From Desulfogranum japonicum DSM 18378 (GTDB lineage: Bacteria > Desulfobacterota > Desulfobulbia > Desulfobulbales > Desulfobulbaceae): a stretch of DNA of 64,000 nucleotides. Under the pieces are notes generated by a model. The model had not been told where the DNA came from. It was given only the letters and a program-made list of their open reading frames with translations, and made no database searches. Location of the stretch: the NCBI RefSeq assembly GCF_000429945.1, contig NZ_KE386994.1, positions 116,394 to 180,393 of the forward strand. The letters run 5' to 3'. Position 1 is the stretch's first letter. Every line of letters starts with the position of its first letter. Positions 1 to 64,000 of the stretch are shown one piece after another. A program made the translations under genes and the position numbers.

Positions 1-1011
1 CAGGGGACCATGTTTCCCACGGCTACTTTTGTCGGTAATATCGGAATGCTGCTTGTTCTTTATAAAGGCGGAACCATGGTAGTGAATCAACAGATTTCTC
101 TTGGTGATTTTGTCGCCTTTACAACCTATCTTTCTCTGTTAATTTGGCCGATAATGGCAGTTGGATGGGTGACCAATGTGGCACAACGCGGTCTCACATC
201 ACTGCAGCGTATCCAGCGACTTCTCTCAGAACAGCCTAAAGTGAAATGTCAACCTCAGGCAGACCTGCCTGAAGCCGACCAAATCACTTTTCACTGCAGG
301 AACCTTTCCTTTACCTACCCAGGAGAAGCCAGACAGGTGCTGGAGAACGTTACTCTGGATATTACACCTGGTATTCTTGGTATAACTGGTCGTACCGGTT
401 CAGGCAAATCCACCCTTTGTAAAGTATTACTTCGTATGTATCCTGTGGGAGATGGGATGCTTAATCTCAATGAAATTGACGTAAATGACCTGGATATTAA
501 GTATGTTAGAAATCACATAGCATATGTTGCTCAGGAGCCTATCCTTTTTTCCCATAGCATCAGCGAAAATATTACCTTTGGTCGGCAGGATGCTACAGAT
601 GAAGACGTTTATAAAGCTGCCAGGGCTGCTGCAATACATGAAGATATACTCAGGCTACCCGGAGGATACGATGCCGTGATTGGTGAACGTGGAGTGAAAC
701 TTTCAGGTGGTCAGCGTCAACGTTTAGCATTGGCTCGCGCGCTTCTTTGTGACAGGCCTATGCTGGTTATTGATGATGGTCTCAATGCCATAGATGTGGA
801 AACAGAACAACAGGTTCTGCTGGGGATTCACAGCGCTTTTCAAAACAAAACGGTTGTTATTGTCTCCCATAGAGTGAATGTTTTGGAAACAGCAGATTGT
901 ATTGTGGTGATGGAAAACGGAAAAATTGCGGCCCAGGGAACCCATGATGAACTCCTGGCGCAACCCTTATACAAGGTCATGGTAAGCAAACAGCAAAACA
1001 ATGCGCGGTAG
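1..1011 (+). CDS. ABC exporter half-transporter, MdlA-like (5' end outside window)
   Basis: The reading frame is open from base 1, so the true start lies upstream; 336 residues are visible. They cover the end of the transmembrane domain (a YKGG...LGDFVAFTTYL segment typical of type-I exporters) and a full nucleotide-binding domain with Walker A (GRTGSGKST), signature LSGGQRQRLALARAL and an H-loop (SHRV). Walker B reads LVIDDGLNAID, so the usual catalytic Glu is Asp, as in the degenerate half of heterodimeric exporters such as MdlA. The stop overlaps the start of the next half-transporter by 11 bp, so the two subunits are probably translationally coupled and form one exporter. The substrate is unknown; multidrug or lipid export is the usual guess for this family. 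Confidence 0.9.
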   Translation, partial: QGTMFPTATFVGNIGMLLVLYKGGTMVVNQQISLGDFVAFTTYLSLLIWPIMAVGWVTNVAQRGLTSLQRIQRLLSEQPKVKCQPQADLPEADQITFHCRNLSFTYPGEARQVLENVTLDITPGILGITGRTGSGKSTLCKVLLRMYPVGDGMLNLNEIDVNDLDIKYVRNHIAYVAQEPILFSHSISENITFGRQDATDEDVYKAARAAAIHEDILRLPGGYDAVIGERGVKLSGGQRQRLALARALLCDRPMLVIDDGLNAIDVETEQQVLLGIHSAFQNKTVVIVSHRVNVLETADCIVVMENGKIAAQGTHDELLAQPLYKVMVSKQQNNAR

Positions 1012-2797
1012 CTTCGGATACACTGAAAAAGGCGAGGAAGGACGCGTTAACGACTTTGGTCTATGGCGGAGAATTCTTACGTATTGCCGTCGTTATAAAA
1101 TACCGCTTGCTGTTGCTGTGTTGCTCTCTTTTGTCGTGACGTTTTGCTCTCTCATGTTGCCCAGGATTATGCAGGAGGGAATCGACGGGTATATGGCCCA
1201 AAGCCACCTGGAAATCAGTGCACGGATTTTGGGGCTGCAACATCTAGCCGTGGTGTACGGTGTTCTGGTTTGCTGTATATTTCTTACCAATTTTGTGCAA
1301 ATAGTGTTGCTTGAATGGATTGGTCAGTCAGTAATGCACAAATTGCGGAAGCAGTTATTTGATCACCTTGTTCATCTGGATCTGGCATTTTTCAATGAGC
1401 ATAGGGCTGGTCAGCTTGTGACTCGTTTGACCAACGACATCCAGAATATGCATGAGATGTTTACCTCGGTCATGGTCACGCTGTTTAATGATGCTTTGAA
1501 ACTGGTGGGCATTTTTTGTCTTCTGTATCTGATGAATGCACGCCTTGCGCTGCTTATGACCTTATTTGTTCCCCTGGCATTTTTCATTACCCGACAGTTT
1601 GCGCATTATGCTAGGAAGGTGTTTCGCCAGATTCGCAGCCAATTGGCAAAGATTAATTCATTTCTTGCCGAAGCTCTGCAGGCTATAGATATTATCCAAT
1701 TGTTTGGGCGGCATGACTGGGCAGAAAAGACATATACAGATTTGACCGATGAATATCTGCAGAGGAACCTAAAACAGGTTTCGATATTTGGTTTTTTTAT
1801 GCCACTGACGGAATTGATGAGTTCAGGCGCTGTTGCCCTCATCCTCTGGTACGGAGGCGGAGAGGTGCTCAGGAGTCGGCTTTCTCTTGGTGAACTCGTG
1901 GCTTTTTTATCATATATGCGTTTGTTTTTTCAACCGTTACGCGAGTTGTCACAAAAGTATTCCATCGTCCAGTCAGCCATGGCGTCGGCGGAACGGATTT
2001 TTCATCTGCTCGATACCAAAAGCCACTTACATTTTCCTGTTTGGAAACAAGCGGTGGCCCTGGATGGCGATGTGAATTTTTCAGGAATTGTTTTTGGGTA
2101 TTCAGCATCTAAACTGGTTTTCAACGGTCTTGATCTCCATATAAAGAAAGGAGAGAGCGTTGCGCTGGTCGGTTCCACAGGTGCTGGAAAAACTACTCTG
2201 ATTCAGCTCCTGGCAAGATTTTATGATCCGCATGCAGGCAATATAACCCTCAATGACGTGGATATCCGTACAATTCCACTGCCAATATTGCGTCAGACCG
2301 TAGGTTTGATCATGCAGGATATCTTTATATTGCCAGGCACTGTACAGGAAAATATTATTTTAGACCAACCGTTGGATAAAGAAAAACTGGATCGTATCCT
2401 GCAGCAGACAGGCCTGGAAGTTTTTATTGGTAGATTATCCAATGGTTTACAGACCCAAATTGGTGAAGGATTTTCAGAACTTTCTGTGGGAGAGAAGCAA
2501 TTGCTCTCCTTTGTTCGCGCATTATATCGAGATCCTGTTATTCTCGTACTCGATGAGGCGACAGCGTCCATTGATACGGAATCAGAAAATCTCCTTGAAG
2601 AAGCAGTTGCCGCAGGGTTCAGTAACAAAACATCTTTAATCATAGCCCATCGACTTTCCACAGTTCGCCGTGTGGACAGAATCGTTGTTATGGATCAGGG
2701 TAGGATTGTGGAACAGGGATCCCATGAAGAGCTTATGTCTACGGATTCTCTATACAGTAATCTGGTTACATTAGACCTCAAGAATTCCATGAAATGA
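1001..2797 (+). CDS. ABC exporter half-transporter, MdlB-like
   Basis: This 598-residue protein has an N-terminal six-helix exporter domain (about residues 20-320) and a C-terminal ATPase domain (about 350-590). Walker A is GSTGAGKTT, Walker B ends LVLDEATASID with the catalytic Glu present, and the H-loop is AHRLST. The signature motif is LSVGEKQLLSFVRAL, degenerate compared with LSGGQ. This is the expected complement of the preceding subunit: one composite ATP site is canonical (Walker motifs from here, LSGGQ from the partner) and the other is degenerate. The ATG lies inside the last codons of the previous gene. No SD is obvious, which fits translational coupling. Confidence 0.92.
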   Translation: MRGSFGYTEKGEEGRVNDFGLWRRILTYCRRYKIPLAVAVLLSFVVTFCSLMLPRIMQEGIDGYMAQSHLEISARILGLQHLAVVYGVLVCCIFLTNFVQIVLLEWIGQSVMHKLRKQLFDHLVHLDLAFFNEHRAGQLVTRLTNDIQNMHEMFTSVMVTLFNDALKLVGIFCLLYLMNARLALLMTLFVPLAFFITRQFAHYARKVFRQIRSQLAKINSFLAEALQAIDIIQLFGRHDWAEKTYTDLTDEYLQRNLKQVSIFGFFMPLTELMSSGAVALILWYGGGEVLRSRLSLGELVAFLSYMRLFFQPLRELSQKYSIVQSAMASAERIFHLLDTKSHLHFPVWKQAVALDGDVNFSGIVFGYSASKLVFNGLDLHIKKGESVALVGSTGAGKTTLIQLLARFYDPHAGNITLNDVDIRTIPLPILRQTVGLIMQDIFILPGTVQENIILDQPLDKEKLDRILQQTGLEVFIGRLSNGLQTQIGEGFSELSVGEKQLLSFVRALYRDPVILVLDEATASIDTESENLLEEAVAAGFSNKTSLIIAHRLSTVRRVDRIVVMDQGRIVEQGSHEELMSTDSLYSNLVTLDLKNSMK

Positions 2798-3377
2798 TTT
2801 TTTCAATGGACTTACTCGCAAGGGAAGTGGCAACGTTCGATTACCTTCATACGTTGTCTTTTTTCAGGACAATTCAGACAATATCCTTTTTGGCCGGGCA
2901 GATTGTATAGTACCTGCAGAGGTTGCGTTTGTCGGCTATATCTGACAGATGAAGATATCCGCCCTTTGTGCCTGACCGGAATCTCTCAGTGGTTTGCTAT
3001 AACCTTTTTCAAGAGTAACTGTTGGTTTTGGCTGACATATTCAGGTGATCTACAGGAAGCTTTTCCCTTTGCCTTTGTTTTCAAAGGCACGTTCATATAA
3101 GATTGTATTTTGATATTGCTGATCACAGAGAAGAGCTTTTAGTACTGGACTGTAGTGAAAACACCTTGATGTTACGTTGAAATGGCATGGCCTTGAAAAT
3201 CTGAATGGTCAGAGAAAAAAGGGTTCAGGAGAAGTATATGACCCTCTTTCACATCGATATGTTGTATGTGGCAAAGTAATTGCTTCTAAATGGAGGAACA
3301 ATGTGTTCCATGGAAAACCCACTCAGGTTTTCTTTAGTACAGCAATACTGTAAAAGACTATATTTTAAGGAGTCAAA
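2798..3377. other. 580-bp intergenic region without a convincing gene
   Basis: No convincing plus-strand gene is present; the 65-codon frame at 2903 has unusual composition and no SD. On the minus strand a short frame ending near 2812 reads LPGQKGYCLNCPEKRQRMK followed by two more Cys. A neighbouring minus frame reads GGYLHLSDIADKRNLCRYY. The pair could be a frameshifted remnant of a small Cys-rich protein, but this is weak. The last 60 bp carry the leader and SD of the lipoprotein gene. Confidence 0.4.
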
Positions 3378-3611
3378 ATGCGTTATACAAAATCTCTGTT
3401 CACCCTCTTTTTCTGTCTTTTTGTTGCCACTTCAGCGGTAAGCCTGGTTGGTTGTTCTTCTGACGGACCAGCTGAAAAAGCTGGTGCAAAGGTTGATCAA
3501 GCTGTTGAATCTGCCACTGAAGCAACGGAGCAGGCTGTTGAACAAACCAGTGAGCATGTTGAAGAAATGGTGGATGAAGTCAAAGATACTGCAGATCACG
3601 CTACGGAGTAA
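3378..3611 (+). CDS. Small Ala/Glu-rich lipoprotein
   Basis: This 77-residue protein has a basic N-terminus, a hydrophobic segment (about residues 8-24) and a lipobox LVGC, with the acylated Cys near residue 26. The mature part is a short amphipathic, highly acidic helix with repeated heptad-like V-E-A-T-E units, similar in style to entericidin or YtxH-like envelope stress lipoproteins. An AAGGAGTC SD lies 6-7 bp upstream of the ATG, which supports translation. Function is not recognisable; it is likely an abundant small envelope protein. It is isolated, with long non-coding DNA on both sides. Confidence 0.8.
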   Translation: MRYTKSLFTLFFCLFVATSAVSLVGCSSDGPAEKAGAKVDQAVESATEATEQAVEQTSEHVEEMVDEVKDTADHATE

Positions 3612-3887
3612 TCTGCAAGGGTATCTTTCAGAAGTGTTATAGCCTCCCTGCGGTTATTTTCCAGGGTAGCTGAGGGCTTAAAGAATGCGAAATTCAATGT
3701 GCCCATATGCTACGGCATGGCAGATACCGCAGGGGCAAAATGTTTTTGCTCACTATAGATGTACAATTCGATTGTAACCCTTTGGCCAGGATCCCTGGTT
3801 TGCTCAGCTCAGCCAGCTATTTTGTTGAGAGGTGGCTTCCGACCGGAACTGATCGGTTGAACATTATGCCTGTTAAACGGTTGCGTC

Positions 3888-5387
3888 TTATGTTGCTGGC
3901 CTTGCCCTGGTTGCCGCCCAGCTGCGTAAAGAGGTTATGTACTCTTTATAGGTAACAGACAAGGGCACTGTTTCTTGTATTTCTGCCACAATATCTGCTT
4001 CTTCGAGATCTCTACCTTCTCCAAATGCGGTATACAGGCTGGAAATAATCAATTGTTCCAGTTCTGCACCGGAGAACCCTTCTGTCTGCTCTACCAGTTG
4101 GGTGAGGTTAAACTGCTCCGGATCGCGTTGTCTTTTTTTTAGGTGGATGCGCAGGATAACAGCTCGTTCCTCCTCATTTGGTAGATCAATAAAAAAGATC
4201 TCATCAAAGCGGCCTTTGCGCAGGAGTTCTGGCGGAAGAGCTTGAATATTATTGGCAGTGGCAATAATAAAAACCGGCGAAGTCTTTTCCTGCATCCAGG
4301 TGAGAAAGGTGCCAAACACTCTTGTTGAGGTTCCTGAATCGGATGTATGACCAGATCCCATACCTGCAAAGGCCTTTTCTATTTCATCCAGCCAAAGGAT
4401 GTTCGGTGCCAGAGATTCAGCAACCTGTATGGCTTCCCGCATGTTCTTCTCAGAAGAACCTATATATGAATCAAATATTTTTCCCACATCAAGTTTGAGT
4501 AGTGGCAGGTTCCAGAGTGTTGCCGTGGCTTTTGCAGCCAGTGATTTACCACACCCCTGCACGCCCAGCAGCATTAAGCCTTTAGGTTCGGGCAGGCCGA
4601 ATTCGCGTGCTTTATGGCTAAATGCCAATCCCCTTTGAGTTACCCAGTGTTTGAGTTTTTCAAGTCCTCCAACAGCCCCCATGTCCTCGATGAAACCATA
4701 ATAATCAAGTATCCCTGATTTGCGGATAACCTTCTTTTTTTCTTCAACTACAAAGGGGATATCCTGTTCATCAAATGACTTATTATTGATGACGAGCCTG
4801 GCGTAAAGGTTTTGTGCTTCTATTTCTGTAAGTCCTGAAGATGCGTGGACAACTTTTTCGATAAGGTCATCATCATACTGCGTCTGAATTTTCCCCATTT
4901 TTTCCAGAGGATGTATAATATCCAGGAGTATCTTTTTAAGCTCTTCTGTATTTGGTAGAGGAATATCGATTGGAGTGATACCCATTTCCAGTCCGGGAGG
5001 CAGGGTGAGTATTGGAGCAATGATAAAGATGGTTTTATAGCTTTTACGCAGGTGAAACAGAATGTCGCGGAATTTCCGTATTATTTTAGAATTCTCCATG
5101 TACGGATGAAAGTCTTTCAGTATAAAAATTCCAGGACCATCAAACTGGAGAATTATGTCCAGTGCCTGATAAGGATCGGTGCTTTTGCTTAAACGGGTTG
5201 TATTGTAGAAACCCTCTGTGACGGTCCAGTAATAACAGGGTTTCTGCGTTCGTTCCGCAGCTTGTGAAATAATATGTTCAGCTCTGTTTTCTTCAGCTGT
5301 AACCAAATATAAAATAGGGTATCGAGCTCTGACGTACAGGTCTAATTCATCGATCAAAGAGCTTGTCTTTTCAGTCACCTTGCGCAT
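3888..5387 (-). CDS. Ycf46-type AAA+ ATPase
   Basis: This 499-residue protein has an N-terminal domain that starts with a degenerate P-loop-like fold (DLYVRARYPILYLVTAEEN, about residues 15-35) and a C-terminal AAA+ ATPase. Walker A is GVQGCGKS (275-282), Walker B ILWLDEIE (about 330-337), followed by a sensor region (FIIATANN) and an arginine-finger stretch (RKGRFDE). This architecture matches the Ycf46 family of plastids, cyanobacteria and many other bacteria, which is FtsH/p97-like but has no protease domain. In cyanobacteria Ycf46 has been linked to CO2/photosynthesis regulation; its role here is unknown. It is transcribed divergently from the OmpA/TelA/ABC cluster with a 159-bp shared upstream region, so the two could be co-regulated. 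Confidence 0.85.
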   Translation of the reverse strand: MRKVTEKTSSLIDELDLYVRARYPILYLVTAEENRAEHIISQAAERTQKPCYYWTVTEGFYNTTRLSKSTDPYQALDIILQFDGPGIFILKDFHPYMENSKIIRKFRDILFHLRKSYKTIFIIAPILTLPPGLEMGITPIDIPLPNTEELKKILLDIIHPLEKMGKIQTQYDDDLIEKVVHASSGLTEIEAQNLYARLVINNKSFDEQDIPFVVEEKKKVIRKSGILDYYGFIEDMGAVGGLEKLKHWVTQRGLAFSHKAREFGLPEPKGLMLLGVQGCGKSLAAKATATLWNLPLLKLDVGKIFDSYIGSSEKNMREAIQVAESLAPNILWLDEIEKAFAGMGSGHTSDSGTSTRVFGTFLTWMQEKTSPVFIIATANNIQALPPELLRKGRFDEIFFIDLPNEEERAVILRIHLKKRQRDPEQFNLTQLVEQTEGFSGAELEQLIISSLYTAFGEGRDLEEADIVAEIQETVPLSVTYKEYITSLRSWAATRARPAT

Positions 5388-5546
5388 AGTATTGTCTCTT
5401 TATGAGTGAGAAATTATAAATCAGAACGAGATATCATTGAAAATATCTGTGAGTCCTTGAGTTTCTATTGTATATTTTTTTTACAGGAATTTCACTTGTT
5501 GATACGTTTTGCATGTTTTTACTGTATGCTTTCAGGGGGAAATATA

Positions 5547-7268
5547 ATGTTTGCAAGGATTACACCTCTATCAATCCTCTTTTATGTTTTGGTGTCCTGG
5601 TTTAACTCAGCCTTTGCCGTTACCTATATGGAGGTCCAGGCATTGCAGAACAAGATCTCCACGCCAGTTGGAGAGGTTCGCAGCAAGAATACTGTTCAGG
5701 TTCCGCTCATTACCTGGGGTGGAGATGAAGCAACCATCCTGGCTAATGGCAATGCTGCCACTACGTCGTCAGGCTCCATTTTCTCAGAGAAGGGATTACA
5801 TATAACCCTTACAAGAGAAGACATATTCACTAATCAGATAAAAAATTACCTTAAAGGCGACACTCCGTATATTCGAGGAACCTTGGGAATGCTCAATATG
5901 GCTCTGGGTGTTTTGAATAAAGATCCGCGGACACGACCTATCGTGATTTATCAGCTGACATGGTCCAATGGAGGTGATTGTCTGGTTGTGAAGGACGGCA
6001 TTCGTACAGCAAAGGATCTGCAAGGGAAGACCATCGCCCTGCAAGCCTATGGGCCTCATGTCTATTACCTTTCGAAGGTTCTTTCCGATGCCGGGCTTTC
6101 TCTCAGAGATGTAACTGTTAAATGGGTAAAAGACCTCACCGGAACAGCTGAAACCCCTATGGAAGCCTTTTACGACAGCAATGTGGATGCTGCCTTAATG
6201 ATTAGTACTGACGGGCTGCTGCTTACCTCAAATGGAACTGTCGGTACTGGAGCAGAGGGATCGGTCAAAGGAGCAAAAATACTGCTTTCCACCAAGACCG
6301 CCAATCGGGTAATTAGTGATGTTTATGCTGTTCGTTCCGATTATTATCAGTCCCATCGTCAAGAGGTGGAACGTTTTGTTCATGGCCTGATGCTGGCAGA
6401 AGAACAATTCAGCCATATCGTGAAAAATTCTGCCAACAGGCAGAAACAGTACATGCAGACCATGACAGCTGCTGCGCAGATTCTGCTTGATAGTCCCGAT
6501 GCCGTAGCCGACGCCGAAGCACTATATGGGGATTGCGAGTTTGTTGGATTTGCCGGTAATGTACGCTTTCTTACTGATTCTAACTATCCAAGAAATCTAC
6601 AGACACTTGCCGACCAGGTTCAGAGTGCACTCATTACCCTCGGCCTGTTGGATACTAAAATAACACTGACTGCTGCAGAGCTTGATTATACCCGATTAAA
6701 ACAGGGGTTGACAGAAGTGGAGGATGTTGTCCTGCCCAAATTTGATACTGCTCAGGTGAGCACTCTGGTGCAACGCAAACAGCAGCAGGGAGCATTGGAA
6801 GAAGGAGAACTTTTTTCTTTTGAAGTTTTTTTTCAACCCAACCAGAATACCTTTGCTGCAGATATGTATGCAAAGGATTTTGACAGGGTCATTGACCTGG
6901 CCTCTACTTATGGTGGTGCTATTATCACCGTTGAAGGGCATTCTGATCCATTAGGTTACCTGAAAGCCAAAAAAAGAGGAGATTCCAAGTTGTTGCTGAC
7001 TAAGGTCAAGCAATCTGCCAAGAATTTAAGCCTGTCAAGGGCCAATGCAGTGCGTACCAGTCTGATTAACTATGCCTCTAAAAGGGGTATCATTATGGAT
7101 GAGACGCAATTTGCCGTGGTAGGGCATGGTATTATGAAGCCCAGGAATGGTCTTTGTGGCTCTGATCCCTGTGCACCTAAAACAGAGCAGCAGTGGCGAG
7201 ATAATATGCGGGTTGAGTTCAGGATTATCCAAATTGAAGCTGAATCTTCCGTATTTAAACCTCTTTAG
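5547..7268 (+). CDS. Periplasmic solute-binding domain fused to OmpA domain (first copy)
   Basis: I chose the ATG at 5547 because a CAGGGGGA SD precedes it and a clean signal peptide (residues 1-23, ending SAFA) follows; the frame is open 141 bp further upstream. The protein has 573 residues. Residues about 45-390 form a type-2 periplasmic binding domain of the phosphate/NMT1-like class (KDLQGKTIALQAYGP, VDAALMISTDG). Residues about 430-570 are an OmpA-like peptidoglycan-binding domain (VEGHSDPLG, then LSRANAVRTSL after a Lys-rich insert). The mature protein should capture a ligand in the periplasm while attached to the cell wall. It is the first gene of an eight-gene co-directional cluster, with 9 bp to the VWA gene. 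The ligand is not predictable from sequence. Confidence 0.85.
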   Translation: MFARITPLSILFYVLVSWFNSAFAVTYMEVQALQNKISTPVGEVRSKNTVQVPLITWGGDEATILANGNAATTSSGSIFSEKGLHITLTREDIFTNQIKNYLKGDTPYIRGTLGMLNMALGVLNKDPRTRPIVIYQLTWSNGGDCLVVKDGIRTAKDLQGKTIALQAYGPHVYYLSKVLSDAGLSLRDVTVKWVKDLTGTAETPMEAFYDSNVDAALMISTDGLLLTSNGTVGTGAEGSVKGAKILLSTKTANRVISDVYAVRSDYYQSHRQEVERFVHGLMLAEEQFSHIVKNSANRQKQYMQTMTAAAQILLDSPDAVADAEALYGDCEFVGFAGNVRFLTDSNYPRNLQTLADQVQSALITLGLLDTKITLTAAELDYTRLKQGLTEVEDVVLPKFDTAQVSTLVQRKQQQGALEEGELFSFEVFFQPNQNTFAADMYAKDFDRVIDLASTYGGAIITVEGHSDPLGYLKAKKRGDSKLLLTKVKQSAKNLSLSRANAVRTSLINYASKRGIIMDETQFAVVGHGIMKPRNGLCGSDPCAPKTEQQWRDNMRVEFRIIQIEAESSVFKPL

Positions 7269-7277
7269 GGGGATATC

Positions 7278-8087
7278 ATGAAAAGAATACTTCGTATCCT
7301 TCTGATATCTGCAGTTGTCGCTGCCTGGATTTATACTCAGTATGGTAAAGACGAGGCTCCTGTGCAACAACCCCCCTCGACTCAAACAAAAAAAGTGAAG
7401 GTAGCCCAGATATCCCCTGAACAAAGAATCTCTAATAAGGAGTTGGTTCCAGAGGCCTGGCCCCCTGTTGTCAAGAATGAAAATAGTGTTGAGTCTGATT
7501 TGCTGAAAAAAAATTATTACGTGATTTTAGACAACAGCGGTTCCATGAAAGACCAGCAATGCTATGGCGCAGGGAGTAAAATTTCCGTTGCTGTAGACGC
7601 GATTGCGCATTTTGCATCCCTGGTACCTGACAAGGCGAACCTCGGGCTGAGTATTTTTACTAACAGCATTATTCAAGAAGCCGTACCCCTGGGAACGGAC
7701 AATAGAAATCTTTTTATTGACGCTCTGGAAAACGTCAACCCCTCCGGAGGTACTCCCTTGGCGACCGCAATGCAATCTGGGTATCGTAAATTGACGGAAC
7801 AGGCCTCCAGACAAATGGGATACGGTGAATACTATCTGGTTATCGTTACTGACGGAATTCCAAGCGAAGGTGAAGACCCGACTGCAATTGTGCATGCTAT
7901 CCTGGACAATACCCCCATCGAAATTCATACAATAGGTTTTTGTATTGGTGAGGATCATGCCCTTAATATCCCAGGCAGAACCGTGTATAAAGCTGCCAAT
8001 AACCAGGAAGATCTTAAACGTGGACTTCAGGATATCCTGGCGGAATCTGAGTTGTTTGACCTTTCAGATTTCAGTTTATCCCAGTAG
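7278..8087 (+). CDS. Membrane-anchored VWA-domain protein
   Basis: This 269-residue protein has one N-terminal membrane anchor (about residues 4-20) and a periplasmic von Willebrand factor A domain (about 80-250). The MIDAS motif DNSGSM is intact at residues 85-90, with the later GGTPLATAM and TDGIPSEGED motifs that complete the metal site, so it should bind a divalent cation and a protein ligand. A linker rich in Pro, Gln and Lys separates anchor and domain. A GGGGGAT SD sits just before the ATG and the gene follows the OmpA-fusion gene by 9 bp. Within the cluster it is a plausible protein-protein adaptor in the periplasm. Confidence 0.88.
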   Translation: MKRILRILLISAVVAAWIYTQYGKDEAPVQQPPSTQTKKVKVAQISPEQRISNKELVPEAWPPVVKNENSVESDLLKKNYYVILDNSGSMKDQQCYGAGSKISVAVDAIAHFASLVPDKANLGLSIFTNSIIQEAVPLGTDNRNLFIDALENVNPSGGTPLATAMQSGYRKLTEQASRQMGYGEYYLVIVTDGIPSEGEDPTAIVHAILDNTPIEIHTIGFCIGEDHALNIPGRTVYKAANNQEDLKRGLQDILAESELFDLSDFSLSQ

Positions 8088-8113
8088 ACCTTTATACATT
8101 CAGGACGCATTGT

Positions 8114-9685
8114 ATGAGTAAAAAAGTTGTGGGGGCTTTACTGCTCCTTGTTCTTTCCGTGATAGTGGTTGTCGTCGCCTGGCTGCTTTTGCCAATGCTA
8201 CAGGACAGACATCAGTCCCATACCAGTGATGCTGCTAAAGCCAGTGAAAAAATTCGGATAGGGGTGGACAACTGGATAGGATATTTTCCCCTGTGTTCAC
8301 AGGAAATGAAAAGTGCCATGCATCAGGCCGGATATATTCTTATTTGCGAAGATGACCGTGCTGATTATGCCGAACGTATGCAACGTCTGAAAAATGGTGA
8401 ACTTGATTTTGCTGTGGCTACGGTGGATTCGTATCTGTTGAATGCGAAAGCTCATGGGTTTCCAGCCACCATTGTCTCTGTAATTGATGAATCAAAGGGT
8501 GGGGATGCTATCCTGACCAGAGAAAAAAATGTAAATAGCCTGGACGACTTCAAGGGAAGAAATGATCTTCGCGTGGCGTTTACGCCCTCCAGTCCAAGCC
8601 ATTACCTTCTCAAGGCTGCTGCTGATCATTTTAATGTTCCTGAACTCCTGCCGTCTGCAGGATCACACCGTATTGAAACCGCCGGATCTGAACAGGCAAG
8701 GGATAAATTGTTTACCGGGGCTGCTGATGTTGCTGTACTGTGGGAACCGGATGTCAGTAAAGCTCTTGAGCAGGAAGGGGTGAAGAAAGTCCTTGGTACA
8801 GAAGACACCCAGCGTTTGATTGTAGATATTCTACTGGTAAACAGGGAGTATTCTCAAAAGTCACCAAAGGTAGTGAAACTGTTGCTGTCAACCTACTTTT
8901 CCATTTTAAAAAAATATAGAAGTGATGAAAAGTTGCTTCGAAAGCATGTAAAAAAACAGACCAAACTGACTGACCAGCAGATTACGGTAATGCTTTCCGG
9001 GGTCCATTGGGCATCATTTAACGAAAATTGTGAACAATGGTTCGGTATCGGTGTTCCAGGTGCAGAGACAGAGGAAAGCCTTGTCGAAACCCTCGAATCC
9101 ACAGCTGCAGTATTGATCAGCGCTGGTGATTTCTCAACAACTCCCATACCCAATAATAATCCATATCGACTGACCAACTCTTCGTTTCTTGAAGAGTTGT
9201 TTACCCAAGGAATGGGAGGCTTTTCTGTGCCTGCCAACAATACGGTGTTGAAGGAGTCAAAGGATAGTCTTGAAGCGCGATTTACACCTTTGGATGACAA
9301 AGGATGGCAAAAACTGAAAGAAATAGGAACATTGCGTATAGATCCCATTATTTTTCAAAGTGGCTCAACCCAACTGACATTGATTGCAAAACAGGTCGTT
9401 GACAACACCATTGCCAGGTTGAAACATTACCCCCATTTTCGTGTCATTGTACGTGGACACACCGGAACACGGGGAGACACAACAGCCAATGAGCAATTGT
9501 CACAACAACGGGCTGAAGCAGTGGCAAGATACATGACCATCACGTACAGTATCGATCAGAATCGGCTGTACACAGAAGGAGTGGGCGGGAGCATGCCTCT
9601 TGAAAAAAAATCCGGCGAGAGCGATCGAGCCTATCAATACAGACTGCCCAGGGTTGAGTTGATACTGGTACGGGAAGAAATCTGA
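8114..9685 (+). CDS. Membrane-anchored solute-binding domain fused to OmpA domain (second copy)
   Basis: This 523-residue protein starts with an uncleaved-looking transmembrane anchor (about residues 5-28). A periplasmic binding domain of the NMT1/nitrate-taurine class follows (about 45-330; GVDNWIGYFPL, GELDFAVATVDSYL, GAADVAVLWEPDV). A C-terminal OmpA-like domain (about 410-523) has the canonical VRGHTGTRGD and LSQQRAEAVARYM motifs. It is a divergent paralogue of the product starting at 5547, but anchored in the inner membrane rather than secreted, so it could bridge the inner membrane to peptidoglycan. It lies 26 bp after the VWA gene. The NMT1-like domain matches the class of binding protein expected for the importer at 13104-14842. 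Confidence 0.87.
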   Translation: MSKKVVGALLLLVLSVIVVVVAWLLLPMLQDRHQSHTSDAAKASEKIRIGVDNWIGYFPLCSQEMKSAMHQAGYILICEDDRADYAERMQRLKNGELDFAVATVDSYLLNAKAHGFPATIVSVIDESKGGDAILTREKNVNSLDDFKGRNDLRVAFTPSSPSHYLLKAAADHFNVPELLPSAGSHRIETAGSEQARDKLFTGAADVAVLWEPDVSKALEQEGVKKVLGTEDTQRLIVDILLVNREYSQKSPKVVKLLLSTYFSILKKYRSDEKLLRKHVKKQTKLTDQQITVMLSGVHWASFNENCEQWFGIGVPGAETEESLVETLESTAAVLISAGDFSTTPIPNNNPYRLTNSSFLEELFTQGMGGFSVPANNTVLKESKDSLEARFTPLDDKGWQKLKEIGTLRIDPIIFQSGSTQLTLIAKQVVDNTIARLKHYPHFRVIVRGHTGTRGDTTANEQLSQQRAEAVARYMTITYSIDQNRLYTEGVGGSMPLEKKSGESDRAYQYRLPRVELILVREEI

Positions 9686-9765
9686 TGATCAGTACGACGT
9701 ACTATCTGTACTTTGTAATGAGAATTTACGATCGAGAGCAGGTAAGCGAAGACTCAGGGAAGGCC

Positions 9766-9790
9766 ATTTATGGACAGGCGCTACCTAAAG
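9766..9790 (+). repeat. ATTTATGGACAG motif, copy 1
   Basis: ATTTATGGACAG at 9766-9777, followed by GCGCTACC, sits about 25 bp upstream of the next start codon. The same 11-12 bp core occurs as an inverted pair at 11923-11989 and again at 62977. The sequence just upstream (AGGTAAGCGAAGACTC) also resembles the flank of the 62977 copy, so a longer dispersed element is likely. Confidence 0.5.
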
Positions 9791-9803
9791 GGAGTAATTA
9801 GAG

Positions 9804-10643
9804 GTGGAAAAAACATCAGATCAGGTCAATGATTATTCCCGTAAAGCTATTCGCAGGGAAGTTGTGCGCGAGGGATTGACTCATTGGCTGACCCTGTATC
9901 CCACAGCAGTTGGAATTCCCATCGGGTTGGCTGGATTTCTTTTTCATATGCCCGTGCTGTATTTTGGCCTGGTCGGTACGTTGACTTTAAGCCTTGCCAG
10001 TGCAATCATTCATGTTTTCTTCAGAGAAGAGACCATTGGTGCCCGCTATCTTGAGCGTCTCTCTAAAAAAATAAAAGCAGAAGAAACACGGGCATTGGCC
10101 TCCCTTCAGGAGGATTTACAGGCATGCAGACAACAGGTGGTTGGTGGTGAACATGCTGTTCAGGCTACCGAACAGTTCGCCCGCTTGCAAAGGAAGTATG
10201 AGAATGTACGCATAGTACTGGACAAAAAACTGCAAAGAGGAGAATTGACCTATGGTCGATTTATTGGAGCCGCAGAACAGGTCTATTTGCGTGGGCTTGA
10301 GAATTTGAAGCAATTGGTGGTTGTGCTTCAGAGTTTAAGCAGTATTGATACTGAATATATCAGGACCAGGCTGGATATTTTGAACATGAAAACAAAGCGT
10401 GATTCAGCGGATGTGAAGGAACAGGAAACCTTGCACAACAGAATCACGCTGATGGAAAATCAGCTTGCCCTGGTGAATCAGCTGCTGACTGTTAATGAAG
10501 AAGCAATGACTGCACTGGAGGAAACTACCGCCGCCATTGCGGCCATGCAGACAACCGGAACCACCTCCCATGAAGAGTATGATTCTGCTATCTTGCAACT
10601 GCAGGAAATAGCAGGTAACGCGCATTTGTATAACCGAAGATAA
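9804..10643 (+). CDS. Two-helix membrane protein with long coiled coil
   Basis: The start is GTG at 9804; an AAAGGGAG SD lies about 10 bp upstream. The 279-residue product has a charged N-terminus, two closely spaced membrane helices at about residues 30-75 with a short loop, and then about 200 residues of predominantly helical, Gln/Glu/Arg-rich sequence typical of a coiled coil facing the cytoplasm. I do not recognise a named family. It lies 11 bp before the telA-like gene, and both products are helical and cytosol-facing, so it may be the membrane docking partner of the TelA-family protein. Confidence 0.75.
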   Translation: MEKTSDQVNDYSRKAIRREVVREGLTHWLTLYPTAVGIPIGLAGFLFHMPVLYFGLVGTLTLSLASAIIHVFFREETIGARYLERLSKKIKAEETRALASLQEDLQACRQQVVGGEHAVQATEQFARLQRKYENVRIVLDKKLQRGELTYGRFIGAAEQVYLRGLENLKQLVVVLQSLSSIDTEYIRTRLDILNMKTKRDSADVKEQETLHNRITLMENQLALVNQLLTVNEEAMTALEETTAAIAAMQTTGTTSHEEYDSAILQLQEIAGNAHLYNRR

Positions 10644-10654
10644 AGGAGAGCGAG

Positions 10655-11863
10655 ATGGCGCAGCTCAGGCATAAAGAAGAGGCCCTGCAAGTGGCAGATG
10701 CAGCCGATGTACAACTTGAATTAGGGATTGAAGAAGAACCTGTACTTGAAGGAGATTCTGCTGATCCTGCCTTGCAGAAACTGGCTGACGAGTTTGTGCA
10801 AAAGATTTTGGAATTTAATCCTGATGATGCTTCTCAATCAGTATTGCGAAGCCAGAATGTTGCATCTGTGGAAAATTTGGGAGCAAAAATACAAAAAGAA
10901 TCTGCTTTGCGCAGTGCCATGCTCAAAGAACCGATCCAGAAGCTGGCATCAAGAGGGGAAGATGGAGGGGAAGTTGCCAATGCCCTGGTAGATCTGAATA
11001 TGGAAGTTGAAGAATTGGATCCAGGGAAGTTTGATTTTGAGGCTGGATGGTTTCCACGTATGTTCGGCTTTATTCCTGGGGTCGGAAAGCCGATTAAACG
11101 TTACTTCATGAAATTTGAGTCATCCCAGACAGTTCTTGATGCCATTTTCAGATCTCTGGAAGACGGTGCTGATATGCTCAAACGTGATAACATCACGTTG
11201 ACTGAAGACCAGAAGAAATTGAGAGAATTGTCAGGGAAATTACGTCGTACCATCAATCTGGGACAAATTGTTGACCAGAGATTCAACCAGGTATTGGAAC
11301 AGGAAATACCTTCCGACGACTCCCGCTACAAGTTTATAGAAGAAGAACTGCTGTTTCCACTGCGTCAGAGATTGATGGATCTGCAGCAGCAGCTCGCTGT
11401 TACTCAGCAGGCTGTTTTAGCCATTGAAATCATTACACGTAATAACAAAGAGCTTATCAGAGGCGTCAACAGGGCCATAAATGTGACAGCCAATGCTTTG
11501 AATGTTGCTGTGACCGTAGCCCTTGCCCTTGCCAATCAGAGAATAGTGTTAAACAAGATTGAGTCGGTGAATGAAACCACCAATAAGTTGATTGGTGATA
11601 CAGCCAGACAGTTGAAGGAGCAGGGGACAGAGATTCACAAGCAGGCCGCATCCAGTCAGCTTGATATGGAATCCCTGAAACAGGCTTTTGCTGATATTAA
11701 CGCGGCCCTCGACGATATATCTCATTTCAGGCAGAAAGCACTCCCTAAAATGGCATCCACACTTAACGAGATGGATCAATTAACCCTGCAGACAGATGAA
11801 GCCATCACCCGATTGGAAAAAGGCACTGAAGTCAATCCTGTTATATATCTCGAAATTGATTGA
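10655..11863 (+). CDS. telA: TelA/KlaA-family protein (toxic anion resistance family)
   Basis: This 402-residue soluble, mostly helical protein has the family landmarks: a central GWFPRMFGFIPGVGKPIKRY-like segment after an acidic lead-in, the YFMKFESSQTVLDAIFRSLEDG segment, and a long helical C-terminus with NRAINVTANALNVAV. TelA (PF05816) was named for tellurite resistance on plasmid RK2 and recurs in chromosomal Ter-type stress loci; its biochemical activity is unknown. No Ter genes are present here. The association with OmpA-tethered binding proteins and an ABC importer argues for an envelope role. An AAAGGAGAGCGAG SD precedes the ATG. Confidence 0.9.
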   Translation: MAQLRHKEEALQVADAADVQLELGIEEEPVLEGDSADPALQKLADEFVQKILEFNPDDASQSVLRSQNVASVENLGAKIQKESALRSAMLKEPIQKLASRGEDGGEVANALVDLNMEVEELDPGKFDFEAGWFPRMFGFIPGVGKPIKRYFMKFESSQTVLDAIFRSLEDGADMLKRDNITLTEDQKKLRELSGKLRRTINLGQIVDQRFNQVLEQEIPSDDSRYKFIEEELLFPLRQRLMDLQQQLAVTQQAVLAIEIITRNNKELIRGVNRAINVTANALNVAVTVALALANQRIVLNKIESVNETTNKLIGDTARQLKEQGTEIHKQAASSQLDMESLKQAFADINAALDDISHFRQKALPKMASTLNEMDQLTLQTDEAITRLEKGTEVNPVIYLEID

Positions 11864-11922
11864 TCGCTCTTTTTAAACATGCTCGTTTGCTCGAACAGAC
11901 ATCGATATTTGCTATCTTGTAC

Positions 11923-11989
11923 CTGTCCATAAATGGTTTTCGAATTCTGCGCATGTCTTTATTTGGGCACAATCCTCATTTATGGACAG
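11923..11989. repeat. Inverted pair of the ATTTATGGACAG motif
   Basis: CTGTCCATAAAT (11923-11934) and ATTTATGGACAG (11978-11989) form a perfect 12-bp inverted repeat with a 43-nt spacer, placed between telA and the importer genes. It could be an RNA hairpin, an operator or the two ends of a small dispersed element. The right arm creates a spurious upstream ATG for the next gene. Confidence 0.6.
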
Positions 11990-12014
11990 ACACTATCTTA
12001 CCCAGGAGGATAGG

Positions 12015-13082
12015 ATGAATTTAAGAAATAGAATTATTGCTACGATTATTGGTGTGCTTATGTATCTTTTACCTGCTCTGTCTTTTGCAGGTGAAAGCTA
12101 TCGCATTGCCTGGTCCCATTATACAGGATGGGAACCATGGGAGTATATACAACAGTCTGGCATTATGAATAAATGGGCAAAAAAATATGGGATCGACAAG
12201 GTTGAAATCACGTTGGTAAACGACTACATCGAAAGCATTAACATGTACACCACCGGTCATTTTGATGGTTGTGTCATGACCAATATGGACGCCCTGACCA
12301 TTCCGGCTGTAGGTGGTGTGGATTCGAGTATAGTAGTTGTCGGTGATTTTTCTAACGGGAACGATGGTATCGTCGTGTTAAATGGAACCGACGTCAAGGA
12401 TCTTAAAGGGGCCAATCTGCGTATTGTGGAGTTGTCCGTATCCCATTACTTGCTTAGTCGTGCTTTGGATTTGCATGGTCTAACGGAAGGTGACCTCAAT
12501 CTTATTAATACCAGTGATGCAGATATTGCAGCCCTGTTTGTTTCGGAAGCTGAAAAAGATCCAAAAGCCGCAGCATGTACCTGGAATCCATTATTGATGC
12601 AGGTGAGAAATGTGGCTGGAGCTAACCTGGTTTTTGATTCATCCAAAATTCCAGGTGAAATCATCGACTGCCTGGTTGTACGATCTGATGCACCAGAAAA
12701 CCTGAAAAAAGCTTTGACTGGAGCCTGGTATGAGGCAATGTCCATTATGAACGGGCACGAACAACAGGGGAAGGAGGCATTGGAACTTATGGCGCAATCT
12801 GCCGGAGGAACACTGGCAGAATTTAAAGCACAGCTGAAAACAACCCGTATGTTTTATTCTGCAGCTGAGGCCGCGGCCTTTACCAACGGAGCACAACTTA
12901 AAGAAACAATGGAATATGTTCGCACATTCAGCTTTGACCACGGGCTGTATGGAGATGGTGCGCCAAGTAAGGATCTGGTTGGAATTCGTTTTCCCGATGG
13001 TTCGGTGATCGGTGATACCAATAATGTCAAACTTCGATTTGATGCAACGTATATGAGCCTGGCTGCACAGGGACAACTGTAA
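12015..13082 (+). CDS. ABC transporter periplasmic binding protein (urea/nitrate/taurine type)
   Basis: I chose ATG 12015, preceded by AGGAGG at 12004-12009, because the product then begins with a signal peptide (residues 1-25, ending SFAG); the in-frame ATG 33 bp upstream lies inside a repeat. The 355-residue protein resembles the binding proteins annotated as putative urea transporter components near urea carboxylase genes (SYRIAWSHYTGWEPWEY, VGGVDSSIVVVGDFSNGNDGI). No urea carboxylase or urease gene is nearby, so the substrate is uncertain. It is the dedicated soluble binding protein for the permease and ATPase that follow. Confidence 0.85.
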   Translation: MNLRNRIIATIIGVLMYLLPALSFAGESYRIAWSHYTGWEPWEYIQQSGIMNKWAKKYGIDKVEITLVNDYIESINMYTTGHFDGCVMTNMDALTIPAVGGVDSSIVVVGDFSNGNDGIVVLNGTDVKDLKGANLRIVELSVSHYLLSRALDLHGLTEGDLNLINTSDADIAALFVSEAEKDPKAAACTWNPLLMQVRNVAGANLVFDSSKIPGEIIDCLVVRSDAPENLKKALTGAWYEAMSIMNGHEQQGKEALELMAQSAGGTLAEFKAQLKTTRMFYSAAEAAAFTNGAQLKETMEYVRTFSFDHGLYGDGAPSKDLVGIRFPDGSVIGDTNNVKLRFDATYMSLAAQGQL

Positions 13083-13103
13083 TATTACAAGTAGACGGCA
13101 GTG

Positions 13104-13937
13104 ATGAAAAATAAAGCAAAATTCTGGGGAATCCATGCTGCACCGTCAAAATGGTTGAGCTGGTTTTTATTCGCTCTGCCTTTTGTCCTGCTTATTTTGG
13201 GTTACCTGCTTGCCTCCGAATATCGGCACAGGCAAAATCCATCGGATAAGTTGCTGCCATCCTTCAGTAAAATGGCAACGACCATGCAACATGTCGCTTT
13301 TGAAAAAAATAAACGGACAGGTGAATACCAGCTTTTGTCAGACACTTTGGCCAGCCTTAAGCGTATCGGTACAGGTCTGGGGATGGCAGCGTTATTGGGG
13401 GTGATCTGTGGGCTTAATTTAGGTCTGTTTCCTGGAATTCGGCATTTGTTTCTACCGCTGTTGACCTTTGTGTCCATCATCCCCCCCCTGGCAATTCTTC
13501 CCATGCTGTTCATTGTCTTTGGAGTGGATGAGCTGGCCAAAGTCGTTTTGATTTTTATTGGTACCTTTCCTGTTATAACGCGAGATATCTATCTTACAGT
13601 CAAGAAGATTCCCAGGGAACAGATTGTGAAAACTCTAACCCTGGGTGCCTCCCAGATCTCTTTGGTATACCGTGTGGTGTTACCGCAGATTTTTCCCAGG
13701 CTTATTGAGACGGTACGAATAAATATGGGGCCAGCCTGGCTTTTCCTCATTGCATCCGAAGCCATTGCCGCACAATCCGGGCTGGGTTACCGTATCTTTC
13801 TTGTTCGGCGTTATCTGGCTATGGATATGATTATTCCATATGTGCTGTGGATTGTATGTATTGGCATTACTGTGGATTGGATTTTGAAGAGTCTTCTGCG
13901 GTACAAATTTTCATGGTATATGAAGCAACAGGGATAA
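13104..13937 (+). CDS. ABC transporter permease, SsuC/TauC/NrtB type
   Basis: This 277-residue inner-membrane permease has about six helices and the binding-protein-dependent inner-membrane EAA-like loop near LGASQISLVYRVVLPQIFPR. It starts at ATG 13104; a GTG immediately before is also possible. It follows the binding-protein gene by 21 bp and is followed by the ATPase gene within 2 bp. An N-terminal extension of about 75 residues before the conserved core includes one membrane helix, as in other members. It forms the channel of the importer of this cluster. Confidence 0.9.
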   Translation: MKNKAKFWGIHAAPSKWLSWFLFALPFVLLILGYLLASEYRHRQNPSDKLLPSFSKMATTMQHVAFEKNKRTGEYQLLSDTLASLKRIGTGLGMAALLGVICGLNLGLFPGIRHLFLPLLTFVSIIPPLAILPMLFIVFGVDELAKVVLIFIGTFPVITRDIYLTVKKIPREQIVKTLTLGASQISLVYRVVLPQIFPRLIETVRINMGPAWLFLIASEAIAAQSGLGYRIFLVRRYLAMDMIIPYVLWIVCIGITVDWILKSLLRYKFSWYMKQQG

Positions 13938-13939
13938 GT

Positions 13940-14842
13940 ATGCAGACAGAATCGCTTCGAGCAAACAGTTTTCTTTTCTTTGAAGATGTCTATAAATCCT
14001 ACGGTGCAAAGGTGGTGCTGGATGATATTGATCTGGCCGTAGCCAGGGGAGAAATTATAACCGTGGTGGGGCCAAGTGGTTGCGGCAAATCAACTTTGTT
14101 GAGGTTGGTTCTTGGTCAGGAGTTACCTTCAAGAGGCCAGGTTACGCTGGAGGGAAAAAGCGTTGGTCTGCCCGATGTCACCAGAGGAATCGTGTATCAG
14201 AAATATTCACTGTATCCGCACTTGACTGTGCTTGATAATGTGTTGATGGGACCGAGGCTGTCCATGCCGCTGCTAAAGAGGTGGCGGGTGCGTGGTGAAT
14301 TACGTGAAGAAGCCTTTACATATTTACGTAAGGTCGGGCTGGCTGAACACTATCGTAAATATCCCCATGAGCTTTCCGGTGGTATGCGTCAGCGTGTAGC
14401 CATTGCACAATCGTTGATCATGAAGCCGAAAATATTGTTGATGGATGAACCTTTTGGTGCACTGGATCCGGGAACCAGGGAGAATATGCAACTTTTTCTT
14501 CTGGAATTGTGGGAAGAATTTAAAATGACAATATTTTTTGTCACCCATGATCTTGAAGAGGCCGTGTTTCTAGGTACTCGTATTCTGATTTTGTCCCAGT
14601 ATTATACCGATGATCGAGGTGACGGTTCCCATGCCAACAGAGGTGCGAAAATAGTATTTGATACAGCACTTCCCAAAGAGGCACAATCAACCTCTGTAAA
14701 AAGCGTTGCCGCTTTCGGTGCTCTGATCCAGCAGATCAGAAGGGAAGGATTTGATCCGGATTACCTTCAGCATGCTCGCGATTTTAACCTCAATCATCCT
14801 TATTCCTTTCAGACTTTGCGCAGAGAGGAGAACGGGATATAA
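13940..14842 (+). CDS. ABC transporter ATP-binding protein, SsuB/TauB/NrtD type
   Basis: The ATG at 13940 follows the permease stop directly; the frame is open further upstream but that would run through the permease gene. The 300-residue product has Walker A (GPSGCGKST), a Q-loop (VYQKYSLYPH), signature LSGGMRQRVAIAQSL, Walker B (ILLMDEPFGALD) and H-loop (VTHD). A roughly 60-residue C-terminal extension after the ATPase core has no recognised domain. It completes the importer and is the last gene of the 5547-14842 cluster. Its TAA coincides with the left end of a MITE-like repeat, which may act as the transcript end. Confidence 0.92.
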   Translation: MQTESLRANSFLFFEDVYKSYGAKVVLDDIDLAVARGEIITVVGPSGCGKSTLLRLVLGQELPSRGQVTLEGKSVGLPDVTRGIVYQKYSLYPHLTVLDNVLMGPRLSMPLLKRWRVRGELREEAFTYLRKVGLAEHYRKYPHELSGGMRQRVAIAQSLIMKPKILLMDEPFGALDPGTRENMQLFLLELWEEFKMTIFFVTHDLEEAVFLGTRILILSQYYTDDRGDGSHANRGAKIVFDTALPKEAQSTSVKSVAAFGALIQQIRREGFDPDYLQHARDFNLNHPYSFQTLRREENGI

Positions 14843-15004
14843 GGGGCATGAAAAAATAAATTATCCAATCTTGCTTGCCTCTCAAACTCGGTAACATCGT
14901 GGTGTCAATGGTTCCATACTGGCCGTATTGAGCCGTTGACGCCACGATGTTACCAAACCGATAAGCTACACAATTTTTGGATATTTATTATTTTCAGCGA
15001 CCCT
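14841..15004 (+). repeat. MITE-like palindromic element, copy A
   Basis: This 164-bp imperfect palindrome has ends AAGGGGCATGAAAAAATAAA and, inverted, AGGGTCGCTGAAAATAAT. The core hairpin at 14890-14954 has near-perfect GGTAACATCGTGG.../...CCACGATGTTACC arms. Three more good copies are at 34671, 49480 and 58919 and a decayed one at 38210. It has no coding capacity and lies at the stop codon of the ATPase gene. Confidence 0.85.
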
Positions 15005-15117
15005 GCTGAAGCTACGTTGTAGTCCTCTTTTATTCTGATATATTGCAGGTAACCTGTTGCAAGAAAAGAGAACTTGTCAATATGAGTCACTTTCCCCCTC
15101 CCTACGAATAGGTAGTA

Positions 15118-15936
15118 TTACAGCAGGTTTTTATAAAATGGAATCCACTTTTCAATCATAGGCACCAGCGTATTTTCGTCTTTCATGGACTGCAGATATG
15201 CATTCGCCTTGTTCAGGATTTCTGTGTTACCAGGGTGTACTGCCCAGGCGGTGTATTCCCGTGTCAAGGGAACTATAACCGGCTTCAATCCTTTATCACT
15301 GTATTGTGCTCCATAATAGAGATTGGTTGGCAGGTCGTAAACCAAAACGTCTATGCTTTCGTCCAGGAGTGCAAGAACAGCTTTGTTTGCGGAGTTGAAC
15401 TGTATTCTGTTTCCCCTGGCTCTATTTTGTTCAATGAGGTAGTCACCGGTGGTCCCTTTCACCGTACCTACCTTCATTACCGGATTAAGGAGTGCAGGGA
15501 AACCCTCGCTGAACCGGTTATAATCCTCTCGGCGGACCAGGGAAATCTGGCTTGTTACCATATAGGGCTCGCAGAAATTGATTTGGTATTTTCTTGCTTC
15601 TGTAATGGTCATCCCTGACATGATAATGTCAATTTTACCATCAAGGAGAGCAGGGATTTGTTCTGTCCACTTTAGTTCGACCAGACTGAGTTTTTTTCCA
15701 GTGTATTGTGCAAGCCCTTTTGCAAAAGCAACCTCCAGCCCAATGGCCTTGCCATGATCACGGAATACCAAAGGTGGGTCGGTTGGCGTAATTCCAACCT
15801 TGAGGGTATCCTGTCTCGCAGATTCTTCTATTTTGCTGGGAGAAAGGCCACTGTTTTGTGCGCATCCACATATTAACAGAGTAATTCCTGTGAAACAGAA
15901 AAAAGTAAGAAAAAGAAGCCAGTGGTTATTCTTCAA
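15118..15936 (-). CDS. Amino-acid-type solute-binding lipoprotein (SBP_bac_3)
   Basis: This 272-residue protein has a signal sequence ending in lipobox LICGC (Cys near residue 25). It then carries a family-3 binding fold (VGITPTDPPLVFRDHGKAIG, LLDGKIDIIMSGMTITEAR, FCEPYM), which normally binds polar amino acids. No amino-acid permease or ATPase is beside it. Instead it is the last gene of an MCE lipid-transport operon and overlaps the DUF3124 gene by 11 bp. It may be an orphan receptor or a repurposed subunit. Confidence 0.88.
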   Translation of the reverse strand: MKNNHWLLFLTFFCFTGITLLICGCAQNSGLSPSKIEESARQDTLKVGITPTDPPLVFRDHGKAIGLEVAFAKGLAQYTGKKLSLVELKWTEQIPALLDGKIDIIMSGMTITEARKYQINFCEPYMVTSQISLVRREDYNRFSEGFPALLNPVMKVGTVKGTTGDYLIEQNRARGNRIQFNSANKAVLALLDESIDVLVYDLPTNLYYGAQYSDKGLKPVIVPLTREYTAWAVHPGNTEILNKANAYLQSMKDENTLVPMIEKWIPFYKNLL

Positions 15937-16429
15937 TTGATTCTCCTTTGATGACTATGCCTCTGGAGATAAACGAGATCCCCTGTTGCATTTTCGTGCC
16001 AATGGAAATGGATTCAATAATTGGCTGTGTGGCGTCTTTTTTCGTTTTCCAGCTGACAAGAAATTTAGCTCCTGATCCACCCTGGTTTTCTGATTCATGA
16101 ACAATATATTGCATGGAACCCAGTGGCTGGATGGATAGGGGGGCCTTCAGATAGTGCTTGATCAGGTTTCCCTCTGAATCATAAAAATCAACTTGGTGAA
16201 GAGTGATAGCGTTTTCCGGATCAGTATTGCGAATAGAGAGGGTGGCGGTGAGGAGGAATGGTTTGTCACCATAGCGTTTGTCTGCATAGATATGACTGTA
16301 TAAAGGAACATAGACGAGCTGTCCGGTCCATCTGGCAAGATTGGTCATCCCACCGTAGGCATCAGGTTTCAACCAGCAAGAGAGTATGAGTAAAAAAAAC
16401 AGACAGGTACGTTGAAAAGAGAGAATCAT
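15926..16429 (-). CDS. DUF3124 periplasmic protein
   Basis: This 167-residue protein has an N-terminal signal peptide (about residues 1-26) and a beta-rich body. The motifs VYVPLYSHIYADKR, LTATLSIRNTD and a C-terminal GISFISRG match the DUF3124 family, whose function is unknown. It begins one base after the pqiC stop on the same strand and overlaps the next gene, so it is firmly part of the Mla-type operon. A role in envelope lipid handling is inferred from context only. Confidence 0.85.
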   Translation of the reverse strand: MILSFQRTCLFFLLILSCWLKPDAYGGMTNLARWTGQLVYVPLYSHIYADKRYGDKPFLLTATLSIRNTDPENAITLHQVDFYDSEGNLIKHYLKAPLSIQPLGSMQYIVHESENQGGSGAKFLVSWKTKKDATQPIIESISIGTKMQQGISFISRGIVIKGESIEE

Positions 16430-17068
16430 CTAGTCGTCCTCTGTATGGGATTGTTGCAGACCGATGAGTGTATCCGCTATCTGCCCGCTGAGTGTAGAAA
16501 TGGCTTGGGATCCGGCTGTGACCTGATGCGGATAATCAGGTATGGCAAGCTCGGTACTGAGAGCAAATGAAGAACGTTTAACAACGCGTTGGGTTTTTGA
16601 ATTACTGATGGTCCAGTTTGCCAGGGTGTTAAAGGTATTGTTTGTCATGGAAAAATCTTGGATATTTACCTCTATACGGTAATCATACTTGGCATACCTG
16701 GGGCCAGGGTAGACGGCTATGTTGGGTGAATGCAGCAGGGCTCCCAGATTCTGGCTCAAAACGGTTGTCAATTGCTGATCCAGAGGGGCAGCCCAGGCGT
16801 GCGTACGGGCGATGGTTACGGTGGTGCCGTCCGGACGGCTGAGTATACCAGGGTGTTGCAGCAAGGCTGCCAGTTCAACGGGCATGATCAGAATCATTGC
16901 AGGGACCAGCGGCTCCTTACCCGGTAGCTTTTCCTGTCCATTCACATCCAGTGGGTACAAAGCGTATTGATGCATTTTGGTCGTCGACCCAACACACCCA
17001 CCCAGAAACAAGCTACAGCACAGAGACAGAAGCAGGATTGGTGTTCTCATAGTCAGCAAAGACCTCAT
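16430..17068 (-). CDS. pqiC: PqiC/YmbA-type lipoprotein (DUF330)
   Basis: This 212-residue lipoprotein has lipobox LGGC (Cys near residue 25) and an ABC-type auxiliary fold (YALYPLD, PVELAALLQHPGILSR, YRIEVNIQDF). PqiC proteins sit at the outer membrane and receive MCE (PqiB-like) tunnels. Here the gene follows the MCE gene by 73 bp, which supports the same role. The start is ambiguous: ATG 17068, or ATG 17050 with a GAGG 12 bp upstream; both give a good lipoprotein signal. Confidence 0.85.
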   Translation of the reverse strand: MRSLLTMRTPILLLSLCCSLFLGGCVGSTTKMHQYALYPLDVNGQEKLPGKEPLVPAMILIMPVELAALLQHPGILSRPDGTTVTIARTHAWAAPLDQQLTTVLSQNLGALLHSPNIAVYPGPRYAKYDYRIEVNIQDFSMTNNTFNTLANWTISNSKTQRVVKRSSFALSTELAIPDYPHQVTAGSQAISTLSGQIADTLIGLQQSHTEDD

Positions 17069-17141
17069 GTGGTTATGCAGAAATTATTGCAGCTGCCTGC
17101 CTCAGGCGTTATCTGATGTGGCAGCCTGAAATCATAGTATA

Positions 17142-18158
17142 TCAGTTTTGTGGGGGTTGTTCTTTCCTGCCAAACAAAAGGGATTCGGGAGATTGTCGCA
17201 GCAATTCACTGAGATTTTTTACTGAACGGGCCGTTTGCTTGATCTCCAGTAGCGTTTGAGAAAAGTCATACGTAATATTGCCTGTTTCGTCAACCATATC
17301 CTGAAGTTGTTGCAAAGTCTTGTGTAGAGTGAATAGTATTTGGTCAGCGTCAGCAAGAATTTTTTGAGATTGTATCCCCAATGGTGTGAGCTCGTTTTTT
17401 GCCGTCTGTACAAGTAAAGTCGTTTCTGAACTCAGGCTGTCAAAACTTTCAAGACTTTCATCTGCATGTTGCATGAGTGCTGGTACGTCTTGTTTCATCG
17501 TTGTTATCAGCTCGTCAAATTCCAGCATTGCATGTTGAAAATTGTCCATTGCTTCTGAGAGATGTTGTGATGTCAGAATAGTGTTTACATTGTCCAACAG
17601 TCTGTTTGTTTTGGTTAGCAGGTCGTGAACCGGTAAATCAGTTAGCGTTTGGGTAAGTTGCTCCAATCCGGATGGAAGGGTGGGAATTTCAAAAATATTT
17701 GTATTCTGTCCGTGAAGCGTGATCTCTGTTTCAGGATGAAAGGCCAGGTCAATGTAGAGCTTCCCTGTTACCAGGCTGCTTATTTTCAGTTGTGCGCGCA
17801 ATCCTTTTTCAATGAGTTCGTTCAGTGATTGGCGTTGAAGATTTTCTTCGAACAGGGGAGATGTTTTGCTTTCTGTTTTGGCCTGTCGGTCAATTTCAAT
17901 GTAGACAGGAATAGTATAGTTGCTTTCCTGATAATTGAAATCTATGCGAATATCTGTAACTCTGCCAATCTTGACCCCACGCAAGCTCACCGGAGCGCCT
18001 TTGTCAAGGCCATAGAGAGAACCTGTGAAATAGAGGATACACTTGATGGGGCTTTGTTGAAGTTGCAGATTACCGAGAATGATCGTTGCTCCAATGGCGA
18101 TGACAAGGGATACAAACACAAAGGTTCCGATCATTGTTGGATTTGCCTGCCTGCTCAC
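17142..18158 (-). CDS. mlaD: MCE/MlaD-family lipid-binding protein
   Basis: This 338-residue protein has one N-terminal membrane anchor (about residues 10-28) and a single MCE domain (about 38-115; LYGLDKGAPVSLRGVKIGRV). It continues into a long helical C-terminus (about 170-330) rich in Leu/Gln/Thr that probably forms a helical barrel or needle. It is larger than E. coli MlaD (about 180 residues), so it resembles the single-MCE-plus-helix type that can reach a PqiC lipoprotein. The start overlaps the ATPase stop by 4 bp. Confidence 0.9.
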   Translation of the reverse strand: MSRQANPTMIGTFVFVSLVIAIGATIILGNLQLQQSPIKCILYFTGSLYGLDKGAPVSLRGVKIGRVTDIRIDFNYQESNYTIPVYIEIDRQAKTESKTSPLFEENLQRQSLNELIEKGLRAQLKISSLVTGKLYIDLAFHPETEITLHGQNTNIFEIPTLPSGLEQLTQTLTDLPVHDLLTKTNRLLDNVNTILTSQHLSEAMDNFQHAMLEFDELITTMKQDVPALMQHADESLESFDSLSSETTLLVQTAKNELTPLGIQSQKILADADQILFTLHKTLQQLQDMVDETGNITYDFSQTLLEIKQTARSVKNLSELLRQSPESLLFGRKEQPPQN

Positions 18159-18919
18159 GAAGATGTCCTCCTTCTTCCCTCTCCCCTGGTGAGAAAGTCT
18201 ATGACATTTTGATGTGTTGAGTTGTTCAGCATCTCCTCTGGGGAGCCGACAGCCAGCATGGTTTTTTCTTCTGCATCAAGATACACAGCGTTAGTCGCAA
18301 TGGCAAAAATAGAATGAAGTTCATGGGTTACCAGGACGACCGTTGCACCAAGACTGTTTCGTATTTCTACAATGAGTTCATCCAGGTTTTTGGCATTAAC
18401 AGGATCAAGTCCAGCCGAAGGCTCATCAAAGAAAAGATATTCAGGGTCAAGGACGATGGCACGGGCAAGACCAGCTCTTTTTCTCATGCCTCCGGAGATT
18501 TCAGAAGGGTAATAGTCCTCACATCCTTTCAGACCGACCAGAGATAGTTTAAAATGGATTATATCCTGTATCATAGATCCAGAGAGGTTCGTGTACTGTT
18601 GCAGAGGAAGGGCGAGATTGTCGGCTAAGGTCATACTGCTCCAGAGTGCCCCGGATTGATAGAGAATTCCTGTTTTTCGGAGAATCAGAGATTGTTCCTG
18701 GTCATCCAACGTCCAAAAATCTTCCGTGCCGTAATAAATAGTACCTGTGCGGGGGCGGTGCAGGCCTATAAGGTGCCTGAGAAGGGTGGATTTACCGCAG
18801 CCACTTCCGCCCATGATGGCAAAGATATCTCCTCGATTAATTGTAAAAGTGAGGTCCTTCTGAATAATATCGCTGCCATATGACATTGTCAGGTTGTCAA
18901 TGGTGATCACGGCTGTCAT
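18155..18919 (-). CDS. mlaF: MlaF-type ATP-binding protein
   Basis: This 254-residue ABC ATPase has Walker A (GGSGCGKST), a Q-loop (LYQSGALWSS), signature ISGGMRKRAGLARAI, Walker B (YLFFDEPSAGLD) and an H-loop (VTHE). The ISGGM-KRA signature and the DEPSAGLDP Walker B are typical of the MlaF/Mkl subgroup that powers MCE lipid transport. It lies 4 bp after the permease gene and overlaps the MCE gene. Confidence 0.93.
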   Translation of the reverse strand: MTAVITIDNLTMSYGSDIIQKDLTFTINRGDIFAIMGGSGCGKSTLLRHLIGLHRPRTGTIYYGTEDFWTLDDQEQSLILRKTGILYQSGALWSSMTLADNLALPLQQYTNLSGSMIQDIIHFKLSLVGLKGCEDYYPSEISGGMRKRAGLARAIVLDPEYLFFDEPSAGLDPVNAKNLDELIVEIRNSLGATVVLVTHELHSIFAIATNAVYLDAEEKTMLAVGSPEEMLNNSTHQNVIDFLTRGEGRRRTSS

Positions 18920-18923
18920 CGTT

Positions 18924-20060
18924 TCACATGGTTTTACTGAAGTTAAATAAAAACGTCATGATGGCATCCGCAATGACAATGAGCACGATACCTGTTACCA
19001 CCGCTGAAGTTGCAGCCTGTCCCACCGAAGATGCACTCCGTCCGCATTGCAGGCCACGGAGACAACCTGCATAACCAACAAGGATACCATAGACAGCGCT
19101 TTTGATCAGCCCTTGCAAACATTGATCAAGCTGAATTGCTTTCCGGGTGTATTCAAAGTACTCCACCAATGAAAGATCCAGCATGGAGACACCGATAATT
19201 GCGCCTCCCAGAATTCCCAGGAGATCAGCATAGACGCAGAGTAAAGGCAACATGAGCATCAGTGCGAACATTCGGGGCAGCACCAGAAAAGCCACCGGCG
19301 ATATCCCCAGGGTTCTGAGGGCATCTATTTCTTCGTTGACTTGCATGGTTCCAAGCTGTGCCGCATATGCTGCGCCGGTTCTTCCAGCCATGATAACACC
19401 ACTCATCATGGCTCCCATTTCCATAACCATGGCCAGTCCAACCAGATTGGCAATGTATATCTGAACTCCGAACATTTGAAGTTGTACTGCACCTACGAAA
19501 GCCAGAATAACTCCCACAAGTACTGAAATAAGAGAGACAATGGGAAGAGCGTCTGCACCGGTGGACTGAATAAAGTTCCAGAAGTCATTGTACCTGAATT
19601 TACTTTTCCCATTCAGGGTCTGTATACAGGCTATGATTATTTCACCGGTAAAGGAAATGAGTCCTTCTCCTTTATCGACCAAAGAAATTGTTGTATGGCC
19701 AAGTCGAGTGATAAAGCTTGTATCTGGTTTTTTTTTCAGAGGTTTTGGTGGCGTTGAGCAACTTAAATGCAAGAGATTTTTCGCCCCTGCGGGAAGACCG
19801 TCGAACTGTAACTCTACAGCAGGGGGAGCACAGAGATCAATCAGTCGGAGGATAAATACGGGCAGTAAACTGTCCCACGTCTTGAGCTCGCTTGTGTCAA
19901 AAGAAATGCTGCGAAGTGCAGTTCGATCAAGTAGATCACGAATAGGGTCCAGGCTTGGGATAGTGCTGGCAAGCGTCCAGTTGCCAAGGAGTTTCAGTCG
20001 CACCTCTTCCTCTGTAATTTGCTGCACTCTGTATTCCGGTGGTGGAGAATGTTGGAGCAT
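18924..20060 (-). CDS. mlaE: MlaE-family permease with N-terminal STAS-like domain
   Basis: This 378-residue protein has about 115 soluble N-terminal residues resembling a STAS domain (FDTSELKTWDSLLPVFI). The MlaE membrane domain follows (about 125-378), with GRTGAAYAAQLGTMQVNEEIDALRTLG as the family hallmark. STAS-MlaE fusions replace the separate MlaB subunit of E. coli. It is the first gene of the lipid-transport unit and starts 34 bp after the metal-permease stop, so read-through from the upstream metal transporter is possible. No SD is obvious at ATG 20060. Confidence 0.9.
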   Translation of the reverse strand: MLQHSPPPEYRVQQITEEEVRLKLLGNWTLASTIPSLDPIRDLLDRTALRSISFDTSELKTWDSLLPVFILRLIDLCAPPAVELQFDGLPAGAKNLLHLSCSTPPKPLKKKPDTSFITRLGHTTISLVDKGEGLISFTGEIIIACIQTLNGKSKFRYNDFWNFIQSTGADALPIVSLISVLVGVILAFVGAVQLQMFGVQIYIANLVGLAMVMEMGAMMSGVIMAGRTGAAYAAQLGTMQVNEEIDALRTLGISPVAFLVLPRMFALMLMLPLLCVYADLLGILGGAIIGVSMLDLSLVEYFEYTRKAIQLDQCLQGLIKSAVYGILVGYAGCLRGLQCGRSASSVGQAATSAVVTGIVLIVIADAIMTFLFNFSKTM

Positions 20061-20094
20061 ATAGGGAGGTTGCGAAAGATTAAATGGTTCCTGC

Positions 20095-20979
20095 TTACAA
20101 CCGTATTTTCTGTATCAGGGTAGAACCAATGGCCACTAGAAGATAGCTGATGGTGGCCAGGATTATAATAGCAGGTCCGCTGGGAAGGTCGAGTTCATAG
20201 CTTATCCCTAAACCTGCTGTAATAAATATACCACACAAAAGAGTGGCTACAATTATCATCTGCAGGATTGAACGGGAAAAAGTACCTGCAATGGCTGCTG
20301 GTAACGTGAGCAGGGCTATAACCATAACAATACCCACAAGCCTGACAAGCAGCACAATGGTTAAAGCTGTAAGGCAGAGCAGCAACAGGTAGAGCCAGTG
20401 GGTAGGAACACCTCGCAGTCTTGCGTATTCTTCGTCAAAACAGACAGCCAGAAGCTGGCTGTAAAACTGGTATACCAGGACAATAACAATAATATCCAGG
20501 GCGATGATGTAATACAGATCTGTTTTACTGATGAGCAGGATGTTCCCGAACAGATAACTCATCGGATCAATATAGCCTGGAGTCTTAGCTATAAACAGCA
20601 GGCCGATGGCCATTCCGGCAGCCCATAATGCCCCTATAACACTGTCTTCTCGTTGCTGGGCACGAAGGCTCACCAGTGTGAGGATGATAGCAGCCACAAG
20701 AGCGACGCTAATGGCGCCAACCTGCGGACTGAGCCAGGGAATGCCAAGTACCTGCTGGCAGTATAAGCCAGCTCCAATGCCACCAAGTACACAGTGGGAA
20801 ATTGCCCCGGCGATATAACTGATGCGACGGACAACGACAAAAGTACCGATAATCCCAAATGGGATGGCTGCAAGCAGGCCACTGAGCAAGGCGTAGCGAA
20901 AAAAGGGCAGGTCTGGATTGGAAAGAAGCGAGAGCAGATCAGCCAATGGTATGTCCTTTACAGCTGCATTTATGGTCAT
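20095..20979 (-). CDS. Metal ABC transporter permease (ZnuB/ABC-3 family)
   Basis: This 294-residue permease of the ABC-3 family has eight or nine helices and the family motifs AISHCVLGGIGAG and VRLVGIVMVIALLTLPAAIA. Members import Zn, Mn or Fe; the sequence does not decide which. Its 5' end overlaps the ATPase gene by 41 bp. No metal-binding protein (ZnuA type) or regulator is in the window, so the receptor must be encoded elsewhere. Confidence 0.9.
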   Translation of the reverse strand: MTINAAVKDIPLADLLSLLSNPDLPFFRYALLSGLLAAIPFGIIGTFVVVRRISYIAGAISHCVLGGIGAGLYCQQVLGIPWLSPQVGAISVALVAAIILTLVSLRAQQREDSVIGALWAAGMAIGLLFIAKTPGYIDPMSYLFGNILLISKTDLYYIIALDIIVIVLVYQFYSQLLAVCFDEEYARLRGVPTHWLYLLLLCLTALTIVLLVRLVGIVMVIALLTLPAAIAGTFSRSILQMIIVATLLCGIFITAGLGISYELDLPSGPAIIILATISYLLVAIGSTLIQKIRL

Positions 20980-21709
20980 GTCGAATCATTCGCAAATCTC
21001 CTCCGTACATATTTTGAATTAATTCGCCTGTGAGCTCGCTGGTCGGGTGAATAACCACGGTTTTATTCACGCAGGCGATACGTTTGAAGAAAGTGGAGGC
21101 AAAGCCGACTTCATGGGTAACCATGAGAATGGTCATTCGGTCCGTGAGCCGGGCCAGCATGTCAAAAAAATGTTCTTCGGCCTCATGGTCTATGTTTGCT
21201 GTAGGTTCGTCAAGGATGAGAATCCTTCCTGTGGAGGCTATTGCCCTGGCAATGAGAACGCGTTGACGCTGGCCACCGGAAAGTGCGGCAAACGGACTGT
21301 TAGCCCTGTCTGCAAGGGTTACCTGCTCCAGTGCATCCATTGCCACCTGTTTATCCTCTTTGTTGAAACGATTACTTGTCATATGGCCCAATCTGCCCAT
21401 ACATACCACATCACGCACTGAAATGGGGAACTGGGGGTCATAATTGGCGTACTGCGGCACGTACCCGAAGTCCATGTGAGCTTCATGGGGGGTGCGGCCA
21501 AAGACGGATATGTTCCCACTGCTTGGCGTAAGCAGACCAAGAATCAGTTTGATGAGAGTGGTTTTCCCTCCTCCATTGGGGCCTACGATGCAAAGTGTAT
21601 CATTTGCATCAACTGTCAGATTAACATCTGTGAGAACATTCCTCTGGTTATAGCCAAAGGATAAATGAGATATTTGAATGGCAGGTGAAAAATCCTGATT
21701 TGCAGTCAT
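20939..21709 (-). CDS. Metal ABC transporter ATP-binding protein (ZnuC family)
   Basis: This 256-residue ATPase has Walker A (GPNGGGKTT), the ZnuC-type segment PQYANYDPQFPISVRDVVCMG, signature LSGGQRQRVLIARAI, Walker B (ILILDEPTANID) and H-loop (VTHE). The C-terminus ends with a Cys/His-containing stretch (HDHKCSCKGH) that could sense metal. It is the first gene of the minus-strand run that continues into the Mla operon. Confidence 0.92.
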   Translation of the reverse strand: MTANQDFSPAIQISHLSFGYNQRNVLTDVNLTVDANDTLCIVGPNGGGKTTLIKLILGLLTPSSGNISVFGRTPHEAHMDFGYVPQYANYDPQFPISVRDVVCMGRLGHMTSNRFNKEDKQVAMDALEQVTLADRANSPFAALSGGQRQRVLIARAIASTGRILILDEPTANIDHEAEEHFFDMLARLTDRMTILMVTHEVGFASTFFKRIACVNKTVVIHPTSELTGELIQNMYGGDLRMIRHDHKCSCKGHTIG

Positions 21710-21924
21710 GTATATGTTAATGAGTGGCAGACGGCCAATTGTAGAGGAAAAGGTAATTTAATGATTATGTTATTCTATTTGACATTATGTCGGGAAATGG
21801 TCAAGTGGAACGTCGTTTTTTTACAAGGAATCTGAATGAGTTCAACAGGAATCGCGTTGAAAGAGGGGGAAGAAGAAAAGGGGATGCAGGCCGGGAATCG
21901 ACCTGCACAGCATGTTGTATATGA

Positions 21925-22083
21925 TCAGTCTGCAGGATAAAAGTATTCTTTTTCTGCACCGCATTTGGGGCAGACCCAGTCCTCCGGAAGATCTTCAAAG
22001 GGAGTACCAGCATCTATACCATTGTCAGCGTCCCCTTCTTCGGGATCATAAATGTACCCGCAAGGGCATTCCATTTTTTGCAT
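21925..22083 (-). CDS. Rubredoxin with CxC first knuckle
   Basis: I start at ATG 22083, which has an AGGAG SD 8 bp upstream; the frame extends 30 bp further. The 52-residue product is a rubredoxin: [10 protein letters not shown], a [20 protein letters not shown] second half and a length typical of the family. The first iron-binding knuckle reads ECPCG, one residue shorter than the usual CxxCG, while the second is normal CPKC. Such electron carriers serve anaerobic oxygen and superoxide defence. It is monocistronic. Confidence 0.93.
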
Positions 22084-22113
22084 AACACTTCTCCTGTAAA
22101 TTGAGATTGGCAC

Positions 22114-22487
22114 TTTATATCATGTTACTACATCATACTATCGTGGGGTATGTTCGGCAAGAGAAAGTGATGGCTGTAATATAAATTGAATGCGCCACGA
22201 TGTGGTACTTTAATTTGTCTTTTATGCAGATTTTACAGTATATTATGCGCGCAACACATATAGGTGATTATCTGCTGCGTTCTTTCTTTTAGGTACAGAA
22301 ACACAGTTGGTGTAGGTTAACGGGAAAAGAATTTGGCCAGGTTGGGCATGAGAATACCCAAAAAAAAATGAGGTTGAAAAATGGTTACGTGCATATTCAG
22401 CTTGACAATTAATCCTGTGATGTGTTTAAATTTCTCGTTACGCACGTAAAAAATATTTTTGTTTTAATGGATAGAAGGAGGAATCGC
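22114..22487 (+). promoter_or_regulatory. rplU leader region with sigma70-like promoter
   Basis: This gap lies between the rubredoxin start and rplU. TTGACA (22402-22407), a 17-nt spacer and TTTAAA (22425-22430) form a good sigma70-type promoter for the rplU-rpmA unit. Upstream, GGGCATGAGAATACCC near 22345 is a short hairpin followed by an A-run; I see no riboswitch or gene. Confidence 0.6.
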
Positions 22488-22799
22488 ATGTATGCAATAA
22501 TCCGTACCGGTGGAAAACAGTATCAGGTGGAAGCCGGCGATACACTCCGGGTTGAAAAACTTGAAGGTACCGTAGGCGACACCGTAGAACTTGATGATGT
22601 TCTGCTTGTAGTTGATGGTGAAACTGTTAAAGTTGGTCAGCCTGTAGTTGATGGTGCAAAAGTGATGGCAAAAATCACTGAGCAGGGCAGGCACAAAAAA
22701 GTTATCGTGTTTAAGAAAAAAAGACGTAAAGGATATCAGGTGAAAAAAGGTCACCGCCAGTTTTATACTGCGTTGACCATTGAAAACATCACAGCGTAA
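22488..22799 (+). CDS. rplU: 50S ribosomal protein L21
   Basis: This 103-residue protein has the classical L21 start (MYAIIRTGGKQYQVEAGD) and the RRKGYQVKKGHRQ rRNA-binding segment. An AAGGAGG SD sits 5-6 bp before ATG 22488; an upstream in-frame start is not needed. It is the first gene of the rplU-rpmA pair, a conserved order in bacteria. Confidence 0.98.
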   Translation: MYAIIRTGGKQYQVEAGDTLRVEKLEGTVGDTVELDDVLLVVDGETVKVGQPVVDGAKVMAKITEQGRHKKVIVFKKKRRKGYQVKKGHRQFYTALTIENITA

Positions 22800-22830
22800 G
22801 ATCACTGATATCTGAGACGGAGAAAAAACC

Positions 22831-23085
22831 ATGGCTCATAAGAAAGCAGGCGGTAGTTCAAGGAACGGACGTGACAGTGCCGGTCAAAGAAGGGGCGTTA
22901 AACGATTCGGTGGCCAGGTTGTCAAGGCCGGGAATATCTTGGTTCGTCAGTTAGGAACCAAAATCCATCCGGGTGAGAACGTTGGTTGCGGCCGCGACTA
23001 TACCCTTTTTGCAAAAATCGACGGTACTGTTCAGTACGAAAAATTCGGCAAGGATAAAAAGAGAGTTTCTGTCTATCCTGAATAA
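22831..23085 (+). CDS. rpmA: 50S ribosomal protein L27
   Basis: This 84-residue L27 begins [16 protein letters not shown], the conserved N-terminal tail that reaches the peptidyl-transferase centre, and has no cleavable N-terminal extension of the Firmicutes type. It lies 31 bp after rplU with its own SD-like GAGACGGAG, and is followed by a terminator. Confidence 0.98.
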
Positions 23086-23119
23086 ACGTATATTGCCTCT
23101 GCATCAGAGGACTCTATAG

Positions 23120-25403
<2,284 letters not shown>

Positions 25404-25504
25404 CCGATACAGTATGTGACTGATCAATACGTTGAGGGTTGCAGCACTTTACCAATCGTTTATACAGCCCCCTGTGAAGGGGGAACACAGGAGGAGATAG
25501 AGTG

Positions 25505-26764
25505 ATGGAGCAGTTGGAACAGTCAATCATCGAAATTGCCGGTAAAGCCAAAAAAGCTTCCCGTATCATGGCAAATCTGCCAACGGCGACAAAAAATCAA
25601 ATCCTCCTTGATATAGCCGATGCTTTGGTCGAAGAACAAAAAGAGATTATGGCTGAGAACGCAAAAGACCTACAGGCTGCCAAGGAGAAAGGTCTCAGTC
25701 CGGCTATGTTGAATCGCTTGCAGATAGATGAGCAGGGGATCGCTTCCATGGTTCAGGGTGTTAAGGAAATTGCAGCTCTGGAAGACCCTGTAGGTGAAGT
25801 GGAAGAAATGCGTCAACGTCCAAGTGGTATCTCTGTTGGTCGTATGCGCGTACCTCTGGGAGTGATATGTATGATTTATGAGTCACGCCCAAACGTGACC
25901 ATAGATGCAGCCACTCTTTGTCTGAAAGCTGGAAATGTCGTTATTCTTCGGGGAGGCTCAGAAGCTATCAATTCCAATGTTGCCCTGGCAAAAATAATGC
26001 AACAGGTGCTGGAAAATCATAATATTGATTCGTCTGTAGTTCAGGTTCTACCAATGACTGACCGTGCCGCTGTGGATATTCTTCTCAAACAGGAAGAATA
26101 CATTGATCTGGTTATCCCTCGGGGCGGTGAGGGCTTGATTCGCGCAGTGACTGAAAAATCCATGATTCCGGTTCTCAAACACTATAAAGGTGTTTGCCAC
26201 GCATATGTGGATCGTTCAGCTGATCCGAAAATGGCAGTGGATATCGTATATAACGGCAAGGTTCAACGCCCTGGGGTATGCAATGCCCTCGAAGGCCTAC
26301 TTGTGCATGAAGAGTGTGCGGCAACCATCCTGCCACAGATAGCTGCTAAATTACAGGAAAGCAATGTTACACTCCTTGGTTGTCTGAAAAGCTGCAGTCT
26401 TGTTCCTTCCATGAAACCAGCAGCCGACGAAGACTGGGGAACTGAATTCCTTGACTTGATCATGGTGGTCAAGGTGGTTTCCAGTATGACCGAGGCCATG
26501 GAGTATATTGCTGAACATGGCAGTCAGCATACAGAAATCATCATCACCGATTCCTATGAAAGGAGTCAAACGTTTCTTCGCAGCGTAGATGCCTCTGCTG
26601 TGATGGTTAATGCTTCGTCCCGTTTTAATGATGGTGGTCAATTTGGTCTTGGTGCAGAGATCGGTATCTCCACGACAAAACTGCATGCCTATGGTCCCAT
26701 GGGGTTAAAAGAATTGACCACACGTAAATTTATCGTTTACGGACAGGGTGAAATCCGACAATAA
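25505..26764 (+). CDS. proA: Gamma-glutamyl phosphate reductase
   Basis: This 419-residue NADPH-dependent reductase catalyses the second step of proline synthesis. The conserved segments YESRPNVTIDAATLCLKAGN and GKVQRPGVCNALEGLLVH, the latter with the catalytic Cys, are present, as is SSRFNDGGQFGLGAEIGIST near the end. GGAGGAG lies just before ATG 25505; a GTG directly upstream is also in frame. It sits 101 bp after proB. Confidence 0.97.
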   Translation: MEQLEQSIIEIAGKAKKASRIMANLPTATKNQILLDIADALVEEQKEIMAENAKDLQAAKEKGLSPAMLNRLQIDEQGIASMVQGVKEIAALEDPVGEVEEMRQRPSGISVGRMRVPLGVICMIYESRPNVTIDAATLCLKAGNVVILRGGSEAINSNVALAKIMQQVLENHNIDSSVVQVLPMTDRAAVDILLKQEEYIDLVIPRGGEGLIRAVTEKSMIPVLKHYKGVCHAYVDRSADPKMAVDIVYNGKVQRPGVCNALEGLLVHEECAATILPQIAAKLQESNVTLLGCLKSCSLVPSMKPAADEDWGTEFLDLIMVVKVVSSMTEAMEYIAEHGSQHTEIIITDSYERSQTFLRSVDASAVMVNASSRFNDGGQFGLGAEIGISTTKLHAYGPMGLKELTTRKFIVYGQGEIRQ

Positions 26765-26777
26765 AGAGGGGGGTTCC

Positions 26778-27422
26778 GTGTCATGCCAGCAGGAAGTTGG
26801 CCTTTTTGGCGGAAGCTTTGATCCGGTACATAACGGTCATATTGCCATTGGCCGTTATGTACTTATGCATCACTGTTTAAGAGAGATTCTTTATATACCT
26901 GCCCCGTCTCCACCGCATAAAAACTCCCTCGGAGCGTCCTTTGCCCATCGGGTGGCCATGTTGGAGCTGGCCCTTCACAATGAGCCACATTTGCATATAT
27001 CCCTTATCGAGAACGAATATGAGGGGCCGTCTTATACTGTCGAAACCATTGAAAAACTGATGGCAAGAAATCCCCATACCCGATATTCTATGATTATAGG
27101 GGGGGATTCATTGAAGGATCTGGGCTCCTGGTACTGTTCAGAACGTATACTCTCCTTGGTTAATATCATTGTGGTAGGGCGTGATCTGATGAGCTCCAGC
27201 TATCTGGAACGCTGTATAATCTCCTTGAAACCTGCGTTTCGATGGCATAGAGAAAGCAATAGCTACCTTTCCGATGTTGGCACAAGCCTTGTGTGCCATG
27301 GGAATCTCCATTTACCGATTTCCTCTTCCCAAGTTCGTGCTGATCTCAGTCACAACCGATGCCCTGCTGAAGTGAACCCCGCCGTGTACTCCTATATTCG
27401 TGAGCATAATCTCTACAGGTAA
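26778..27422 (+). CDS. nadD: Nicotinate-nucleotide adenylyltransferase
   Basis: I chose GTG 26778, which has GAGGGGGG 5 bp upstream; an in-frame GTG at 26748 would overlap proA. The 214-residue enzyme has the nucleotidyltransferase motif GLFGGSFDPVHNGH, the SMIIGGDSL segment and the C-terminal ISSSQVRADL motif. It makes deamido-NAD from nicotinate mononucleotide and ATP. The obgE-proB-proA-nadD order matches other Proteobacteria-like genomes. Confidence 0.95.
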   Translation: MSCQQEVGLFGGSFDPVHNGHIAIGRYVLMHHCLREILYIPAPSPPHKNSLGASFAHRVAMLELALHNEPHLHISLIENEYEGPSYTVETIEKLMARNPHTRYSMIIGGDSLKDLGSWYCSERILSLVNIIVVGRDLMSSSYLERCIISLKPAFRWHRESNSYLSDVGTSLVCHGNLHLPISSSQVRADLSHNRCPAEVNPAVYSYIREHNLYR

Positions 27423-27429
27423 CAAAATA

Positions 27430-30400
27430 GTGAAATATATTGCTGATTTGCATATTCATTCTGCCTTTTCCAGAGCTACCAGTAAAGCAAGTAATCTGCA
27501 AGGGTTGGCTGCCTGGGCAGCTATTAAAGGAATCAACGTTATCGGCACAGGAGATTTTACCCATCCGGAATGGTATACACACCTATGCGAGCAACTGGTA
27601 GAGGATGAGCCCGGAATGTATCGTCTACGTGATGAATACCTTGATTGTGACAGCTTTTTGCCTCCAGAGCTTCAAGGTATGAAAACCGTAGAACAGGTGC
27701 GTTTTGTACTCACTGCTGAAATCAGTTCCATTTACAAAAAAGCTGGTAGGGTGAGGAAAAACCATAATATTCTTTTTGCCCCAGACCTTGAATCGGTCAG
27801 TCGCATCAACCGGAAACTGGCTACTATAGGTAACATCCATTCAGACGGCAGGCCAATTCTGGGGCTCGATGCAAAGGATTTGCTTGATATTATGTTGGAA
27901 CTTGCTCCTGAAGGCTTTTTAGTCCCGGCACATATCTGGACTCCCTGGTTTTCCCTGTTTGGCTCTAAATCCGGATTTGATACCATTGAAGAATGTTTTG
28001 AGGAACTTACACCACACATTTTTGCCTTGGAAACAGGACTTTCATCTGATCCGGAAATGAACCGCTGTATTTCATCTCTGGATCGTTTTACCCTGATTTC
28101 TAATTCAGACTGTCACTCACCTGCCAAGTTAGGGAGAGAGGCAAATATTTTTAACACTGAGCTGAGTTTCTATCATATGCGGGATGCCATTCGAAAGCCC
28201 CGCAATGCAGAGGAAAAACAGGTGTTTGAAGCAACAATTGAATTTTATCCGGAAGAGGGGAAATATCATTGCGACGGACATCGAAAATGTCAAATATGCT
28301 ATGAGCCTGAGGAAAGTATTAAACATGATAATCTGTGTCCGGTCTGTAACAAGCCACTGACCATTGGTGTCCTCAACCGCGTTGTGGAGCTTGCTGATCG
28401 AACATCACCACAGTACCAGCCCTATGATCCTGCAGTGTACAGTATTACCCCCCTGGCAGAAGTCTTGAGTGAACTGCTGAATGTCGGACCTGCGAGTAAA
28501 AAAGTGAGCCAGGCTTACGCACGTGCTATAGGAACCTTTGGCTCGGAGTTCTCTATTCTGATTGATGTTCCTCTTGAGGAAATAGGTGCAAAAAGTAATG
28601 CGCTGTTTCAGGAGGCAATTCGGCGTATTAGAGAAAATGAAGTTATCCGTAAACCTGGGTATGATGGTGAATTTGGTGTGATTCGAGTTTTTGAACAGGA
28701 TGAAAAAGAGCAATTTATTGGTCAGGGAAACCTGTTCGGTATGGCGGCCAGTCCCCCTGGAAAAAAAAAGCGCAAAGTAACACCTCAGCCTAAAAAAAAA
28801 GTAGATAATACTGCCTGTACAGCGGTGCCTCGTGAGCTTAATCCGCAACAAAAAACCGCAGTTGATGCAGAATCACCAATAATTGCGGTTCAGGCAGGGC
28901 CAGGTACCGGTAAAACACATACATTGGTTGCCAGGGTTCAAAAGCACCTGGATGAGCAGGATAGTCCGTGTACAGTAATCACCTTCACCAATAAGGCCGC
29001 AGATGAACTCCACGACCGATTGAGTGCACAGTTTGAGGAGGGTAATGGTAAAGAGAAACTGCATGTCAGTACTTTTCATGGCTACTGTCTACGCTGGTTA
29101 CGGAAAAACGATCCTTCACTGACAGTTCTTGGTGGAAACGACCGTCCCTTTATGCTGATGCGGCTAGAGCCGGATTTATCTCTCCAGCAGGCCAAGGAAA
29201 AAGCGGTTGTTCTCGTACAGCTCCTTGGTGATCCTGATGGAAGAAATTCTGTTGAAGTTCAAATCTACCGGGACGCTCTTCAGCAAAAGCATATTATTGA
29301 TATCGATCTGATTATTCCGGGCTTGATTGAAATTCTCCAGGAAAATACACCCCAGAGCTTACAGATACGAGCAGAGACAGGTGCACTTTTCGTTGATGAA
29401 TTCCAAGATATAAATCAGGAGCAATATCAACTCGTCTCCTTACTTGCTACATCTTCCCCTGTTTTTGTGATTGGAGATCCTGATCAGTCTATTTATGGAT
29501 TCAGAGGAGCTGATGTTCAATGGTTTTCCCGCTTTGTGGAAACATTTCATGCACAGGTTATTCAATTAATACATAATTATCGAAGTGGTCTGCACATTAT
29601 CAAGTGTGCTGAAGAGCTGATATCACGAAACACCATTCACCAGGAACGTAAACCCATGCTTGCAGTAAGCAAGTCTTCCGGTTCCATTTATGTGCAGCAA
29701 TGTACCACTCCAGAACAGGAAGCCCGGTTTATTCTCGATCATATTGAAGCTCACCTGGGCGGGACTTCGCACCGTGTCATTGAAGGATTGAATATCTCTG
29801 ACAATGGCGATTACGGATTGCAGGATATTGCTGTACTGTTCCGCACATCCAGGCAAATGGAATCACTCAGCAACGTGTTGAACCAAAGGGGCATTCCTTA
29901 TCAACGGGTTGATCAAAAGGCCTTTTATGCGCAAAACGAAATGCGGCCATTATTTTATGCTATCCTGTTACTGGCAGGTAAGGCACAGCTTGAACATCAG
30001 TTGTTTCTCATCAGACAGGAGAAGGGAGTTGGTGAAGGGGCTGTCAGGACAATTTCGAAGTGGATGGGTAGGGTAGACCAACTTCCTGATATCCTTGGCG
30101 AGCAAATTCATGGACTATTCTCATCCTCAACTCCATCTCTTTTGTTGGCTTTTCAATCTTTTTTCCATAAAATAAAGAAAGCGTGTGCAGAAGGCATGCC
30201 AATGGCAAATCTGGTCGAACAACTTGCCGAACACTATGGCTTTGAAATACAGCAGCATAGTGTGCAGCAATTACGCCAACTTGCGGTAAATTATGGGCCG
30301 AATATCGATAGCTTTGCCACCTATCTTTTGCGCTACAGTGATAGTGTACTGTATGATGAAATGAGTGATGTAATTACATTGTCAACATTACATGCTGCCA

Positions 30401-30723
30401 AGGGGCTTGAATTCCCAGTCGTGTTTGTTGCCGGATTTGAAGAACAACTCATTCCGCTTCAACCACGAACAGAACTTTCTCTCCCAGCCATGCAGGCCCA
30501 CATCGAAGAAGAACGGCGTCTTGCGTATGTGGGTTTGACCAGAGCTGTGGAAACTTTGTACCTGACGTGGTGTACCACAAGAGTCCATAATGGGCAAAAA
30601 TGTATCAGCCAGGTATCTCAATTTTATTCGGAATTGCCAGAAGAATATCTTGAGTCTCCGCCTGTTGTGAGAACAGCGCAGAAAAAACAAAGAACTTATA
30701 AACAACTTTCACTGTTTAGCTAG
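27430..30723 (+). CDS. Endonuclease Q-like PHP domain fused to UvrD-family helicase
   Basis: The start is probably GTG 27430, giving MKYIADLHIHSAFS and 1097 residues. Residues about 1-430 form an EndoQ-type PHP nuclease: DLHIHS, GTGDFTHPEW, LTAEISSIYKK, VPAHIWTPWFSLFGSKSGF, SNSDCHSP, then a zinc ribbon with Cys at about 287, 290, 303 and 306, and a helix-hairpin-helix-like region. A basic linker leads to a superfamily-1 helicase (about 470-1097) with Walker A (AGPGTGKTHT), DEFQDINQEQ, GDPDQSIYGFRGAD, LSTLHAAKGLEFP and YVGLTRAVETLYL. EndoQ cuts 5' of deaminated bases and abasic sites; a tethered helicase would strip the nicked strand. Both halves look intact. Confidence 0.9.
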   Translation: MKYIADLHIHSAFSRATSKASNLQGLAAWAAIKGINVIGTGDFTHPEWYTHLCEQLVEDEPGMYRLRDEYLDCDSFLPPELQGMKTVEQVRFVLTAEISSIYKKAGRVRKNHNILFAPDLESVSRINRKLATIGNIHSDGRPILGLDAKDLLDIMLELAPEGFLVPAHIWTPWFSLFGSKSGFDTIEECFEELTPHIFALETGLSSDPEMNRCISSLDRFTLISNSDCHSPAKLGREANIFNTELSFYHMRDAIRKPRNAEEKQVFEATIEFYPEEGKYHCDGHRKCQICYEPEESIKHDNLCPVCNKPLTIGVLNRVVELADRTSPQYQPYDPAVYSITPLAEVLSELLNVGPASKKVSQAYARAIGTFGSEFSILIDVPLEEIGAKSNALFQEAIRRIRENEVIRKPGYDGEFGVIRVFEQDEKEQFIGQGNLFGMAASPPGKKKRKVTPQPKKKVDNTACTAVPRELNPQQKTAVDAESPIIAVQAGPGTGKTHTLVARVQKHLDEQDSPCTVITFTNKAADELHDRLSAQFEEGNGKEKLHVSTFHGYCLRWLRKNDPSLTVLGGNDRPFMLMRLEPDLSLQQAKEKAVVLVQLLGDPDGRNSVEVQIYRDALQQKHIIDIDLIIPGLIEILQENTPQSLQIRAETGALFVDEFQDINQEQYQLVSLLATSSPVFVIGDPDQSIYGFRGADVQWFSRFVETFHAQVIQLIHNYRSGLHIIKCAEELISRNTIHQERKPMLAVSKSSGSIYVQQCTTPEQEARFILDHIEAHLGGTSHRVIEGLNISDNGDYGLQDIAVLFRTSRQMESLSNVLNQRGIPYQRVDQKAFYAQNEMRPLFYAILLLAGKAQLEHQLFLIRQEKGVGEGAVRTISKWMGRVDQLPDILGEQIHGLFSSSTPSLLLAFQSFFHKIKKACAEGMPMANLVEQLAEHYGFEIQQHSVQQLRQLAVNYGPNIDSFATYLLRYSDSVLYDEMSDVITLSTLHAAKGLEFPVVFVAGFEEQLIPLQPRTELSLPAMQAHIEEERRLAYVGLTRAVETLYLTWCTTRVHNGQKCISQVSQFYSELPEEYLESPPVVRTAQKKQRTYKQLSLFS

Positions 30724-30726
30724 CCA

Positions 30727-32415
30727 ATGCCTGATCTACCCACAACACAAGATCTCCAGCAGGAGATCATCATCCTCAAGAAGACCAATGAGCGCCTGCG
30801 TCTTGAGAATTTGGAACTCAGGGAAACGGCAAATCAGGCTGATACCGCATCAAAGGCTAAATCAGACTTTCTGGCTATGATAAGCCATGAAATTCGTACA
30901 CCTATGAATGGAGTTATAGGGATTAGCGAATTATTACTGAACACAGAACTCCACCCTCGTCAAAAACATTTTGCTCAGCTGATTCTCACTTCGGCTCGAA
31001 GTCTCCTTACCCTTATCAATAGTCTGCTTGATTTCAGTAAAATAGAAGCGCATAAGATGGGATTGGAAATCATCTCATTTGATCTCAGAGATCTTTTGCA
31101 GCAGCTGTTAACACTCTATATTGTTTCCGGTAAACAAAAAGGAATCGCAGTCAAGCTTGAGGTGGGAGAAGATGTTGCACGCTACTATACCGGAGACGGC
31201 GTTAAGCTTCGCCAGATTTTGGTTAATCTTCTTGGAAATTCGATTAAATTCACCGATAATGGACAGATTACACTAACGGTTGAACATGTGGATCGTCAAG
31301 AAGATACGGATCTGCTTCGGTTTACGGTGATTGATACAGGCATGGGGATTGCCGAAAATGCACTTAAAACGTTATTTGAGCCGTTTGTCCAGGCTGATAT
31401 AAGTTCAACCCGTCGTTTTGGAGGTACAGGTCTTGGGCTTTCCATCTGTTCCAAGCTTGTTGAACTGATGGGAGGGCGAATTGAAGTTAAGTCTGAAAGC
31501 GGAAAGGGCAGCAGGTTTTGGTTTACATTACCCTTCAAGCCCGAAAAAACAGGTGACATCATTGCTGGTCCCCAGTTGGATTTTGCAATTCCCTTGCATC
31601 ATGGCCAGAATACAACCTGTGGCATGAGCCAGGATGACAAGAGTAATACTCTGCGTCTGCTTATTGTTGATGATGATCAGACAAATCGTATAGTCATGGA
31701 GGAAATATTCAAGGATACCCCTGCCAAGACGTATTTTGCTGAAAATGGGCAACAGGCCATTTCAATGTGCAGCGAGCAATCTTTTGCCATGATTTTTATG
31801 GATTGCCAGATGCCTGTCATGGATGGATTTGAGGCCACTGTCAGAATTCTAGAAGAACTCAAAGAAAAAAAGCGTCCAGTCCCCCCAATCATTGCGTTAA
31901 CCGCGGATGCAACCAAACGTACTCACGAACGCTGTTATGATGTTGGCATGGTCGACTACCTTGTGAAACCAATTGATTTCAGACGATTACAGGAGGTACT
32001 CCAGGTGTGGTTGCCTGACTCTGAAGAAAAAATACATATTTTTTCTACAGATGATAAATCTGCCGTTGAGACCGACGAAGAAAATAGTGTTATCAATAGG
32101 GCCGCGTTACAAAAGCTCGAACAGCATGTTGGTAATATTGATAATGTTGTAAAGGTGTTCGTTGGTGCGTTGGAACAACGAACCAAAGCACTAAAAGCTG
32201 CTTTTCTCGCAGGGAGAGCAGATGAAGTACAGAAATACGCACATATGTTGAAAGGCAGCAGCAGCCAGGTTGGCGCAGAACAGCTCGCTAAATTATGTGA
32301 GGCTATGGAACAGGCTGGGAGAAGAGGTAGCCTGAAAGAAGTGCGGCAACTCATGCCAAAAATCGAACATATGGTGAAGGAAGTGCTTAACTTTTTCAAG
32401 GAACAACGTAACTGA
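30727..32415 (+). CDS. Hybrid histidine kinase with receiver and Hpt domains
   Basis: This 562-residue cytoplasmic protein has a short coiled coil (about residues 5-45) and no recognisable sensor domain. It then carries HisKA (AMISHEIRTPMNG, His54), HATPase_c (DTGMGIAENAL, GGTGLGLSICSKLVELMGG), a receiver (LLIVDDDQTNR, phospho-Asp in MIFMDCQMPVMDG) and a C-terminal Hpt domain (YAHMLKGSSSQVG). It starts 3 bp after the helicase stop and lies 40 bp before a GGDEF regulator, its likely partner. The phosphorelay H-D-H is complete within one chain. Confidence 0.93.
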   Translation: MPDLPTTQDLQQEIIILKKTNERLRLENLELRETANQADTASKAKSDFLAMISHEIRTPMNGVIGISELLLNTELHPRQKHFAQLILTSARSLLTLINSLLDFSKIEAHKMGLEIISFDLRDLLQQLLTLYIVSGKQKGIAVKLEVGEDVARYYTGDGVKLRQILVNLLGNSIKFTDNGQITLTVEHVDRQEDTDLLRFTVIDTGMGIAENALKTLFEPFVQADISSTRRFGGTGLGLSICSKLVELMGGRIEVKSESGKGSRFWFTLPFKPEKTGDIIAGPQLDFAIPLHHGQNTTCGMSQDDKSNTLRLLIVDDDQTNRIVMEEIFKDTPAKTYFAENGQQAISMCSEQSFAMIFMDCQMPVMDGFEATVRILEELKEKKRPVPPIIALTADATKRTHERCYDVGMVDYLVKPIDFRRLQEVLQVWLPDSEEKIHIFSTDDKSAVETDEENSVINRAALQKLEQHVGNIDNVVKVFVGALEQRTKALKAAFLAGRADEVQKYAHMLKGSSSQVGAEQLAKLCEAMEQAGRRGSLKEVRQLMPKIEHMVKEVLNFFKEQRN

Positions 32416-32455
32416 TCTGTTGTATTGAATCTTTAGCAGAAAAAGATATGTCATT

Positions 32456-33790
32456 ATGAAGAAGCCGCTTTTTTCCGGAGCCATCCCACGGATATTAATT
32501 GTCGATGATGATGAGGTTATCCGTGTGGTGCTTCGCCAGTTTCTGGAGTCAGAGCACTATGCAGTTGAAGAGGTTGACAACGGATCTGACGCATTGGAAT
32601 ACGTTCGGGGAAAACAATTTGACCTGGTAATCTTAGACATAGCTATGCCTGGTATTGACGGTCCAAGTGTTTGTGAACATATTTCCACATCCCTTGTCAA
32701 CCCGCCACCTGTTTTGATGGTAACTGCTTTGGATGATGAAGATACCATTGATAGATCCTTTAATGCCGGAGCTGTTGATTATATACGTAAGCCTATACGT
32801 TGGCCTGTGCTAAAAAATCGTATTCGTTACATATTGGGATCTCATCGTGCAAAACTTGAACTTGAGTTGCTATCAAAAAATTACGAAATGATCCTGGATG
32901 CAGCTGCCAATGGTATTTGCGGCGTAAATATTCAAGGGAACATCAGCTACATCAATCCTGTGGGCCTGGGTATGTTGGGCTACACCCTTGAAGAGGTTAC
33001 AGGTAAGTCTTACAAAGACATCTTTTATCTCTCCTCTCCGGGAAAAGATGATTTTAATATGGAGAGTTGTCCCTTTTTTTCAGATAGAACCCTTCAAGAA
33101 ACGACATATTTCAACGAAATCCGTATATTAAAGAAGGATGGAAGCAGTTTTCCAGCGGACTTTCGTTCAACACCTATCATTCAGTCCAACAGGCTTGTCG
33201 GTGGTGTACTGATTTTCGAAGATATTACAGAGCGTCAGGAGGCTGCAGAGCTGATTCGTTATATGGCCAATCATGATGCTTTGACCCACCTGCCCAACAG
33301 GAACTATTTTAAGAGACGTCTTCCACAGGCGATTTCACTGGCACAGAGACAAAGAAGAAAACTTTGTCTGCTATTTATTGATCTTGATCGATTCAAACCC
33401 ATAAACGATACCTATGGCCATGGTATAGGTGACATGGTTCTCATACAGGTCGCGAATCGTCTGCGGTCTACGTTGCGGGCATCTGACTCCGTATGCCGTT
33501 TAGGGGGAGATGAATTTGTTATTCTTCTTGAATCTACAGACACATTTGAGGGAGCAAGTCATGTTGCTCAAAAAGCTATTGATTTACTCAATGAGCCCAT
33601 CGATGTAAATGCCCATGTCTGTTACATCGGTGCAAGCGTTGGTATATCTGTTTATCCTGATGATTGTGCAGATGCGGAAGCCATGTTGCGACATGCAGAT
33701 ATTGCCATGTATGAGGCAAAGAAAAATGGACGCAACTGCTGGGCTTTTTATTCTTCGACAGAGAAGAGTACTAAAAAAGCTGCCAATTGA
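32456..33790 (+). CDS. Response regulator with REC-PAS-GGDEF (diguanylate cyclase)
   Basis: This 444-residue protein has a receiver (ILIVDDDEV, phospho-Asp61 in LVILDIAMPG), a PAS domain (about 145-270; AANGICGVNIQGNISYINPVG) and a GGDEF domain (about 275-435). The motif RLGGDEFVILLES is intact, so c-di-GMP synthesis is expected. I see no clear RxxD inhibitory site. Its position directly after the hybrid kinase suggests phosphorelay input to c-di-GMP output. Confidence 0.94.
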   Translation: MKKPLFSGAIPRILIVDDDEVIRVVLRQFLESEHYAVEEVDNGSDALEYVRGKQFDLVILDIAMPGIDGPSVCEHISTSLVNPPPVLMVTALDDEDTIDRSFNAGAVDYIRKPIRWPVLKNRIRYILGSHRAKLELELLSKNYEMILDAAANGICGVNIQGNISYINPVGLGMLGYTLEEVTGKSYKDIFYLSSPGKDDFNMESCPFFSDRTLQETTYFNEIRILKKDGSSFPADFRSTPIIQSNRLVGGVLIFEDITERQEAAELIRYMANHDALTHLPNRNYFKRRLPQAISLAQRQRRKLCLLFIDLDRFKPINDTYGHGIGDMVLIQVANRLRSTLRASDSVCRLGGDEFVILLESTDTFEGASHVAQKAIDLLNEPIDVNAHVCYIGASVGISVYPDDCADAEAMLRHADIAMYEAKKNGRNCWAFYSSTEKSTKKAAN

Positions 33791-33816
33791 TTAGGTGTCA
33801 GGTTAATTGGCAGCTG
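33778..33816 (+). terminator. Inverted repeat at the end of the GGDEF regulator gene
   Basis: AGCTGCCAATT (33778-33788) and AATTGGCAGCT (33805-33815) form a perfect 11-bp stem overlapping the stop codon. There is no T-run after it, so it may be an mRNA 3' end rather than a classical terminator. Confidence 0.45.
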
Positions 33817-34047
33817 TCAACCAGGAGGCTGTCTGAAGGTGAACTCTTCACCGATTAAGCAGTGGTTCTGCATAATCGGCTCTGTGCACCTGATTTTTCA
33901 CCTATCAGCCTGGCTTACGTATGATCCAATACGCTTCGCCAGCCTATTTGCAAAAATTTCAGGCACTCTGTAACCAGTTACAAACACAGGGGCTTTTCAA
34001 ATTTTTATCCATCTCCCCTATGCGTAGTTATGTTTCAGAAAAATTAT
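33817..34047. other. Convergent intergenic region
   Basis: This gap lies between the GGDEF regulator and the convergent CBS gene. Apart from the inverted repeats listed at either side, I see no gene, promoter or repeat. Confidence 0.4.
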
Positions 34048-34078
34048 GCTCAACATATTTTACTGAAATATGTTGAGC
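34048..34078 (-). terminator. Probable terminator of the CBS-domain gene
   Basis: GCTCAACATATTT (34048-34060) and AAATATGTTGAGC (34066-34078) form a perfect 13-bp stem with a 5-nt loop. On the minus strand it is followed by ATAATTTTT and lies about 70 bp after the CBS gene stop. Confidence 0.6.
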
Positions 34079-34145
34079 TGAGAAAAAAGCAATTCTCCGA
34101 CAGACTCCTGAAAATGAGTATGCTGTAAAAACAGCAAAGGAGATA

Positions 34146-34604
34146 TCACCCCTGTTTATGAGCTATGGTTTTAATGATATCCGCATTGCCAATGATTCCC
34201 TGCAGGGTGCCATCTTGAATGACCGGTATGGTGTGGACATTCTTGGTAGCCATAAGGGTGGCGATTTCTTCCAAGGTTGTTTCAGGAGTTACACTGACCA
34301 GATCATACGTGCAGATATCACTCACTTTTGATCCTGAGATTTTTCGCAATTCCTTTTCCATCTTATCCGGCCGTTCCAGAAACAGAAAAGAGTCGAGAAT
34401 GGCTACAGCTGTTGGAATATGAACTTTTTTATTCTGAAAGATCAGATCACTTTCCGTCACAATCCCGACCACATTGTTTTCATCATCTACAACGGGAACT
34501 CCGTTTATCTTATTGGTCAGAAGAATTGTAGCCAGATCACGGATAGAATCTGATTCATTAACTACCATCACTTCTGTGGACATAATATCTTTTGCTGTCA
34601 GCAT
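34146..34604 (-). CDS. Two-CBS-domain protein
   Basis: This 152-residue protein consists of a tandem CBS pair (MLTAKDIMSTEVMVVNESDS to KINGVPVVDDENNVVGIVTESDLI, and VSVTPETTLEEIATLM to VIQDGTLQGIIGNADII). Such stand-alone Bateman modules bind adenosine nucleotides and regulate partner proteins. The partner is not evident; flanking genes are unrelated. An AGGTTAAT-like leader gives only a weak SD. Confidence 0.93.
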   Translation of the reverse strand: MLTAKDIMSTEVMVVNESDSIRDLATILLTNKINGVPVVDDENNVVGIVTESDLIFQNKKVHIPTAVAILDSFLFLERPDKMEKELRKISGSKVSDICTYDLVSVTPETTLEEIATLMATKNVHTIPVIQDGTLQGIIGNADIIKTIAHKQG

Positions 34605-34670
34605 ATATTAACCTCATCTGTCTGGATTATAAAAGAGTAGGGGACAAGTAGTCCGCACTTCTCATAATGT

Positions 34671-34832
34671 TAGGGGCACGGAAAAAAATATTCAATCCTG
34701 CTTGTTTCTCAATTTGGTAACGTCGTCGCGTCAATGGCTCAATACGCCCAGTATGGACCCATTGACGCGACGACGTTACCAACCACCGATATCCTACGCA
34801 ATTTTTGGATATTTAGTATTTTCCGCGACCTT
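34671..34832 (+). repeat. MITE-like palindromic element, copy B
   Basis: This 162-bp copy has the same orientation as copy A, with left end TAGGGGCACGGAAAAAAATA and right end TTTCCGCGACC. The core arms GGTAACGTCGTCGCGTCAAT and the matching inverted arm are near-perfect around 34719-34786. It lies between the CBS gene and the NAD(P)HX repair gene. Confidence 0.85.
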
Positions 34833-34863
34833 TAAAAACAATCTATTATTCTACCGCTCAAAA

Positions 34864-36471
34864 CTACCTGACACCTTTTCCTAATTTTCGGCAACCTTTT
34901 GCCAATTCTGCTATGCAAACAGGGAGTTGCTCTGCTACTTCTGAAGCCAGGTAGCCATATGGACTTATCTGAGCCAGACGATCGGCGGCAAATCCATGCA
35001 GGAAGGTTCCAAGGCAGGCCGCGTCCCATGGGGCATAGCCCTGGACAAGCAGGCTGCCGATAATTCCAGCAAGCACGTCTCCCATACCTCCAGTGGCCAT
35101 TCCTGGATTGCCGGAGGTGTTAATTGCCCAGCAACCGGAAGATGAGGCAAGAACAGTACCTGCTCCTTTTAAGATAGTGATCAATTCATGCCCGCTTGAA
35201 TGGGTACTTTGCCAGAGGGCCGACTCAAGACGATCTTGCTGAAGCTTTTGAACGGAAGTCTGGCAGAGTCGGGCCATTTCGCCTGGATGCGGTGTGAAAA
35301 TACGTGGCCCTCCCGGATTATCAATGGTTTCTGGTTGGGTGGCCAGGATGTTAAGTGCGTCGGCATCAATGACCATGGGAATCTGTAGTCGCTTATACAG
35401 TTCATAAACCAAGGTGGCTGTCACTTGATCTGTGGCGATTCCAGGTCCAAGGACAACTGCTTCTTTATCTTCGCAAAATTCGAGGATGGTATTCAGGTCA
35501 TCAATGGACAACCTTGCCTGGGAATGTGGTAAAGGAAGAGTCATTGCCTCTGGCAGTGAGATTTCGAATATCGTATTCAAATCAGCAGGTACTGCCAGCG
35601 AGGCCAGGCCGACACCACTATATAAAGCACTTTTTGCGCAGAGAATTGCAGCACCTGTTTTACCAATAGAACCTGCAATAACGACAAGGTGGCCATTACT
35701 TCCCTTATGAGCCGTGATCTGTTTGCCGGCAGGAACAGGGATAGTTCCTTCTGTCAGAGCTTTACCCTGTATTTTTACTTTTCTGTATAACTGAGGAGGA
35801 ATACCTATGTCCACGACTCGAACATCACCTATTCCCTCACCACCGTTATGAAAGTGGGCTGGTTTGGGCAGGCCGTAGGTGACCGTCAAATCAGCTTGTA
35901 TTACGCCCCCATGTATCTGGCCTGTATCGCTGTTCATTCCGGAGGGAATATCAACGGCGACAATAGGAATCTGTTCCTGTTGTTTCAGTGAATTGATACA
36001 GTGGATGGCTTCAAGAAAATGCCCTTCAACTTCCCTGGTCAGGCCTGTACCAAAGAGAGCATCGACTACTGTGTATACGGGATTTTTTCGATGGTGGCTA
36101 ATTATGTGGTCATAAATTTCCTGAACTTCCTCGTTCGAGCTGAGAATAGTGCAGGGTAAACCGATGTTTTTGATTATTGTATAGTTTCCCAGGGCATCGC
36201 CTGTCAGTTTAGACGGAGGTACCAGAAGATACAATAGAGGACATGCACCCTGGTTCAGCAGGGTTCTTGCTATGACAAAACCATCTCCGCCATTATTTCC
36301 CGGCCCGACGAAAATGACTACATGTTTACCTCGAGGCGAGCCAAATCTTTCAACCATGTAATCAACGGTTCCACGGCCTGCGTTCTCCATGAGCACCATT
36401 CCGGGGATCCCAATGGATTCAATGGCCAGCCTATCCAATTCCCTCATTTGTGCAGCTTGAGCAATATACAT
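34864..36471 (-). CDS. nnr: Bifunctional NAD(P)HX epimerase/dehydratase
   Basis: This 535-residue enzyme has an N-terminal epimerase domain (about 1-220; GMVLMENAGRGTVDYM, GPGNNGGDGFVIARTL, DIPSGMNSDTG) and a C-terminal ADP-dependent dehydratase domain (about 235-530; GHLVVIAGSIGKTGAAIL, VIDADALNIL, TPHPGEMARL, NTSGNPGMATGGMGDVL). It repairs hydrated NADH and NADPH, a metabolite-repair function. Its length and domain order match the E. coli YjeF type. Confidence 0.96.
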   Translation of the reverse strand: MYIAQAAQMRELDRLAIESIGIPGMVLMENAGRGTVDYMVERFGSPRGKHVVIFVGPGNNGGDGFVIARTLLNQGACPLLYLLVPPSKLTGDALGNYTIIKNIGLPCTILSSNEEVQEIYDHIISHHRKNPVYTVVDALFGTGLTREVEGHFLEAIHCINSLKQQEQIPIVAVDIPSGMNSDTGQIHGGVIQADLTVTYGLPKPAHFHNGGEGIGDVRVVDIGIPPQLYRKVKIQGKALTEGTIPVPAGKQITAHKGSNGHLVVIAGSIGKTGAAILCAKSALYSGVGLASLAVPADLNTIFEISLPEAMTLPLPHSQARLSIDDLNTILEFCEDKEAVVLGPGIATDQVTATLVYELYKRLQIPMVIDADALNILATQPETIDNPGGPRIFTPHPGEMARLCQTSVQKLQQDRLESALWQSTHSSGHELITILKGAGTVLASSSGCWAINTSGNPGMATGGMGDVLAGIIGSLLVQGYAPWDAACLGTFLHGFAADRLAQISPYGYLASEVAEQLPVCIAELAKGCRKLGKGVR

Positions 36472-36613
36472 AATTTTTTGTATGATTAGATGTGTCTACA
36501 CTGTATGCAGGCCAGGTTTATGTGTCTTTGGCCTCCCTCCTGCGTGCAGTATAATCCGATTGTCAGTTCAAATAAAGCTGGAACCACCCTTTCACTATAA
36601 TAAGGCCTGTGAA

Positions 36614-38194
36614 CTATTGCTTTTGCTCAGTGGTTTGATATCTGGTGGCCCGAATATCGTTTTTATTTTCAGGAATCCAACGGATACCACCTTTAAATCC
36701 ATATCCTTTAAACAGATATAATTTCTGTGTATTTTGGAGGCCAAACCAGGGAGAGTTCCTTGTAAGGTTGATTTCTTTTACAGGATCAATACGTTGAAAC
36801 AGACCTGCCAACTGCTGCTCCATGGGGCGGTAACTGAAAACCCCAATGGCATCTTGCCCCTGCAACATTGAATCATTCCACCAGAAGTCATAGACATTGG
36901 GGCGCGACCATCTATTTATGGAGACGGTTTGAGGGTTGCCGGGAGTATAGAAAGCCAGTTCGCTGGCATATTGATAGCGAAGACCGAAAATGAAAGTTGA
37001 TTCAGGTCGTTTCATGGTTTCCCGCTCTTTATAGACTATGGCACCAAGTTGATCCCAGCCGGTAGTCTCACGGGCAGTACGATCCAGGTTCAAGGGGATT
37101 GGGAGTAATGGATAAGTAACCTGCAGTAAAATTGGTAAAGTAATGCATATCCCACCATACAGAGAAAGACGCCATGGCCATTTTGATTGTGGTTTTTTAT
37201 GAGGCGGGGCAAAAACGGCAAGAAAAAGAATAATGGCTGTGGTGAAGACTGGTGCTGGCCAGTTACCATAAATACGTACATGGAAGGCGAGTAGTAAAAA
37301 TATGAGAAAGCCTGGTAAAGACATCCAACAGAGGTAGGCCCGTGCCTCCTTGCCAAGGTTTTTACTCATTGGTGGGTAAAACCACAATATGAGGATAAAC
37401 AGAAATAGGAATGGTGATAATAGTGCAGCTTGAGACGCAAAGAAATCGCCAACAAATCTAAGAGTGAAAAAAGGACCATCATCAAGACCACCCTGATAGA
37501 GAACATGCCTGAAAGTTGCCCACTCGTGCTGCCAGTTCCAGATAAGAACAGGAGAAAAAAGAACAAGGCCTAAAAACAAGCCGGCCCAGGGCCATGCCGT
37601 GGCGAGTTCTTTTCTAAATCGCGGGGTACAGATCATGTAGAAAAAGAGGCTGGGGAGAAAAAGCAGCATTGTGTATTTGCTGAGCATCCCCAGACCGAAC
37701 CAAATTCCTGTTGCTATCCAGTGAGACTTATTTCGCAGTGTCAGAGCCATGGCGGCATGGTAGCATGCTGCAGCCCAGCACGGCAGGAGTAGACCGTCAG
37801 GGGTGGCAATCAGTGCTGAGCCATTATAGAGGAGGACGACTTGCGTCAGGAGAGCGGCTGCCGGAGCAAGACGCCAGCCAGCCAGTTGACCGGTCAACCT
37901 GGTGGTATATATGGAAAATATTGCTCCACCTATGAGTGTTGGTAAACGTACGCCAAAGGCTGTATGGCCAAACAACTTGGTTGAAAGCCATATGGTCCAT
38001 GCAATCATGGGGGGATGATCGTGGTAACCGAGATCCAGATACCTGGACCACTGCCAGTAATTTGTTTCATCTGGAGCAAGAAGAAACTGGGTGCTCAGAA
38101 GAGCTCGAAGCAGGGTAAAACCTATGATAATACACAGGCTTGTATAAAGGGGTGATTTTATATTACTGTTATCCATAGGGCAACTGAAAGTCAT
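36614..38194 (-). CDS. GT39-type (ArnT/PMT family) membrane glycosyltransferase
   Basis: This 526-residue polytopic protein has about ten helices. The first periplasmic loop carries the PMT_2 signature APDETNYWQWSRYLDLGYHD, with the Asp-Glu catalytic pair, followed by HPPMIAW. It likely transfers a sugar from an undecaprenyl- or polyprenyl-phosphate donor to a lipid or glycan on the periplasmic side. The start is ATG 38194 or ATG 38176; neither has a strong SD. It lies near other envelope genes. Confidence 0.88.
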   Translation of the reverse strand: MTFSCPMDNSNIKSPLYTSLCIIIGFTLLRALLSTQFLLAPDETNYWQWSRYLDLGYHDHPPMIAWTIWLSTKLFGHTAFGVRLPTLIGGAIFSIYTTRLTGQLAGWRLAPAAALLTQVVLLYNGSALIATPDGLLLPCWAAACYHAAMALTLRNKSHWIATGIWFGLGMLSKYTMLLFLPSLFFYMICTPRFRKELATAWPWAGLFLGLVLFSPVLIWNWQHEWATFRHVLYQGGLDDGPFFTLRFVGDFFASQAALLSPFLFLFILILWFYPPMSKNLGKEARAYLCWMSLPGFLIFLLLAFHVRIYGNWPAPVFTTAIILFLAVFAPPHKKPQSKWPWRLSLYGGICITLPILLQVTYPLLPIPLNLDRTARETTGWDQLGAIVYKERETMKRPESTFIFGLRYQYASELAFYTPGNPQTVSINRWSRPNVYDFWWNDSMLQGQDAIGVFSYRPMEQQLAGLFQRIDPVKEINLTRNSPWFGLQNTQKLYLFKGYGFKGGIRWIPENKNDIRATRYQTTEQKQ

Positions 38195-38611
38195 ATTCGG
38201 TGGGAATTGAAGGCCGTGGGGAATAATACCTACCTAAAAATTGTGCAGGGTATAGGTTCATTTTCCTGAATGTTTCTATGTCGTATTGATCCATTGATAC
38301 AGCCATGAGAATACGTTGAGAGGTCTACACGGCTGGACCATGTAATTTTTCGTGGCCCTTAACTTAGAAGATTAGCAATGCATCATATTTTTCACATATT
38401 TGCCTGTGATATTCAAGTTTTTGATTAATTTTCTATAAAAATCAGTTAGTTGAATTGGCAGTTGGCATATTTTTTTCATGAAAGTCATAGTGTTGTTAAT
38501 GAATACTTGTTCTCTTAAGCAGAAAAAGGCTAAAATAGGATCTACACACAAAGTGGCAGCCTGTTTGTATAAACAAGTTGTAAGTTATATTGTATTTCAG
38601 GAGTTATTCTG
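38195..38611. other. Intergenic region containing a decayed MITE copy
   Basis: This 417-bp divergent gap has no gene. Its left part is copy E of the palindromic repeat (38210-38362). The rest is AT-rich and probably holds the promoter of the PAP2 gene. Confidence 0.5.
38210..38362 (-). repeat. MITE-like element, decayed copy E
   Basis: This copy aligns along its length with copies C and D: CCTAAAAATTGTGCAGGGTA matches the left arm, GTCGTATTGATCCATTGA matches the loop side, and GTTGAGAG...GGCTGGACCATGTA...CGTGGCCCTTA matches the right arm. The core stem is lost because both arms have mutated, so this copy looks old. Confidence 0.65.
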
Positions 38612-39349
38612 TTGGACCGTCTTAATCGTATCTTTCTTATCTGCATAGCCTTTATAGTACTCACTTTTTGTATGTGGCTGACCAATGCAGACAGGTATAT
38701 CTCTTCACTTTTTTATGTACCTGGCCGGCGTTGGCCGGGTCCGGGAGTTACCCAGGATATATGGTGTTTCGTATATCAGGTGGCTCCAATTCCCTCAATA
38801 GTTTTAGGTGTTATTGCCCTGTTTGTCCTCCTGCTTGGTATTAAATACATCTCATTACGTTACTATAGAAGAGCTGCTCTTTTTATGTTGCTTTTACTTC
38901 TTCTCGGGCCAGGGCTTCTTGTTAATGTGGTTTTCAAAGAAAATCTGGGCAGGCCGCGTCCCCGTGAGGTAACTGATTTCAACGGGAACTATGCGTATCA
39001 TCAGTTTTGGGAGCCTGGCCCCACCAGTACCAATTCATCTTTCCCCTCCGGCCATGCAGCTATAGCCTTTTCCACCATGGGACCCTGGTTTCTTATACGT
39101 AGGAGAGGAAACAGAAAATTGGAGTACGGAATACTGGGAGCCTCTATCTGCTGGGGCGGAGTTGTCGGTTATGCCCGTATCTATCAGGGAGCCCATTTTC
39201 TCAGTGATATTGTTTGGGCAGGAGCCTTTGTCTATCTAACCGGAGAGATACTTGCCATCTTGCTTAAGCCGGAGTTGCCGCCGGGAAATGCTGCTTTCAA
39301 AATCAGTCACTGTGCAAATATTCCTTTATCTGATCAAAGACCTGTGTAA
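38612..39349 (+). CDS. PAP2-family membrane phosphatase (PgpB/LpxE-like)
   Basis: The start is TTG 38612 with an AGGAG SD 8 bp upstream. The 245-residue protein has five or six helices and the three phosphatase motifs KENLGRPRPREV, SFPSGHAA and GYARIYQGAHFLSDI, containing the catalytic His residues. It probably dephosphorylates undecaprenyl pyrophosphate, phosphatidylglycerophosphate or lipid A in the periplasm. Its 3' end overlaps the convergent GT9 gene by 47 bp. Confidence 0.9.
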   Translation: MDRLNRIFLICIAFIVLTFCMWLTNADRYISSLFYVPGRRWPGPGVTQDIWCFVYQVAPIPSIVLGVIALFVLLLGIKYISLRYYRRAALFMLLLLLLGPGLLVNVVFKENLGRPRPREVTDFNGNYAYHQFWEPGPTSTNSSFPSGHAAIAFSTMGPWFLIRRRGNRKLEYGILGASICWGGVVGYARIYQGAHFLSDIVWAGAFVYLTGEILAILLKPELPPGNAAFKISHCANIPLSDQRPV

Positions 39350-40520
39350 CGGTGATGGCCTGGAGGCATTTATTATCTGTGCAGGCGGTTTTTCGATGAT
39401 TGGCTGCGCTTACACATGGAGAGCAGGCCAAACCTGCATAAATAGGCGTTGAATTTCCGAGTGAACCATATAGAGCAGGTGTTTCCGGGCCAAAGAGTAC
39501 AAAGGTTGGCAGTGTGGTTATCGATGAAAAATGTCCTGGGCCGGAGTCATTGGTTACCATAAGCAAAGCCATTGAATAGAGAACAGGTAATTCTGCCAGA
39601 GTTGTTGCCCCTGTGAAGTTAACACACCGTTGACTGCCAACTTTTCTGCAAAGCATATCTGCTTCTTCATTCTCAGAGGGTGCTCCTGTAATCAGGACAA
39701 GAAACTTGTCGTTCCGTGAGAGGATTTTACTCGCTAGTTCCTGGTATCTTTCGGGCATCCATCGTCTCTGGGGTAGGAGTTCACTTGCATTGGGATTCAG
39801 CAGGACTATCTTGTGGTATCCAGGTTTATATTCGTTAAATCGATCGATTATGGTTTTCTGTATTGTTTGTTGTTCCTGAAGCGTCGGGTGAATTGTTGGC
39901 AGACCGATCTCCTTATCAGAAATATGGATCTTAGAATAGGGGACTTCCTCCTCTTTACTTTCAATTGCATAGACAAGAGCCACAAAGTTTTTTGCAATGT
40001 GGATATGAGGATTATATGCCACACGGTGGGTTAGAAGTTCACCCCTGTAAAGACCTTCGTTGTGAAATGCGTGGAATCCGACTCTTTTATTCGCCCCTGA
40101 AAGACCTGTCAGCAGAGCGGTAAAACGTGAAAAGAGTTCCAGATCGATAACCGTATCAATACCTTTTTTTCGAGTCCAGAAGAGAAATCGTAAAGTATCG
40201 ATTATCAAGGAAAGCAAGTTGTTTTCCCGCAGCGTGAAAATGTTGTTTTCTTCAACAGTGTTCAGCAGCTGTAAGCTTGCCTTATTTTTTCGGAAAATTA
40301 CAAAATATATCTCTGCCTGCAGGTTTTTTTTTGCCCTTTCCATTGCCGGGTTGGCGAGAATGGTAGAACCCATCTCTGAAAGTTCAACGAACAAAATTTT
40401 CCTGCTTTCAACCGGTTGTTTCTTTCCGTAAACATGGGCCAGTTTCAGGAGCCAGGTAAGGATGAATGTAAGAGGTATTCCGAACCACCGGTCGATGGTT
40501 CGCATGGAGTCAACAGTCAT
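39303..40520 (-). CDS. GT9 glycosyltransferase (ADP-heptose:LPS heptosyltransferase family)
   Basis: This 405-residue protein has the GT9 fold. The N-terminal part begins with a short hydrophobic helix and reads KILFVELSEMGSTILANPAM; the C-terminal donor-binding part has VTNDSGPGHFSSITTLPTFVLFGPETP. It ends with a Cys-rich stretch (ACSPCVSAANHRKTACTDNKC), common in heptosyltransferases of this subgroup. It likely builds LPS core. It overlaps the convergent PAP2 gene, and 30 bp separate it from the flippase-like gene upstream. Confidence 0.9.
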   Translation of the reverse strand: MTVDSMRTIDRWFGIPLTFILTWLLKLAHVYGKKQPVESRKILFVELSEMGSTILANPAMERAKKNLQAEIYFVIFRKNKASLQLLNTVEENNIFTLRENNLLSLIIDTLRFLFWTRKKGIDTVIDLELFSRFTALLTGLSGANKRVGFHAFHNEGLYRGELLTHRVAYNPHIHIAKNFVALVYAIESKEEEVPYSKIHISDKEIGLPTIHPTLQEQQTIQKTIIDRFNEYKPGYHKIVLLNPNASELLPQRRWMPERYQELASKILSRNDKFLVLITGAPSENEEADMLCRKVGSQRCVNFTGATTLAELPVLYSMALLMVTNDSGPGHFSSITTLPTFVLFGPETPALYGSLGNSTPIYAGLACSPCVSAANHRKTACTDNKCLQAITVTQVFDQIKEYLHSD

Positions 40521-40550
40521 AATCTTTTGTATGTAGTGGGCCGAGGTCTT

Positions 40551-41486
40551 TTATATATGACGCTTCTGGAAAAGAAATATAGCAAATCCCGGCAGCGAAG
40601 AAATAAGTAACAGTAAACCAAAAATAATAGAGAACAATAAAACCAGAGACTTATCAGCCCCTATGAGCAGGAAAAATCCTATCATGGCACTTTCCCGTAT
40701 GCCCCATCCAGCAAGGGAAATGGGCAGTATCGTCAGGAGAAGTACCGGAGGTACGAGTGTAATATATACAGCAAGATCAAATTCCAGCCCCAGGCCATTT
40801 CCCAGCATATAAAAAGAAAACATGGTAATAAGGTGGATAAAAATGCTGAGGCTGAGCTGGTTTAATATGGCAACAGGTGTGGCGTACACATCCCTGTAAC
40901 GCTGTGATAGACGGGGAATGTATGCCAGAAACTTTAATCGCTTGAGAATATTTACATTGCGAAGAAAGAAAAGTGAAATCAAAGCAATCAGGAGGCACAG
41001 GGTCAGCAGTATCAGCAGAGTAGAAATCTGAACCGGCAAGAGTTCCATGTTGAAAAGCAAGGCGAACAGATTCAGCAGGAGCAGACCACTCAACCCTATA
41101 ATGCGATCAATGAAGGTACCGTAAAATGCGTCTTCCTTGTTGTCAAGTATGCGGGAGCAGTCAAGGATACGCAATGCATCGCCGCCTATGCTGGTTGGCA
41201 AGCCCTGATTAAAAAAACAGCCCTTATAATAACTCATCAAATAAAAAGACAAAGGTTGACGGCAACCAAGACTTTTCATGATGAGAGACCAACGATAGGC
41301 AGCAAGAGATGTCCCGCATATCAGTAAAAATACCACACTTATCGGGATGTAGAGTGGTAATTTACGCACGGCATGAAGTGCAACCTGGATATCTATCTGA
41401 CGGAAAATCAAAAAAAGAATGATTCCGCTGAGGGCAAGCTTAATACAGTATTTCAAGGTTTCTGGTTGTTTAGCAATGTCTGGCAA
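40551..41486 (-). CDS. Flippase-like integral membrane protein (UPF0104/LPG synthase TM family)
   Basis: This 311-residue protein has about eight helices and the lysylphosphatidylglycerol-synthase transmembrane signature GCFFNQGLPTSIGGDALRI, plus PISLAGWGIRESAMIGFFLL near the C-terminus. Members lacking the synthase domain are usually called flippase-like and often sit with glycosyltransferases, as here. The start overlaps the LptF/G-like gene's stop by 34 bp, so the two are co-transcribed. Confidence 0.88.
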   Translation of the reverse strand: MPDIAKQPETLKYCIKLALSGIILFLIFRQIDIQVALHAVRKLPLYIPISVVFLLICGTSLAAYRWSLIMKSLGCRQPLSFYLMSYYKGCFFNQGLPTSIGGDALRILDCSRILDNKEDAFYGTFIDRIIGLSGLLLLNLFALLFNMELLPVQISTLLILLTLCLLIALISLFFLRNVNILKRLKFLAYIPRLSQRYRDVYATPVAILNQLSLSIFIHLITMFSFYMLGNGLGLEFDLAVYITLVPPVLLLTILPISLAGWGIRESAMIGFFLLIGADKSLVLLFSIIFGLLLLISSLPGFAIFLFQKRHI

Positions 41487-42883
41487 TATGAACAGGGTCT
41501 GAAACCTGATTCCTCTGCAACCTCTGGACTCAGGAATTCAATGGTACATTGGCTGCAAGTGTAGTTTTCACATTGTGATAAATGGTATTCCTTGGTCGTT
41601 GCATTCGCATGAACCTTGGTTCCGATGGTATCTGCATCACTCACTTCAACCGGTGTACGGCGATGCAGCAACCATTTCATGAACAAACCAAGATAATACA
41701 GAATCGGTTTTATAGTAATGTCAAATATGCTTGCCAGGAAATTCTGAACTGTTTCCGGCAAAATGGGGTACTCACGTTCCACTCTGTAGAAAATATAGAT
41801 GGCCAGCAATGCAAATATGATGTCCGGCAGCCACATACCCAAGAGTAATGGCAGGACCAGATCTTCAACCATGACCTTACAGGTCGTAGAAACAACGTAA
41901 AAGCCAACAAAGAATCCAAGTCCAATGGGAATACCTACAGCTCGTTTTCCTGGGCCTGCCTGCAATCCCAGAGGAAGGCCAAGCAGACTGAGGATGAAAC
42001 AACCCACGGGCATGACATAGCGATCCCAATATTCTGTCAGGAAGACAATACCTTTTTTATTATCCGGTCCAAAGCGTTCCGCCATTTGAATCAGCTGCTC
42101 CTGGGTAAGAGCTCCTCTGCTGATTTGATCCATGCTTTCGCCGTCAACGGTTTTAGGTGCTTGAAGCGGTATCTGCAGCTGGTATTTTTCAAAGCGAATG
42201 ACCTGGTTGTCTACTCCTTCGGCATTGTGGAGGGTACCGTCTTCTAGAATGATGGTGACCATCATTTTTTTAACCTCTGCCTCCATCCTGCCAGCTTTCG
42301 CTATTGTAATAATGGGTTGATCCCTGTCGCGCATGTCGGAGACGTAGACTCCGTGCCAATGATCATTTTCGTCTATATCATCTACATAGACGACCAGATC
42401 CCCAAGTGCTTCGGTAAAAGTTTTTTCTTTTAATCCCTTATCGATTTTTTCTTTAGCGAGCTGGAACATGAGCAGTTTCATGTTCTGCTCACCGGCAGGT
42501 ATCAGATGTACAGAGAAAAAACCAGTCAATGTGGCTATGGTCGCGGCAATAATCACCACTGGTGGAAGCATGCGCAGGAGGCTGATTCCACATGCCTTGA
42601 ACGCCAGAATTTCCCTGTCGTTGGTCAGCCGGGTGAAGCCAATAATAACTCCGGTCATGCTTGCCATGGGAATGACATACAAAAGCATATGGGGGAAAAT
42701 GTAGCAGAAAAGACGTATAAAGTCGGCAAAACCTATACGCAGTTCCAGGACAACTTCAAGCAGAGGAATGAGTCTGACCAGGAAAAAAACAGAGTATAGA
42801 ATAATGAAGCTTGCAAAAAAAGGAGCAAGCAACTCCGTTGCTACATAACTATATAACAGAAGCGGTAAACGTGGCAAACGCAT
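41453..42883 (-). CDS. LptF/LptG-family LPS export permease with Cys-rich C-terminal tail
   Basis: This 476-residue protein has the LptF/G core: three N-terminal helices, a periplasmic jellyroll region (about 115-270) and three more helices (about 285-390), with FTRLTNDREILAFKACGISLLRML as the coupling segment. The core ends near residue 395, after which about 60 residues (416-476) carry His434 and Cys438, 443, 446, 464 and 467 in the pattern YH-C-C-C-GFRPCSYC. This resembles the zinc-binding domain of Ada and related DNA-repair or nuclease tails. The core moves LPS from the inner membrane to the Lpt bridge; the tail is unusual and might sense metal or redox state. Confidence 0.85.
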   Translation of the reverse strand: MRLPRLPLLLYSYVATELLAPFFASFIILYSVFFLVRLIPLLEVVLELRIGFADFIRLFCYIFPHMLLYVIPMASMTGVIIGFTRLTNDREILAFKACGISLLRMLPPVVIIAATIATLTGFFSVHLIPAGEQNMKLLMFQLAKEKIDKGLKEKTFTEALGDLVVYVDDIDENDHWHGVYVSDMRDRDQPIITIAKAGRMEAEVKKMMVTIILEDGTLHNAEGVDNQVIRFEKYQLQIPLQAPKTVDGESMDQISRGALTQEQLIQMAERFGPDNKKGIVFLTEYWDRYVMPVGCFILSLLGLPLGLQAGPGKRAVGIPIGLGFFVGFYVVSTTCKVMVEDLVLPLLLGMWLPDIIFALLAIYIFYRVEREYPILPETVQNFLASIFDITIKPILYYLGLFMKWLLHRRTPVEVSDADTIGTKVHANATTKEYHLSQCENYTCSQCTIEFLSPEVAEESGFRPCSYCQTLLNNQKP

Positions 42884-42969
42884 GCAGGTGTAGAAGCTTC
42901 AATAATGAAATGTTTGATAGATTTGATTTTTGCCCCCGTGGGGGCATTAACCCCGTATCCTGGAAAACG

Positions 42970-44358
42970 CTATGCGCCTGGTTTCAGGAACTCTTTGATA
43001 TTCACATCGATCCAGTGCTGATCCCACCATTCCTTTGGCGTTACAAAAATACCGTGAATGAGCATGGAAAAATGCAGGTGATCGCCACCGGCCATACCTG
43101 TTGCTCCTGTATGCCCTATCAGAGCGTCTTTTTCAACCATAGAGCCTACGGTTGTGTCAATTTTGCTGAGGTGAGAATATAAGCTGTAAAGTCCCTGACC
43201 ATGGTCAAGAATAATCATATATCCATAGATTCCAAGATAATCAGCGTATGCCACTTTACCGCTGTTGGCAGCTCTGACTTCTGCCCTGGCCGTGGAGGCT
43301 ATATCAATGCCAAGATGGGTTTGGTTGTCAACGGGGCTGCCATTGTAAAAATAGGTCCTCTGGTCGGCAAAACCGGCCCGGTTTGCCCCAGCCATTCGCA
43401 AAAATCGATCATTCCATAACTGTTTTGGGTCTGGATTGGAGCATATCTTAGATATTGTTGCCGCATTTTGCTGGCGTATATCCCTGTTGGCATGCAGATA
43501 TTGCTCAATAGGCGTACCCTGCATTCCAGGGTAACGTTCCTGAAATTCGGGCAGTTTGTTTTTCAGGAAATTGTCACTGACGTTAATCCTGTCTGATTTT
43601 TTAGCAACTGCTTTAAAATTCATGTGTATTAAAGCTTTACCTTCATTCCCGGCCTCATCCCTGGCAATGACACTTGCGTTTTGCGGTTCCTCACTATTCC
43701 ATGGAAGAGCAATATAGCTGATGAACTGCTTGGGATGTTGATCAAGGGGAAAGCCTTGAAAAAAGAGATCGTCAATTTGCACGCCGTGTCTGGGAGAATT
43801 CTCTGATACCTCGTAAATAACAATCCCGCTTCCTCCTGGGCGAATATAATTTTGAGCATGGGTAATGGATACTCGCGGAGGAACACTGTCAATGATGACA
43901 GGGATACGCTTTACCGTCTCATTGCCTTTGAGAAGCCCGTTGAGCGAGAAGTCGCGGACAGTGACGACCAAGTCTGCTTTGCCATCCTGCAGCTGGGCAT
44001 TTTTAGTGTCGATGTTCACGGTTTCTGCGACAGTTGCAGGGCCGGCTGGTTTGAACCATGCCTGACGTTCGAAACTTCGATTGAAAATTTCACTTTTGAC
44101 ACCCTGCTGTTCCAGACTGACAACAATAGACTTTACACCACTGCGTTTATCATAAACCTTAAACGGGAGTTCAACATTACTTCCCAGATAGGTGATTTCT
44201 TTTTCCAGGGTTAAGCCGGGGTCTTCAGTTTCGAAAAGAATGAGGCCGGAAACAGCTGCAGCAATAACAGCAACAATAATAAGGGTTAAGGAAAATTTTT
44301 TGAGAAATCCACCTCGTCTATGACCTGAAAGTGATCTTCTTTTATTTCTTTTTGCCAT
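42970..44358 (-). CDS. M23 (LytM/NlpD-type) metallopeptidase
   Basis: This 462-residue protein starts with a basic segment and one membrane anchor (about 22-44). A roughly 250-residue periplasmic beta-rich region follows, and then a C-terminal M23 domain with HLGIDIAS (zinc His and Asp) and HLHFSM (zinc His). All LytM zinc ligands are present, so peptidoglycan endopeptidase activity is expected. It may cut or activate the cell wall during division or envelope growth. The upstream rng gene is on the same strand, 235 bp away. Confidence 0.93.
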   Translation of the reverse strand: MAKRNKRRSLSGHRRGGFLKKFSLTLIIVAVIAAAVSGLILFETEDPGLTLEKEITYLGSNVELPFKVYDKRSGVKSIVVSLEQQGVKSEIFNRSFERQAWFKPAGPATVAETVNIDTKNAQLQDGKADLVVTVRDFSLNGLLKGNETVKRIPVIIDSVPPRVSITHAQNYIRPGGSGIVIYEVSENSPRHGVQIDDLFFQGFPLDQHPKQFISYIALPWNSEEPQNASVIARDEAGNEGKALIHMNFKAVAKKSDRINVSDNFLKNKLPEFQERYPGMQGTPIEQYLHANRDIRQQNAATISKICSNPDPKQLWNDRFLRMAGANRAGFADQRTYFYNGSPVDNQTHLGIDIASTARAEVRAANSGKVAYADYLGIYGYMIILDHGQGLYSLYSHLSKIDTTVGSMVEKDALIGHTGATGMAGGDHLHFSMLIHGIFVTPKEWWDQHWIDVNIKEFLKPGA

Positions 44359-44593
44359 GCTATTTTGCTCTTTGTGTATCTTATATCTATCCTGAAACGA
44401 AATTTTGAGATTTGTTCTATTTCTGGTAGGATAGATTTGTTTTGCTCATACCATTTTGTTGAGATGTGGATTGTACGGTGTTGTTTTTCCACGTTTTTTT
44501 GGCTTGCTTTCAAGCCTGGGTAGGTCACCCGCCCCTTGGATTCATAGTTGCAAATGGAGGCTATATTGAATCAGGGTAAAACCATGTAGGTGT

Positions 44594-46093
44594 TTATTCC
44601 TTCCAGAGAATATCGTACCGCTTGATATGCATATCAGGAACAGCGGTAATGGTAAACTGTTTTCCGGTAATTTTTTCCAGTTCCTCGATGTGTGCTGCTT
44701 CTTCATTAAGCATCATGTCCGCAACTTTTGGGTGTACTTTGATAACCACCCCAGAGGCTGAAATTTTTCTCGCATCTTTAGTGATTTTTCGAAAAATTTC
44801 ATAACAGATTGTACGGCGTGATTTGAGAAAGCCGTCACCACCGCAGTAGCAGCAGGGTTCGCACATCATCTGGGTCAGACTTTCAGAAAGACGCTTTCTG
44901 GTCATCTGTACGAGTCCAAACTCAGATAATTTGAGAATGTTGACTTTACTTTTATCATCCTGCATGGCCTTTTTAAAGGCTTCGTATAACTCCTCGCGAT
45001 CCTGTTCATCATCCATATCGATGAAGTCGATAATGATAATGCCCCCAATATTACGAAGACATATCTGGTAGGCTATCTCTTTTACAGCCTCCATATTGGT
45101 CTTGAATATGGTTTCTGCCAGATCATTTTTGCCCACAAATCGTCCGGTGTTCACATCAATAACAGTCAGAGCTTCTGTAGGTTCGATGATGATATATCCA
45201 CCCGAGCGAAGCCAGACTTTTTTGTCAAGGGCAGAATTGATATCCATCTCTATTCCGTATGCTTCAAACAATGGATAGCTGGAATCGTGATGGAATATTC
45301 TTGGTTCCAGGCTTGGAGCAAATATTCTAGCATATCTAAGGAGTTCTGCATATACATCGTGATCGTCTACAACAAGCTGCTTGATATCTTCATGAAAATA
45401 ATCACGTACAGCTCGGCGAATGATATCAAGATCGCGATACAGGAGACAGGGGGCTGTCACTTTTTCTGATTTGGAAAGAATTTCATCCCAAAGTAGAAGG
45501 AGAAATTCCATATCAGCCTCTATTTCTTCACTACTGATATGCTCAGCAACTGTCCTGATAATAAAGCCGGCTCCGGAAGGGCGAAGCTGTTTGATTTTAT
45601 CTCTGAGCTGCTGGCGCACTTCCTCGTTTTCAATTTTTCTGGAAATGCCGATATGATCAGTTTGCGGCATATAAACCAGGTTACGGCAGGGCAGGGTGAT
45701 GTTACAGGTTAGACGGGCACCCTTTGAACCGATGGGTTCTTTAGCTATCTGTACAAGGATGGTTTGGTTTTCCTTGAGAAGATTTTGTATAGCTGCTGTA
45801 GATCCGGACTTCCCGCTCGTCTTTTCCTGGTTTGGTTCTTCTGGAGAATGGATATATTTTTCTGTATTGTTAACTACATCATCCACATATAGAAAGCCTG
45901 TTCTTTCCATTCCTATATCAATGAATGCGGCATTTATTCCCGGTAACACCCGGACGACGCGGCCCAGATAGATGTTACCGATAAGGCCTCTCTCTGAAAG
46001 ACGTTCCAGGTGAAATTGGATAAGGGTGCCGTTTTCAATAAGGGCAATTCGATTTTCATATGGTGTTGCATTGATGAGTATGTCTGTGTACAT
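44594..46093 (-). CDS. rng: Ribonuclease G
   Basis: This 499-residue enzyme has the RNase E/G catalytic core: an S1-like domain (NIYLGRVVRVLPGINAAFIDIG), the 5'-sensor/RNase H-like region, the magnesium-binding VIDVNTGRFVG and IIDFIDMDD segments, and the zinc-link CEPCCYC region. It is full length and lacks the C-terminal degradosome scaffold of RNase E, so Rng is the better name. It matures rRNA and degrades mRNA. Confidence 0.96.
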   Translation of the reverse strand: MYTDILINATPYENRIALIENGTLIQFHLERLSERGLIGNIYLGRVVRVLPGINAAFIDIGMERTGFLYVDDVVNNTEKYIHSPEEPNQEKTSGKSGSTAAIQNLLKENQTILVQIAKEPIGSKGARLTCNITLPCRNLVYMPQTDHIGISRKIENEEVRQQLRDKIKQLRPSGAGFIIRTVAEHISSEEIEADMEFLLLLWDEILSKSEKVTAPCLLYRDLDIIRRAVRDYFHEDIKQLVVDDHDVYAELLRYARIFAPSLEPRIFHHDSSYPLFEAYGIEMDINSALDKKVWLRSGGYIIIEPTEALTVIDVNTGRFVGKNDLAETIFKTNMEAVKEIAYQICLRNIGGIIIIDFIDMDDEQDREELYEAFKKAMQDDKSKVNILKLSEFGLVQMTRKRLSESLTQMMCEPCCYCGGDGFLKSRRTICYEIFRKITKDARKISASGVVIKVHPKVADMMLNEEAAHIEELEKITGKQFTITAVPDMHIKRYDILWKE

Positions 46094-46749
46094 ATATGCG
46101 TAATTTACCTGAGCTCGGCGGGAGAAGATTGTCAGGCTTTTTTTTTGTATAGAAAGTGCTGTTTGTTGGGAGTCAGAAATAATGTGCTTTGTCGCTTAAG
46201 CCCGCATTTTTTTATGATATTTCCTAATGTTATATTTAAGTATTTGAAATAATAGCGTTTGTCAAACATGCCTGAAAGGCAAAACACTTTTTAGGAAACT
46301 TGAAAAAAGCTCCCAATGTGCGAGTATATTATGCGGTATTTTCTTGATTTACAATTACTTACGGCAAGTAGAGACCGCTAAAACACTGCGGCGGCATGTC
46401 CGCACTGTAAAATCTACTCGTGAGAAATCCGGGTTGAAATCGTTTTCCTTTGATAACCTCGCACTATACTATAGAGAGGATAAATCTGCCAAAAGTAAAT
46501 AGTTTTTCTTGCAATGATCGGAGCGCCATCTGCTGATTTCAATTGAATACCGCACCACTATTTGTTGAATATATACAACAATGGGTGAAGACAACTATGT
46601 ATTCGGACATGCTTTTGTGGATTTCATGGTGGCTGATGTTCCATACTTTTGGCACATACTTACACAGTGAGAAATGACATTCCATATTCAGGCGGCGGAT
46701 TGCCGTCTGTTTAGTTGTTACCTTAACTCTAGCCTTTATTCAAGAACTC
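46094..46749. other. 656-bp divergent intergenic region
   Basis: No gene is supported here. It should hold the promoters of rng and of the GT2 gene. A two-tier inverted repeat at 46367-46418 (AGTAGA...TCTACT outside, GCGG...CCGC inside) is the only structure I see. Confidence 0.4.
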
Positions 46750-47610
46750 TTGATATCAGTTATACTTCCCACATACAATCGTGCCTCCCGTTTGACCCGT
46801 GCGATACGTTCCATTCAGCATCAGACATTGCAACCACAGGAAATCATAGTGGTTGATGACGGCTCAACAGATGATACAGCTGCAGTGGTAAGTGAAATGG
46901 CCAATGACTGCTCTTTCCCCATTGAATTGATTCACCAGGCAAACCGCGGTGCAGCAGCTGCAAGAAATCGTGGAATTTGTGCAGCTCGTTATCCTTATCT
47001 CAGCTTTTTGGATTCTGACGACTGGTGGCTGCCCCATAAACTGGAAAAGCAGTTTCAAGCAATGTCGTCTCATACACAATTTTTGGTATCCCATACACGT
47101 GAGATATGGTATCGGAGGGGGGTGCGGGTCAACCAGAAAAAAAAGCATGATCCGCCCCACGGAGATATTTTTATCCCGAGTCTGCAAATGTGTATGGTAG
47201 GTATGTCCACAGTCATGGTCAGGAGGGAAACCTTTACCCGGTTCGGGCTCTTTGACGAACGGTTACCATGTTGTGAAGATTATGAACTCTGGCTTCGCAT
47301 CGGAGCGCACGAGGAGTTTCTTCTTGTCCCTGAGCAACTCATCTGTAAAGATGGAGGAAGGGAGGATCAGCTTTCATATCAATATCGTCTTGGTATGGAT
47401 GTTTATCGCATTGAGGCTCTTTGTAGATTATTGGCAAACCATTCTTTGGCAACCGGGCAAAAGCAACTGGTTTTAGAAGAACTCAGCAGGAAATGTACTA
47501 TTTATGGTAACGGTTGTATGAAACATGGCCGACCAGGTGAAGGAAACTATTATCTTTCCTTACCCGGGCAAATAGCGCAATCTCTTGAAACAGCGAGTCA
47601 GGATGGGTGA
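46750..47610 (+). CDS. GT2 family glycosyltransferase
   Basis: This 286-residue cytosolic glycosyltransferase has the GT-A fold: SVILPTYNRASRLTRAIRS, VVDDGSTDDT and the DxD-type LDSDDWWLP. The start is TTG 46750, forced by the absence of ATG or GTG upstream in an otherwise open frame. It probably adds a sugar in surface polysaccharide synthesis. It is monocistronic or weakly linked to the radical SAM gene 75 bp downstream. Confidence 0.9.
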   Translation: MISVILPTYNRASRLTRAIRSIQHQTLQPQEIIVVDDGSTDDTAAVVSEMANDCSFPIELIHQANRGAAAARNRGICAARYPYLSFLDSDDWWLPHKLEKQFQAMSSHTQFLVSHTREIWYRRGVRVNQKKKHDPPHGDIFIPSLQMCMVGMSTVMVRRETFTRFGLFDERLPCCEDYELWLRIGAHEEFLLVPEQLICKDGGREDQLSYQYRLGMDVYRIEALCRLLANHSLATGQKQLVLEELSRKCTIYGNGCMKHGRPGEGNYYLSLPGQIAQSLETASQDG

Positions 47611-47685
47611 GTGCCATTATTCTGCCATATGGATTTCCTGCCCTCGAAGCTCTCTACAGTCATATTTATACACGAGTAGTACATC

Positions 47686-48810
47686 ATGACACGAAACAAA
47701 TCATATGGTGACCCTGCCAAATATGTGCGTCACCTCCATATTACCGAAGATTGCGAAGACAATCGGTACACTCAGGAGATTCTTGAGCGAACAGGATTGC
47801 CGTATACCATTTTAAAAACAGCTGAACGTCCTGTCATTGAAGGTACGTATCCTGGTAACCTGACAGAGGGTAAGCATCACCTGCTGCTTTGTAAGAATCT
47901 CGGTACATTTTTTAAACCATGTCCTGGTACAAAGGAATATCGATGTTGCGATTACCAGGTGCTTAATATCGGGATGGGCTGTCCCATGGACTGTGTGTAT
48001 TGTATCCTGCAGGCATACCTCAATAATCCCTGGATGAGTTTTTTTGTAAATATCGAAAAGTTGTTTACAGAACTTGATCAGGGCCTCGCTGACAAGAGTA
48101 GGGTGTTTCGCATTGGTACAGGTGAATTTACAGACAGTCTGGCCATTGACAGTATTACCCATCTGAGTCCCAGACTGGTCAACTACATACGAGATAAAGA
48201 AAACTGCATTTTGGAACTTAAGAGTAAAAGTGTTGTCATCGATAATCTGAAAGGACTGGATCACAATGGGCGGACAATTCTGGCCTGGTCACTTAACAGT
48301 CAGCAAGTGATGGCCCAAGAAGAGATTCGTACCGCATCTTTTGAAGAAAGACTGCAGGCTGCTGCCCAGGTTGCTGAATGGGGATACCATTTAGCATTTC
48401 ATTTTGACCCCATTATTTACCATGATGGATGGCAAGAAGGATATCGTGAAACTATCCGCAGGTTATTTGCATCAGTTCCGACTAAAAAAATTGTATGGAT
48501 CAGTCTTGGTGCGTTGCGTTATCTTCCGGCTTTAAAAGAAATTGCAGGGCTTCGATTTTCTGATTCCAGGTTTTTTTACGAAGAATTCGTTGATGGACTG
48601 GATGGAAAGAAACGGTATTTTCGTACTGAACGAGTTGCCATGTATCGTTTTATTCTTGCCGAAATCCAAAAATATGCAGCACCCTCCACCTGTGTGTATT
48701 TTTGTATGGAAAACGATGAGATCTGGCAGGAGGTGTTTGGCTTTGTGCCAGAGGAGAAAGGAGGTATTCCAGCCATGCTCGACAGAGCAGTTGGGCTTGC
48801 TCCATGTTAA
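47686..48810 (+). CDS. SPL-family radical SAM protein
   Basis: This 374-residue protein has the 4Fe-4S motif GMGCPMDCVYCILQAYL (Cys99, 103 and 106) and the architecture of spore photoproduct lyase-like proteins. Spore photoproduct lyase repairs UV dimers in spores. Relatives in non-sporulating bacteria have unknown roles, perhaps DNA lesion repair. Its neighbour is ssb, 75 bp downstream, which loosely supports a DNA role. Confidence 0.88.
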   Translation: MTRNKSYGDPAKYVRHLHITEDCEDNRYTQEILERTGLPYTILKTAERPVIEGTYPGNLTEGKHHLLLCKNLGTFFKPCPGTKEYRCCDYQVLNIGMGCPMDCVYCILQAYLNNPWMSFFVNIEKLFTELDQGLADKSRVFRIGTGEFTDSLAIDSITHLSPRLVNYIRDKENCILELKSKSVVIDNLKGLDHNGRTILAWSLNSQQVMAQEEIRTASFEERLQAAAQVAEWGYHLAFHFDPIIYHDGWQEGYRETIRRLFASVPTKKIVWISLGALRYLPALKEIAGLRFSDSRFFYEEFVDGLDGKKRYFRTERVAMYRFILAEIQKYAAPSTCVYFCMENDEIWQEVFGFVPEEKGGIPAMLDRAVGLAPC

Positions 48811-48885
48811 TAGTGGTAGATTTTTACATCTATCCCAGTATAGTGTGCGCTTTTAAAGAAAAGAACAACGCCGAGGATTTAAACA

Positions 48886-49314
48886 ATGATTAATAAGGTA
48901 ATCTTAATAGGTAATCTTGGGGCAGACCCTGAGATTCGATACACCCAGAGCGGTACTGCTGTGGCAACATTCAATATTGCCACTACAGAAAGATGGAAAG
49001 GTCAGGATGGCCAGATGCAGGAACAGACAGAATGGCACCGAATTGTGGCATGGCAACGCCTTGCTGAAATTTGTGGAGAATATCTTTCAAAAGGCTCAAG
49101 GGTCTATATAGAAGGTAAATTGCAGACACGAAAATGGCAGGACCAGAACGGCAATGACCGCTATACCACAGAAATTGTTGCCAGGGAGATGAAAATGCTC
49201 ACACCTAAAGGCGGCGGCGGTGGTGGAGCAGGCAGTAGTTTTGGTGGGGATTATGGCGATCCCGGTCCATCCTATTCAGGTCCCTCAGATATGGGTGAGG
49301 ATGTCCCATTCTGA
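48886..49314 (+). CDS. ssb: Single-stranded DNA-binding protein
   Basis: This 142-residue protein has the SSB OB-fold ([40 protein letters not shown]), a short Gly-rich linker and the acidic tail DMGEDVPF that recruits repair and replication partners. It is close to the classical length. A strong terminator follows. Confidence 0.97.
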
Positions 49315-49350
49315 GAATCATCAGAGACCAAAACGTAAAAAATACCTCTC

Positions 49351-49377
49351 AAGGCCGCGTTTCACGCGGCCTTTTTT
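49351..49377 (+). terminator. Rho-independent terminator after ssb
   Basis: AAGGCCGCG and CGCGGCCTT form a perfect stem with a TTTCA loop, followed by TTTTG. It ends the ssb transcript. Confidence 0.9.
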
Positions 49378-49479
49378 GTTTTAGCGTTTGTAAAGTATTT
49401 CAACTTGATCTTGCTTATGAACTACTTTGCAAAAAATGTTAAAGGTCCCACCCCTACTCATCTTTTCGTATGTATTTAT

Positions 49480-49650
49480 GGTCGCTGAAAATAAGAAATA
49501 TCCAAAAATTGCGTAGGGTATGGGGTCGGTAACGTCGTCGCGTCAATGGTTCCATACTGGCCGTATTGAGCCATTGACGCGATGACGTTACCAAGTTGAG
49601 AGACAAGCAAGATCGGATTATTGGATTATTTATTTTTTCGTGACCCCTTA
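49480..49650 (-). repeat. MITE-like palindromic element, copy C
   Basis: This 171-bp copy is inverted relative to copies A and B. The left end is GGTCGCTGAAAATAAGAAAT, the right end TTTTTTCGTGACCCCTTA, and the core arms GGTAACGTCGTCGCG and CGCGATGACGTTACC lie around 49527-49593. Confidence 0.85.
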
Positions 49651-49959
49651 CTATGAAATCATACCCATTTTACACTCTGGTTAAACCGTTAGCGGCGCGA
49701 CAAATTATAGACAACCCTATAATACAGTTAAACATTACGCTGTTTCACCCCAAACAGATGTGTTTTGATTCGAGCAACTCTTCTGCGAGTTTTCTCAGTA
49801 CATACCTGACTATTAATGAATAAAGCCTGTACATTTTGTGCAATATATATACCGCCTAAGGCATGAGATCGTTTCAAGAAAGTGGTAAATGATATGTAAA
49901 ATCATTGACATATATGTATTGTGTACGCCTGGCATCTTAATTGCTATTAACCTTGCAGG

Positions 49960-50076
49960 ATGATGAAAATTCATTCTTTCATGGGGGAGCATTGGACTCA
50001 CACTTACGCACCTTGGGCTGTTAGAAAAAAGCTCCCAGAACGCAAAAGAGTAGTGGCAATGTTAACCGTTGCTTAA
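49960..50076 (+). CDS. Possible 38-residue peptide upstream of the radical SAM gene
   Basis: The frame from ATG 49960 to TAA 50076 encodes 38 residues with an aromatic and His-rich first half (HWTHTYAPW) and a basic second half (RKKLPERKRVV). A GCAGGA precedes it but is too close to be a normal SD. It could be a peptide substrate of the downstream radical SAM enzyme, or chance; no family is recognisable. Confidence 0.25.
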   Translation: MMKIHSFMGEHWTHTYAPWAVRKKLPERKRVVAMLTVA

Positions 50077-50207
50077 CAGGCTTTGGGCCATCTCTGTGAT
50101 TTACCAAAAAATATTGAGGTGACCTTTTTATAAAGCAAATAATCTGGATGTAAATTGCGCTATGCTCTATTTGCATCAGTTATTATTAACCCGTCAGGTA
50201 TATAGAA

Positions 50208-51257
50208 ATGAAACGAAGACTTCAGCGAATTGCAAAATTTGAGAACTTAAGCAAGGCTTACCTGTCCAGTTATCGGCATGGCACCGCCGCATTCGTAAGG
50301 ATGCTTCCGACTGACCGATGTAACTTGCATTGTACGTATTGCTGGCAACGCGACAATAACGCTACTGACATGTCCATCAACTCCTTCTGCGCTTATCTTG
50401 ATAAAGCTAAAGAACTCAAAGTAGGGTTAATGACTTTTCTAGGCGGAGAACCAATGATCTGGCAATCTCTCAATGAAGCACTTGCGCTTTGTACTGAACG
50501 GAATGTGATGACAGATTTGACCACAAATGGAACTCTTCTAACTGAATCTTCGATTGAAAGTCTGGGGAAGTGCGGCCTTGATTACCTTAATATTTCTGTT
50601 GATGGAGTTCAGTCTACTAAAGTAACCAGCAAAAATTCTATTTTTCAACCTGGATTGATGGAAGCTTTGAAAGAAGCACGAAAAAAATACCATATGCATA
50701 CCAGGATAAACTCGGTGATCTATAAAAATAACTTTGAGGAAATACTGAAACTGATTGAATTCTCTAAAAGATGGGATATTCAAATATCACTTGGATTCAT
50801 TGTACCTCCATTACATCCAGAAAACAGGACTAATGATGACATCTATTTTTCGACTGGCGATGTGCCGATTTTAAATGATATTGTTTCCGGTATTCTAGAA
50901 AAGAAAAAATCAGGCTACCCTATTTTAGATCCTGATTCTTATTTTGAAAATATTTTTAGGTTTATTCGTCGTGAAAAATTTTGGAACTGTAACTATCCCA
51001 CTCGATATGGATGGATCAATGTCGCGCCATCAGGGTACATTAGAAGCTGTACAAAAAAAATGGATGAGCTTGATTTACACTTTCTTGATTTAGATCCCAA
51101 AAAAATTAGCAAATTGCGGTTTGCACTGAAAGAAAAAGTACAAACATGTAATATTGATTGTTACTCCAACTGTGCATATGATTCTTTTTTCTATACGCAC
51201 CACAAAGGTGAAGGGATTAAAAAAATAATCAATCGATTGAAGCTACACAAGCAATAA
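50208..51257 (+). CDS. Radical SAM protein with C-terminal Cys-rich (SPASM-like) region
   Basis: This 349-residue protein has the radical SAM motif CNLHCTYCW (Cys38, 42 and 45), the GGEPMIW segment and NTTNG/VDGV-like strands. A C-terminal region has Cys near 260 and 278 plus CNIDCYSNC, which resembles a SPASM or twitch domain binding extra clusters. Such enzymes modify peptides, proteins or small molecules; the substrate is unknown. Codon use is visibly more AT-rich than in neighbouring genes, and the gene stands alone between a repeat-rich gap and a terminator, which suggests horizontal acquisition. Confidence 0.85.
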   Translation: MKRRLQRIAKFENLSKAYLSSYRHGTAAFVRMLPTDRCNLHCTYCWQRDNNATDMSINSFCAYLDKAKELKVGLMTFLGGEPMIWQSLNEALALCTERNVMTDLTTNGTLLTESSIESLGKCGLDYLNISVDGVQSTKVTSKNSIFQPGLMEALKEARKKYHMHTRINSVIYKNNFEEILKLIEFSKRWDIQISLGFIVPPLHPENRTNDDIYFSTGDVPILNDIVSGILEKKKSGYPILDPDSYFENIFRFIRREKFWNCNYPTRYGWINVAPSGYIRSCTKKMDELDLHFLDLDPKKISKLRFALKEKVQTCNIDCYSNCAYDSFFYTHHKGEGIKKIINRLKLHKQ

Positions 51258-51473
51258 TAATTTCTTTTTAGAAAAGAGCTGCATATGAAGATATAATAAT
51301 ACGTTTTGACCCAAACTAGGATTTGATGCGAACAGATTTAATGGAGCTACCATTCTGATCTTTTTGGGGAAACGTAACTGATCGCGGGGTTAACGATACA
51401 GATATTTCAACTAGTTACACGTGTGTTTGTCGATTTGCTGAAAGGGCAAGAATGGTTGTTCGAGCAAAATGAC

Positions 51474-51511
51474 AAGCTGCAATCAGCAAGTGGCTGTTTG
51501 CAGCTTTTTTT
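51474..51511 (+). terminator. Rho-independent terminator after the radical SAM gene
   Basis: AAGCTGCAA (51474-51482) and TTGCAGCTT (51498-51506), with an inner CAGC/GCTG pair, are followed by TTTTTT. It lies about 215 bp after the radical SAM stop, so the transcript may have a long 3' tail. Confidence 0.8.
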
Positions 51512-51512
51512 G

Positions 51513-52466
51513 TTATTTCCCTGCACTCTTTGGACAATGGAGATTGCCATTTTCAATAGTAAAAAATTTCAGAAACGGGGTAGGGACTCCTGTATCAAAG
51601 CGGCATGTTTTTCCAGTAGTTGGATGAGTAAAAACAAGTACTTTGGCATGTAGGCACATTCGTCCAATTGGATCGGCTGTTGAGCCGTATTTTTTATCTC
51701 CAAGTATTGGATGTTGTATATCCTGCATATGTACTCGAACCTGATGCTTAAGGTTGGTTTCCACGTTAAGCTGTAGAAGTGAAAATTCGCTGTTTCCCTG
51801 AATGGTTGTATAATGAGTGACAGCTTTTTTCCCGCCATTCTGCTTTTGCGATGAATAAACTGTAAATGCTTTACTTTCATTTAACCATGAAGAGAGAGTT
51901 CCCTGCGCCGGCTCAACCTCTCCTTGCACCACTCCTACATAATCCCGTTGCCCGATGGTGCTGTTCCATGTTTCCTGAAGAGCATTTCTGACAGATTCAC
52001 TTCTGGCAAACACGAGTAGACCGGAGGTTTCCCGGTCAAGCCTGTGGATAACAAATAGTTTATTCTCAGGGTTTTCAGCCCTGAGGTACTTGTGCAACAT
52101 TGCATAAGCCGTCTTTGTTTCCTTTTTGTTGGTGGCAACTGTCAATAAACCCGATGGCTTGTTGATGACAATAAGGTCATCGTCCATATAGACAATGTTG
52201 AGTTCACGTGGATGCTTCTCTTGTACGATTTTATCCCACAGTATTTCGATACGTTGCCCGGGAGTCAGTGAATGATCAAATTGGGTGATGATTTCTCCAT
52301 CAACTGAGACCTGCCTGTCTCTGAGAACAGCCTTGATCAGTTTACGTTTTTTCTGGGGCAAGTTGGTCAAGAGGTTTGCCAGAAGCGTGTCCTCCGTCTT
52401 AACCGTGTACGAAGTGGGCTTCTTTTTTTGCGTCATGTGATGCCCGCATTTAGTATTTTTTGTCAT
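51513..52466 (-). CDS. RluA-family pseudouridine synthase
   Basis: This 317-residue protein has an N-terminal S4 RNA-binding domain (about residues 20-90; KLIKAVLRDRQVSVDGEI) and a RluA/RluD catalytic domain with the signature HRLDRETSGLLVFA, containing the catalytic Asp. It isomerises uridines in 23S rRNA or tRNA. The start is ATG 52466 or ATG 52436; neither has a clear SD. Confidence 0.92.
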   Translation of the reverse strand: MTKNTKCGHHMTQKKKPTSYTVKTEDTLLANLLTNLPQKKRKLIKAVLRDRQVSVDGEIITQFDHSLTPGQRIEILWDKIVQEKHPRELNIVYMDDDLIVINKPSGLLTVATNKKETKTAYAMLHKYLRAENPENKLFVIHRLDRETSGLLVFARSESVRNALQETWNSTIGQRDYVGVVQGEVEPAQGTLSSWLNESKAFTVYSSQKQNGGKKAVTHYTTIQGNSEFSLLQLNVETNLKHQVRVHMQDIQHPILGDKKYGSTADPIGRMCLHAKVLVFTHPTTGKTCRFDTGVPTPFLKFFTIENGNLHCPKSAGK

Positions 52467-52544
52467 TTCTATTCAGATATCTTTTACGTATTACATTTCC
52501 AACCAAACATTCAACTAAATGGGAGCGGAATGAAAACACGGTTA

Positions 52545-54164
52545 TCATGAGAGTGAGTACTGTTCCCTTTGCCGTTGAACATCAGGGTCAATCAGATAAT
52601 CGTTGTAGGACAGCATCTTGTCTATCACCCCATTGGGGGTAATCTCAACGATTCTGTTTGCCACGGTAGCCATCAGTTCATGGTCGTGTGAAGAAAATAG
52701 GATGATCTCCTTGAATGCTTTCATCCCATTGTTGAGTGAAGTGATTGATTCAAGGTCAAGATGGTTTGTCGGTTCATCAAGAATGAGAGCATTGGCATCG
52801 CTCAGCATCATTTTTGAGAGCATGCATCGTACTTTTTCACCACCAGAGAGTACACTGGTTTTTTTCAGGGCTTCTTCTCCGGAGAAAAGCATTTTTCCGA
52901 GAAATCCTCGGGCATAGCTTTCACCTTCTGATGGCGGGGTATATTCGCTCAACCAATCAACCAGGCTTACATCATCAGCAAAGAAGGCGCTATTTTCTTT
53001 GGGGAAATAGGATGTGGACATGGTCTGCCCCCACCTGAAACTACCGCTGTCCGGTTCCAGTTCTTCAACAAGGATTTGAAAAAGAGTGGTTATGGCCAGG
53101 CTGTTAGTGCCAACAAAACCGATTTTATCGCCTTTATTGGCTTGCAGGGAGAAATTATCCAGAACCCTGGTTCCTTCTATATCTTTAGTAAGGTTTGTAA
53201 TCTCCAGGATAACGTCGCCACATGATCGCCCAGCTTTGAATAGCACGAAAGGGTACCTTCTTGATGATGCTGGCAGGTCTTCAAGTTCGAGTTTATCGAG
53301 AAGTTTTTTTCTTGATGTTGCCTGCCTGGCCTTGGAGGCATTGGATGAAAAGCGAGCAATGAACTCTTTGAGCTCTTTTGCCTTGGCATCAGCCTTACGG
53401 CCTGCATCCTGGCGTTGTTGTTTCACTAATTCGCTGCACTGATACCAGAAATCGTAATTACCGGTGTATATCTTTATCTGGCCGTAATCGATATCTGCCA
53501 TGTGGGTGCACACCTGGTTCAGAAAATGCCGGTCATGGGATACGATAATAACGGTATTCTGGAAGCGCTCAAGAAACCCTTCCAGCCAGGTGATTGATTT
53601 GCGGTCAAGATTGTTGGTTGGTTCGTCCAGAAGCAGGATGTCAGGATTGCCAAAAAGAGCCTGTGCCAGAAGTACTCTGACTTTTTCACCACCTTCAAGT
53701 TCCTTCATTCTTTTATCACGGAGTTCTTCTCCGATCCCAAGCCCACTCAGCAAAACAGCCGCCTCAGATTCCACCTCGTAACCGTTCATTTCGGCAAACT
53801 CAGTTTCGAGTTCACTGCTGCGTATGCCATCTTCCTCGGTAAATTCAGTTTTTGCGTAAAGAGCATCACGTTCGGCCATCACTTCATGAAGGCGGGTGTG
53901 TGCCATGAGAACGGTTTCGGCAACCTTATACTCGTCAAAGGCAAACTGATCCTGATTCAACACGGCGATTCGTTTCTTGCCGTCGACAAACACTTCTCCC
54001 TTGTCAGGGCTGAGAGCACCTGAAAGAATTTTCAGAAAGGTGGATTTACCGGTGCCGTTAGCGCCAATAAGGCCGTAACTGTTACCTGGGGTGAATTTGA
54101 TGTTAACATCTTTAAAAATTATACGTTTGCCGTAAGAAAGGAAAATTTTGGAAGCTTCTATCAT
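52545..54164 (-). CDS. ABC-F ATPase, YbiT-like
   Basis: This 539-residue protein has two ABC domains without membrane segments. The first has GANGTGKST and LEGGEKVRVLLAQAL with LLDEPTNNLD. The second has the signature LSGGEKVRCMLSKMM and LILDEPTNHLD, but its Walker A region is degenerate: it reads VGTNSLAITT instead of a GxxGxGKS/T loop. The YbiT group of ABC-F proteins acts on ribosomes. The linker holds the expected basic arm. It is 84 bp from the second ABC-F gene. Confidence 0.9.
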   Translation of the reverse strand: MIEASKIFLSYGKRIIFKDVNIKFTPGNSYGLIGANGTGKSTFLKILSGALSPDKGEVFVDGKKRIAVLNQDQFAFDEYKVAETVLMAHTRLHEVMAERDALYAKTEFTEEDGIRSSELETEFAEMNGYEVESEAAVLLSGLGIGEELRDKRMKELEGGEKVRVLLAQALFGNPDILLLDEPTNNLDRKSITWLEGFLERFQNTVIIVSHDRHFLNQVCTHMADIDYGQIKIYTGNYDFWYQCSELVKQQRQDAGRKADAKAKELKEFIARFSSNASKARQATSRKKLLDKLELEDLPASSRRYPFVLFKAGRSCGDVILEITNLTKDIEGTRVLDNFSLQANKGDKIGFVGTNSLAITTLFQILVEELEPDSGSFRWGQTMSTSYFPKENSAFFADDVSLVDWLSEYTPPSEGESYARGFLGKMLFSGEEALKKTSVLSGGEKVRCMLSKMMLSDANALILDEPTNHLDLESITSLNNGMKAFKEIILFSSHDHELMATVANRIVEITPNGVIDKMLSYNDYLIDPDVQRQREQYSLS

Positions 54165-54248
54165 TATTATCTCATTAAAAAAAACGTGTTCCGGATTTGC
54201 ACCGGCGGCAAGGGAAAACAGGGCTATATCTGTTACGTGTTCCGGGGA

Positions 54249-55871
54249 CTACTGCTCGGTTACCTGTTCAAGGTAATACTCATAATCTCCTTCATATATG
54301 CGCATCTCACCATGATCAATTTCAAAAACCCTGGTCACCAGTGATCTCAGAAAGTGACGATCATGGCTTACCAGAAGGATGGTGCCTTCAAATGCCTTGA
54401 GCGCATCAAGCAATACTTCCCGGGAAAGAATATCGAGATGGTTGGTAGGTTCGTCAAGAACCAGAAAGTTTAGTGGCCTGGCCAGGAGTCTGGCCAGAAC
54501 AACCCTGCTTTTTTCTCCACCTGAAAGGCTGGCAATACGTTTGTCCACATCGTCGCCCTGAAACAGAAAAGCAGCACAGAGGTTGCGGATGACGCCGATA
54601 TTTTCTAAAGGCAGCACCTCTTGAACAGCTTCAAAAACAGTATGCTCTGCGTTGAGGGAATCCATCGCATGCTGGCTGAAATATCCTGTGGTAACACCGG
54701 TCCCTGTAATGACCTCACCTGCAGAGGGCTCGGTACGACCTGTGATGACCTTTAACAGTGTGGATTTTCCGGCGCCATTTACTCCCACCAGTGCGATTTT
54801 CTCGAGTCTTCTGACGGTTCCACTGAGGCCACTGAAAACTGGTTTTGCAGACCCGTTAACCGTTTGCCATTCTTTGCCTAGATTTTTCAGGTGCAGTACA
54901 TCTTCACCGCTTCTCGGTGGAACCGGAAAATTGAACTTCATGACTTTCTGCTCAGGGGGTAAAACTATTCGTTCAATTTTCTCTAATTTTTTTATTCGGG
55001 ACTGGACCTGTGCGGCATGGGATACTCGGGCGGCAAACTTGGCGATAAACTCCTCCTCCTTGGCCAGCATCTCCTGTTGTCTTCGGTAACTGGCCTGCAA
55101 CTGTTCCCGGCGGATTTCACGTTCACGCAGGTAGAAGTCGTAATCCCCATTATACGTGGTGGCCTGACCATTGGCGATTTCAATAACCCGGGAAACGATT
55201 CGATTCATGAATTCCCTGTCATGACAGGTCATTAACAGTGACCCCTTGTAATCGTTTGCCAGCCATTCCTCTAGCCAGAGGATGGATTCGATGTCAAGAT
55301 GGTTTGTTGGTTCATCCAACAGCAATACATCAGGGTTTATTACAAGTATCTTTGCCAGGGCAATGCGCATTTTCCATCCGCCACTGTAGGTTTCCACCGG
55401 GAGTAGAAAATCTGCTTCTGAGAAACCAAGACCGCCCAGGATTGCCTTGGCGCGTGATTCAAGATCGTAGCCGCCACGGTGTTCGAACATATCGGTCACA
55501 GAGCCGTATTCTTCCAACAGCCCAGCGAGAGCATCATCGTCCATGGGCTGGCTCATCTGTGTTTCCAGTTGGCGCATCCGCTGGCCGAGCTCAACGACCT
55601 CACCAGCCGCAGACATTACTTCCTCAAGGACTGTCCGTCCGGACATCTCGCCGACATCTTGTGAAAAATAGCCGATAACGGTCTTCTGGGAACAGGAAAT
55701 ATCTCCTTTGTCCACTTCTTCTTCGCCCATAATAAGGCGAAAAACAGAAGTCTTTCCAGCACCATTTGGACCGACCAGACCGTTACGACTATTGGGGAGA
55801 ACCTGCAGGCTGGCACCCTGAAACAGGATATGAGAACCGTACTGTTTGTGTATATTGTTTAAATGAATCAT
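54249..55871 (-). CDS. ABC-F ATPase, YheS/Uup-like
   Basis: I start at ATG 55871 (MIHLNNIHKQYGSH); the frame is open a further 66 bp but a start there has no support. The 540-residue protein has two full ABC domains: GPNGAGKTS, YSGGWKMRIALAKIL and LLDEPTNHLD, then GVNGAGKST, LSGGEKSRVVLARLL and LVLDEPTNHLD. A basic coiled linker (REREIRREQLQASYRRQQEM) separates them. YheS-type factors rescue or protect ribosomes. Unlike its neighbour, both Walker A motifs are intact. Confidence 0.93.
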   Translation of the reverse strand: MIHLNNIHKQYGSHILFQGASLQVLPNSRNGLVGPNGAGKTSVFRLIMGEEEVDKGDISCSQKTVIGYFSQDVGEMSGRTVLEEVMSAAGEVVELGQRMRQLETQMSQPMDDDALAGLLEEYGSVTDMFEHRGGYDLESRAKAILGGLGFSEADFLLPVETYSGGWKMRIALAKILVINPDVLLLDEPTNHLDIESILWLEEWLANDYKGSLLMTCHDREFMNRIVSRVIEIANGQATTYNGDYDFYLREREIRREQLQASYRRQQEMLAKEEEFIAKFAARVSHAAQVQSRIKKLEKIERIVLPPEQKVMKFNFPVPPRSGEDVLHLKNLGKEWQTVNGSAKPVFSGLSGTVRRLEKIALVGVNGAGKSTLLKVITGRTEPSAGEVITGTGVTTGYFSQHAMDSLNAEHTVFEAVQEVLPLENIGVIRNLCAAFLFQGDDVDKRIASLSGGEKSRVVLARLLARPLNFLVLDEPTNHLDILSREVLLDALKAFEGTILLVSHDRHFLRSLVTRVFEIDHGEMRIYEGDYEYYLEQVTEQ

Positions 55872-56023
55872 GGAGGCAAAGGTAATTTGGGGAAAAAGGC
55901 CCGGAAAATACCATACCCCATGCAGGCATGCAAGCATATTATGCGCAGGTTATATGGTTGTTAGTCGGTCTAAAAAAGGTTTATCCGTTTTGTTCAGGTT
56001 ACATGGCTGTTACCGGCGGGCAG

Positions 56024-57232
56024 TTATTCTTTGGGATCAGCGCAAAATATGGCTGTGTTGGATGCCCTCTGATTTTTTATGGGCAATACTGGTTTTTTCA
56101 GTCGCCATAGCGGTTTGAGTACACCGGTAATAATAACAGCACCAATGATGGCTGTCAGAGGGGCAACCAGTACGAGGCCAATGCTTCCTATCAGGGTGCG
56201 AACGATTTCTGCGGCCACGATTTTGAGGTTTATCATACGCATTATGCTCGGTTCCTTGATTCTGAACACCATGAGCAAGGTGAAATAGCCACCGGAATAG
56301 GCTAATAGAAGAGTTGTTGCCATGGTGCCGATGACATGGCGTCCCACTGTGAATCCTGATTGCATGAGTTCAATCGGTTTGATCTCAGGCTTTTTCCTGT
56401 AGATTTCGTCCATGGATGCTGCAATATCCATGGCAATATCCATGGCAGCGCCGGATGCGCCCAGCAGAATTGCTGAATAGAGAATTTCCTGAATATTTAG
56501 ATTGCTGTATCCACTGAACAGAAGCACAGTGACATAGGGTTGGGTGAGGCCATGCAATCCGACCTTGTCACCAAAAATAAAGGTAACTCCGAGGGTTATA
56601 AACAGTCCACCGAGAGTTCCCAGGAAAGCAGAAGTACCTTTTCGGTTAAATCCGGCAACAAGAAAAATAATCACACCGGAAAGCAGCATGAGCGTATAGC
56701 TGGTGATCTGAATCGGATCATGGCCTGCAAGAATGAGCTTGATCAGGAACTCCCAGAGGATGAATACCGTCAGCACGAAAGATATCAATGCTTTTATGCC
56801 AATGGTTCCTGCATAGAGAAGAAGGGCAAGCACAAATATGGCAAACAGATATATAAGTACATCCTGCCGGTAGAGCTCAACTGCTTTGACATGTGTGATC
56901 TTGCCGCTATCTGTTATGATGGCTACAATAATTGTATCGTCCGCCTTAAAGTTGTTTTCCAGGTCCATCTGACCAATAAGATTATACGTTGCGGTCAATG
57001 TTCTGTTTTTGAACCGGCCTTCCAGAATTTGAACTTCCAGTTCCTGCGTGCCCAAGCTGGACAAACTGGAAACCCGCACATCGGAGTTATCTATTGAAAT
57101 TACTTTGGCTTTTACCTCGAGAATCCCAGCGTCTTTTTGTGCGCTGATTGTGTCTGTGTAGTGATAGTAGCCGAAAATTCCTGCAAGAGTCAGGAGGAGC
57201 AAAAGCGTGTAGGAGAAAAAATTCTGGAACAT
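56024..57232 (-). CDS. YibE/F-family membrane protein
   Basis: This 402-residue protein has one N-terminal helix, a periplasmic beta-rich domain (about 30-120; VQILEGRFKNRTLTATYNLIG) and about seven further helices matching YibE/F (LLSGVIIFLVAGFNRKGTSAFLGTLGG; GASGAAMDIAMDIAASMDE). The family function is unknown; it is often called a putative transport protein. It is monocistronic on the minus strand. Confidence 0.9.
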   Translation of the reverse strand: MFQNFFSYTLLLLLTLAGIFGYYHYTDTISAQKDAGILEVKAKVISIDNSDVRVSSLSSLGTQELEVQILEGRFKNRTLTATYNLIGQMDLENNFKADDTIIVAIITDSGKITHVKAVELYRQDVLIYLFAIFVLALLLYAGTIGIKALISFVLTVFILWEFLIKLILAGHDPIQITSYTLMLLSGVIIFLVAGFNRKGTSAFLGTLGGLFITLGVTFIFGDKVGLHGLTQPYVTVLLFSGYSNLNIQEILYSAILLGASGAAMDIAMDIAASMDEIYRKKPEIKPIELMQSGFTVGRHVIGTMATTLLLAYSGGYFTLLMVFRIKEPSIMRMINLKIVAAEIVRTLIGSIGLVLVAPLTAIIGAVIITGVLKPLWRLKKPVLPIKNQRASNTAIFCADPKE

Positions 57233-57273
57233 GGCTGCTAGTAAGGTCGGATATTTTGCAGATACATTTGATA

Positions 57274-57324
57274 GAAAAAGCCTGCTCCCCCCTTTACCTG
57301 AATGCGGCTCAAGGGGAACAGGCT
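57274..57324 (-). terminator. Terminator of the alkaline phosphatase gene
   Basis: On the minus strand AGCCTGTTCCCCTT pairs with AAGGGGGGAGCAGGCT, with a loop of about 20 nt, followed by TTTTC. It lies 35 bp after the alkaline phosphatase stop. Confidence 0.85.
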
Positions 57325-57358
57325 GGTTATATTTGCAGGGAACGCGTGAAATACGAAA

Positions 57359-58795
57359 TCAGATACTGAAGCCGAGCACCTTTGCCATGGCTTTGGCTAC
57401 CTCTGTATTGTCTTTGTAACCGCCGAACTGTTGGGCGTCGACACCTATGGCAGACATAGGCACCATGGAAGCTGTGTGAATGGTGGTGGTCCAGGAAATG
57501 TTTGCCCGCTGGGAAAGAATATGAGTTGCAGCAATTGCAGCAGGATCATATTTATAATAGCCGAAAGTTTTTCCTGCATCAGACTCATCCATCCCTTTTT
57601 CAAGCATTGCTTTTTCTTCAGCAGTCAGATTGTCGAGTCCATATGTAGTGTTGAGCATGGTAAGGAATGCTTCTCTTTTGCCTTGCTTGTATTCTAAGCC
57701 AGCACCGTTAAAGATATTGTCTTCAATGGAAGCTTTAACATCCAGCAATTGTCCCATGTCCAATTTGTAGCCTTGAGAATCGAATCCCAGTCCCATGCCG
57801 CCGGTTTCATGGTCGGCGACAACAACTATCAGTGTTTCTTCAGGGTGCTGTTTATAGAAATTGTAAGCTTTGTCGATTGCCTTATCAAAAGCAATGGTGT
57901 CATAAATCACTCCTGTCGGATCGTTGGCATGTGCGGCGTGATCTATACGACCACCTTCGATCATCATGAAAAACCCATCCTTGTTTTTTGAGAGAACATC
58001 AATGGCAGCCTGGGTCATGTCTGCAATGGAAGGACAGTCCTGGAATTTGTTTTCACGATCAATCTCGTACGGCATATGGGTATAGGTGAAAAGTGCCAGT
58101 ACTTTCTCCACCTTGTTAAAATCAGTAGCATTGAACTTTTTAACACCTTCTTTGCCGATAAAAGTATCGTAACCTTTGGCGCTGAACTCCTTTACAAGAT
58201 CTTTGTCATCTTTTCTTTTGGATTTAATTGTGTGGCCGACAGCGTCACCATTTGCAATTTTTACATCTTTAGGAATGAAGTGGCGAATACCCCCGCCTGC
58301 AAAGAAATCAACACCGCTGTCCAGATAATCTTCGGCTATGCCATTTTCGTCGTTTCGGTCAGGGGTATGTGCAGCGAAAGCGGCAGGGGTAGCATGGGTA
58401 ATCCTGGTTGTTGTGATCAATCCGGTTGACATTCCGTGCTTTTCTGCTTCTTCAATAAGGGTTTCCAGATCTTTGCCGTTGGGGTCTTGACCGATATACC
58501 CTTTGTTTGTTTTGTGTCCGGTTGCCAGGGCTGTTGCAGCAGCAGCTGAATCGGTGATCAGGGTATTGGTAGCATAGGTCGAATTGAGGCCGGAAACTGG
58601 AAAAGTATCCATTAATAGTTTCTCGTCAGTTTTACGGTCCTTTTCTTTCAAAAAAAATTCGCTGAATTGACGTTGAGCTGCGCCCAGACCATCACCGACC
58701 ATGTAAAAAACATATTTTGGTTTTGCTGCATAAGCAGGTGAGGTGATCAGGACTGCGGCCAGCAATAAGCCCGAAATTTTGTTCAAACGTTTCAT
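57359..58795 (-). CDS. Alkaline phosphatase (PhoA-type)
   Basis: This 478-residue secreted enzyme has a signal peptide (about residues 1-23, ending AYA). The metal and catalytic sites are visible: MVGDGLG, TDSAAAATALATGHKTNKG with the nucleophilic Ser, MMIEGGRIDHAAH, and VVADHETGGMG. It hydrolyses phosphate monoesters in the periplasm, usually under phosphate limitation. I see no clear Pho box. Confidence 0.96.
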   Translation of the reverse strand: MKRLNKISGLLLAAVLITSPAYAAKPKYVFYMVGDGLGAAQRQFSEFFLKEKDRKTDEKLLMDTFPVSGLNSTYATNTLITDSAAAATALATGHKTNKGYIGQDPNGKDLETLIEEAEKHGMSTGLITTTRITHATPAAFAAHTPDRNDENGIAEDYLDSGVDFFAGGGIRHFIPKDVKIANGDAVGHTIKSKRKDDKDLVKEFSAKGYDTFIGKEGVKKFNATDFNKVEKVLALFTYTHMPYEIDRENKFQDCPSIADMTQAAIDVLSKNKDGFFMMIEGGRIDHAAHANDPTGVIYDTIAFDKAIDKAYNFYKQHPEETLIVVVADHETGGMGLGFDSQGYKLDMGQLLDVKASIEDNIFNGAGLEYKQGKREAFLTMLNTTYGLDNLTAEEKAMLEKGMDESDAGKTFGYYKYDPAAIAATHILSQRANISWTTTIHTASMVPMSAIGVDAQQFGGYKDNTEVAKAMAKVLGFSI

Positions 58796-59206
58796 TGTTA
58801 TCTCTTGTTTATGTTGTAAGAAAAAATATGCTGCCTCAGGAACTGAGCAATATTAGACTTTCTGCTTTAGGAGTTATTTTGGTTTTAATTAAGAACTGAT
58901 TAGTCCGTGTCTTTCTATAAGGGGCGCGGGAAATGATAAATATCAAAGAATTGCGCAGGATATCGGTTTGGTAACATCGTCGCGTCAATGGTTCCATACT
59001 GGCCGTCTTGAGCCATTGACGCTTTGACGTTACCGAGTTGAGAGACAAGCAAGGTTGGATAATGTATTTTTGCGTGACCCTAAATGAAGATTTCCGCTCA
59101 AAGCGGGTGTGCGAAAACTCCGAAGCAGATTAAAATATTACCACAGGCATATGGCTGACAGCGGAGTCTGAGTTTACCTTTGAGGATCAAAGGTGGAAGG
59201 AGCCTG
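58796..59206. other. Intergenic region with MITE copy D
   Basis: This 411-bp gap lies between alkaline phosphatase and the EAL-GGDEF gene, both on the minus strand. It holds repeat copy D (58919-59081) and the alkaline phosphatase leader; no gene is supported. Confidence 0.5.
58919..59081 (-). repeat. MITE-like palindromic element, copy D
   Basis: This 163-bp copy has the orientation of copy C: left end AAGGGGCGCGGGAAATGATA, right end TTTTTGCGTGACCCTA. The core arms GGTAACATCGTCGCGTCAAT and ATTGACGCTTTGACGTTACC show mismatches, so the hairpin is intermediate in quality between copies B and E. Confidence 0.85.
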
Positions 59207-60958
59207 TCAAAGTTCTTTTTCAATTCCTGTGGGGGCTTTAAGATAACGGATATGCATACTGCTGCCAGCCTTCTTTTTTGCTTCATGTTTTGCCAGAGAT
59301 GCTTCTCCCGGGAGGTCGATGGAGTAATAATCAAGGCTTTGCGGCACTACAACCGCACCGACGGAAAGAGACATAATGGCGTATTGTTGTCTCTTGCCGT
59401 TTCGATCGCATGCGTCCAATGTGTCTCCTTGATGCCCCTCGTAATAGCTTGAAATAGATTTGTCAAAAAGAGTGAGAATATTTTCTACTTTTGATCGCCA
59501 GTCAACTGACCGGAAGATAAGTATAAAATCGTCACCACCCACATGGCCGACAAAGTCAATTTTTTCATCGCTATTCGACACCAGAAGATCGGAAACAAAT
59601 CGTATCACTTTGTCACCCCTGGCAAATCCGAAAAAATCGTTAAATGGTTTGAAATTATCCAGGTCAAAATAACAGACTACATATGGCTCGTTCTTGTTGG
59701 AAATATATTGCAAATGTTCCTGAATCGGCACATTTCCCGGCAAAAGAGTAAGGGGATTTGCATAACGTGCCTGTATGATTCGTAATTTGGTAATTTCGTG
59801 TAAAAGGTCTATTAATTTGCCTTTGCCAAGGAGTTTGCCGTTGTCCAAAATGATGAATTCATCTGTGTATGTGTTCAGAGCTGTTGTCAGGCGGTAACTA
59901 ACCTCTTCAAGGGGAAGGTGTTTTTCGACCTGAAGGGTGTTTCGATTGATAAACTTGGCAATGGGTTGTTTGCCATACAGATCTTTTCCGTACATACTGG
60001 CATATATGTTCATGAAGTCACTGCGAAGAACCATGCCGAGCACATCATTGTTTTGCAGGATAACAACAGATTCCAATTCAGGTGCACCGGTAAAGATATC
60101 TCCCACTGAATATACATTAACAGTGGCCTGAACAGGAAACGCCGGTTTAGCTAGTTCTTCAATGGTCATTTTTTCGAATGAACCAGCAGTGCGTCTGTCC
60201 CGGCGGAAAATTTTTGGAGCAATGGATTTGGGTGGAACTCTGGCTGGACGACAGAAATAATATCCCTGTGCCATTTCTGCACCGATTTTTCGAATAGTTT
60301 TGTATTCTTCCAGGCCTTCAACACCTTCTATGATAACTCGTATACCCAGGTCATGGGTATGTTTTAGAACTGTTGATATGAATCGTTGTTTTTGACGATC
60401 TTCATCGATTCCTGCAATAACGTCTCTATCAATTTTAACAATATCAGGCCGCGTTTCAGACCAGAGTAATGCTTGAGAATATCCATCACCCAGATCATCC
60501 AGTGCTATAGCAAATCCACTTCGGCGATAATGTTCCATGGTCTGTCTGATAAGCATTACATCGTCAATGGGATACGTTGCGGTAAGTTCGATGATAATGC
60601 GACTGGGATCAAGTCCTGCTTCACGTGCCGCGTCAAGCGTTGTTTTTTTTTCGGATTCCCTGTTGAGTATGGTGGCCGGATGGGTATTGAGAAAAAGAAA
60701 GCCAGGTAAAAGCATGTTTGAAAACTGTTCAAACACCAGTTGACGGGTGAGGTTGTAAATGTCTGACAACATTCCAGAATGCTGAGCAATTTCAAACAAG
60801 CGTGTCGGTGAATGAAAAAGGGTTCCAACCGGTCCTCGGATAAGACCTTCGTATCCATATATATTTCTTTGTTGCAGATGAACAATTGGCTGGAACGTAA
60901 CTGTTATTTGCTGATGTTCTATGATTTCAGCTAATTCTTTCTGAAGTGATCTGCTCAT
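59207..60958 (-). CDS. EAL-CBS-GGDEF protein (c-di-GMP turnover)
   Basis: This 583-residue cytosolic protein has an N-terminal EAL domain (about 15-245) with EGLIRGP, IIELTATYPI, ALDDLGDGYS, DIVKIDRDVI and EGVEGLEEY, so phosphodiesterase residues look intact. A CBS-like pair follows (about 270-390). The C-terminal GGDEF domain has the site GGDDF, with Asp replacing the catalytic Glu position, so cyclase activity may be weak or lost. It may act as a nucleotide-gated c-di-GMP phosphodiesterase. The 845-bp region upstream of its start holds the GGA-rich hairpins. Confidence 0.92.
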   Translation of the reverse strand: MSRSLQKELAEIIEHQQITVTFQPIVHLQQRNIYGYEGLIRGPVGTLFHSPTRLFEIAQHSGMLSDIYNLTRQLVFEQFSNMLLPGFLFLNTHPATILNRESEKKTTLDAAREAGLDPSRIIIELTATYPIDDVMLIRQTMEHYRRSGFAIALDDLGDGYSQALLWSETRPDIVKIDRDVIAGIDEDRQKQRFISTVLKHTHDLGIRVIIEGVEGLEEYKTIRKIGAEMAQGYYFCRPARVPPKSIAPKIFRRDRRTAGSFEKMTIEELAKPAFPVQATVNVYSVGDIFTGAPELESVVILQNNDVLGMVLRSDFMNIYASMYGKDLYGKQPIAKFINRNTLQVEKHLPLEEVSYRLTTALNTYTDEFIILDNGKLLGKGKLIDLLHEITKLRIIQARYANPLTLLPGNVPIQEHLQYISNKNEPYVVCYFDLDNFKPFNDFFGFARGDKVIRFVSDLLVSNSDEKIDFVGHVGGDDFILIFRSVDWRSKVENILTLFDKSISSYYEGHQGDTLDACDRNGKRQQYAIMSLSVGAVVVPQSLDYYSIDLPGEASLAKHEAKKKAGSSMHIRYLKAPTGIEKEL

Positions 60959-61027
60959 GTGTATATCTTGAAATACCTCTCTCCAAATGCAGTAGGGTCA
61001 TTGGCACATCTATATTTATCTCGTTAG

Positions 61028-61057
61028 TTGGATGTTAGCAAAATGTTAATTTATATT
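61028..61057 (+). promoter_or_regulatory. Putative sigma70 promoter of the GGA-rich RNA
   Basis: TTGGAT (61028-61033), an 18-nt spacer and TATATT (61052-61057) would start a transcript near 61064. That is directly at the GGAGC that begins the first hairpin system. No coding gene follows on this strand. Confidence 0.45.
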
Positions 61058-61063
61058 TTTGCT

Positions 61064-61308
61064 TGGAGCTGGAGAGGAGGGGTGCTCCGCCAGTGAAGGG
61101 GATAGGAAGGGGGGGCTGGCGGAGCACTGTACAGGGAGTACGTATCCTGCAGGACTCAGGATGTATACAGAATACCCGGTGTTTGTTCAGGATTTGTTAT
61201 TATACTGTTCAGTTTTATTGATTTATTGGCGTGTTGATGTATATTTTGGTCGCCATCGGGATAGGGGACAGGTAATAGCTTGAGAAAACAGAGTTTGTTC
61301 GATTTTTT
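61064..61308 (+). ncRNA. Candidate CsrB/RsmZ-like small RNA, unit 1
   Basis: GTGCTCCGCCAG (61082-61093) and CTGGCGGAGCAC (61116-61127) form a perfect 12-bp stem with a purine loop containing GGGGATAGGAAGGG. GTAC-AGGGA-GTAC (61129-61141) is a small hairpin exposing AGGGA, and ATCCTG-CAGGACT-CAGGAT (61144-61162) exposes AGGA. These resemble CsrA/RsmA sites (consensus RUACARGGAUGU). A 10-bp, AT-rich hairpin at 61280-61302 followed by TTTTTT is a possible terminator. Strand and function are inferred. Confidence 0.5.
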
Positions 61309-61321
61309 ATATAGTCTGATA

Positions 61322-61447
61322 GGGGCAACCCTGAGAGGGTGCCCCGCCAAAAGAGGTGGAAGGGAGAGGATGGTAATTGGCGGGGCATGACAGAACTGTG
61401 AAGAATTCTTCCAATATTGGGGGGGGAAGGAAGAAAGGTTCACCTTT
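61322..61447 (+). ncRNA. Candidate CsrB/RsmZ-like small RNA, unit 2
   Basis: TGCCCCGCCAA (61340-61350) and TTGGCGGGGCA (61377-61387) form a perfect 11-bp stem; its loop contains GGTGGAAGGGAGAGGATGG with three GGA motifs. An upstream GGGGCA (61322-61327) can pair with the same TGCCCC in an alternative hairpin, as GGAGC does in unit 1. Compared with unit 1, two base pairs have changed on both sides, which supports a selected RNA fold. A further purine-rich stretch (GGGGAAGGAAG) follows. Confidence 0.5.
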
Positions 61448-61803
61448 GTTTAGGATTTTTGTCGATTTCGATCAATTATCCTGATATAGATAATGTCAGA
61501 TCTGCCAAGGAAAAGCAAGAAAAAAATTGATGTGTTCCATATATTTTTTTTATATTAAGTGCGCGTTGTGATTTGTTCCTGATCCATTGGTCGTAATTGT
61601 CCGCCTGTTCCCTCCCTGGAGTTTCCTTATTGTCTTTTATTCGCAAGTATAAAATCTGGAAGACAAAAAACAAACCCTTATCTCCCCCCCAGAAGCAGGG
61701 TAACCTGCATTGGGGGGCGCTTTTGATGTATTCTAAGTCTGTGAGATTCCCAGAGGGGAAGGACTCAGAGTAAGGGGGAAAAGTGATTTGCCACAGATTT
61801 TTT

Positions 61804-62772
61804 TTACAGGCTACAGTGCAGTTCATAAGAGGGCTGTCGACCATATCCATGTATTGTGACAGTATATTGAGATGGATTGCCATTGCTTACTTCAATCAAC
61901 GAAAATTGGTTGTCAGCTTTTTTATCATAGCCGTCTGAGGAACTGGTTTCCAGCCAGCTACGGGTATCGCTCACTCCAACATTGCCGTGCAGCACTATAT
62001 AATGAATGCCTTTAATATTGGAATAACCTCCCTGGTGATCATGGCCGGAGAATACCGCCAGCACTTGGCCGTCATCCTCGAAAATTTTTCGGATTTGAGA
62101 AGCGTTTTTTATGTTGTGATCCTGTTCATCAACCCTATCCATGGTTTGGTGGGTAAAGACAATTGTTGGCAGGTTGCTAGCTTTTAAATCGTTTTTGAGC
62201 CATTCCGTCTCCTGTTCAGGAATAAAGGCATCCTTCCAGGTCCAGAATGTATCTTCAGGGGTATTCATGTCAAAAGCCCGATGAGGAGCAGTATTTGTAT
62301 ACCCTGCATCAAGTACGATAAAATGAACTCCGCCTGCATCCCAGGAGTAGTAGGTTTGCCCCTTGTCTATGCCTTGATTGGTGATGGAAGAAAGAAAAAG
62401 TTCACGGGTAACATTGTCAAATTCATGGTTCCCCAATACATGATAAGCTGGACCACTGAAGGATGTGAATTGTTTCTCAAGTTCCTGCAGATTTTGTTGC
62501 GGATCTTTCTGCTCAGCCAGGGTGTCCACAAAATCTCCCAACTCGACAATGAATTTTGCCTTGTCTGCCTCCATTGTCTTAATGAATATATGTCCCTTAT
62601 CCAGAGATGCAGAATATTTTCTTGTTGCTGTATCTGGCTTGTTTGTGTGATGCATGTCGGTGATAATACCAAAACGTACCAGTGGGGTATTTTGTGCATG
62701 AGAGCTGTTAGTCATCGTTACAGTCATTAAAAGAGCAGCAGCCATTGGGGCAGCTATTTTTAAGTGATTCAT
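61804..62772 (-). CDS. Secreted calcineurin-like metallophosphoesterase
   Basis: I start at ATG 62772, which has AGGGTG upstream and a signal peptide (residues 1-26, ending SHA); a longer frame begins in a repeat and is spurious. The 322-residue protein has the metallophosphoesterase metal-site series: ITDMHH, ELGDFVD, LGNHEFD, FTHQ and FSGHDHQGG. It probably hydrolyses phosphate esters in the periplasm; the substrate is unknown. It may belong with the upstream alkaline phosphatase functionally, but not in an operon. Confidence 0.92.
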   Translation of the reverse strand: MNHLKIAAPMAAALLMTVTMTNSSHAQNTPLVRFGIITDMHHTNKPDTATRKYSASLDKGHIFIKTMEADKAKFIVELGDFVDTLAEQKDPQQNLQELEKQFTSFSGPAYHVLGNHEFDNVTRELFLSSITNQGIDKGQTYYSWDAGGVHFIVLDAGYTNTAPHRAFDMNTPEDTFWTWKDAFIPEQETEWLKNDLKASNLPTIVFTHQTMDRVDEQDHNIKNASQIRKIFEDDGQVLAVFSGHDHQGGYSNIKGIHYIVLHGNVGVSDTRSWLETSSSDGYDKKADNQFSLIEVSNGNPSQYTVTIHGYGRQPSYELHCSL

Positions 62773-63220
62773 TTTGGGCACCCTGTAATAGTATGGGAAA
62801 AGGAAAGATGATGTCTGCCCATTAATGAGGATTTTTTGATCAAGTTTAAGGCATGCAATACATTTTACCGCAGACATATACTTGATATCGGAATCTACGC
62901 TTACCTTCGAGGGTACAATTTTGAGCATACGCAAAAAATAGGTAGGTAATCGAGGAACGAAACTCCGAAAAGACCTTTTATGGACAGGCACAAGTTAAGT
63001 TGTAACCATTTACCGGCCTAACTTATGCCCTGTTTATGTTATGGAGCTGTTGGTTTTTAGCTAGAAAAACATGATTTTATGATATTCGTCAGGTTAACGA
63101 CACTATTTGGTCAGGCGATGCATTTGTTGATTGTCCTGCCGGACATTGGTTGAAGCTCAGAATCCCTTTACCTCCATCCCTTGCAGCTACTACACAATAT
63201 ACATGAGGAAGAAATACGTG
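62773..63220. other. 448-bp gap between metallophosphoesterase and peptidase genes
   Basis: No gene is supported. The stretch holds the metallophosphoesterase leader and copy 4 of the ATTTATGGACAG motif (62977-62987) with flank GGTAATCGAGGAACGAAACT. Confidence 0.4.
62977..62990 (+). repeat. ATTTATGGACAG motif, copy 4 (TTTATGGACAGGCA)
   Basis: TTTATGGACAGGCA matches the copy at 9766 in 11 of the 12 core bases and shares a similar AGGTAAxCGA flank 30-40 bp upstream. Its reverse complement creates a false ATG-preceded N-terminus for the metallophosphoesterase. Confidence 0.5.
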
Positions 63221-64000
63221 CTAAATCTGATTATCTGGTAATCGCTCAATATTGGCAACAGCACGAAGTTTATTCTGGTTCAGCTCGCCGAGTGTTATCC
63301 GGAGGGATTCTCCGTTTCTATGGGCTAGTTTAAACCAGTTGCGAATTTCATCCTCAAGAACTTCTTCGCCCACACCTCTGGTTAGGCCTGGCTTGTTTAC
63401 GGCATTATCCAGTCTGCCTGAGTTTATGAAGGTCCAACGATCTTTCTGGCTGGATATTATACCTGTGTGTCCTTTTGTCTGGGTTGAGAAGGAAAGTATC
63501 TGGCCGTTATGTAGAAGTGGTTTCAGCTCTCTGTATAACTCTGAAGCATTATTGTGCCAGTTCGTATTGTTTGTATATTTTTTAGATAAAACCGTTGATC
63601 CGGCTACCTCAACAATGCCCTCGCCATTAAGATAGGCATTGGCAGCCATTCCCCGGTCAAGCGCCATACTTGTTAGTTTTGAGTAGAGGCCATTGGGGCC
63701 ACCATAGGGGATATCCAGTTTTTTCAATCCATTGACAAGAAGTTCGTAACAGTTGATTTCTTTATACGATGTTCCTAAATATGGTTGTACTGCCTGGCTG
63801 AGGTCTGCGGCTGGTACAGAGTCAGTCGTAATTTTTCTGCTCGTTGAGTTATGTATTGGATATGTAGTCTTCTGTGTCGTGACCTCTGCAGGAGTTGTGC
63901 GTGTGGTATTATGCCATGAAACTTCTAAAGTTACCGGATTGAGAAAAATTTCAGAGCCCTTTTGTACGCTATGAAAAGGTTTGTTCCCGTTTACCTCTTG
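63221..64000 (-). CDS. Probable NlpC/P60-like cysteine peptidase (5' part outside window)
   Basis: The frame is open from base 64000 on the minus strand without any stop, so it starts outside the window; 259 residues are visible. A Thr-rich, low-complexity N-terminal linker leads into a papain-like fold with EINCYELLVNGL (candidate catalytic Cys), KGHTGIIS (candidate His) and WTFINSGRLDN. The motifs resemble NlpC/P60-like or CHAP-type peptidases. It probably acts on peptidoglycan, but the family assignment is tentative. Confidence 0.65.
   Translation of the reverse strand, partial: QEVNGNKPFHSVQKGSEIFLNPVTLEVSWHNTTRTTPAEVTTQKTTYPIHNSTSRKITTDSVPAADLSQAVQPYLGTSYKEINCYELLVNGLKKLDIPYGGPNGLYSKLTSMALDRGMAANAYLNGEGIVEVAGSTVLSKKYTNNTNWHNNASELYRELKPLLHNGQILSFSTQTKGHTGIISSQKDRWTFINSGRLDNAVNKPGLTRGVGEEVLEDEIRNWFKLAHRNGESLRITLGELNQNKLRAVANIERLPDNQI

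Follow-up and report, generated by a model that had tools for sequence, protein, structure and literature searches.

Eight intact, co-directional genes were found at 5547–14842 of the window, the whole 64,000-nucleotide stretch of Desulfogranum japonicum DSM 18378 DNA that was analysed, and all eight reading frames are open at the coordinates given in the first-pass annotation (Table 1). The intergenic gaps measure 9, 26, 118, 11, 118–151 and 18 bp; between permease and ATPase the reading frames overlap. No terminator-like site was detected in either of the longer gaps (9685–9804 and 11863–12015), and terminator counts in the region were not above those of shuffles (7 versus 9.4). The longest open reading frame of the first gene reads from 5406, and its aligned start is at 5547. 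As had been claimed, the NitT/TauT-type importer is complete, consisting of a binding protein, a permease and an ATPase with Walker A, signature and Walker B motifs.

Table 1. Features of the envelope gene cluster and its divergent neighbour, in window coordinates.
Feature	Coordinates	Strand	Basis
AAA+ ATPase, N-terminal domain unassigned	3888..5387	-	Pfam AAA 103 bits; divergent from operon
Intergenic region, 159 bp, divergent; presumed control region	5388..5546	.	Inferred
OSB1: signal peptide, NitT/TauT-type (NMT1-type) binding domain, OmpA-like peptidoglycan-binding domain	5547..7268	+	Domain search
VWA protein, N-terminal membrane anchor, intact MIDAS	7278..8087	+	VWA 44 bits, cut-off 24
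OSB2: N-terminal membrane anchor, phosphonate/NMT1-type binding domain, OmpA-like domain	8114..9685	+	68 bits
CC: two N-terminal hydrophobic helices, then long predicted coiled coil	9804..10643	+	No Pfam family
TelA-family protein	10655..11863	+	Pfam TelA (PF05816) 242 bits, cut-off 30
Free NitT/TauT-type binding protein, TIGR03427	12015..13082	+	476 bits, curated cut-off 334
ABC importer permease, TauC/SsuC-like	13101..13937	+	Pfam BPD_transp_1 68 bits
ABC importer ATPase, GPSGCGKST / LSGGM / LLMDEP intact	13937..14842	+	Pfam ABC_tran 110 bits

Relatives were sought by a scan of 84,980 species seeded with OSB1, the first SBP–OmpA fusion, and at least 95 relatives were recovered. The first-pass annotation had proposed that five or more of the eight families occurring together in distant phyla would support a single system; at least six were found clustered in 37 of the 47 loci with enough flanking sequence, and the carriers include proteobacteria, Planctomycetota, Verrucomicrobiota, Acidobacteriota, Spirochaetota and others. 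The exact order OSB1–VWA–OSB2–CC–(TelA or PspA-like) is seen in 29 of these 47 loci, with median gaps of 13–50 bp. That these families reappear in one order in different phyla puts the grouping far beyond chance. Outside the block there is no such recurrence: none of the Pfam families listed reached more than 2 of 90 proteins from the flanks. The divergent AAA+ gene is a ninth member of the system. Its family recurs beside the operon block in relatives, the same subfamily being divergently placed in several of them, and operons of the Planctomycetota/Verrucomicrobiota/Acidobacteriota type end with a gene of another AAA+ subfamily. The subfamily varies between clades, and at about half of the loci no AAA+ gene is in view. 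That the nine neighbouring genes form one conserved cell-envelope system is well supported. No published description of the combination was found in the open-licence literature; one may exist in work on Ter systems (Anantharaman 2012) or on ABC ATPases (Krishnan 2020). The conserved block and the partnership of receptors with an importer proposed at first pass both stood, and what had been overlooked was the AAA+ member, the replacement of TelA by a PspA-like protein and the copies on plasmids and in huge phages.

In OmpA-like domains, a conserved Asp and Arg hold the diaminopimelate of peptidoglycan. Both residues are invariant in OSB1, where D467 and R498 were found in all 89 aligned sequences with letters at those positions. 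In the OmpA-like domain of OSB2, the Arg is kept in 102 of 102 sequences and the Asp in just 15, and outside phages the Asp is usually gone. The peptidoglycan binding initially assigned to both domains is thus supported for OSB1 and less so for OSB2. The MIDAS of the VWA protein (DxSxS, Thr, Asp) is intact, as originally described, with each position kept in 76–77 of 77 sequences; in some relatives the protein has a lipobox.

The gene slot after CC is held by TelA in 19 of the 47 loci and by a PspA-like protein in another 19, with at least two changes between them on the receptor tree. To our knowledge, TelA is widespread and has no established biochemical activity. In profile comparisons (hhalign), the PspA-like protein matched PspA with 95% probability, whereas controls in which PspA was compared with the remaining coiled-coil families of this system reached 0.2–6%. 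Its predicted structure (pLDDT 78) gave Vipp1/PspA as the best Foldseek matches (E = 4.4e-4); the alignments for structure prediction comprised the window and the relative loci, rows from plasmid and phage records being left out. With VIA-align, Vipp1 scored level with many unrelated helical hairpins (SMC, chemoreceptor and PI3K), so that this comparison is not selective for the PspA-like model. The protein also falls below the gathering score of Pfam PspA (PF04012; 15.9 versus 33.9 bits). By profile and predicted fold, the slot protein in half of the loci appears to resemble PspA/Vipp1, the bacterial ESCRT-III. The system also has an AAA+ protein nearby, as PspA/Vipp1 membrane-maintenance systems do, but this is not of the PspF activator type, and the association with wall-tethered receptors and their importer sets it apart from them. 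Homology of TelA to either the PspA-like or the coiled-coil protein was rejected (hhalign, 0.3–4%). The TelA model was poor (pLDDT 63) and gave no significant fold match, and the two slot proteins may share merely a slot. TelA was also found in five other Desulfobacterota genomes that carry no full-length SBP–OmpA fusion, which counts against a TelA-exclusive reading of the system.

Each of the three importer components, binding protein, permease and ATPase, can be recognised as a member of the NitT/TauT-type importers (taurine, aliphatic sulfonate, nitrate, TIGR03427), and in its motifs the importer is like any normal transporter, an observation that counts against the mechanism proposed below. 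The arrangement differs from those importers in having three related binding domains per importer, two of them fused to OmpA, and in adding VWA, coiled-coil, TelA/PspA-like and AAA+ proteins. Receptors and importer co-occur even when unlinked: relatives in which the importer lies elsewhere still have a TIGR03427 binding protein, which in two near-complete genomes (G364 and G369) is encoded ~112–116 kb from the receptor genes. TIGR03427 scored over its cut-off in 5 genomes of 57 relatives, and all 5 are receptor-positive. At two loci (L080 and L099), the layout is reduced to OSB1, the free binding protein, the permease and the ATPase. The intact importer, its co-occurrence with receptors, this reduced layout and the TIGR03427 family name, putative urea transporter protein (urea-carboxylase-associated), would all suit a system specialised in taking up a nutrient or nitrogen, in which a scarce solute similar to urea, guanidine, nitrate or a sulfonate is concentrated for the importer by the tethered binding proteins, CC, TelA and the VWA protein merely organise the complex, and the phage copies serve as an auxiliary metabolic module. 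We consider this unlikely. Urea carboxylase scored over its cut-off in just 2 of 22 operon-bearing genomes, and so the label of urea transporter is unsupported; in the window's own genome, the carboxylase, with its own binding protein, is on contig C26 and the operon on C8. No riboswitch or other Rfam family, guanidine riboswitches included, was found at gathering scores in the window and seven relatives, and the families listed for the flanks of relatives show no recurrent catabolic genes. Uptake would also leave the TelA/PspA-like scaffold, the AAA+ protein and the VWA protein unexplained. A urea or guanidine importer in particular was rejected, given the missing co-occurrence with urea carboxylase and the absence of a guanidine riboswitch at the Rfam cut-off.

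The nine-gene system is horizontally mobile. Its spread is patchy, with none in six congeners and 14 in 258 genomes of the order, and it was located on Vibrio megaplasmids and, in full or reduced form, in huge phages, namely Lak, Bacillus phage G and genomes of 595 and 735 kb. The Lak coiled-coil protein was matched in 15 Lak genomes, all 15 of which contain the module; the two Lak papers searched make no mention of an ABC importer or OmpA and do not discuss it. In the short versions of huge phages, VWA and TelA are missing, and none of the genes could be recognised with confidence as AAA+. Searches with tblastn found no TelA in phages; by profile, TelA is present on one 545-kb IMG/VR contig. 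Mobility, patchiness and carriage by megaplasmids and huge phages are what might be expected of a conflict system, either superinfection exclusion or an inner-membrane barrier against phages or plasmids whose sensors, like those of Zorya, are OmpA-anchored, and the OmpA domain of OSB2 weakly matches ZorB (26 bits). As in Zorya (ZorA/ZorB) and MotB/TolR-type stators, an inner-membrane protein reaches the wall through an OmpA-like domain. The present system, however, has no channel of the MotA/ExbB/ZorA kind and no Zorya effectors: ZorA was matched by none of the nine proteins, the weak ZorB match being the only one, and no nuclease, NADase or other effector is encoded. Nor, among the families listed, do defence genes recur in the flanks, and we know of no exclusion or defence barrier built on an ATP-driven importer, all of which makes a conflict role improbable. 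A defence island was likewise rejected, since PADLOC gave kinase-type matches in only two of 90 flanking proteins, among the families listed.

Resistance to toxic anions or tellurite, suggested by the TelA family member in the operon and by the tellurite link reported for the lactococcal orf53-telABC locus (PMC13109727), is very improbable, because a PspA-like protein can take the slot of TelA, most phage versions are without TelA, the importer would carry anions inward and other links of TelA point to envelope stress. TerC and TerD of the Ter system were found neither among the scanned window proteins nor among the 25 families listed for the flanks of relatives. The sigmaW regulon of Bacillus subtilis includes both xpaC-yaaN(telA) and pspA (PMC3498285). 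In Lactococcus, XpaC–TelA is induced as part of the envelope-stress regulon of CesSR, and deleting it led to a partial growth defect under membrane-protein overload (PMC3139573). In Listeria, TelA is reported to contribute to tolerance of nisin (Collins 2010, cited in PMC12791056). This envelope-stress-induced pair of the Bacillota, XpaC–TelA (YaaN), resembles the present system in that a gene for a membrane protein lies directly upstream of the TelA gene, but it has no importer, OmpA-tethered receptors, VWA protein or AAA+ protein. Assignment of CC to XpaC (PF10112) was rejected: the window protein was unmatched at E values up to 1, and for 12 CC members the 25 families with the most matches did not include XpaC.

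The reading that we prefer, at somewhat less than even confidence, is that the receptors and the ATP-driven importer are coupled to an inner-membrane scaffold of the TelA/PspA type that preserves envelope integrity, so that the inner membrane would be guarded simultaneously from its periplasmic and cytoplasmic sides. A set of three related binding proteins, consisting of the free one, OSB1 held at the wall by its OmpA domain and OSB2 reaching from the inner membrane to the wall, would take up a periplasmic solute and pass it to a single ABC importer, with the anchored MIDAS VWA protein as a putative holder or gate of the receptor–importer assembly. The two-helix CC protein may bring either TelA or the PspA/Vipp1-like (ESCRT-III-type) protein, as a peripheral helical scaffold, to the cytoplasmic face of the membrane adjoining the importer, and the AAA+ ATPase may recycle this scaffold much as Vps4 acts on ESCRT-III. 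Envelope damage would alter solute capture or wall tension and thereby trigger scaffold assembly, and carriage of the system by huge phages and megaplasmids would keep the host cell sealed and energised. Counting against this mechanism, besides the ordinary importer motifs, are the low Pfam score and unselective VIA-align result of the PspA-like protein, the poor TelA model, the lack of a visible AAA+ gene at about half of the loci with its change of subfamily between clades, and the short phage versions. More tentatively still, the genes may encode an undescribed mobile envelope machine, common to bacteria, megaplasmids and the largest phages, in which assembly of an ESCRT-III-type (or TelA) scaffold on the inner membrane is controlled by the wall-anchored receptors together with the importer, and with which huge phages would keep their host intact through infection. 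If true, such a machine would provide the first mechanistic setting for TelA, whose role becomes directly testable because it lies in a defined operon and is exchangeable with a PspA/Vipp1-like protein. An envelope module common to unrelated huge phages would also offer a general hint at what very large phages need of their host cells.

The eight co-directional genes that the first-pass annotation had proposed as one envelope system proved to be real and intact in the window, and the domains it had named match those found in the eight proteins by profile searches. Both fusions of a solute-binding protein to OmpA (OSB1 and OSB2) carry NitT/TauT-type binding domains and OmpA-like domains, the OSB1 profile matching OmpA domains whose structures are solved. 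The VWA protein retains an intact metal site and the importer ATPase intact motifs, the permease is likewise intact, and no Pfam family matched the coiled-coil membrane protein (CC). The two longer intergenic gaps, where transcript ends would have counted against the first-pass reading, hold no terminator-like site.

Features of the window, its genome (G000), and relative loci (L-numbers)
Feature	Location	Remarks
AAA+ ATPase	3888-5387	Divergent, upstream of operon
Eight-gene operon	5547-14842	Order: OSB1, VWA, OSB2, CC, TelA, free binding protein (TIGR03427), permease, ABC ATPase
OSB1	5547-7268
OSB2	8114-9685
CC	9804-10643
MCE/Mla-type lipid transport operon	15926-20060	Near importer operon; ordinary; ABC ATPase and permease adjoin MCE protein
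MCE protein	17142-18158	Matches PqiB
1107-aa fusion protein	27400-30723	TIGR00375-type domain fused to UvrD/PcrA-type helicase
Urea carboxylase locus	G000:C26:6661-15002	Separate; full-length enzyme (1865 bits) with own TIGR03427-like binding protein (148 bits, C26:6661)
Small membrane proteins	L016:22848-25026	112-130 aa, similar layout, in a row after Vibrio megaplasmid operons; conserved between plasmids
Stripped variant, Vibrio coralliilyticus plasmid p380	L018:14240-17908	208-aa protein, OSB1 relative (26% identity), VWA protein with apparently degenerate metal site (LILDASSTTT); other genes absent
OSB1 plus importer trio alone	L080:1832-6695; L095:6191-11710; L099:13-5676	Without VWA, OSB2, CC, TelA

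To find relatives, 84,980 species genomes were scanned with OSB1 as seed, which gave at least 95 relatives, the best 80 of which were kept. Every ORF around these 80 loci was labeled using profiles from the nine window proteins, and order and content were counted in 47 loci, those in which 9.5 kb or more follows OSB1. The co-occurrence of at least five of the eight families in distant phyla, put forward as a check in the first-pass annotation, was borne out, with at least six found in 37 of 47 loci. The order OSB1-VWA-OSB2-CC-(TelA or a PspA-like protein) was exact in 29 of 47, and intergenic gaps in relatives have medians of 13–50 bp. Carriers belong to the Desulfobacterota, Gamma- and Betaproteobacteria, Acidobacteriota, Planctomycetota, Verrucomicrobiota, Myxococcota, Spirochaetota, Bacteroidota, Omnitrophota, Sumerlaeota, and others; many loci are metagenome-assembled, and single phylum labels, Patescibacteria above all, may reflect binning errors. 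Isolates among them include Pleionea, Zooshikella, Sulfidibacter, and Botrimarina. Among 90 control proteins from just outside the block, no Pfam family occurred in more than two. The window genes and their relatives are one system. Both peptidoglycan-binding OmpA residues are kept in all 89 OSB1 sequences with letters there; in OSB2, the Arg is kept in 102 of 102 and the Asp is usually lost, with Asp or Asn at that position in short phage versions. Among VWA sequences, 76–77 of 77 retain the metal site.

The gene after CC encodes TelA in 19 loci and a different helical protein in 19, with at least two changes on the OSB1 tree. This second protein appears to resemble PspA: hhalign gave a probability of 95% against PspA homologues from Desulfobulbales (0.2–6% for PspA against other coiled-coil families of the system), and its structural model (pLDDT 78), in which a long hairpin follows an N-terminal helix, had Vipp1/PspA of the ESCRT-III superfamily as top Foldseek matches (E 4.4e-4). 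It is named PspA-like, not PspA, because it scores under the Pfam PspA cut-off and a second aligner could not tell Vipp1 apart from other helical hairpins. The predicted TelA model was too poor for fold comparison. In 12 PspA-like-type loci, an AAA+ gene closes the operon; in TelA-type loci it is mostly divergent and upstream, as in the window, and alignment places the two in different subfamilies. Independent studies place both TelA and PspA in one physiology: the Bacillus subtilis sigmaW regulon contains xpaC-yaaN(telA) and pspA (PMC3498285), the lactococcal CesSR regulon contains XpaC-TelA, deletion of which causes a growth defect on membrane-protein overload (PMC3139573), and Listeria TelA is linked to nisin tolerance (PMC12791056, which cites Collins 2010).

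Across relatives, OSB1-VWA-OSB2-CC-TelA remains contiguous as one module, and the importer trio (free binding protein, permease, and ATPase) forms a second that is inverted, shifted upstream, or relocated away in some. Two near-complete genomes (G364 and G369) still encode the free binding protein, at ∼112–116 kb from the receptors. Among 57 relatives' genomes, TIGR03427 was above cut-off in 5, all with OSB1, and in no OSB1-negative genome; it was not found in one more OSB1-positive genome (230 contigs). The association has p ∼ 1e-6 if genomes are independent, which they are not. The case for receptors and importer working together rests most strongly on this co-occurrence, which holds even when they are unlinked. 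The profile of the free binding protein also matches, weakly, the binding domains of OSB1 and OSB2, and the three receptors therefore look like paralogues. The layouts with OSB1 and the importer trio alone are possibly an uptake-only ancestor or a relic. NCBI names the free binding protein a putative urea transporter protein, but urea carboxylase was above cut-off in just 2 of 22 operon-bearing genomes, and that of the window genome lies on another contig than the operon, near a different binding protein.

The system is patchy and mobile. OSB1 was found in 14 of 258 Desulfobulbales genomes, several from one genus with single-contig genomes, and in 0 of 6 congeners of the window genome. In the phylum-wide sample of Desulfobacterota, full-length OSB1 was confined to the window genome, the remaining matches being short binding-domain ones; TelA was above cut-off in five further genomes and therefore has other contexts. 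All eight genes are also on the Vibrio megaplasmids pIFO15640, pSEA2, and pAM7, where the ATPase has shifted to the front. The 208-aa protein of p380 is similar to a 196-aa protein preceding these megaplasmid operons.

Among 50,697 phage records, a binding domain and OmpA in one protein were found only in Lak phages (540–552 kb), Bacillus phage G (497 kb), and metagenomic phages of 595 and 735 kb; with the Lak coiled-coil protein as query, 15 Lak records matched, a count of carriers only. The 595-kb genome has the window order (OSB1, VWA, OSB2, CC, PspA-like, free binding protein, permease, ATPase). Relatives lie on 32 IMG/VR contigs, with full-type operons on those of 545, 436, 299, and 94 kb, among others. 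Short versions read coiled coil-membrane coiled coil-SBP-OmpA-permease-ATPase (Lak type) or permease-ATPase-two helical proteins-SBP-OmpA (phage G type), and the membrane coiled-coil proteins of both layouts are related (hhalign 80%). A terminase was found on 9 of 22 records tested, including those of 299, 595, and 735 kb and, with a score barely above cut-off, 545 kb. Viral copies on the OSB1 tree require at least two to three separate carrier changes.

The families are individually known, and no description of their combination was found in searches of open-licence literature, which omits most subscription journals. We know of no described system of which this nine-gene system would be a variant; it may alternatively be viewed, if so treated, as an elaborated ABC importer. 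An uptake system and an exclusion system are rival explanations. The analysis establishes parts, motifs, order, co-occurrence, slot exchange, and mobility. We tentatively favor an envelope-integrity system, for which contacts, ligand, and role are inferred: wall-tethered receptors and the importer would act outside and in the membrane, a TelA or PspA-like scaffold would lie on the inner side, and the AAA+ protein would recycle that scaffold.
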